IMG/VR virus record: IMGVR_UViG_3300010151_000150
Location: 1-24,937 of that record
Direction: 5' to 3' (one strand)
DNA from: a virus
Length of the DNA: 24,937 nt
The notes beneath the pieces are model-generated. The model saw nothing but the letters and a program-made list of their open reading frames with translations, did not search any database and had not been told where the DNA came from. Every line of letters starts with the position of its first letter. Position 1 is the stretch's first letter. Made by a program: the position numbers and the translations under genes. This document shows positions 1 through 24,937 of the stretch, one piece after another.

Positions 1-108
1 ATTAGATACATTACTTACATTAGATACATTACTTACATTAGATACATTACTTACATTAGATACATTACTTACATTAGATACATTACTTACATTAGATACA
101 TTACTTAC
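1..108. repeat. Perfect 18-bp tandem repeat, six copies, coding for (VSN)n
   Basis: Six identical tandem copies of attagatacattacttac fill positions 1-108. On the minus strand each copy reads GTA AGT AAT GTA TCT AAT, which is Val-Ser-Asn twice with two different serine codons. A degenerate copy follows at 109-126, giving Asn-Ser-Ile-Asn-Thr-Thr in reverse order. The repeat lies inside the truncated structural gene and starts exactly at the window edge, so the true copy number is unknown. Confidence 0.97.
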
Positions 109-1059
109 ATTAGATATATTAGTAGTATTATATACATCACCTGTTGCATCAATATTAGCATTATTAGCAGCAGTTGTTGTAGTAGGAACATTAGCGGGAT
201 TTACTACAGGACTTGGTGCAGGTGAAGGTTGACCACCAGCATCATCAGTATAATCGCCTAAACGTTTTTTAAACAATCCTGCTGTAATTTTTAATCTATC
301 TGCACCAGGTGCTGCATAATTATTAAATCCTTGAGAATTGTCATTTAAAGTAGGATCTACATCTGCATTAATTATTTCTTCTGTTACAAATAAACCAACT
401 CTATAATTAGATCTATTAGTATATTGATCTAAAAGAATTGTTTCTTTATTTACGTTTACAAATTGACCGTGGAAAAAATATACACCTTCATCAATGTTGA
501 AGGATGCTCCTGTTATTGATGCTCTACTAGGAAAAGTTGAGGCAAATGGTGTACCTGGTTCAATTGTAGAGTTTCCCAATAACCCAGAAAGAATAGTAAC
601 ATTAGAAGTTAATTCTTCTCCATCATCAAACTCTTTATTAGTATTATTTTTAGTATTTGAACCCAAATAATTTACATAGAGAGTAAGAGTTCCCCTTTCA
701 GATTCTTCTGGTCTCAAAACTCTATCAACAATTGCCGTTACACCTGAATTTGATCCTCTAATTCTTGCACCAACCAATTGATCAACATATGCAGATACAG
801 GAACCCCTTGATAATTATTATTAAGCTGGACACCATAATATAATTGGTTATAACCAATATTTCCTGGAATTACTTTAGCACCTTCTTTAAAGAAATGCTT
901 ACCAAATTTTTCAATTTGATTCTGAAGTATAGATTGAAGAGATGTTAATTCTCTAGCTTGTACCGGATATCCTGGTTTAAAAAGGACTTTTGCAAAATCA
1001 TTGTCTGCCTGGAAGTCATCAAAATATGGTGATACGTTAAGATTCGTTTGTAGTGGCAT
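1..1059 (-). CDS. DUF4815-type virion structural protein, C-terminus cut by window edge
   Basis: The reading frame is open from an ATG at 1059 to the first base of the window, so 353 N-terminal residues are visible and the stop lies outside. The start MPLQTNLNVSPYFDDF followed by a KVLFKPGYPVQARELTSLQ segment and QNQIEKFGKHFF matches, from memory, the DUF4815 structural proteins that T4-like cyanophages carry after gene 8. A later NAAPGADRLKITA-like stretch (seen here as NNYAAPGADRLKIT) fits the same family. After about residue 270 the protein becomes a Pro/Thr/Asn/Ala-rich linker and then a (Val-Ser-Asn)n repeat that runs off the window. The start is 6 nt below the gp8 stop, so it is last in the visible late operon. 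It is probably a baseplate or short-fibre component, since it occupies the place of T4 genes 9-10. The exact role is inference. Confidence 0.8.
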   Translation of the reverse strand, partial: MPLQTNLNVSPYFDDFQADNDFAKVLFKPGYPVQARELTSLQSILQNQIEKFGKHFFKEGAKVIPGNIGYNQLYYGVQLNNNYQGVPVSAYVDQLVGARIRGSNSGVTAIVDRVLRPEESERGTLTLYVNYLGSNTKNNTNKEFDDGEELTSNVTILSGLLGNSTIEPGTPFASTFPSRASITGASFNIDEGVYFFHGQFVNVNKETILLDQYTNRSNYRVGLFVTEEIINADVDPTLNDNSQGFNNYAAPGADRLKITAGLFKKRLGDYTDDAGGQPSPAPSPVVNPANVPTTTTAANNANIDATGDVYNTTNISNVSNVSNVSNVSNVSNVSNVSNVSNVSNVSNVSNVSN

Positions 1060-1065
1060 AGTCCG

Positions 1066-2619
1066 TTAGAATTGCAAAATGACTTTAATATCTTCTTTTT
1101 GATTTACAGACCTAACAATAGAAGGTCTATTATCAACATATATAATGTCTCCTGAATATCTTTTAACTTCAGGACCAGAAATACCTTGATCAAATTCTTG
1201 TCCAAGGTAATATGTTCTATTATTTATTGAGGTAGAGACACCAGAAAAAGAGGTATTTATTGCCAAATTAGAACCTGTAGAAGGTACAATCGTCAAACTA
1301 CCCCCAGTAGTAGGACTACTAGTAAATAAATTCTGATTAAATCCCCAAGTAGGAGTAGTTTGTGCTGTACCAACAGTGTTAAAACCAGCCATGGTCCTAT
1401 CTTGCCAATACTTTAAAACTCCAGTAACAGAATCATAATTTATAACTCTACCAACTGCAGTTTCTCCAGTACCGATAGTTTGTTCAAAATATGCATCAGG
1501 AGTAAATGATGCAGTACTATATCCAGTTCCAGTTAACCTAAGAGCATTACAAGCACTTGCTTTATCAATAGTTAAAAGTGCAGCTCCAGTTGATTGTGGA
1601 CTATCAACAACACCAACTCTAGCAATATGGTTACCTGTTATAAAATCAGGATTAGTGTTATCATTTTCAATTCGAGAATATAAAAGCACATTCATAGCAC
1701 CCAATTCCCTATAGATATCAAATCCGTGACCGCCTTGAGGAGATACAATAACATCAAAACCTGGTCGTGCTGTTGTTCCTGTAGGAACTCCGCCAGCAAT
1801 CAAATCAACACTACCATAAGTATAACCTTCCCCTTGATTAGAAACAACTACTGATTCAACTTGTTGATCAGCATCGACAACTACTGTACATTCAGCATCA
1901 AAACCATCCCCCCTAATAGGAACTCTTGTATAAGTTCTATTTGCAGTTCCAACACCCACACCTCTATTGGTAATAGTTATAATTTTAATAGATCCATCTA
2001 CAGCATTTTGCCGTATTGGAGCATGACTAGCATTAGTGCCCCATTCTATCGGAACTGGAATAAAATCACTTGATTCGAATTTTATAATATCACTTGGTTT
2101 AATGGTATAAAGATATTTCCATACATACCCATCACCACTAGCACCAGCAGTTCTTGGTTCTAAATCTGTAAAAAGAGGTTGATCTAATGAAGGTCTACCA
2201 TTAAGATTGTCAGGATCCGTACCGTTTTGAAGACATTCATACACTCTATAATCTTCATTAAGAACAAAAAATGTAGACGAATATAAATTAGTTGCACCCG
2301 AAACTTTTGCCGGATTAGATCTACTAACATCAGAACGATACATGTCATAAGTTGTACCAGAAGACCATATCCTCTTTGGAACAACTTGCCTAACATCATC
2401 AGCATTGATTTTCTTCAATGCAATCATTGTATCCCAATACTCATTTTCGTCACTAAAATTGTCTTTAGGAGCTGGAGGTGTAGTATCCCAATCAGATGCT
2501 ATATCCGTAGGATTAGGTAACCCCACAAAAGAATAAAACGATCTGGTTGAAGTACTTACTCCAGACATAAAGTTTTTCGCATTTAATATTCTGATTTGAT
2601 CAGTTATAATGGCGGCCAT
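1066..2619 (-). CDS. 8: Baseplate wedge subunit, T4 gp8 homologue
   Basis: This 517-aa protein is a homologue of T4 gp8, a dimeric baseplate wedge subunit that binds gp7, gp10 and gp6. Three landmarks match gp8 as I remember it: an N-terminal FYSFVG segment followed by VVPKRIWSSG (T4: VIPRRDW), a central GDGYVWKYLYTIKPSD (T4: GDGYVWEYLFEIPPD), and a C-terminal GDIIYVDNRPSIV ending in KVILQF (T4: GEMIYMENRPPII, ending ILFTF). T4 gp8 is about 334 aa, so roughly 180 extra residues lie mainly between the central and C-terminal landmarks. The extra part includes a VVSNQGEGYTYGSVDL segment like the repeats in the neighbouring giant protein. The gene follows the gp7 homologue after a 32-nt gap that holds a late-promoter-like AATAAATA. 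No Shine-Dalgarno sequence is evident before the ATG. Confidence 0.93.
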   Translation of the reverse strand: MAAIITDQIRILNAKNFMSGVSTSTRSFYSFVGLPNPTDIASDWDTTPPAPKDNFSDENEYWDTMIALKKINADDVRQVVPKRIWSSGTTYDMYRSDVSRSNPAKVSGATNLYSSTFFVLNEDYRVYECLQNGTDPDNLNGRPSLDQPLFTDLEPRTAGASGDGYVWKYLYTIKPSDIIKFESSDFIPVPIEWGTNASHAPIRQNAVDGSIKIITITNRGVGVGTANRTYTRVPIRGDGFDAECTVVVDADQQVESVVVSNQGEGYTYGSVDLIAGGVPTGTTARPGFDVIVSPQGGHGFDIYRELGAMNVLLYSRIENDNTNPDFITGNHIARVGVVDSPQSTGAALLTIDKASACNALRLTGTGYSTASFTPDAYFEQTIGTGETAVGRVINYDSVTGVLKYWQDRTMAGFNTVGTAQTTPTWGFNQNLFTSSPTTGGSLTIVPSTGSNLAINTSFSGVSTSINNRTYYLGQEFDQGISGPEVKRYSGDIIYVDNRPSIVRSVNQKEDIKVILQF

Positions 2620-2638
2620 TTTGACAGATATTTTTCTT

Positions 2639-2646
2639 TATTTATT
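2639..2646 (-). promoter_or_regulatory. Putative T4-type late promoter before gene 8
   Basis: The minus strand reads AATAAATA here, one base from the T4 late consensus TATAAATA and compatible with the looser NATAAATA form described for cyanophages. It lies in the only real gap of the structural operon, 19 nt before the gene 8 ATG. The 8-mer is common by chance in AT-rich DNA, so position is the main support. Confidence 0.5.
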
Positions 2647-2651
2647 AAAGA

Positions 2652-5600
2652 TTAAGTAGTATAATTTTTATATTTCAAAGGCTTGTACCTTTGTACTATC
2701 GCAGAGGTATGAATACCAGTAGCTGAGATAGCCGTAGTTACTCCAATTGAACTACCAACAACCTCTGTTATGCTACTTGCAGCAACTCCTACACCATCTA
2801 AAGTATAAGATTGGAAGGAATTAATACCTGCTCTGGAAGGTAATGTAATTACTCCCCAACTATAATTACCATAGAAATCAGATGTTCTTATTCCTACAGT
2901 TCCATACCAACCTGCTGGAGTTGATCCAACACCAACAGTAACTCTTCTTACATATGTAGATATACCCAGAACAGAGGTTGAAATACTAACTGCTGTGGTA
3001 ACCTTATAAACGTTATCAGCAAAGTGAGTTCCTATTCCATAGGTACTAGATCCATCCAAGGATGTTATTGATGTTGTTGCAATACCCACATTAGAATTTT
3101 CAATTATGAAATAATCATTAACGCTCAAAGAACTCAAACTTAATCCAGTTCCAACATAAGTTGGTTGTCTTAAATAAGAATCATATGGTATATGAAGATC
3201 AAACATAATTTGATTACTAGTGGTAGTTCCAAATCCAACAATTACACCACTATCTCCCACATAGCTACTTACTATATCTACTTCATCAACAGATGCTGGT
3301 GGAGAAATAAGAACTTGTGGAGTTTCCTCTGGACTATACCCATAACCACCGGATGTGACTGCAATACCGGATATTGTTCCATCAGCAGCAATTGTTACCG
3401 CTCCGTAAGCAGTCCATGTAGTACCAATTCCAACTCCTCCTTGTCCTGATCCCGTAGCACCAATAGAAACTGTTGCAGTAGTATATCCAACACCACCATC
3501 AGTAACAGTAATAGCAGATATTGTTCCACCAGTAGAAACTGTTGCAGTAGCAGCGGCAGCAATCTTGCTTTCCTGTCCAACAAAACTAATCTTATCTTGG
3601 AAAGAAAGACTAATTCCGCTTTCATTATTAGGATCAAAGAATGGTCTTATATTATCAACATATATTGCAGTTGAACCTACACCAACTGTCTTAATTAGAT
3701 AAGCAGCTGGATAAATGTTGGGTTCATATAGTTCTCTATCTTTCGCTACTTCTTTATCGTTAATAATTCTATCTTCGGTTTGACGAACCCAAATAACAGG
3801 TCTCATCAAATTCTCATCTGTAGTATTACCTGGTCCAAAATAAGGAACCGTAGTAACAGTATCTGTAGAATCTACTCTTGCAACCTCTCTTTCATCTTCA
3901 TCCATCCATGCTTGTTGATTAAGACCTGCTTTCCAACTAATTGTTGAATCAGCCTCAATCATTATATCATCTCCTGGTTTAACAGTCTCCAGAATCTCTA
4001 CAGAATTAACATCTACCCCAGCAGTCCCCTTATAGAACATAATCTTACAACTATCACCAAATTTAGGTGCTTCTGTGAATGTTAATAAACTACCTCCCTC
4101 AAATTTATATGCTTTACCTGGGATTTGTAGAATATCATTAACAAAGATAAGAAGACAATCTTGAACATTAATTTTAGAACCTTTAGCAGATAGAATAGAA
4201 AGAACTGCTCCATTTTTCTTAATCTGGAAAGTAAGTGTCTCTCCATCAAATAGATCTTCTATTTTATCAATCATATCTAATTCACCAAAGCTCCATCCAG
4301 TAAATTCATCACTAAATATCTCATCAACAGTAAGTTGAAACTCTTTGGAACCAAAATCAGCAGTAGTTGGTATTCCCGTCAATCCACCAACTGGAACTGT
4401 TAAAATTTCACTATTACCATAACCAAATCCAAGATTTGTAAGGGCAAAATCAACTACACTAGATCCTTGTCCAACAACTACATCAATAGTAGCGGTAGTT
4501 CCTACTCCAGTGACAGAATCAGAACTATAAATCAATGGCATACCCGAATATGATAACGGAGCATCAATTGTTATAAGAGGTGGATTGGATGATGTATGAA
4601 TACCTAATGTACCAATACCACTCACTGAACTAATACCAGTTATATAACCATTATTAATAATTGCAGTTGCAATACCAGTAAAGTAAGTTGCATCCTTACC
4701 TTGAGAACTAATTCCAACATTTACAGTTTGAATTCCTGCCCTATAACCAGATCCACTGTTCCCAATACTAATCGATGAAATTGTTCCAAGACCAGAAACT
4801 ATTGCAGTTCCTCCAGCAGAAACTAGTGGTTGATATCCAAATCCTTCAGTAGAACCCACAGAAATTATAATACCACCAACTGGGAAACTTGATATGCCTA
4901 CGTCATCTTTAAGTATTTTTGCATTTCCAACAAAAGAAAGTGTAGTGATTCCTGCAGTATCATCAAAGGTATAGTTATAAGTTTCTCCTCTACCTTGAAC
5001 AACACTGTTAATTAATATGAAAGCACCTGTAGATATTCCTACAAAATTTGCTCCATCTACTTTAAGATCAAAATTCTTATTAAGTCCATTAAATTCATTA
5101 GAAATACTATCAATAATATAATTAGAAGTATATGGTTCTAATGTACCATCAGTAATTCCAGAACGCATAAACATTCTTCCTTGGAAACTGTATCCTGTAG
5201 ATATACCAACCCAATCTCTATCATCGGGTTTATTAGTATCTGTACTTAATGGGGTATTTCCAACAGGAGCATCTACGAAGTTCAAAGTGTTCTCAACAAT
5301 ATTATAAGCACCAATAACTTTAACTACCTTAGTATCTGTAGCAAATCCAGCAATCTTACTACCCATCCATCCTCTATCTACTCGAATAGCATTAGTAGCA
5401 CCAACACCAATCGCAGTAATTTGCATTATCTCACCAGTATCAGCAGCACCTACTCTAACTAAATCATCAGCAAAGAAAGAAGTAATTCCAGAGAAGTAAA
5501 GAAGATCATCTGTTGTAAATGTAATATTAGATAGATGAGTAGTAGTTGCTGTAGCTACAACAGGTGATTGAATAACATTATCAAGACCAATAACAACCTT

Positions 5601-8600
5601 TGCATTAGCATCCTTCGCAGTAAATCTATGAGATGATCCAATACCAACACTAGTAAAGTTTAAAGATTCTGGTATAACTTTAAGAGCATTTTCAGCACTA
5701 GATGCCAATCTTATAGTATCATCATCAACTTTAATAACATATACACTGGAAGGTGTTTTATCGGTTGTACCAATACCAACACCACCAGATTCTCCAAAAG
5801 AAGTAGAACCAATTCCAATTGCTTGTGTAGCACCAATTCCAGAATGTGTATAATTAACATTCTGCCCAGTAACAAAGAAGTGATTAGGAAGGGTTATTGT
5901 ACTTGACCCTACACTTACAACCGTAGAAGCATTACCAACAAAATCCCTATTGAAAATTTCTTCCTTATTATGAGTTAACGGGAAGTCTCTCTTAATGTCA
6001 TTTAAAGTTCCTCTATACGTCGCATAATCTGTTTCAATAGTACCATTATTAAAATCAATAGTATCTTTATCATCGTCTTGAATCTTCAATGCATTCATAT
6101 AAGTATTAACTTGACAATCAATATTTGCATTCGGTGTAAATGTTGCCTCACAATAAGAAACACCACCTTGATTCATCTGCAATCTACTTCCAATAGTACC
6201 TAATCCTGCAAGAGTTTCTATATTAGCCCATTCAGTATCATAAGCAGTTCCAATTCCACTTTCTTCACTATAATCTTCTAAAACAAAGAACTCAGATAAT
6301 TGATGTTCAGTATTTGTGGTATCAGTTACTTGAACTATAAAATAAGCACCATCATAACCATCAACCTCAGGGTTAAATTGAGTTGGGAAACTTCCAATAC
6401 CAACAGGAATAGGAGAACCAGCAGCAGCAATAGTAGTAGTCCTTGATTCAAGAAGAGCATGTTTCATACTAATGGTTCCAATACCAGTAGTAGTATTTCC
6501 AATTGCTACTTGCATAGTATTAACTATACAAGTGGTTCCAATTCCAGCATTTGGATGGAAATCAATTTTGACAGTTCCACTCTCAATGTAAGCAGAGTAA
6601 GTTCCAAATCCTTGAGCAAGATTTGCTGAACTAGTAACCATCTCACCATATTCTAATAAATCTACATTAGTTCCATCATGAAGAATATTAAGTTCCTCAA
6701 ATTCCCAATCCTCACTATTAATTGTTGATCCATCTCCACCAGCATCTGGTGTTATACTAACCAAAACTTTAGCAGAACGATATGTTGTAGCAATACCTAC
6801 AACTGTAGTAGTAGTTGCAGCGGCAACTTTTGTACTTGTTGAATCAATATAAACACATCCCAAACTTGTAGTACCTATACCCAGATAATTGTCATCTAAA
6901 TTATAAGCTAAAGTAGTAACATAGTAATCATTCTTCTTATATCTGGTAGGATAGAAAAGAACTTGACCTTCTGTACCAGAAACTTGGAAATCAAATGAAC
7001 CAAGATCATAAACATTATCAATTTTGGCATATTGGTTAATATATCCAAAAGTACCATCATGAATAAGATCAACTATCATTAATTGTCTTTGACCCGTATA
7101 TCTTTGGTCTTTAATTAATGTGAAATATTTCTTTGCTCTATGCTCAGTTAAAGTAAATGTATCAATTATACCGTAAATAGTTGGTCGTGGATTACTATTA
7201 AATGTTCCACTGAAATCATCTATAGTAAGAACTCTATTGGTTTGAGAGTCTTCATAATCACTAAGAACTCTATTTGCAAATATAACTTCATCCGATAAAA
7301 TAGAACCACCTTCACCTTGTGCTCCACCACCAACTTTTCTATAATTTTCTCTGACCAGATCAAAATCAGATACCGCATTCATATTTCCAATACCAATTAT
7401 ATCATTAACTGCATCAACTGATGTTGTTTCAGTAGATAATCCAACACTCATCATACTCTCACCAGTAGTAGATTCTAACTGATAGTCAGAAAACTTTTTA
7501 AATCCTGAAGTATGATTTAATGTACCTACAGGATCCTTCCAAGTATCATAATCAACCTTGGATTTAAGTGAATATGAGAAGTTCTGATAGTAAAAACTAT
7601 CTTCTATTTTTTGTAGAGGGTAATTTAATACTCCAGAATCAGTTTCCCATCCATGAAATACCTTAGCCCAAGCACCGAAATTAAGATCTGCAGCGTAAGT
7701 TTCTACTCTATCGGCACGTCCATGAACATGCGATGCTTGTCCAATAAGAACATCTCCTTTCTTTAATTCGTCAATAGTAGATACTTTTAATAAACCAACC
7801 TTTTTATCCCATCTATCGACAATACCACTTTTCCCATTTAGAGTCCCATCATCTACTTTTACTATTTCTCCTTCTAAATAATCAGTTTGCTCAACCGCAA
7901 TATTAAATACTGGCCAATTCTTCTCTGCTATAACTCTTCCGGCAGAACTAGGGGCATGGAAAACACCAGGAGTCTCTCCATCACTTAAATGATCTTTAAG
8001 ACTATAAGCAACCGTTCCAATTCCTCCAATGTTTTCATCAACTGCGATTAAAGGGAAAGTGTTATAATTATAACTTGCAGAATTATATCCAGTTCCCGTA
8101 GATCCAACACCAACACTAACATTCTCAACTAAAACTCTATCACCCAATTGGAATGGGAAAGATCCTGCAGTGGTAAATCCTACTGCTAAGGTGAGAGTTA
8201 CATCTTTAGTGACAGTATTAAATCCAACAGTAGCAATTCCTACACCATTAGTATTTTCTGTGGGGATAATATACGGAGTAACATTATGAATTCCAAAAGT
8301 ATTTCTAAGAACTTCTACTTTTTGCGTTTTAAGATCATATTTAGCAGCAAATTCATCCTTCAATTGATCAGTTTTACCATCAAAAAGACGTAAATTTGGT
8401 GGCGATGAATATCCCCTTCCAACAGAGGTTATTCCAATAGATTGAACACGAGCAAATTCTTTTATCGATACAATTTGCGGTAATGCAACACTTGGTTCTA
8501 AAGTTGGGTCTGATGGGAAATTATATCCAATATTCTCAACTTCTGTTTTAGTAATTTTACCAATATTATTACTCGTTGCTTCTGCTATAGCAAACTGACC

Positions 8601-11600
8601 CAATTCCGAAGTAATAGACTTAACTCCAGGGATTGAATAATAATTATTACCACCATCAGTTACATTAAATTCTGCTATAGGTCCGAAAGCTGTTTCTGAA
8701 TCAGTTTTATATGTTAAATCAGAAGTAGTACCTGCATAGGATACTTTCTCTGGAGTCGATGCTAAAGTATAAGTGTAAGTATTAGTTGCCCCAACACCAA
8801 TAATATGTTTTCCATTATAAACACTAAGATATGAATTAATTTCATGTCCATTAAGAACATCTCCATCAATATCAATTTCTGATTTTACTTCTGGTAGATC
8901 ACTCTCATATACAGGAAGAAGTCTATAATATAAAGTATCTGGTACATACTTATCAATAGTTAATTCAAGTTTAGCATCAGTATCTATTCCAATTCTCCCT
9001 GATTTTTTAACTTGGAATTCTTTAGTACTTGGATTTTTATTCCATTCCTTTACACAATTATTATCTGCATATAACTGGAAATCAAATGCTGGATACGATA
9101 TTGACCCTACAGTATATGCCAATGAAGAATCTGAAAGATCAAAAGTAATAACAGAATCCTTATATACTGTTATTGGTGGATTTATTGGATTTAAAGTTCC
9201 ACTAGAAGCACTATTTCCAATACTAACAACAATAGGCTTATGTCTCGTAGCATTGTAATAACTGCTTGATAATTTAAACTGATTATCATCAATTGGAACT
9301 ACGTAATAAATTCCCTGATCTTCCAATCCATATGTAGAATGATCAGATCTATCTGCGATATGGACAACTTTTTCAGCTTTAGTAAACCCGTTATCATTTA
9401 TTGTAAAAGTATTTGTTGATGTAGTTACGCCAGCAGTAGTAAATCCAACTGCATCAAGAGTAAGTTTCCTATTATAATCATTATATTTTACTGTAACAAT
9501 ACCAGCATTAGATGGATTAACCCGAACAATAACAGTATCTTTTGGTTGTAATCCATGAGTACCTGCAGTACCTACTGTTACAAGATTTCTACTTAACTTC
9601 CCAGTAATAGGAGTAAAATTGTTATTAAAACTATGATATGTTCCAGTTCCTATTCCGGTAAAGAAAAGTATAGAAGAACTATTACGATGTGTTGATGCTA
9701 TACCACACCAACTTCCAGCTTCATTTATAAAGACCTTACATGTTGCAATTCCCAACTCATCTTTCGATATTCTAGCAGCATAAAGAGTTTCGCCATTAGT
9801 TAATGTTGTACCAGTACCTGCCCAATTTTGGAACGCAGGACTTCCTCCATTTGATCTAGTATCACCAAAGACACTAAGTGCAGCACCCACAACTCCCGTT
9901 GCTGCAGCAGACACCTGAGACTTGCAACATAAAAGTTTTACATTAGATCCTGCAGCTGCTTGACTGGTCTTGGTTGTTGGTAATACTGGTGGTGTAAATG
10001 CTGCAGTATAAATTGCTTCTCCAACAGCATATCTCAGGTTAGAAATTTTTCCTCTAAAATACCTATCTTGAGAAGCAGAAGTTTTATGAGCACCAATATG
10101 AACTACAGTACCAGTACCTGTTCTTGTGCCACTTAAAGTACCAGTTGCTTCGACTACACCATTAATAAAGATCTTTCCAGCAGTATTGTATAAAGATGCA
10201 GCCACATGAGTCCACTGCCCTACAGGACACATCCCAGCTGCAGTTGTTATGTCAAGTAAATCGGTACCAGCATCGTTTTCTACTAGAAGTCTTATATCTC
10301 CATGATTAGTGGAATTAAGGGTCAATCCTATATTAGAAGCACTACCTACAGAGCTATTAAAGATTTGTCCTATTATAGCATTTTGAGGATATATCCAGGC
10401 TTCTACAGTGAAATTATTACTATTACCAAGTTCATAAGCACTATCAGTACTGGTCATATAATCACCAGTACCATCAAACAATACAGATCCCTGTACATCA
10501 ACAGTAGTACCAGCAGCAACAATACCACTTCCATTACCTGGAGAGTATGTAAGCACATCATTATTTTGATACATGTGGTTTTCAATCCACATGGTTCTAG
10601 TGGGAATAAAGACTCCTGTTCTTCCTACCCCAGCAATACCCAATGAACTAAGACCCACATTCTCAAAATAAACTGTAGATCCAATACCAGTAGCAACACT
10701 AGTTCCTACTCCAACATGATGAACTGGGTTGAAATAACGCTGTTCATTTAATTTATTTTCAGTAGTTGTTCTAAATCCAGCATTTATAATAATTTTTCTA
10801 GGATCATCATATAAAGTAGTTCCTATACTATGAGAAACACCCACAGTATTATCCCATGCCCTTATTACTCTAATTCTTGACAATTGTTTGTCTACATTTA
10901 AAACTTTAACCCTCTCAGTACCAATCCCTAGAATATCATTCTCCCTAATATTAGGATATTCAAGAACTCCTCCAACATTAAGAAAAGTAACTATCCCAGT
11001 AACAGAAGTAGACCCTAATCCTGTAGGATTACTTGTACCAACTCCAACCAATTTTAATAAATTAGTCGTAATTCCTACTTTATAAGATCCTTCAATATCA
11101 GAAGAAGTAGTAGATAATCCAGAAACTGAAATTATATCATTAGCTAAGAAATTATGTGGATTTTCACACCACCCAATCCAATCACCATTTACTTTTTCAG
11201 TAGGATAGAATTCAACCCCACTAATAGTACTAGTCGCCACACTTACATTAGTAACAACATCACCCTCAAGTAATGAAATGCTAGCTTTTGCCCCAGAATT
11301 GGGATCATGCTCCATTTGCAATATTCCATTAGTATTAGTAAGACGCGAACCTCTTCTAACTGCTGCAGTGTCACTATTATCAAATATTACCTCATCACCC
11401 ATCTTATACATTTTTCCAGCACTACTAATCCCAACATCCTGAACTGTTCCACGAGTAGTAGAAAGAATATCTACTTTTTGTTTCAACTTATTGGGTATAT
11501 AAGCATATTTGTAAGTGATATCGTCTTCTATTAAATTATAGGGTTCAGTATTCCTAAACCAATTCTCTGCAGAAAGATTAAAATCATCCTGATTTGAATG

Positions 11601-14600
11601 AAGATCGAAATTAAATTTATTAGGAACTGAATGATACGCATCACCAACCAAATATGGGAACTTTGGTTCTCGATATTCTAAGAAAGGTCCAGCAGACGCC
11701 GTTACTGCATCAACAGTAGCAAAATATGCATAAGTTCCATTTGGAAATTCTGGAGTAATGCAGAATCTTCCATTATTTTTATCTAGAACTGTCTCATCAT
11801 TTACTTCAGTATAAGTATAATCTTCAATGAAAAATCCTTCAGGGAAAAATACTTCAGATGGTCTATTGGATTTCAAATCAAGTTTGTACCCAGATTTCAT
11901 CTGTTTAATCACACCACCTCTTCTAGTAGCATATCCATATGGACCATAAATCGGATTTCCATCATATGCCCACCCAATTATTGGAGAATGTCCTGTAGCA
12001 GAAATTTCTGATCCATTTTGTTTGCTTAAATCATTCTGCCCATATAAAGTGTTGCCATCCTGATCAGTTGAATAAACCGACTCTCTAAGTATTCTGGGAG
12101 CATATAAATGGGTATATTGAAGTCCAATTCGACCATCTACTATAAATCCATCATCTAACGTGAATTTTTCCCAATGTTTCCCTACTAAATTTACACGCCA
12201 TTTCTGAAGCTGTGCTTTAAATTCTGCTCCTCCTCCAGGAAAATCAAGAAAAGATATTACATTTTGTTGCGTATATCCTTCACCACCTTGAAGTACTTTA
12301 ATAGATTCTATTCTACCATCTTCTGCTAATATTGGAGTAGCAACACAACCGAAACCATACCCTGCTCGTTCTTCTACTATTACATCAGGTGGGGAATTAT
12401 ATCCATGACCAGGATTTTCAACTATAATCTCAGAAACTCTTCCATCAATAACAACTGGTTTTAATTGAGCTTCTTCTCCAAATGATAAATTAATAGATGG
12501 TTGTCTCACATAATCCATCACTGTAGAATTACCATATCCTACACCATTATCAGAAAGATGTACGCCTGTTACTCTTCCTCTAAATATTGGTTGAATTTCA
12601 CATGCAAAATTTACTCCATCAGCAGGTTGATCTCCAGTTGCTGTAGTACCATAACCAACTATAGATGATATACCAATTTCACCTAATACATTAACTTCAA
12701 TGGGTGGATAATTAAAGAATTGAGTTCCTATACCAGTTGATTCTATATTAATAAATTGACTACTCTGATAATAAATGTCATAATCAATCGTCGCTATACC
12801 TACATTAGATAATTTAAAATTATCATCATCAATCTTTGTTAAAATGTAATCGGTAGCACTAGAAATTCCCGACATTTCTGTCGCACCATCACCAAGACTA
12901 TACCTAACGGTTTCTCCAGAATTATATCCATGATCTTCAATAGTAATTACATTATTAGATGTATTAACTCCAACTGGATATAAAGATCTTTGTCTATAAG
13001 TATATCCACTTCCTTCATCAATTACATTAACAGAACTCAATACCATTCTTTCATGAACAGGTTTAAGAATTTGATTACCAACACCATAATCAGTTATTAC
13101 GACAGTATTAATTCCTAAAATAGAATCTCCTTGTGTGGGATATAACTGAACTGTAAAATTATCTACAACACCGATAAAATATTTGTTATACGTATTTAAT
13201 CCAACAATACCATCTTGACCTTCACTATAATAGATTACTGGTTCTTCAGGTCTAAGTTTATGATAGGTTGAAAATCCAATTGTCGAAACTGTAGCACCAA
13301 TTCCTATTAAATTTACATTCTGGGCACTGAAAGATGCTTCATATTGAATATACCCCATATTTGGCTGAGCAACTGCTCCTGTACCATTACCACCTGTAAT
13401 TGTAACCGATGGCATTCTTGTATAATCAGATCCAGGACTTTTAACTCTAATTTCCTGTAAACTACCCTGTACATCTACAAATCCAGTAGCTCCAATTCCA
13501 GTAACATCATCAATATACAAAAGAGGTGGATCAATAATATCATAATCATTACCTTCTGCTAATATTTCAATATTTTCAATTTTTCCAGAATTAACTAACT
13601 GTTTTGATTTATAATTTTGAACTTCAACACCATTTATTAATATTCCAGTAGGACCTGGTACAGTTTCAAATATCTCAGAATCCTGTATTGGTGTTTGAAG
13701 AGATCTTACTATTTTTTGCGATTCTAAAGTTTTAAGTTTGAATGTATAAGGCTCTATTTTATTATTTTCGACTGTTATCTCATTATCAGTTACAACAAAA
13801 ACTCCATTAGCAATATCCGCTATACTTTTTGCTAATCTTATTGTATATGCGTCTAATCTTTTTATAAAATATAAACCTTCTTCAAATAAGAAAGAATAAG
13901 TGACAATCCTAGTTTGAATTTTGCCAAAAGAATCATAATAAGTTTCAGCTTCTTTTTGTGGGGTATACCAAACAGCATCTCCTGTATAAAATCCGTGATC
14001 TAGAGTTGAAGTTATTGTAAATGCACTTGTTGCAGGGAATGTTCCATTAAGAGCAACAGATCTACTCGAAACGTTAAGTGGTTGAGCATTATATGAAGGA
14101 ATAGATGGAGATGCAATTAGATAATCACTACCTTGTTTATATAAATTCTGTACATTAGTTAAAAATCGTGATGAATCTGGGAAAGTGTTGGATATAGACC
14201 TTAAAAGAACTCTTTTAACAGTATACGTATCAATAATCGCAAGATTTCCTTGACCTTTTATAATAAAGGATGTTGCAGATTTAATCTCACTAATTGTAGA
14301 CATTGGCCTTTCAAGGGTGTCTCTACCTATTAAAATTACATTATCACCCACTCTAAAAGAATGTTCTGTTTTTAAATAAACTAGGTAAGTTTGATCTGAA
14401 ATATCAATTAATTCAACACTCTTAACATTATACTGCGTTGCAATATTATAAAACCAATTTCTTCCTTTAAAACTCTTTTCTTTAATACCTAAAGTTTTAA
14501 TTTTAGCAACATCACTATGTGAATAATAGCGATTAGTATTTGCATAATTAAGACTCTCTAATACCGAACCTACCCGTACTCTGATAATACTACCATCACC

Positions 14601-15800
14601 GGTATTTGATTGAGCATAACAATACGTATTAATCCCAACATCTTCAGCATCTTCAATTATTCCAATTACATTAGAACATCCAAAGAACTGATTTAAATTC
14701 TTAGAAGTATAAGAAACAATACCAAGTTTAGTATCGTTATACCTTACAGACAATTCACCAGTATTTGGAAACCCTACAGTTGAATCAACATCAAATATAG
14801 TAGTTCCTGCAGATACTTGTCCAATCATCCGCGTTTTAGGATGAGTAATAAATGTACCGTAAGTAGCACCTTCTACTCTAGAATCTCTATTATATCCAGC
14901 ATCTAAACTAAGTTTATAAAAAGTTTTTGCCAGTCCAACATTTATTTGCTCTACATTTGTAATTGGAGCATATGCCTTTTCAATAAATGAAGGATCGCCA
15001 TATGGATCTTGAAATAGAGTCGAATTCTCCAACTCCATTGGATCACCTTCTACACCTTCTACAACAAAATCATTAGTAATAATATAATGGGCATTGGATG
15101 GTGTAAAAAGAAAATCTCTTGGCTTTATAACACTTACTTCTTCATTATATAATGCTTTAAATAAGATTTGAAAAGAAAGATCAGTTCCTTTACTTCTATA
15201 AAAATCTTTTGATTGTTTAATAAAAACATTCTTATTCAAATCTTTATGTAATTTTCTATTCTCAAAACCAGGTAAAAGTTGATGCTTTGTTTTTAATAAG
15301 AAATCTTTAAGGAAAATACAACTTAAATTGGTTATTGTAGCCCCTTTTTCATGATCAGCAGATATAGTAGAATCAAAAACTAACTGATCTGGACTATCTG
15401 CAGACTTATATGTTGTAATACCACTAAATCCTCTTACGCAACCAGTAAAACCTGAAGTAGTTAATCCAGTATATGTAACTATCTCATCATCAATTTTTAA
15501 TAATCCATAAGTTTCAGGAAATCCTGATGTGCCAGATGGATAATTGGATAAATCAACAGGAATAGTTGTATCAGAAAAAATAATATCTGACCCTAATCCA
15601 ACATGATCAGTTAAATTGGTTAAATTATCAACTTTTACGTATTTGTCAATATTTTGTATTAAATCAGCAGGAGCACCTTGAAATTCTTGAGAGATGTAAT
15701 AACTCTTAAGAAATTCAGAAACTAATGGAAATTCTGTTTGAACATATGTTGGAAGTTGATTCTCAACAACGTTTTGAAATTGGACCCTTTTTTCTGCCAT
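2652..15800 (-). CDS. 7: Giant baseplate wedge protein, gp7 homologue with YHYH and LamG domains
   Basis: The 4382-aa product lies between genes 6 and 8, exactly where T4 places gene 7, whose product starts wedge assembly by binding gp10 and gp8. Residues about 190-225 (KDFYRSKG then LFKALYNEEV) match a T4 gp7 segment I remember as YDFYSTKG then LFKVLYNEEV. In T4 this is in the C-terminal third; here it is near the N-terminus. The rest is beta-rich. At least 12 copies of a GxGY motif occur (for example VLQGGEGYTQQNVISF and VTDGGVGYTTATVSIG), and [IV]G[IV]G[ST] words recur throughout. Residues about 1205-1395 carry a YHYH-type domain (GWAYDGNPIYGPYGY). Residues about 1765-1945 carry a LamG/ConA-like fold (FTVEAWIYP, GQWTHVAAS, RYFRGKISNLRY). 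No frameshift is seen. The start is 1 nt after the gene 6 stop, with an AAGAG Shine-Dalgarno. Some later domains may serve host adhesion. Confidence 0.9.
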   Translation of the reverse strand: MAEKRVQFQNVVENQLPTYVQTEFPLVSEFLKSYYISQEFQGAPADLIQNIDKYVKVDNLTNLTDHVGLGSDIIFSDTTIPVDLSNYPSGTSGFPETYGLLKIDDEIVTYTGLTTSGFTGCVRGFSGITTYKSADSPDQLVFDSTISADHEKGATITNLSCIFLKDFLLKTKHQLLPGFENRKLHKDLNKNVFIKQSKDFYRSKGTDLSFQILFKALYNEEVSVIKPRDFLFTPSNAHYIITNDFVVEGVEGDPMELENSTLFQDPYGDPSFIEKAYAPITNVEQINVGLAKTFYKLSLDAGYNRDSRVEGATYGTFITHPKTRMIGQVSAGTTIFDVDSTVGFPNTGELSVRYNDTKLGIVSYTSKNLNQFFGCSNVIGIIEDAEDVGINTYCYAQSNTGDGSIIRVRVGSVLESLNYANTNRYYSHSDVAKIKTLGIKEKSFKGRNWFYNIATQYNVKSVELIDISDQTYLVYLKTEHSFRVGDNVILIGRDTLERPMSTISEIKSATSFIIKGQGNLAIIDTYTVKRVLLRSISNTFPDSSRFLTNVQNLYKQGSDYLIASPSIPSYNAQPLNVSSRSVALNGTFPATSAFTITSTLDHGFYTGDAVWYTPQKEAETYYDSFGKIQTRIVTYSFLFEEGLYFIKRLDAYTIRLAKSIADIANGVFVVTDNEITVENNKIEPYTFKLKTLESQKIVRSLQTPIQDSEIFETVPGPTGILINGVEVQNYKSKQLVNSGKIENIEILAEGNDYDIIDPPLLYIDDVTGIGATGFVDVQGSLQEIRVKSPGSDYTRMPSVTITGGNGTGAVAQPNMGYIQYEASFSAQNVNLIGIGATVSTIGFSTYHKLRPEEPVIYYSEGQDGIVGLNTYNKYFIGVVDNFTVQLYPTQGDSILGINTVVITDYGVGNQILKPVHERMVLSSVNVIDEGSGYTYRQRSLYPVGVNTSNNVITIEDHGYNSGETVRYSLGDGATEMSGISSATDYILTKIDDDNFKLSNVGIATIDYDIYYQSSQFINIESTGIGTQFFNYPPIEVNVLGEIGISSIVGYGTTATGDQPADGVNFACEIQPIFRGRVTGVHLSDNGVGYGNSTVMDYVRQPSINLSFGEEAQLKPVVIDGRVSEIIVENPGHGYNSPPDVIVEERAGYGFGCVATPILAEDGRIESIKVLQGGEGYTQQNVISFLDFPGGGAEFKAQLQKWRVNLVGKHWEKFTLDDGFIVDGRIGLQYTHLYAPRILRESVYSTDQDGNTLYGQNDLSKQNGSEISATGHSPIIGWAYDGNPIYGPYGYATRRGGVIKQMKSGYKLDLKSNRPSEVFFPEGFFIEDYTYTEVNDETVLDKNNGRFCITPEFPNGTYAYFATVDAVTASAGPFLEYREPKFPYLVGDAYHSVPNKFNFDLHSNQDDFNLSAENWFRNTEPYNLIEDDITYKYAYIPNKLKQKVDILSTTRGTVQDVGISSAGKMYKMGDEVIFDNSDTAAVRRGSRLTNTNGILQMEHDPNSGAKASISLLEGDVVTNVSVATSTISGVEFYPTEKVNGDWIGWCENPHNFLANDIISVSGLSTTSSDIEGSYKVGITTNLLKLVGVGTSNPTGLGSTSVTGIVTFLNVGGVLEYPNIRENDILGIGTERVKVLNVDKQLSRIRVIRAWDNTVGVSHSIGTTLYDDPRKIIINAGFRTTTENKLNEQRYFNPVHHVGVGTSVATGIGSTVYFENVGLSSLGIAGVGRTGVFIPTRTMWIENHMYQNNDVLTYSPGNGSGIVAAGTTVDVQGSVLFDGTGDYMTSTDSAYELGNSNNFTVEAWIYPQNAIIGQIFNSSVGSASNIGLTLNSTNHGDIRLLVENDAGTDLLDITTAAGMCPVGQWTHVAASLYNTAGKIFINGVVEATGTLSGTRTGTGTVVHIGAHKTSASQDRYFRGKISNLRYAVGEAIYTAAFTPPVLPTTKTSQAAAGSNVKLLCCKSQVSAAATGVVGAALSVFGDTRSNGGSPAFQNWAGTGTTLTNGETLYAARISKDELGIATCKVFINEAGSWCGIASTHRNSSSILFFTGIGTGTYHSFNNNFTPITGKLSRNLVTVGTAGTHGLQPKDTVIVRVNPSNAGIVTVKYNDYNRKLTLDAVGFTTAGVTTSTNTFTINDNGFTKAEKVVHIADRSDHSTYGLEDQGIYYVVPIDDNQFKLSSSYYNATRHKPIVVSIGNSASSGTLNPINPPITVYKDSVITFDLSDSSLAYTVGSISYPAFDFQLYADNNCVKEWNKNPSTKEFQVKKSGRIGIDTDAKLELTIDKYVPDTLYYRLLPVYESDLPEVKSEIDIDGDVLNGHEINSYLSVYNGKHIIGVGATNTYTYTLASTPEKVSYAGTTSDLTYKTDSETAFGPIAEFNVTDGGNNYYSIPGVKSITSELGQFAIAEATSNNIGKITKTEVENIGYNFPSDPTLEPSVALPQIVSIKEFARVQSIGITSVGRGYSSPPNLRLFDGKTDQLKDEFAAKYDLKTQKVEVLRNTFGIHNVTPYIIPTENTNGVGIATVGFNTVTKDVTLTLAVGFTTAGSFPFQLGDRVLVENVSVGVGSTGTGYNSASYNYNTFPLIAVDENIGGIGTVAYSLKDHLSDGETPGVFHAPSSAGRVIAEKNWPVFNIAVEQTDYLEGEIVKVDDGTLNGKSGIVDRWDKKVGLLKVSTIDELKKGDVLIGQASHVHGRADRVETYAADLNFGAWAKVFHGWETDSGVLNYPLQKIEDSFYYQNFSYSLKSKVDYDTWKDPVGTLNHTSGFKKFSDYQLESTTGESMMSVGLSTETTSVDAVNDIIGIGNMNAVSDFDLVRENYRKVGGGAQGEGGSILSDEVIFANRVLSDYEDSQTNRVLTIDDFSGTFNSNPRPTIYGIIDTFTLTEHRAKKYFTLIKDQRYTGQRQLMIVDLIHDGTFGYINQYAKIDNVYDLGSFDFQVSGTEGQVLFYPTRYKKNDYYVTTLAYNLDDNYLGIGTTSLGCVYIDSTSTKVAAATTTTVVGIATTYRSAKVLVSITPDAGGDGSTINSEDWEFEELNILHDGTNVDLLEYGEMVTSSANLAQGFGTYSAYIESGTVKIDFHPNAGIGTTCIVNTMQVAIGNTTTGIGTISMKHALLESRTTTIAAAGSPIPVGIGSFPTQFNPEVDGYDGAYFIVQVTDTTNTEHQLSEFFVLEDYSEESGIGTAYDTEWANIETLAGLGTIGSRLQMNQGGVSYCEATFTPNANIDCQVNTYMNALKIQDDDKDTIDFNNGTIETDYATYRGTLNDIKRDFPLTHNKEEIFNRDFVGNASTVVSVGSSTITLPNHFFVTGQNVNYTHSGIGATQAIGIGSTSFGESGGVGIGTTDKTPSSVYVIKVDDDTIRLASSAENALKVIPESLNFTSVGIGSSHRFTAKDANAKVVIGLDNVIQSPVVATATTTHLSNITFTTDDLLYFSGITSFFADDLVRVGAADTGEIMQITAIGVGATNAIRVDRGWMGSKIAGFATDTKVVKVIGAYNIVENTLNFVDAPVGNTPLSTDTNKPDDRDWVGISTGYSFQGRMFMRSGITDGTLEPYTSNYIIDSISNEFNGLNKNFDLKVDGANFVGISTGAFILINSVVQGRGETYNYTFDDTAGITTLSFVGNAKILKDDVGISSFPVGGIIISVGSTEGFGYQPLVSAGGTAIVSGLGTISSISIGNSGSGYRAGIQTVNVGISSQGKDATYFTGIATAIINNGYITGISSVSGIGTLGIHTSSNPPLITIDAPLSYSGMPLIYSSDSVTGVGTTATIDVVVGQGSSVVDFALTNLGFGYGNSEILTVPVGGLTGIPTTADFGSKEFQLTVDEIFSDEFTGWSFGELDMIDKIEDLFDGETLTFQIKKNGAVLSILSAKGSKINVQDCLLIFVNDILQIPGKAYKFEGGSLLTFTEAPKFGDSCKIMFYKGTAGVDVNSVEILETVKPGDDIMIEADSTISWKAGLNQQAWMDEDEREVARVDSTDTVTTVPYFGPGNTTDENLMRPVIWVRQTEDRIINDKEVAKDRELYEPNIYPAAYLIKTVGVGSTAIYVDNIRPFFDPNNESGISLSFQDKISFVGQESKIAAAATATVSTGGTISAITVTDGGVGYTTATVSIGATGSGQGGVGIGTTWTAYGAVTIAADGTISGIAVTSGGYGYSPEETPQVLISPPASVDEVDIVSSYVGDSGVIVGFGTTTSNQIMFDLHIPYDSYLRQPTYVGTGLSLSSLSVNDYFIIENSNVGIATTSITSLDGSSTYGIGTHFADNVYKVTTAVSISTSVLGISTYVRRVTVGVGSTPAGWYGTVGIRTSDFYGNYSWGVITLPSRAGINSFQSYTLDGVGVAASSITEVVGSSIGVTTAISATGIHTSAIVQRYKPLKYKNYTT

Positions 15801-15801
15801 G

Positions 15802-17727
15802 TTATGCTCTTACTAATGCTCCATTTTGATAACTTGAGCTTACAGTGTAACCTCCTCCAGCCGGATCCATTCCAGATGAAATTTCGTCAACAACTGTTTC
15901 AAAAGTACTGCTACCAATATCTAGTTGCAAATACAAATCCTGTAATCCAATTACATCATTTGATTTAGGGCATATTGACAATTCTATTATAGATTGTCCC
16001 TCCCTAATTTTAGCAGCTCGAATAACAATAGGATTTATTGTTATGACTCCACTTAAGTAATTGATTTTACCAACATTTCTCTTAACAATTTGAGGACTTA
16101 ATGAATTTACATTGGGAAGTGTAAATAGGAAGAGAGATCCGGTTGCCCCAGAAGAATTAGGAATATCAGATATGTAAACTGGGTTAGGAACACCATCAAC
16201 AACAAATTGACTGGACTTAACGTTAAATCCACCCATATTCTTAATATGAAAAGCATTACCAAATCCAATTGAATATTCAGTAATTTTATTCAATATCACT
16301 CGTAAATCCCTTCTCATTTGAACTGTAGTGATGTTGGATGTAACACCTTCTTGACTTTGGTCAACAAGATTTAAAAACTTACTGTATTTAAATCTAGCAC
16401 CATATCTATTTAACTCAGTTGATTCAGCATACTTAGTAGCAGAATTTTGAACTAAAGATGAAACTTCTGTTCCAGTTTGAGCAAGATTTGAATTATAGTA
16501 AATCTTAGAAAATACTTCAATATAAAGATATTTAAGATCTAAGATTTCGGGAACAATACCAGCAACAGAATATTTCTTCAATTTCATTTTAATGTTTTCT
16601 TTAATAATATTAGGAAGAAAATCACCTGTTCTTGGTTTAATACTAATAAAAACCTTTCCATATTGAGGTGGAACCAACTCTTCACCACCAAAAACCGAAA
16701 TTGACTCTGTTTCTGGGTAAATTCTTGCAGGAATTAAAGATTCATAGTCTTGGGCGGATACTGCTCTATTTTGTGAAGCATATATTCTTGGAGCAAACTT
16801 TCTAATCGACTCCACAGATTCAATATTCTCACCACCAGTCGAAAATTCATTAGTGGTCATCAAAGAGATGCCAGATGTTACATTATAAAGCTCTCCATTT
16901 CTATCATAGGTAAGAGTTCCCGCAAAAGTCATCTGACCAACCCCATTACCAGTATCACCACTAGAAACGATGTAATCAGCAGTAATAAAATTACCTTCTT
17001 CTAATGCTTTTCCAAAAATACCGTCTCCAAAGAACAATTGATATCTTTCATCTTCAACTTCTTGCAAATAATAGGCTTTTGAGTTTTTATCAATGTCAAA
17101 AAGACTAGTTTGAGTGCTATATTTGGTTTTAGCAGTCGCCATTTCATTACTTTTGACATTTACTGCAATTAAATCAGTATCAATGCCAATATTTGGTAAA
17201 ATAAACTTTTGATTTGGGTTTCTTGAGTTATATGTAAAGTTAGTATTTAAAAGAGTCCCCTCATAAACTAAAATATTGTCAAATTGAGCAACATTATTAT
17301 AAACTGGAGACGTAATATCTTCTAAAATTGAAAAAACATAAGATTGATTACCAAAAGATCCCGCAGTAGTTGCTACAGTACCCTTTTTAAGGGTCAATGT
17401 TGATGGGGAAGGGATAATTTTTGTAGTGTCAACGAAAAAACTGATTGCAGAACGTGCTGATTTTCTAGAACGAGGTAAATATCCAATATTTCTTGCTAAT
17501 GAAACTATATTTTCTCTTAAAGTTGCACTATCAATGAATACTTCATTAGTTACCATGTTGGCATTGTATGAAGTAAGGTAGGTATTATACGCCAATACGT
17601 CTAAAACAGTTGAAAGGTTAGACCCTTCAAAGTCATAATCAGTAAAATTTGCATTTGTTTGCAAATAATCTGTAAGAGTTGTTTTGATCTGGGCAAAATC
17701 CAGATTTGAAAAATTAACTAATGGCAT
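15802..17727 (-). CDS. 6: Baseplate wedge subunit, T4 gp6 homologue
   Basis: The 641-aa product is close to the 660 aa of T4 gp6, the protein whose dimers form the inner ring joining the six baseplate wedges. The N-terminus has the diagnostic DYDFEGSNLSTVLDVLAYNTYL segment in pieces: YDFEGSNLSTVLDVLAYNT resembles T4 YDFEGSRLNVLCDLLAYNT. It is followed by NEVFIDSATLRENIVSLARN-type sequence and GYLPRSRKSA (T4: GYLPTSKSA). A baseplate J-like core is expected in the middle (VSAQDYESLIPARIYP). The gene starts 1 nt after the gp25 stop and ends 1 nt before the giant gp7 start, so translation of all three is probably coupled. An AGGT precedes the ATG by 3 nt. The gene order 25-6-7-8 supports the assignment. 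Confidence 0.94.
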   Translation of the reverse strand: MPLVNFSNLDFAQIKTTLTDYLQTNANFTDYDFEGSNLSTVLDVLAYNTYLTSYNANMVTNEVFIDSATLRENIVSLARNIGYLPRSRKSARSAISFFVDTTKIIPSPSTLTLKKGTVATTAGSFGNQSYVFSILEDITSPVYNNVAQFDNILVYEGTLLNTNFTYNSRNPNQKFILPNIGIDTDLIAVNVKSNEMATAKTKYSTQTSLFDIDKNSKAYYLQEVEDERYQLFFGDGIFGKALEEGNFITADYIVSSGDTGNGVGQMTFAGTLTYDRNGELYNVTSGISLMTTNEFSTGGENIESVESIRKFAPRIYASQNRAVSAQDYESLIPARIYPETESISVFGGEELVPPQYGKVFISIKPRTGDFLPNIIKENIKMKLKKYSVAGIVPEILDLKYLYIEVFSKIYYNSNLAQTGTEVSSLVQNSATKYAESTELNRYGARFKYSKFLNLVDQSQEGVTSNITTVQMRRDLRVILNKITEYSIGFGNAFHIKNMGGFNVKSSQFVVDGVPNPVYISDIPNSSGATGSLFLFTLPNVNSLSPQIVKRNVGKINYLSGVITINPIVIRAAKIREGQSIIELSICPKSNDVIGLQDLYLQLDIGSSTFETVVDEISSGMDPAGGGYTVSSSYQNGALVRA

Positions 17728-17728
17728 T

Positions 17729-18130
17729 TTACCTATTTGATTCTAAAACGAATTCTAATTGTTGTGGTGGAACATCTGCTCCTATAATTTCATATACGAT
17801 CATTATATCAAAAGTATTGTTGTCATAATCAGGAAATGCCTTTACTTCAATTAATTCAACTCTTGGTTCGTACTTTGATATTGAATGTGTAATTTCATCA
17901 ACAATAATTGATGCCGTTACGTCATTTATATTCTCAAAAAGGATTGCAGTAATTCTAGAACCAAAGTTTTCATCAAAAAACTTTTCTCCAGGAAGGGTAA
18001 ATACGATATTTTTGACTGATCTAGCAATTGCGTTCGCATTTTTAAGCGCAATTAAATCTCTAGACAAAGGATTTGCCTGAAAAGTCATACTAATATCTTT
18101 AAAACCTTTACTGATCCTTTCTACAGGCAT
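17729..18130 (-). CDS. 25: Baseplate wedge subunit with lysozyme-like name, T4 gp25 homologue
   Basis: This 133-aa protein matches T4 gp25 (132 aa), the wedge component that clamps gp6 and gp53 and is homologous to TssE of type VI secretion systems. Visible family features are the N-terminal region with NPLSRDLIALKNANAIARSV, a FTLPGEKFFDENFGSR segment (T4: RPFDPEFGCDLSDQLFEN), the phrase AILFEN, and the conserved KYEPRVEL segment (T4: NYEPRIDKL) near residue 90. Despite the old family name (GPW/gp25), it has no known enzyme activity. It is the first gene of the late operon, and the 49-nt gap upstream contains a late-promoter-like site. No Shine-Dalgarno sequence is seen before the ATG. Confidence 0.94.
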   Translation of the reverse strand: MPVERISKGFKDISMTFQANPLSRDLIALKNANAIARSVKNIVFTLPGEKFFDENFGSRITAILFENINDVTASIIVDEITHSISKYEPRVELIEVKAFPDYDNNTFDIMIVYEIIGADVPPQQLEFVLESNR

Positions 18131-18159
18131 TGAATATGATGGATATTACAATTATATAT

Positions 18160-18167
18160 TATTTATT
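18160..18167 (-). promoter_or_regulatory. Putative T4-type late promoter before gene 25
   Basis: The minus strand reads AATAAATA, 29 nt upstream of the gp25 ATG, inside a short very AT-rich gap. Its position at the head of a gene block with no other internal gap until gene 8 suits a late promoter read by the phage sliding-clamp/gp55 system. The motif is short and AT-rich, so the support is positional. Confidence 0.5.
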
Positions 18168-18179
18168 AACGATTTTTAA

Positions 18180-18356
18180 TCAAAATTCAGCGAGAGGAAC
18201 GGATTCAGGGTCATAATCAAGTTTTAAATTGATATTTTCTGCAAATTCTTCATTTTCGGAGTCAAATAGTTCAGAATCGACCTTAAAATTATATTTTTTT
18301 GGAGTTATTTTGTCATTTGCAATTTCACGGAGCATTTTCTGTTCTAAATTTTCCAT
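18180..18356 (-). CDS. Small acidic protein, possibly the 3' part of a frameshifted gene
   Basis: A 58-aa frame (MENLEQKMLREIAND at the start, ending VPLAEF) runs from an ATG at 18356 to a TGA at 18180-18182. It is rich in Glu and Asp in its second half. I do not recognise a family. The ATG has only a weak GGAA upstream. A second frame of 23 aa (18344-18415, MSIASIANIDRLRDDNF) overlaps its start. The two join smoothly if one base is added in the TTTTGGAAAAAAA run near 18357-18367, giving NFWKKMENLEQK. So this may be a two-gene overlap or one gene of about 80 aa broken by an indel or sequencing error. It lies between the late operon and the terminator of the glycosyltransferase unit. Confidence 0.45.
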   Translation of the reverse strand: MENLEQKMLREIANDKITPKKYNFKVDSELFDSENEEFAENINLKLDYDPESVPLAEF

Positions 18357-18415
18357 TTTTTTCCAAAATTATCGTCTCTAAGTCTATCTATATTAGCAAT
18401 TGAAGCAATACTCAT
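18344..18415 (-). CDS. Possible 23-aa ORF, or N-terminal part of the next gene
   Basis: The frame reads MSIASIANIDRLRDDNFGKK and stops at TAG 18344-18346, inside the start of the 58-aa frame. There is no Shine-Dalgarno; the sequence before the ATG is pyrimidine-rich. It is listed because its residues look protein-like and continue sensibly into the overlapping frame after a one-base shift. Confidence 0.3.
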   Translation of the reverse strand: MSIASIANIDRLRDDNFGKKWKI

Positions 18416-18468
18416 AAGGAGAATAAGAAAGGTGTTAGAAAGGCATCTAGGGGTCTTAGAAACACAAT

Positions 18469-18500
18469 AAAAAAACGCCCTTGAAGGTATAAGAGCGTTT
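18469..18500 (-). terminator. Intrinsic terminator of the glycosyltransferase unit
   Basis: On the minus strand, arms AAACGC-t-CTT and AAG-g-GCGTTT pair around an 8-nt loop and run straight into seven T residues. It sits 6 nt beyond the stop of the 47-aa gene, as expected for a transcription end. Confidence 0.85.
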
Positions 18501-18506
18501 GAAAAG

Positions 18507-18650
18507 TTATTTTCCTTGTCCTCGATATTTTTTACGAGGGGGGTTACGGGATGTTGCTGCTTGTTTTGAATGTTTTCCTGTTCCCTGTCGAGTTTTTTTG
18601 GGTACGGGTTCTATATAACCATCAACTTTCCATGCAACTGCCTTTGCCAT
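18507..18650 (-). CDS. Small basic conserved cyanophage-type protein (47 aa)
   Basis: The product begins MAKAVAWKVDGYIEPVPKK and ends PPRKKYRGQGK. It is strongly basic in its C-terminal half (HSKQAATSR, RKKYR) and has no cysteine or membrane segment. I recognise this kind of short protein from T4-like cyanophage genomes, where it is hypothetical, but I know no function. Nucleic acid binding would be a guess from charge alone. The start is well supported: AAGGAG lies 9 nt before the ATG, and the ATG follows the TAA of the 69-aa gene with no gap, so the two are probably translationally coupled. A strong terminator follows at once. Confidence 0.85.
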   Translation of the reverse strand: MAKAVAWKVDGYIEPVPKKTRQGTGKHSKQAATSRNPPRKKYRGQGK

Positions 18651-18860
18651 TTAATTTTTCTCCTTTGATTCAATTGATATTGTAGAGGTAAGACCTAAAG
18701 CTTTAAGTTTTTCTATTACCGACTCCTTCGAGGCACGAACCCGATAATTTACCTTGTCTCTACGAGAAATTTCGGTAAGATTTTCTGATATTTCATACCA
18801 GAGTTGCTCATCAGTCTTCATAGAAAAATCTGGATGTTTACTATTAAAAACTCCCATCAT
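18651..18860 (-). CDS. Hypothetical small protein (69 aa)
   Basis: The product has a Lys/Glu-rich composition, a likely helix at residues about 17-32 (DEQLWYEISENLTEISRR) and another at 43-56 (KESVIEKLKALG), and no recognisable motif. Its start overlaps the glycosyltransferase stop by one base in a TAATG arrangement. A second in-frame ATG follows directly (MMGVF), so the first residue is uncertain by one. It is the middle gene of a three-gene unit with one promoter and one terminator. Function is unknown. Confidence 0.75.
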   Translation of the reverse strand: MMGVFNSKHPDFSMKTDEQLWYEISENLTEISRRDKVNYRVRASKESVIEKLKALGLTSTISIESKEKN

Positions 18861-19633
18861 TATATGATACGAGATTTTTCATGCCCTACACGTATACGAG
18901 GATCACACCAGATATCATACCCTTCCTCTATGGCATCTAAACAGAATGATACGTCCTCTCCACACATGTCTTGTACTGCACCGGATTCGAAAACTTGCAT
19001 CTTAGGAGCAAACCAAGGATATGGAAGTTTCTCAAAAACACCCTTCTTAATCATTACCCACCCGAAACCTGTGTAATCTACAGTGAATGGCTTCTTACGC
19101 TTGCTGATCGATTCCACAGTCTCATGGTTCATTACTCCACCATTCTTACGGAAATCATCTTCCTCTAACCAATGGGCGACAGATGTAGTCTTGCCATCCT
19201 CAGTAGCATACCATCCTGCTGTAATATCTCTCTCATCACCTTCTGCGGGAACTGCAAGATCACATAACTGCCAGAACTTGTTAGTATCAAAGACAATATC
19301 CGAGTCAATCCATAGTTGATAATCATATGATAATTTTCCGTCCCACGGTATCTGTTCAGGTCCTCTTAATACATTTGCTCCAAGACACTTACATCTTGCA
19401 AAATTAACCATAGATGAGTAATCTTGACTGATCTGTATACTCATCTGATTCTGTACCATATCAAAGCATAGTTGAACAAAATTCTTTAAGTATGTGTAAG
19501 ATACTCCACGTCCAGGAAGACAAAATACAATTGCCTTTCCTTTCATTCTTGCTTTAATAGCATCGATATCCCAATCTTCCTTCTTGGATTTTGCCTTGGG
19601 AGCATTTGCTTTAACAGTAAATCCTTTTGCCAT
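18860..19633 (-). CDS. Glycosyltransferase-like protein, GT-A fold (GT2-like)
   Basis: The 257-aa product looks like a GT-A glycosyltransferase. After a basic N-terminal tail (residues 1-30) comes a KGKAIVFCLPGRGVSYTYLKN strand-loop seen in part as IVFCLPGRGVSY. A DSD metal-binding motif follows at residues 110-112 (LWIDSDIVF), then a GFGWVMIKKGVFEKL acceptor-side segment at 189-203, a GEDVSFC motif at 225-231 where an acidic catalytic residue is usual, and a late His at 251 (RVGHEK). Such genes are frequent in cyanomyoviruses. The target, whether phage DNA, virion protein or host surface glycan, cannot be told from sequence. It has its own near-consensus sigma-70 promoter and leads a three-gene unit. 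An AAGG is 12 nt before the ATG, rather far. Confidence 0.8.
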   Translation of the reverse strand: MAKGFTVKANAPKAKSKKEDWDIDAIKARMKGKAIVFCLPGRGVSYTYLKNFVQLCFDMVQNQMSIQISQDYSSMVNFARCKCLGANVLRGPEQIPWDGKLSYDYQLWIDSDIVFDTNKFWQLCDLAVPAEGDERDITAGWYATEDGKTTSVAHWLEEDDFRKNGGVMNHETVESISKRKKPFTVDYTGFGWVMIKKGVFEKLPYPWFAPKMQVFESGAVQDMCGEDVSFCLDAIEEGYDIWCDPRIRVGHEKSRII

Positions 19634-19656
19634 AATTTTTTAATACCTTCAATTCA

Positions 19657-19685
19657 ATTATACACTGATATATGTATAAAGTCAA
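19657..19685 (-). promoter_or_regulatory. Sigma-70 promoter for the glycosyltransferase unit
   Basis: On the minus strand TTGACT (19685-19680) is followed after exactly 17 nt by a perfect TATAAT (19662-19657). The -35 box overlaps the stop codon of the 76-aa gene upstream. Transcription should start near 19650, leaving a leader of about 17 nt before the ATG at 19633. This host-type promoter suggests early or middle expression. Confidence 0.85.
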
Positions 19686-19912
19686 TACGAATCTTCTTCC
19701 CATTCATGTTTGTAGATAACCTTACCTGGTCCCCCTACGCCACACTTTGCTCCTAGTTTAATATACGACAAATCTTTGGTAGAATACTCTGTTTTCAGAA
19801 TACCTACCATTACTTGTAGTAATTCCCATTTTTCCTCAAAATCTTCCTCGTTTAAATTGCAATATAATACTCTGTCCTTTGCGTAGATATGATATGTTGT
19901 ATCCTCTACCAT
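19682..19912 (-). CDS. Conserved hypothetical protein of cyanophage type (76 aa)
   Basis: The product starts MVEDTTYHIYAKDRVLYCNL and has a predicted helix at about 22-40 (EEDFEEKWELLQVMVGIL), then a Gly-rich GAKCGVGGPG segment at 53-62. I recognise the TTYHIYAKDR-type start from hypothetical proteins of T4-like cyanophages, but no function is known to me. No Shine-Dalgarno is visible. The ATG overlaps the TAG of an upstream frame without ATG (19906-20037), which could supply coupled translation. The promoter of the next gene is built into its 3' end. Confidence 0.78.
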   Translation of the reverse strand: MVEDTTYHIYAKDRVLYCNLNEEDFEEKWELLQVMVGILKTEYSTKDLSYIKLGAKCGVGGPGKVIYKHEWEEDSY

Positions 19913-20037
19913 TTATTTTTTACTGGGGGAAATTTTTCTATATAGGGCGTTTTTTCTATTCCAATATTTTCTGAGGGATCTAAAAATAAACACCCAAAAA
20001 CTCCAAGAATCAAAAGGGTAATCAGTCCATTTCTTAT
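19906..20037 (-). pseudogene. Lipoprotein-like ORF lacking an ATG start
   Basis: The frame, read from ATA at 20037, gives IRNGLITLLILGVFGCLFLD, then a Pro/Lys/Glu tail ending KNKW and a TAG that overlaps the start of the next gene. It has a hydrophobic stretch with a lipobox-like VFGC, mostly A/T at third positions, and a stop (TGA) not far upstream. No ATG is in frame; possible starts are ATA, CTG or TTG. An out-of-frame ATG gives only two codons. It may be a decayed gene, a gene with a non-standard start, or one damaged by a base change. Another frame of the same DNA is also open for about 46 codons, so confidence is low. Confidence 0.35.
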
Positions 20038-20124
20038 CTGGGGGATTTTTTTTCAACTGTATATATCTCTCTCGAATTCGGTCCGTTGTAGGTTAGGGTC
20101 TCTATCGTTTTTAATAAGGGGCAT

Positions 20125-20137
20125 CGCGCCGGGCGCG
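20125..20137. repeat. GC-only perfect palindrome (operator-like or cruciform)
   Basis: The sequence cgcgccgggcgcg has 6-base arms (CGCGCC and GGCGCG) around one base, followed by three more G, so 16 bases in a row are G or C in otherwise AT-rich DNA. It lies just downstream of a minus-strand TTGACA (20167-20162), near the expected transcription start, a usual place for an operator. Confidence 0.6.
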
Positions 20138-20218
20138 GGGATAACATAAGGGCATAATAACTGTCAATACGCATTAATCAGGCATCGCTAATCCTTAAAA
20201 TCAAACTGTTACATATAC

Positions 20219-20247
20219 ATCATAACATAAAAAAGGCAGAGTGTCAA
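20219..20247 (-). promoter_or_regulatory. Sigma-70 promoter overlapping a terminator
   Basis: TTGACA (20247-20242) is followed after exactly 17 nt by TATGAT (20224-20219) on the minus strand. The -35 hexamer is formed by the loop and the second arm of the terminator hairpin at 20229-20257. Transcription would start near 20212 and run toward the mini-ORF region and the 76-aa gene. Confidence 0.65.
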
Positions 20248-20257
20248 CCACCCTGCC
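20229..20257 (-). terminator. Intrinsic terminator after the 37-aa gene
   Basis: On the minus strand GGCAGGGTG pairs with CACTCTGCC (nine pairs, one G-U) around loop GTTGA and is followed by six T residues. It lies 26 nt past the stop of the 37-aa gene. Confidence 0.9.
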
Positions 20258-20283
20258 CTAATCTGTCCTTTAGTTTGTGTTAC

Positions 20284-20397
20284 TTATGCGTCCTCACTTT
20301 CAGAAACGAAACTGTCAATTACTTCCAGAAGTTCGTTGCCCGATTGTGACTCTTCAAGAGCGAAGATTAGAGCATCAAGATTAACAGAAACTCCCAT
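20284..20397 (-). CDS. Small acidic protein (37 aa)
   Basis: The product starts MGVSVNLDALIFALEESQSG and ends SFVSESEDA. It has a net negative charge and is probably one amphipathic helix (residues 7-32). AAGG lies 9 nt before the ATG, and a strong terminator follows the stop, so the tiny frame has proper signals at both ends. I recognise no family. One copy of the C-tract element (20430-20456) lies 33 nt upstream of the start. Its stop codon overlaps a copy of the TAAGTAACACA repeat. Confidence 0.6.
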   Translation of the reverse strand: MGVSVNLDALIFALEESQSGNELLEVIDSFVSESEDA

Positions 20398-20429
20398 GTG
20401 TTTTACCTTAAGTTAGTTGGTACAATACA

Positions 20430-20456
20430 GGGACAATTTAGACGACCCCCCCTTAT
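20430..20456 (-). promoter_or_regulatory. C/G-tract leader element, copy A
   Basis: First of three related elements. On the minus strand it reads AAGGGGGGG-TCGTC-TAAATTGTCCC, ending 32 nt before the ATG of the 37-aa gene. It differs from the other two copies at a few central bases but keeps the G tract, the TCG, the TAAA core and the TGTCC end. Confidence 0.6.
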
Positions 20457-20475
20457 AGTTACTGAAGATACGCTA

Positions 20476-20503
20476 AGTAACACATAAGACCCTTACGGTT
20501 ACT
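20476..20503 (-). promoter_or_regulatory. Long hairpin directly after the 57-aa gene
   Basis: Arms AGTAAC-CGTAAG and CTTATG-t-GTTACT pair over 12 positions (one G-U, one bulged T) around a 3-nt loop. It begins 2 nt after the stop of the 57-aa gene. There is no T run on either side, so it is not a standard terminator. A role in mRNA stability or processing is possible. Confidence 0.6.
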
Positions 20504-20505
20504 AA

Positions 20506-20679
20506 CTACCAACTGACAGGATTACTCATGTCTTCGATAACACTCTCTACTGACTCATTGTCCTGCAAGTCTAACACTTTTCTCCAATCAATCTGCTGTG
20601 GATTAAAGTCATCGAGTGTCGTAATATCCAACGTTATTCTATACCTTTGCTGCGTACTGTTGTAGTAAGAAACTGTCAT
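20506..20679 (-). CDS. Hypothetical small protein (57 aa)
   Basis: The product starts MTVSYYNSTQQRYRITLDIT, continues TLDDFNPQQIDWRKVLDL and ends MSNPVSW. It has a beta-rich start and an acidic helix at about 40-51. Such DFNP-x-x-IDW small proteins seem familiar from T4-like cyanophages, but I know no function. TAGGCAC gives a weak ribosome site 9-12 nt before the ATG. Its own promoter (TTGACA, 17 nt, TAGACT) lies just upstream, and a long hairpin follows the stop. It is the gene closest to the putative origin, pointing away from it. Confidence 0.65.
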   Translation of the reverse strand: MTVSYYNSTQQRYRITLDITTLDDFNPQQIDWRKVLDLQDNESVESVIEDMSNPVSW

Positions 20680-20710
20680 TGGATTGTGCCTACTAGAGTG
20701 TTACTAAGTT

Positions 20711-20739
20711 AGTCTAACATTACTGAGAGTTGTTGTCAA
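20711..20739 (-). promoter_or_regulatory. Sigma-70 promoter for the 57-aa gene
   Basis: TTGACA (20739-20734) and TAGACT (20716-20711) are separated by 17 nt on the minus strand. The -35 box is perfect, the -10 is 4 of 6. The expected start near 20704 leaves a 25-nt leader. A canonical late-type TATAAATA lies just upstream at 20753-20760 on the same strand, so early and late control may be stacked. Confidence 0.6.
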
Positions 20740-20752
20740 GCATTATGGTGTA

Positions 20753-20760
20753 TATTTATA
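20753..20760 (-). promoter_or_regulatory. TATAAATA late-promoter match
   Basis: This is an exact match to the T4 late consensus on the minus strand, 73 nt before the ATG of the 57-aa gene and inside a gene-free stretch. Such an 8-mer is expected several times by chance in a 25-kb AT-rich sequence, so support is limited. Confidence 0.35.
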
Positions 20761-20818
20761 AGAGTTTGTGACAGAAATATAAGCGCACATTGGGGGGTTG
20801 TAAATGTTAACGGGGGTA

Positions 20819-20848
20819 TTGACATTATACGGGCGTTCGTGATAGAAT
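20819..20848 (+). promoter_or_regulatory. Plus-strand sigma-70 promoter
   Basis: TTGACA (20819-20824) is followed after 18 nt by TAGAAT (20843-20848). The -35 is perfect and the -10 is 5 of 6. It is the clearest plus-strand promoter in a window whose genes read the other way. Its transcript would start near 20855 and run through the DnaA-box cluster, so it could be a replication primer, a small RNA or the message for a 20-aa peptide. Confidence 0.7.
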
Positions 20849-20869
20849 GCTCGCTAAGATAACAACACT

Positions 20870-20932
20870 ATGAGACATTTAAGAGCACACACTATAAGAC
20901 AATTAAAACACAGATTACAGAGAGGTTTCTAA
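20870..20932 (+). CDS. Possible 20-aa basic peptide
   Basis: The only frame near the plus-strand promoter reads MRHLRAHTIRQLKHRLQRGF and stops at TAA 20930-20932. It is rich in Arg, His and Leu and would form a basic amphipathic helix. No Shine-Dalgarno sequence precedes it. It may be chance; it is listed because a strong promoter stands about 15 nt before its ATG. Confidence 0.25.
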   Translation: MRHLRAHTIRQLKHRLQRGF

Positions 20933-21066
20933 CAGTTATTCCACAAGGATTTCCACAGTTTAATGATACTTTTCAACATACTTGTGGAAAACGTATAAAC
21001 AACTAACCCCTATTTATTAGACCATTTTTAATCCTTTTTATTATATGTTTGGTATAAATTGATACT

Positions 21067-21092
21067 AAAAAGAGGGTTATTACACCCCCTTA
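21067..21092 (-). terminator. Probable terminator of the 22541-21129 operon
   Basis: On the minus strand AGGGGG and CCCTCT pair (six pairs, one G-U) around an 8-nt loop and run into TTTT. It lies about 38 nt after the stop of the 77-aa gene, the last gene of the cluster. The stem is short, so strength is uncertain. Confidence 0.55.
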
Positions 21093-21128
21093 AGTAACAC
21101 AAACGGTCAATAGTTTTCCACAGCCCCA

Positions 21129-21362
21129 TTAATAATCTGTCCCTATAATCCTCTCTCCATAGTTGTTATATAACGGATACTGATTACGCCAGGGGTCTAT
21201 TAGTTTAGAGGGAGGATGTAAGAGTCTTTGAGTAACACTTTTGTTATTAAAGTCTGTATCTTGATTGTATCTCTTAGTGGTTGTATCTTCATCACCAAAT
21301 ACAATAACTGCTACCCATATTATAAAGACTAAACTAACACCTTTTTGAATTGAATTGATCAT
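21129..21362 (-). CDS. Small membrane-anchored or secreted protein (77 aa)
   Basis: Residues 7-22 (KGVSLVFIIWVAVIVF) form one hydrophobic segment after a short N-terminus with one Lys, typical of a signal anchor. The rest (residues 24-77) is polar and should face the periplasm; it contains PPSKLIDPWRNQYPLYNNYG and ends RIIGTDY. I recognise no family with certainty. The start overlaps the upstream gene's stop (ATGA, 4 nt), so translation is probably coupled. It is the last gene of the cluster and is followed by a probable terminator. An envelope role, for example in lysis or superinfection control, is only a guess from the anchor. Confidence 0.72.
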   Translation of the reverse strand: MINSIQKGVSLVFIIWVAVIVFGDEDTTTKRYNQDTDFNNKSVTQRLLHPPSKLIDPWRNQYPLYNNYGERIIGTDY

Positions 21363-21613
21363 TTTAAGTTACCAAATAGTGAAGAATAATCATGTGTGTT
21401 TGTATCATCTATTAATTCGAAATCAGGGGGATCTAAGTTGTTAATCCAATCGGGTGTATCTTGTTTGTTAAGTGATACAATTTCCTCTTCTATATCTTCA
21501 CTTACTCCAGACGGTTTATAGTTTAAAATTGAATCTAATTGAATGATGATTGTATCTAACTTAGTAACAACTTGTGAAAGTAATTCTGTTTGTGTTGGTT
21601 GTTTACTTGTCAT
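21359..21613 (-). CDS. Hypothetical protein with coiled-coil N-terminus (84 aa)
   Basis: Residues about 8-32 (TELLSQVVTKLDTIIIQL, then DSIL) show Leu/Ile/Val spacing suggestive of a short coiled coil. The second half is strongly acidic with DDTNTHDYSSLFGNLK at the end. AGGAGA lies 8 nt before the ATG, which is good support for this start. It overlaps the 51-aa gene upstream by 11 nt and the 77-aa gene downstream by 4 nt. I recognise no family or motif; a role in oligomerising with a partner is inference from the coiled coil only. Confidence 0.75.
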   Translation of the reverse strand: MTSKQPTQTELLSQVVTKLDTIIIQLDSILNYKPSGVSEDIEEEIVSLNKQDTPDWINNLDPPDFELIDDTNTHDYSSLFGNLK

Positions 21614-21758
21614 TCTTATTCTCTCCTATTTGTGATATATAACGGTCTAACGCTACGATGAAATTAGCACCTGCAATCTTAAAGTTTTCTAGTTGCTCTT
21701 CTAAGGTAAGTTGTCTTAGGTCATTGATTTCTTTTAGAACGGAATTGGTGTTACTCAT
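21603..21758 (-). CDS. Hypothetical small helical protein (51 aa)
   Basis: The frame starts MSNTNSVLKEINDLRQLTLE, continues NFKIAGANFIVALDRYISQ and ends KNDK. It looks largely alpha-helical, with balanced charge and no cysteine. Its ATG overlaps the stop of the 62-aa gene (ATGAGTAA, 8 nt), and its stop lies inside the start of the 84-aa gene. It fills what would otherwise be the only gap in this run of overlapping genes, which supports it. No Shine-Dalgarno is visible, so translation probably depends on coupling. No function is recognised. Confidence 0.7.
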   Translation of the reverse strand: MSNTNSVLKEINDLRQLTLEEQLENFKIAGANFIVALDRYISQIGENKNDK

Positions 21759-21939
21759 TGTTAGTTAGATTGTAAAGTTTTTGATGTAAGGATAATACTA
21801 TTTCATTACTTGGGTCTGCTTGTTCTCTTAATTGTTGGGCAATTTCATAAAGGAAAGTAATCTCTTCTTCTGTAAATGTATCCTTTATTTTAAACTCTTT
21901 AGTTAATGAATCGCTTGCCGATTTATTCTCTTTAGTCAT
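21751..21939 (-). CDS. Hypothetical small protein (62 aa)
   Basis: The product starts MTKENKSASDSLTKEFKIKD and carries an acidic amphipathic helix at about 22-40 (EEEITFLYEIAQQLREQ), ending LTNNE. A GAGGAGG sequence 9 nt before the ATG, inside the previous gene, gives a clear ribosome site. It overlaps its upstream neighbour by 8 nt and its downstream neighbour by 8 nt. No motif or family is recognised. Confidence 0.72.
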   Translation of the reverse strand: MTKENKSASDSLTKEFKIKDTFTEEEITFLYEIAQQLREQADPSNEIVLSLHQKLYNLTNNE

Positions 21940-22135
21940 TGTAAATGTCCTCCTCTAATTCATCTAAATCTAATGGAAATTCTCTTAGTTTGCAATCACA
22001 TAGTGCCTTCATCATAACATAAAACTCTTCACCACTGCAAGTATGTTCGTCACAAAAGTATTCAGCAGTGTCTTCAACTGTTTCCATTAATTCTATTGCA
22101 CGATGTTCCATTTGTAAGCGGTTGTTAATAGTCAT
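21932..22135 (-). CDS. Small acidic Cys-containing protein (67 aa)
   Basis: The product starts MTINNRLQMEHRAIELMETV and ends DELEEDIYND. Four cysteines at 28, 33, 46 and 48 (CDEHTC and CDC) with His-31 could bind a metal ion, but the spacing is not that of a standard zinc ribbon. The C-terminus is very acidic. It starts 3 nt after the stop of the 47-aa frame and overlaps the next gene by 8 nt. No Shine-Dalgarno sequence is visible. The function is unknown. Confidence 0.72.
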   Translation of the reverse strand: MTINNRLQMEHRAIELMETVEDTAEYFCDEHTCSGEEFYVMMKALCDCKLREFPLDLDELEEDIYND

Positions 22136-22138
22136 GAT

Positions 22139-22282
22139 TTAAAGTGTGGGGAGGTAATAGTTATCATGTTTAATATATTCCAATATCTCTTTATATAATT
22201 TATGGTCATATTCAATTAGTTTTGACTTCTGCTTTGACTTCAATTTGCTTGAAGAGTTTGATACATTGGAGTGCTTTTTCAT
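22139..22282 (-). CDS. Hypothetical small protein overlapping the 45-aa gene (47 aa)
   Basis: This frame starts with an ATG at 22282 (MKKHSNVSNSSSKLKSK) and ends KHDNYYLPTL. The first half is basic and Ser/Lys-rich and overlaps the 45-aa gene in another frame by 71 nt. The second half (LIEYDHKLYKEILEYIKH) lies in DNA not covered by any other gene and looks like real protein. A shorter start at TTG (22243) is possible, which would reduce the overlap. It ends 3 nt before the next gene starts, as is usual in this cluster. No family is recognised. Confidence 0.55.
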   Translation of the reverse strand: MKKHSNVSNSSSKLKSKQKSKLIEYDHKLYKEILEYIKHDNYYLPTL

Positions 22283-22349
22283 AGGTTGAGAATGACATGT
22301 AACGGAACTTTTGATCATTGGGAAAAGAATAGCGAATGGTTGTATTCAT
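22212..22349 (-). CDS. Hypothetical small protein (45 aa)
   Basis: The product starts MNTTIRYSFPNDQKFRYMSF and ends QIEVKAEVKTN. It looks like a small alpha/beta protein: a beta start (TIRYSFP, FRYMSF), a helix (TYEKALQCIKLF) and a last strand (IEVKAEV). Similar short proteins seem familiar from cyanophage genomes, but I know of no function. It starts 12 nt after the stop of the 59-aa gene. No strong Shine-Dalgarno is visible. It shares 71 nt with the next frame. Confidence 0.68.
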   Translation of the reverse strand: MNTTIRYSFPNDQKFRYMSFSTYEKALQCIKLFKQIEVKAEVKTN

Positions 22350-22361
22350 TGAGGGAAAATG

Positions 22362-22541
22362 TTATTGGGAATGGAAAGGATTAGGAACCTTAAAGTATTC
22401 TGGTTCGTGTAATAGTTCTGGGGTTTGTTCCTTTGTTTCTAGGAAATTTGCGGTGCTTCTGAGTATCTCACTACTTGCATTTCTTGCCTGTGGTGATGTA
22501 TACAGAAGAAACGCAATTACACCTAATAAAATGAATTTCAT
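22362..22541 (-). CDS. Small protein with N-terminal signal or membrane segment (59 aa)
   Basis: The frame starts MKFILLGVIAFLLYTSPQAR: one Lys, then a hydrophobic run (residues 3-14), then a possible cleavage site near SPQA/RNA. The remainder is polar and ends VPNPFHSQ. Short proteins with this MKFILLGV-type start are frequent in cyanomyoviruses as hypothetical proteins. AAAGGA lies 11 nt before the ATG. It begins just after the terminator at 22569-22599 and is first in the run of genes down to 21129. It acts in or across the inner membrane if the hydrophobic segment is used as it appears. Confidence 0.7.
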   Translation of the reverse strand: MKFILLGVIAFLLYTSPQARNASSEILRSTANFLETKEQTPELLHEPEYFKVPNPFHSQ

Positions 22542-22568
22542 AAGTAATAAGTCCTTTAGAAAAGTAAT

Positions 22569-22599
22569 AAAAAACCTAGAGGGATTAACCCACTAGGTT
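22569..22599 (-). terminator. Intrinsic terminator overlapping the end of the 84-aa gene
   Basis: On the minus strand AACCTAG-t-GGG pairs with CCC-t-CTAGGTT around loop TTAAT, followed by TTTT and A/T. The stop codon of the 84-aa gene lies in the loop, so translation and termination may affect each other. All genes from 22541 downward lie beyond it. Confidence 0.88.
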
Positions 22600-22839
22600 G
22601 TAAAGTACTTCTTGATCTACAGTCTCAGCAGTAACACCTTCTAACCACTTATTGATGTGCTTAGTTGTTGTTATGCTCCACTTAGTTGCTGTTCTGATGT
22701 AATCATAATTAGGCAACTTTGCAGCAACTGGTGTTTCATAACTGAAGAAAACTTCTGTGCCGTCATTGAGATTTAACTGGGTCTGATTAGCGGCAATTGG
22801 TGTCAGTTTCATTTGGATGAATCTGTTCTGTATGTTCAT
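22585..22839 (-). CDS. Conserved short phage protein, VFFSY/HINKWL type (84 aa)
   Basis: The product has the sequence MKLTPIAANQTQLNL from residue 10, then EVFFSYETPVAAKL, IRTATKWSITTTKHINKWL and a short tail. This pattern (a KLTPIA start, a FSYxTPVA motif, a TTTxHINKWL motif) belongs to a widespread family of short phage proteins, which I believe is Pfam DUF8033; the number is from memory. No function is established. Relatives often begin at the MKLTPIA methionine, so the true start may be residue 10 (22812). Neither ATG has a clear Shine-Dalgarno. Element copy B lies 5 nt before the upstream ATG, and the terminator overlaps the stop. Confidence 0.78.
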   Translation of the reverse strand: MNIQNRFIQMKLTPIAANQTQLNLNDGTEVFFSYETPVAAKLPNYDYIRTATKWSITTTKHINKWLEGVTAETVDQEVLYNLVG

Positions 22840-22844
22840 TACTA

Positions 22845-22870
22845 GGACACTTTACGCGACCCCCCTTGTT
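22845..22870 (-). promoter_or_regulatory. C/G-tract leader element, copy B
   Basis: On the minus strand it reads AACAAGGGGGG-TCGCG-TAAAGTGTCC and ends 5 nt before the ATG of the 84-aa gene. It has six G instead of seven but otherwise closely matches copy C (23725-23750). Confidence 0.65.
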
Positions 22871-23054
22871 ATTATCAACCCCTTCTAAGTTACTATAATT
22901 CCCCGAACAAAGCATACAAAGGTATCTATAATTCCTTTGAAGTCTACAAGGAGTTTATGTTAATTTATACTTCAAAAAATCGCGTTCGCATCTCGTTCTG
23001 TGAAAATTGCACTGATTCAATGTTATACTAGAAGATGTAATACTATAAGAATAA
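22871..23054. other. Intergenic gap with a possible 24-codon plus-strand ORF
   Basis: No convincing gene was found. The sequence CTATAATTCC occurs twice (around 22895-22904 and 22926-22935), each a -10-like word on the plus strand. A plus-strand frame at 22957-23031 (MLIYTSKNRVRISFCENCTD) is preceded by AAGGAG only 3 nt from its ATG. A minus-strand frame of 15 codons opposes it. Both are too short to call. Confidence 0.35.
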
Positions 23055-23318
23055 CTAACAACCTTCCGAAGAATGTACAAACCCTTCCTCTATATCTTCT
23101 TGCGTATCTTCACGTACCGTACTAATAAGATCTTCGTTTAATTTGATATTTGCATAATACGCAGTCTCCTCTACTTTGTTCTTAACTTGTTTAATTAATG
23201 GATTGTAATCCCATCGATTATGTAAATCACTGGCAATTAAATCTATCTCATCTAATGTTAACTTTGGATAGTTATTCTCTAGGTAATCTCTTAAATCGAA
23301 ACTGATAGTTTTAGTCAT
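23055..23318 (-). CDS. Hypothetical acidic protein (87 aa)
   Basis: The product starts MTKTISFDLRDYLENNYPKL and ends GFVHSSEGC. It appears helical: helices at about 9-16, 21-34 (LDEIDLIASDLHNRW) and 39-55. The C-terminal third is acidic (REDTQEDIEEG). I recognise no family. The ATG follows directly on the T run of a strong terminator (23319-23344), so there is no Shine-Dalgarno and almost no independent leader. Expression must come from readthrough or from a promoter inside the gene before it. Confidence 0.72.
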   Translation of the reverse strand: MTKTISFDLRDYLENNYPKLTLDEIDLIASDLHNRWDYNPLIKQVKNKVEETAYYANIKLNEDLISTVREDTQEDIEEGFVHSSEGC

Positions 23319-23344
23319 AAAAAAGAGGCAGGAACTCTACCTCT
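23319..23344 (-). terminator. Intrinsic terminator touching the next start codon
   Basis: On the minus strand AGAGGTAG pairs with CTGCCTCT (eight pairs, one G-U) around loop AGTTC and runs into five more T. The T run is followed at once by the ATG of the 87-aa gene. It lies 15 nt after the stop of the 62-aa gene at 23360. Confidence 0.88.
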
Positions 23345-23359
23345 ATTTAACAAGTTGTG

Positions 23360-23548
23360 TCAATGATCTGCATAGAGTTCTTGTTTCACATACTCTTGCA
23401 ATTCAACAAACCGTTTATCATTTAAGAGATAAACATACTCATCAATTAGTTCCTCTCTGATTGCCTTATCTTCTTGGATTAAGTAATCAAGATCATCACA
23501 TAATTGACGGCGTTGTTTGAGATTTTCATCTGATCTTTTAGTTACCAT
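23360..23548 (-). CDS. Hypothetical charged helical protein (62 aa)
   Basis: The product starts MVTKRSDENLKQRRQLCDDL and is rich in Glu, Asp, Lys and Arg with regular Leu/Tyr spacing, so it is probably one or two long helices (DDLDYLIQEDKAIREEL, then RFVELQEYVKQEL). AGGGAG lies 8 nt before the ATG. It overlaps the 53-aa gene upstream by 11 nt and is followed by a strong terminator. No motif or family is recognised. Confidence 0.72.
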   Translation of the reverse strand: MVTKRSDENLKQRRQLCDDLDYLIQEDKAIREELIDEYVYLLNDKRFVELQEYVKQELYADH

Positions 23549-23699
23549 TTGTATAACTCCCTAATACACATTCGCCATAACGAACTTCAGCATATCCATA
23601 TTCTTCCGAGAGATCTAAACATAACCCCCAACAATCGTCAAGGTTTATAAAAGAATTATTCTCAAAAGGTGCGGATGGACAATGAACTGAATATCGCAT
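23538..23699 (-). CDS. Hypothetical small protein (53 aa)
   Basis: The frame starts MRYSVHCPSAPFENNSFINL, continues DDCWGLCLDLSEEYGYAEV and ends GSYTNGN. Cysteines at 7, 23, 27 and 43 are notable in so short a protein. A helix at about 20-34 between two beta-like ends suggests a small alpha/beta fold. It overlaps the 62-aa gene downstream by 11 nt, in the style of this cluster. The ribosome site is weak. Element copy C lies 25 nt upstream of the ATG. No family is recognised. Confidence 0.65.
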   Translation of the reverse strand: MRYSVHCPSAPFENNSFINLDDCWGLCLDLSEEYGYAEVRYGECVLGSYTNGN

Positions 23700-23724
23700 A
23701 ATTTCAATCGTTAACTACACTATA

Positions 23725-23754
23725 GGGACACTTTAAGCGACCCCCCCTTGTATC
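23725..23754 (-). promoter_or_regulatory. C/G-tract leader element, copy C
   Basis: On the minus strand it reads ACAAGGGGGGG-TCGCT-TAAAGTGTCCC. It overlaps the last codons of the 76-aa gene (Gly-Gly-Val-Ala-stop) and ends 25 nt before the ATG of the 53-aa gene. Confidence 0.65.
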
Positions 23755-23963
23755 TCTTGCCGTTCATGCCATGCATAATAATTATCAGTTACTGACTGTA
23801 ATTCTGCAAAGACTCGTTCTATTTCAGGGGCAATATCTTCAGCATTTCCAGTATCATTTAGCTCTTGTACTTTCCATTCTAGGTAATAAAGAATAGTGCT
23901 AATCTCTCCTCCAGTTAGGTTTACTTTGTGAGTTGTAGTTTTGTAGGCAGTTTCAATGTCCAT
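23733..23963 (-). CDS. Hypothetical protein (76 aa)
   Basis: The product starts MDIETAYKTTTHKVNLTGGE and is mainly helical afterwards: EISTILYYLEWKVQELND at 20-37, then an acidic helix (APEIERVFAELQSV) and a last HERQEIQGGVA. GGAGGT lies 9 nt before the ATG, and the preceding gene's TAA directly precedes the ATG, so the start is well supported. Its last codons coincide with element copy C, so coding and regulatory sequence may be superimposed. A TGGEIS-x-x-LxxLE pattern is common in small phage proteins, but no function follows from it. Confidence 0.72.
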   Translation of the reverse strand: MDIETAYKTTTHKVNLTGGEISTILYYLEWKVQELNDTGNAEDIAPEIERVFAELQSVTDNYYAWHERQEIQGGVA

Positions 23964-24131
23964 TTAGTCAGTACCTCCAAAAGAAAGATCTTGGTCCTTA
24001 AATTGTTCTTTCAAACTATTACAATCTATTTCCTTATCATCTACATTACATGTTATCTTACTAGGGTCAAAATCATCACTATTAAACCAGAAATCAAACC
24101 AGTCTTTGGATGAGTCAGTAACAACTTTCAT
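23964..24131 (-). CDS. Hypothetical acidic small protein (55 aa)
   Basis: The frame starts MKVVTDSSKDWFDFWFNSDD and ends DLSFGGTD. It has many Asp and Phe/Trp residues (WFDFWF at 11-16) and a strongly negative charge, a composition sometimes found in DNA-mimic or protein-binding phage peptides, though that is only a possibility. It starts 5 nt after the stop of the zinc-ribbon gene and its stop touches the next ATG (TAAATG). No Shine-Dalgarno is seen. Its last codons hold the GGAGGT ribosome site of the next gene. Confidence 0.68.
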   Translation of the reverse strand: MKVVTDSSKDWFDFWFNSDDFDPSKITCNVDDKEIDCNSLKEQFKDQDLSFGGTD

Positions 24132-24136
24132 AATAA

Positions 24137-24520
24137 TTAAAAATGGGAGTGAATAGAATTAGGTGAATATTTGGCATCTAAAACTTGTCCATTATCTGCT
24201 ATTTCTCCTACACTATTCTTATCAATATAATACTTCACTTTAGGGTTGCATAGTGTTATTCTTTTGCTGAACTTACTAGGGTCTGATGATACCCACCAAT
24301 CTAATTTAGCAACCATTCTTTTACATTTTTGACACCCTAATGCACTCCAACTAAAGTGATATACTGTATGCTTATGATTACAATGTGGGCAAAATAGGTC
24401 TTTTCCATACTTACCTGCTCTTGCAGTTTTCTTTAATCTTGTTAAGTAAGAGGAAACAATCATTACCTCTTGATTTGTATTTTCACATACAAATCCTCTG
24501 TAATTAACTCTTCTTGTCAT
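24137..24520 (-). CDS. Zinc-ribbon protein (127 aa)
   Basis: Two CxxC knuckles at residues 44-47 (CPHC) and 63-66 (CQKC), separated by 15 residues including HKHTVYHFSWSALG, form a probable zinc ribbon. Basic residues surround it (RLKKTARAGKYGK before, KRMVAK after), which would suit nucleic acid contact. Family members of this size in phages are generally uncharacterised. AGGAGGT lies 8 nt before the ATG, inside the Gly-Gly codons at the end of the 79-aa gene, so the start is well supported. It probably acts in the cytoplasm, as a regulator or DNA/RNA-binding factor, by inference. Confidence 0.78.
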   Translation of the reverse strand: MTRRVNYRGFVCENTNQEVMIVSSYLTRLKKTARAGKYGKDLFCPHCNHKHTVYHFSWSALGCQKCKRMVAKLDWWVSSDPSKFSKRITLCNPKVKYYIDKNSVGEIADNGQVLDAKYSPNSIHSHF

Positions 24521-24522
24521 AA

Positions 24523-24762
24523 TTAGTTACCTCCTAAGAATGATGGACCATTAAGTATAATATCTCTTACATGTTCTCTATCTAATGTATCACCATCACC
24601 CCATGAATATTCAGGCATTGATGGATAAGTACACATCTGTAAGTATAACCAACTTGCCTCAAGTATCATTGGTTTAGTAATACCTTGGATAGGATATAAC
24701 CCATCTTTGGTATTATAAAATGACCACACATAGTCAATGAATTCTTGTAAGTTACTCATCAT
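24523..24762 (-). CDS. Hypothetical protein (79 aa)
   Basis: The product reads MMSNLQEFIDYVWSFYNTKD at the start, then LYPIQGITKPMILEASWLYL and ends GPSFLGGN. It is rich in aromatic residues and looks like a small helical protein with no membrane segment. AGGAGG lies 4 nt before the first ATG and 7 nt before the second, so the second Met (24759) is the better start. The Shine-Dalgarno overlaps the stop of the 54-aa gene, and the C-terminal Gly-Gly codons hold the ribosome site of the next gene. No family is recognised with confidence. Confidence 0.72.
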   Translation of the reverse strand: MMSNLQEFIDYVWSFYNTKDGLYPIQGITKPMILEASWLYLQMCTYPSMPEYSWGDGDTLDREHVRDIILNGPSFLGGN

Positions 24763-24770
24763 TTTACCTC

Positions 24771-24935
24771 CTAAAGATTGTGGTTTGAGTAATAAGCAAG
24801 GGCATTAACTTCCTCATATAACTTCTCAACAATTGCATCCCAATATTCAACGCCCTTGGTATCATCTTGGAGTTGATTATTACCCTTGATAACTTCAATA
24901 ATGGATAGGTAATCTTGGGGAGTTAGTTTACTCAT
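24771..24935 (-). CDS. Hypothetical small helical protein (54 aa)
   Basis: The frame starts MSKLTPQDYLSIIEVIKGNN, continues YWDAIVEKLYEEVNALAYY and ends SNHNL. It appears to be two helices joined by a polar turn, with a slight negative charge. Its ATG lies 2 nt from the end of the window, so the ribosome site cannot be seen and a longer N-terminus cannot be excluded. Its TAG overlaps the AGGAGG of the next gene. No function is recognised. Confidence 0.65.
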   Translation of the reverse strand: MSKLTPQDYLSIIEVIKGNNQLQDDTKGVEYWDAIVEKLYEEVNALAYYSNHNL

Positions 24936-24937
24936 TG

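Follow-up and report, generated by a model that had tools for sequence, protein, structure and literature searches.

A predicted giant gp7 baseplate wedge protein with a discontinuous conserved core in a T4-like phage near marine cyanophages

Judged from profile and alignment comparisons, a 4382-aa frame in a virus DNA stretch of 24,937 nucleotides (IMG/VR record IMGVR_UViG_3300010151_000150, positions 1 to 24,937; hereafter the window) encodes a homologue of the baseplate wedge protein gp7 and comes from a T4-like phage close to the marine cyanophages. The conserved core of this putative wedge protein is discontinuous, and most of the added sequence lies inside the core. We favour, with a probability of roughly 0.85, a split-core gp7 in which segments A, B and C on one side and segment E on the other have been separated by additions and a laminin-G domain has been gained, while the chain would still build the wedge unit with gp6 and make excursions to the periphery. 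We found no description of a split gp7 core in the open-access literature text.

The frame comprises 4382 codons without interruption, from an ATG at 15800 to a stop at 2652-2654 on the minus strand, as read from the open reading frame list and the translation. In the minus-strand gene order established by Pfam and PHROG assignments, gp25 and gp6 precede it, and gp8 and then a DUF4815/VrlC-like protein, interrupted by the contig end, follow it (Table 1). The initial annotation had described a single unbroken 13-kb frame between genes 6 and 8, and this holds exactly at 2652-15800 in both coordinates and continuity, the minus strand having been left unmentioned; likewise KDFYRSKG and LFKALYNEEV, placed there at about residues 195-220, are found at residues 198-222 of the translation. 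At the contig end (window positions 1-122) an 18-bp unit, ATTAGATACATTACTTAC, is present in 6.7 copies with 99% matches and encodes the (NVS)n run of the DUF4815/VrlC-like protein. A 257-aa protein located between gp25 and small upstream genes (18863-19633, minus strand) had no Pfam match.

Table 1. Features of the window discussed in the text, with the evidence for each.
Feature	Residues of gp7	Window positions	Strand	Basis
gp7 frame	1-4382	2652-15800	minus	4382 aa, ~473 kDa; PHROG 2885 E=0, gene order
gp25		17729-18130	minus	Pfam PF04965 E 5.9e-13
gp6, wedge partner of gp7		15802-17727	minus	Pfam Gp6-like and PHROG 219
gp8		1066-2619	minus	Pfam PF09215 E 1.9e-16, PHROG 438
Core segment A, helical (T4 gp7 helical domain 643-689)	9-60	15621-15776	minus	A-module HMM
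RGF copy 1, beta domain between A and B	~72-145	15366-15587	minus	AF2 strands 66-144
Core segment B (KDFYRSKG..LFKALYNEEV)	187-250	15051-15242	minus	HMM E 4.9e-16 to 1.9e-18; hhalign to T4 gp7
Core segment C	251-300	14901-15050	minus	hhalign; aligns with T4 up to 814, inside T4 domain V
Great insertion inside the core	301-2730	7611-14900	minus	B-to-E gap 2488 aa
RGF copy 2	331-380	14661-14810	minus	HMM E 5.5e-19
HG module copy 1	592-662	13815-14027	minus	Iterated HMM
Three-GY (GxGY) module cluster	1075-1191	12228-12578	minus	Iterated HMM
YHYH domain	1266-1365	11706-12005	minus	Pfam PF14240 E 8.4e-24
Laminin-G/ConA-like lectin-type domain	1763-1992	9825-10514	minus	Pfam PF13385 E 6.1e-19
Core segment E, includes YYQNFSYSLKSKVDYDTWKDPVGTLNHTSGFKKFSD	2731-2780	7461-7610	minus	Compact-gp7 HMM E 6.5e-13
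C-terminal extension beyond the core	2781-4382	2655-7460	minus	1602 aa after E

A profile built from the N-termini of eight cyanophage proteins (A1) matched only T4-type gp7 when run against the whole PDB (E 7.7e-5), and hhalign placed window residues 189-300 on T4 gp7 723-814 with a probability of 92.5% (E 4.8e-7); the gp7 homology proposed in the initial annotation is thus backed by profile matches within residues 1-350, and the T4 motifs that it had quoted, YDFYSTKG and LFKVLYNEEV, are indeed those found at ~732-756 of T4 gp7 (AAD42518, 1032 aa), in its C-terminal third. Moreover, a motif-B profile made from compact gp7s of other phages only gave an E-value of 1.9e-18 for the window protein at 188-243 and 3.6e-10 for T4 at 731-758, the best domain E-value among shuffled and reversed controls being ~3. 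The baseplate wedge family PHROG 2885 (4179 columns) spans much of the protein, and a tblastn search with residues 1-350 retrieved 466 phage records, nearly all of them cyanophages and many annotated as baseplate wedge initiator. The gp7-type features present in the window protein are its gene place between gp6 and gp8 and segments A, B and E.

The Pfam family PF23786 scored the window protein at 11.8 bits against a cut-off of 27, a cut-off that most of its compact relatives exceed, and the low score is probably due to the splitting of the core; the listing for PF23786 does not include T4 gp7. Neither Gp7_6th nor fn3 was matched by Pfam in the window gp7, whose core begins at residue 9 and which has no counterpart of T4 residues 1-640 or of the C-terminal domain VI. 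These T4 parts are also unseen in the compact gp7s and therefore mark the T4 lineage only. With phmmer, the whole protein matched the PDB only in its laminin-G region. A megablast comparison of the gene's first 3.8 kb with phage sequences returned no match, which means that no phage in that collection is a close relative.

To map the core we used HMMs for A, B and E, all built from compact gp7s without the window protein or T4 and run on giant gp7s, T4 types and shuffles. The landmarks common to compact gp7s are the N-terminal helices of A, the motif B (DFYxSKG..LFxxLYxEEV; FYxSKGT..LFRxLF) and the motif E (QDSxYYQDFSYVI...HPAGF), and in these proteins A, B and E (YQxFSYxI..HPAG) lie within a few hundred residues. 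The A-module HMM matched the window protein with E 6.8e-9 and T4 644-690 with E 0.011; AlphaFold2 (AF2) modelled helices at residues 8-37 of this segment, at low confidence. A contiguous A-B HMM, also trained without T4, found T4 gp7 as one piece (644-760, E 8.1e-14) and the window gp7 as two separate pieces, 9-60 and 187-250. In the case of E, the HMM matched T4 gp7 at 866-890 with an E-value of ~1e-4 per genome, over a span of 25 residues only, and every other giant once, in mid-protein, the best shuffle giving 0.2. Over 15 phage genomes, T4, RB69 and a KVP40-like phage included, the E profile produced one match per genome, always inside the gp7 frame, and in the whole PDB its only match, a weak one, was again T4-type gp7 (866-890).

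Two external profiles bear on the same arrangement: PF23786, which matches compact gp7s, includes the N part as well as the E part, and compact gp7s map onto PHROG 2885 at columns 165-308 and then 2398-2467. In the window gp7, A is separated from B by ~125 added residues and B from E by ~2,490, and a further 1,602 lie beyond E. Since E falls in mid-protein at 2731-2780, most of the added sequence lies within the core; and as ~640 residues stand in front of the core in T4, these lengths point to accretion round one core, not relocation.

The added sequence is composed largely of repeated modules. RGF copy 1 is an insert missing from T4 and from those compact gp7s that lack the insert. The AF2 model of the copy 2 region (319-391) comes close in fold to beta domains known from phage tail tubes and from the tip of the lambda tail (Z 8.5-10). 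Iterated HMMs detected further HG copies at 840-892, 949-1000, 1734-1766, 2129-2183 and 3300-3371 (E 1e-7 to 1e-19), bringing the totals to at least six HG modules, at least eleven GY modules (eight beyond the cluster) and at least two RGF modules; GY modules were also detected in the window gp8 and in several virion PHROGs. The AF2 model of residues 1-600 had a mean pLDDT of 69.9 and a pTM of 0.36, and that of 1691-2830 a mean pLDDT of 61.8 and a pTM of 0.41. With pLDDT ~30 in the E region and 40-67 in the A and B helices, the core was modelled too poorly to read the packing of A-C against E, and T4 gp7 was not among the matches listed by Foldseek and VIA-align; those were beta domains of phage tails and folds of the LG/pentraxin type.

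The laminin-G domain (230 aa; 69.1 bits against a Pfam cut-off of 27.6) adjoins HG module copy 4 in one loop, and its AF2 model matches pentraxin/LG folds, superposing on the PTX3 pentraxin domain with Z 13.8 and an rmsd of 3.1 over 167 residues. Residues 1763-1992 form a precise insertion relative to S-SM2, Bellamy, S-B05 and P-TIM68. The domain was present in 13 of 13 IMG/VR contigs (L106-L118, of which L116-L118 end within it); where other contigs of the N-terminal search extend across the site, they have no laminin-G, and -2 to 9 residues separate the two flanks. In a tree of N-termini the carriers, together with four contigs not reaching the site, make up one clade with support 100/100; a count of label changes puts contigs not covering the site in a separate group, and the relevant unit is this 13-row clade (100/100). 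The nearest outside rows that cover the site (L036, L044) are without the domain. A single carrier clade with such neighbours argues for one gain, in an uncultured marine clade, of a domain that no other relative we examined carries. Other marine virus proteins, on contigs L119-L126, also have distant laminin-G domains (32-35% identity); these proteins did not match the gp7 probes, so that this type of domain seems to pass from one virus protein to another.

The size of the protein is not new, as the initial annotation had suspected: gp7s of cultured marine cyanophages have 3,048 to 7,312 aa (S-PM2 3048, Bellamy 4067, S-SM2 4156, P-TIM68 4307, P-SSM2 5195, Syn9 6076, and, as frames, S-CAM8 6167 and P-SSM4 7312). 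At the other extreme, searching with distant relatives uncovered compact gp7s directly after gp6 in Pseudoalteromonas phage XG4 (419 aa), Xanthomonas phage X1 (498), Stenotrophomonas phage YB07 (503), Desulfovibrio phage 7757 (586), BUCT-ZZ01 of Synechococcus elongatus (607), pelagiphage Mosig (874), Melnitz (896) and phiM9 (903), several of them annotated merely as hypothetical protein or unannotated; those of 419-607 aa look like the bare gp7 plan. The proteins of Mosig (L103:5479-8103) and of the Methylophilales phage Melnitz (L098:3060-5750), both annotated as hypothetical, are identified as gp7 by A, B and E, and the gp7 of the freshwater cyanophage S-CRM01 (1454 aa, L129:2701-7065) is intermediate between compact and giant.

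The distance between B and E follows this series, with 93-405 residues in compact gp7s (405 in phiM9), 108 in T4, 1077 in S-CRM01, 1575 in S-PM2, 2488 in the window and 2150-2802 in the other giants (2802 in P-SSM4), and the residues after E number 34-289 in compact gp7s, 142 in T4 and 1602 in the window. S-CAM8, Syn9 and P-SSM4 carry ~500 further residues between A and B, which in S-CAM8 (~6167 aa, L010:14183-32666) are GY-type repeats, the gap being of similar size in the other two.

The layout put forward in the initial annotation, an entire wedge core at the N-terminus followed by some 4,000 unrelated residues, is right in part. The first portion of the core (T4 644-814) is N-terminal here and C-terminal in T4, with A, B and C all inside residues 9-300, and the motif stands at about residue 200 of 4382 against 734 of 1032 in T4, hence not at the same relative place. 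The claim that the whole core sits at the start did not survive, however: E, a core part in compact and T4 gp7s, lies at 2731-2780 and nowhere else in the genomes tested, and we consider that layout quite improbable. A core that is not truly split would also result if E were a mobile adaptor, spread by domain shuffling and foreign to the gp7 core. The T4 match of only 25 residues and the occurrence of the intervening modules in several virion proteins lend this idea some substance, but E was found once per genome and in gp7 only across the 15 genomes, in PDB sequences only in T4-type gp7 and always after B, and PF23786 and the PHROG profile, built by others, hold both parts, which leaves it a small chance. 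The shifted position of the motif could in principle reflect relocation of the module by circular permutation or a domain swap; the A-B-C-E order is identical in T4, compact and giant gp7s, only the lengths before, between and after the segments vary, and this explanation, very improbable, was dropped.

Granted the split core, the insertion and the tail might have arisen when neighbouring baseplate or fibre genes (equivalents of gp9-gp12) fused into gene 7, instead of by a gradual accretion of small modules. GY modules common to gp8 and other virion PHROGs would fit a fusion, as would the separate extra genes that P-TIM68, S-B05 and S-CRM01 carry between gp7 and gp8. Yet stepwise insertion is favoured by the intermediate sizes (1454 and 3048 aa) and by the precise gain of a single domain, laminin-G, and no inserted part matched gp9-gp12 in Pfam or PHROG; we regard fusion as unlikely, while giving it some weight. 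Nearly negligible, in turn, is a misread frame or an assembly error: the window is only a 24.9 kb virus fragment, but cultured phages have homologues co-linear over the full length, and a second contig, L106, is 100% identical in the N-terminal, LamG and E stretches and has an open frame of 2901 aa. On this agreement the artefact reading was discarded.

T4 gp7 has been stated to be absent from cyano- and pelagimyophages and seemingly substituted by VrlC (PMC7029224). Pelagiphage Mosig, however, encodes its 874-aa protein with A, B and E after gp6 together with a VrlC of its own, and a giant gp7 accompanies VrlC in most of the cyanophages that we examined. The coexistence of both proteins means that, as far as sequence comparison can tell, gp7 is not replaced by VrlC in these phages; the published statement is contradicted and can be corrected to a compact gp7 in Mosig and a giant one in most cyanophages looked at.

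Under the split-core reading, A, B and C of the window gp7 would pair with two gp6 chains, on the model of T4 and TssF/TssG, to give the (gp6)2-gp7 wedge unit; (TssF)2-TssG has been described as resembling (gp6)2-gp7 (PMC6300606). The chain would then exit the wedge after C, pass through ~2,400 residues of beta modules, return so that E completes the wedge fold, and exit again as a 1,600-residue tail. At the rim of the baseplate such excursions may make up large lobes that point radially or downwards, and these lobes could take over jobs of T4 gp9-gp12 or of gp7 domains I-IV, that is fibre docking, and make the first contact with host surface glycans through the YHYH and laminin-G domains. Fibre docking and host contact by the added modules we infer from the kinds of domain present and from work published on other systems. 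In T4, gp7 is monomeric and the tail has six copies of it (PMC3004832); six copies at 473 kDa would sum to 2.8 MDa, T4 gp7 having 119 kDa per copy.

A protein whose normal role is to hold the baseplate together has thus probably been extended outwards as well, to make contact with the host. S-PM2d081 (3048 aa; L128:1-8677, corresponding to LN828717 19530-28676), recorded as hypothetical and identified here by profiles as the S-PM2 gp7, acquired a mutation while coexisting with the host, by day 39, and is listed among the mutated large proteins (PMC9910659), which is weakly suggestive of host contact by gp7. Going further, and tentatively, since we hold it at somewhat less than even odds, the cyanophage gp7 might be re-entrant, with the ~2,400-residue detour building a host-contacting layer, one gene replacing most of the T4 peripheral proteins, and lectins being exchanged in the loops; if so, swapping of domains such as laminin-G in gp7 loops would change host contact.

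The residue-level map separates a universal wedge from additions in the largest virion proteins of cyanophages, and makes cryo-EM maps and segment-wise structure predictions of them interpretable. It also offers laminin-G as a concrete candidate for a host-contact domain, its glycan binding being putative, and the window gp7 as an example of enlargement of a phage baseplate through insertion into a core protein.

Among more distant systems, the gp7-like part of Alg12 (AlgoCIS), TssG and P2 gpI are described as gp7-type wedge partners and as places at which fibres attach and variation occurs (PMC8894135, PMC6300606), and their likeness to the window gp7 rests on those papers; our A-B profile gave significant PDB matches to T4-type gp7 only, the rest being chance, and no Tail_P2_I was found in Pfam. 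T4 gp7 (1032 aa; PDB 5IV5/5HX2) shares with the window protein the place between genes 6 and 8 and the A-B-C-E order, but has ~640 residues before A and a B-to-E gap of 108, whereas the window gp7 is not extended in front, separates B from E by 2488 residues and continues for 1602 beyond E. The gp7s of XG4, 7757, BUCT-ZZ01 and Mosig (PF23786) possess all core segments directly after gp6, with B-to-E gaps of 93-359 aa in place of 2488. The closest likeness is with S-SM2 and Bellamy, whose gp7s show about 50% identity to the window protein across the full length, with the same gene place, the same A/B/E order at similar positions and repeated beta modules; these two, like S-B05 and P-TIM68, differ from it in being without the 230-aa laminin-G insertion.

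Follow-up and report, generated by a model that had tools for sequence, protein, structure and literature searches.

T4-like cyanophages are abundant in the sea, and the question raised by this locus is where such a phage starts to copy its DNA: could an intergenic cluster of DnaA boxes be the place? In T4, origins of the oriF/uvsY type are transcription-primed, with a MotA-dependent middle promoter feeding an AT-rich stretch. According to one review (PMC2984593), cyanomyoviruses are without motA, T4's MotA-dependent middle promoters being missing there; a single theta origin predicted for Syn9 is reported in the same review.

The window, i.e., the whole stretch of DNA that was analysed, is a complete virus record of 24,937 bases. 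It is a fragment of a T4-like cyanophage with baseplate genes (PHROG matches), and all of its genes with family matches lie on the minus strand. A sequence-only reading had pointed to a possible origin near 21 kb. The following features are found in and around this region.

18860..19633, minus strand: marker gene phrog_1574, glycosyltransferase-like, by which relatives were fetched; outside the element
20506..20679, minus strand: phrog_12516, small conserved gene adjoining the element, function not assigned
20753..20760, minus strand: late promoter word of the T4 type, TATAAATA, directed away from the boxes
20814..20881, plus strand: conserved promoter and leader (profile match, E 3.5e-15, iterated search seeded with the window's own sequence)
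20937..20945, plus strand: box TATTCCACA, one mismatch (window match scan and relatives)
20949..20957, plus strand: box ATTTCCACA, one mismatch, 12 bp beyond the TATTCCACA box
20970..20978, plus strand: weak and doubtful box TTTTCAACA, its one mismatch lying in the core (window match scan)
20983..20991, minus strand: exact box TTTTCCACA (window match scan and relatives)
21011..21070, no strand: AT-rich stretch (83% A+T by composition) separating the last two boxes; possible site of unwinding
21070..21091, minus strand: terminator-like hairpin, which would stop transcription of the small-gene block arriving from the right
21114..21122, plus strand: exact box TTTTCCACA (window match scan and relatives)

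Both exact boxes lie at the coordinates and on the strands first reported for them, and the one-mismatch copies at 20937 and 20949 are as claimed. The fifth copy, TTTTCAACA at 20970, had been missed; in relatives, this variant shows little excess around the element (6 versus 3.0 expected). Two exact and three one-mismatch boxes are therefore contained in 186 bp (20937-21122). Matches to TTTTCCACA with at most one mismatch in the whole window are at chance level (11 versus 11.8 expected), five of the 11 being concentrated in these 186 bp. None of 1000 dinucleotide shuffles placed five boxes in 186 bp and one placed four, which bears out the reported tightness of the cluster; two exact copies inside 140 bp occurred in 1/1000. 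The mean number of exact copies per shuffled window, 0.485, agrees with the earlier expectation of well under one.

The plus-strand promoter, said to be aimed into the cluster, is indeed so placed: its -35 hexamer TTGACA begins at 20819 and is followed by an 18-nt spacer and a TG-extended -10 TAGAAT ending at 20848 (11/12 consensus positions). Downstream of the -10 lies a conserved initial transcribed segment, and the promoter faces against the flanking genes. Promoter-like sites are not above chance in number (12 versus 12.3 expected); on the minus strand they are found at 20739-20711 and 20804-20776. The plus promoter is convincing because it is conserved in relatives, not because of this count. 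An iterated profile search seeded with the window yielded a promoter family of 67 nt with 109 matches among the loci collected, the alignments giving the consensus TTGACA, about 17 nt, TG-extended TAnAnT and the conserved initial transcribed segment. By its -35 and extended -10 the promoter is of the sigma-70 type and not a MotA-dependent middle promoter.

Other explanations of the leader were considered. A small ORF was rejected, its frame not being kept in relatives (alignment judged by eye). Tandem iterons are not general: a second copy with at most 4 mismatches is present in 13/78 loci, and in the shuffle control 2/78 loci reached this limit in any of 30 shuffles. A known RNA was ruled out, the sole Rfam match in 19600-22200 being far under its family's threshold. 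Terminator-like sites number 2 in 3 kb versus 1.6 expected, and the hairpin at 21070-21091 is weak taken alone.

Several observations concern the surroundings. A single 4382-residue open frame occupies 2652-15800 of the window (minus strand) downstream of gp6; the relatives' gene at this position is annotated as a baseplate wedge initiator. At 1-120 (minus strand) an open frame ends in a short-period repeat that encodes repeated NVS units, and the record may end there because of this repeat. Many metagenome contigs among loci L012-L091 break off in or near the element, no more than about 3 kb upstream of the marker gene, and so do the single-cell contigs MH319745 and MH319759; the cause is perhaps the variable small-gene block.

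AT-rich DNA between the boxes, also part of the sequence-only reading, was found at 21011-21070, and the lowest duplex stability of the window's element falls near 20993-21072. The A+T, duplex-stability, DnaA-trio and tree analyses of relatives omit loci with short flanks or duplicate elements. In 70 loci, A+T is about 0.6 upstream and climbs to 0.75 between +150 and +200. Whether boxes are present or not, the peak lies 150-250 bp downstream of the start of the promoter, and it is seen both in marker-fetched loci and in 15 box-less ones. Low duplex stability (least stable 10%) characterises 45/69 loci: the element region of S-SM2 and P-TIM68 is among the ~1% least stable 220-bp bins of the genome, the window is within the least stable 10% and Syn9 within 12%. 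In S-PM2 boxes are present and duplex stability is ordinary (0.56).

Conservation was followed in 80 IMG/VR loci fetched via the glycosyltransferase-like marker gene, hence not chosen for boxes; these marker-fetched loci underlie the box counts, the de novo 9-mers and the promoter and box presence given here. Upstream of the marker gene, which means only as far as each contig extends, there are 64 exact boxes in 142,628 b, and at or beyond the marker gene start there are 0 in 387,858 b. The boxes are thus kept in place among relatives, one of the checks named at the outset. The top de novo 9-mer around the promoter is TTTTCCACA itself (54 versus 1 in about 250 kb, 39 loci). The promoter was found in 20/23 loci having at least 2 kb upstream, and in all 39 loci that have it its strand is opposite to that of the marker gene. 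With full flanks, 18/30 loci carry at least two boxes and 10/30 have the promoter without any box.

Among 21 isolates, 12 have a promoter match with E ~1e-6 or better (5 contributed to the model and 7 did not). There is one match per genome, save S-8S53, with a second, partial match at the record end, and S-SKS1, with two further weak ones. In Syn9 (boxes at 52565-52597) and S-PM2, the promoter matches that adjoin the box clusters are weak or marginal (E 0.18 in S-PM2). Exact boxes lie near the promoter in 8/21 isolates (S-SM2, S-SCSM1, P-TIM68, DSL-LC02, S-8S53, S-SKS1, Syn9, S-PM2), and 6/21 show the promoter but no exact boxes (Bellamy, SynMITS9220M01, S-B05, S-SSM7, S-SRM01, S-CAM9). A convincing element was not found in the remaining 7/21 (B23, P-SSM2, S-T4, ACG-2014f, S-CAM7, P-SSM4, S-RSM4). 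Many similar clusters elsewhere in a genome would have spoken against the sequence-only reading; the whole S-SM2 genome has a single such box cluster, located at the element. In S-PM2, deposited tRNA-Asn and tRNA-Leu annotations at 19177-19333 (L364) cover a three-box cluster at 19231-19264, and these tRNA calls may deserve re-examination.

On a tree of 65 marker proteins (midpoint-rooted drawing) box gain or loss requires 10 changes; two early-branching clades (9 and 13 rows) consist entirely of loci with boxes, but many of these rows entered the set through box-pattern searches. The boxes have disappeared several times with the promoter retained, and they are not indispensable. The stable core looks to be the promoter with the AT-rich stretch, the boxes looking like an accessory. 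The conserved element as a whole (antisense sigma-70 promoter, leader, AT-rich stretch and phased TTTTCCACA arrays on one or both sides) is apparently undescribed, and no report linking cyanophages with DnaA or DnaA boxes was found in the open-access papers searched.

The identification of the motif as a cyanobacterial DnaA box can be compared with the host side. Upstream of host-family dnaN there are 22 exact copies of TTTTCCACA in 11,314 b (17/30 loci) and 0 in 85,770 b of the rest, and the word ranks in the top two of the de novo words at that site, which points to host DnaA as the likeliest binder. The published cyanobacterial DnaA box matches TTTTCCACA, and binding by cyanobacterial DnaA domain IV is published. 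The identity as DnaA boxes is well supported, in line with the sequence-only reading. A DnaA C-terminal domain was not found in 22 phage records, the control being positive in 10/14 genomes. The host dnaN side also carries a TAGTAGTAG repeat recalling DnaA-trios; at the phage elements DnaA-trios are not enriched (5 versus 23 expected by shuffle). Such repeats beside a box are not universal in DnaA-dependent origins.

The arrangement of the boxes is regular. In marker-fetched loci, boxes of the same orientation are spaced by 11, 20-22, 31-33 or 42 bp and facing boxes by 13-14, 24-25 or 34-35 bp, with one pair at 39; the spacings step by about one helical turn. A blind IMG/VR scan for outward pairs (gaps 2 to 8) returned 116 stretches, with gap 4 in 112 of 128 pairs. 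A cyanomyovirus protein or the promoter accompanies 96/101 of the gap-4 loci and 1/15 of those with other gaps, and shared descent accounts for part of the gap-4 uniformity. Outward pairs (gaps 0-16) occur in none of 61 host-family genomes, so this geometry belongs to the phage. A terminator hairpin was rejected as the cause of the inverted pair, the flanks inspected being without a T-run. A generic inverted-repeat control favours gaps 6 and 8 (gap 4 in 2/120 among the matches listed) and seems to gather hairpins of its own kind, which makes it an unclean null. Direct pairs of TTTTCCACA spaced by 21 bp also occur in unrelated viruses: of 118 loci analysed among the matches listed, 68 resemble cyanomyoviruses and the other 50 do not, with a peak at this spacing in each group. 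Close direct TTTTCCACA pairs are seen as well in host genomes away from dnaN; near three of them (L399, L401, L407) there is a gene for a related small protein, with a shared motif around HPxWDQYR, which may be a target of host DnaA.

Box-less loci can carry a second repeat, ATTCTCAA(T), whose half-sites we take to resemble Fur boxes. Its copies lie 21-23 bp apart at positions where other phages have DnaA boxes, about +68 to +200 from the promoter start and mostly in loci without boxes there (L033, L042, L048, L055, L061, L068, L073, L003 and L065, L120, L133, L144, L180); the overall enrichment is 2.9-fold. This placement hints at an exchangeable initiator module.

We read the locus as a conserved intergenic initiation element of T4-like cyanophages, which would most likely serve as a host-DnaA-assisted, transcription-linked replication origin, or as the main first-round origin; this reading is given a probability of about 0.5. 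Host sigma-70 RNA polymerase would start at the lone antisense promoter and transcribe into the AT-rich stretch. Host DnaA could bind the phased TTTTCCACA array and aid opening of this stretch, and the transcript or the opened bubble would let the phage's own T4-type replisome load. Conserved promoter, orientation, single copy, box arrays, match to the host dnaN side, helical phasing and AT-rich peak are observed; DnaA binding, unwinding and priming at the element are what we infer. With its lone antisense promoter, its AT-rich stretch, its phased initiator boxes and its single copy, the element has the anatomy of an origin. A more far-reaching version is held only tentatively: the first round of replication may start at a single, dedicated origin that depends on the host's DnaA and sigma-70 RNA polymerase, with exchangeable binding sites, the DnaA array being replaced in some lineages by a phased ATTCTCAAT-type repeat while the promoter and the AT-rich stretch stay.

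Comparison with known systems gives partial likenesses. The phage element shares 9-mer boxes, clustering, an intergenic site and AT-rich surroundings with the cyanobacterial oriC beside dnaN, whereas it has no adjacent dnaN, has a dedicated antisense promoter, lacks the DnaA-trio enrichment that the host-side repeats recall and has the 4-bp-gap outward pairs not seen in the host family. As in the T4 transcription-primed origins, a promoter reads into an AT-rich stretch in a T4-type phage; in contrast to them, this promoter is of the sigma-70 type, is antisense to the flanking genes and is accompanied by host initiator boxes. The T4 genome (169 kb) contains five scattered TTWTCCACA sites only. 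Plasmid and P1 origins place host DnaA boxes beside an AT-rich opening region, as here, and in addition use their own initiator and iterons, whereas no phage initiator was identified at the element; a virulent T4-type phage would be a new user of host DnaA boxes.

Other results count against an origin. The GC skew, proposed earlier as a check, has no extreme at the element in four complete genomes: the raw skew is monotone because the genes share one strand, and detrended and fourfold-site versions show nothing there. The lack of trio enrichment, the repeated loss of boxes, the S-PM2 exceptions (among them its duplex stability, where an AT-rich region beside the boxes is otherwise found) and the 7/21 isolates without the element point the same way, as does the G-poor transcript (0.11 G), typical R-loop formers being unlike it. 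Of the sequence-only proposal of an origin in the box cluster, the host type of the boxes and their conservation in place stand; the lack of a skew extreme, the 10/30 full-flank loci with the promoter but no box and the missing trio enrichment weigh against it, and the word origin remains plausible.

If the element is not an origin, host DnaA on the arrays could regulate the antisense promoter and a divergent late promoter and so set the timing of phage expression, without contributing to the start of replication. No other part of the element is as constant as the promoter, late-promoter words are close by (TTATAAATA, which contains the T4-type word, is enriched around the element in relatives among de novo 9-mers, 21 versus 0 in the rest), and the region has the small-gene block on one side and the marker and baseplate genes on the other. 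Such a switch is nevertheless unlikely: the distance of the boxes from the promoter (about -450 to +280) and their side change between lineages, unlike usual operators, and a plain switch would not need the AT-rich peak.

Somewhat less probable is another binder, host or phage, the likeness to DnaA boxes being coincidental or borrowed. The phage motif has added context, AG before and G after the 9-mer, in a set that includes box-fetched loci, and this context is not clearly shared by the listed host boxes; the correlation between the host and phage one-mismatch spectra is weak (rho 0.35, p 0.08). In these context and spectrum sets, box frequencies and outward-pair counts are inflated by loci L092-L207, fetched by a box-pair pattern. 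The outward pair missing from host-family genomes would fit as well. The motif is, however, an exact 9-mer match to the host initiator site, scarce elsewhere in the 2.2-Mb RCC307 host genome (8 copies versus 7 of the reversed control word), and its 21-bp direct pairs recur in unrelated viruses.

The array could also titrate host DnaA as phage copies rise and so halt host replication starts, a possibility with a slimmer chance again. In datA, a DnaA-box reservoir, such a cluster likewise lies outside oriC, the boxes here match those beside host dnaN, and repeated loss fits a helpful yet dispensable function. A decoy on a multiplying phage genome would not need the fixed place beside a promoter and an AT-rich stretch, to which the phage array, unlike datA, is tied, and 2-13 boxes per locus (set including loci fetched by box pattern) are few. 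A chance cluster in AT-rich DNA, which the total of near matches would allow, has practically no probability left, the shuffles excluding it and the conservation in relatives already refuting it: the cluster is real.

A stop signal for DNA entry was considered too. T4-type genomes are circularly permuted, which makes a fixed entry stop unlikely. The T5 injection stop signal (PMC13250531), which acts in two-step DNA entry, is likewise a phage region for which repeats, palindromes and DnaA boxes are described.

With a single conserved element that carries host initiator boxes, the start of cyanophage replication can be tested directly by depth mapping. If the origin reading is true, phage replication would be tied to a protein of the host cell cycle. 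Should the origin reading prove wrong, the promoter element, conserved across much of the phage family and unannotated in the records examined, is still a useful handle on early infection.
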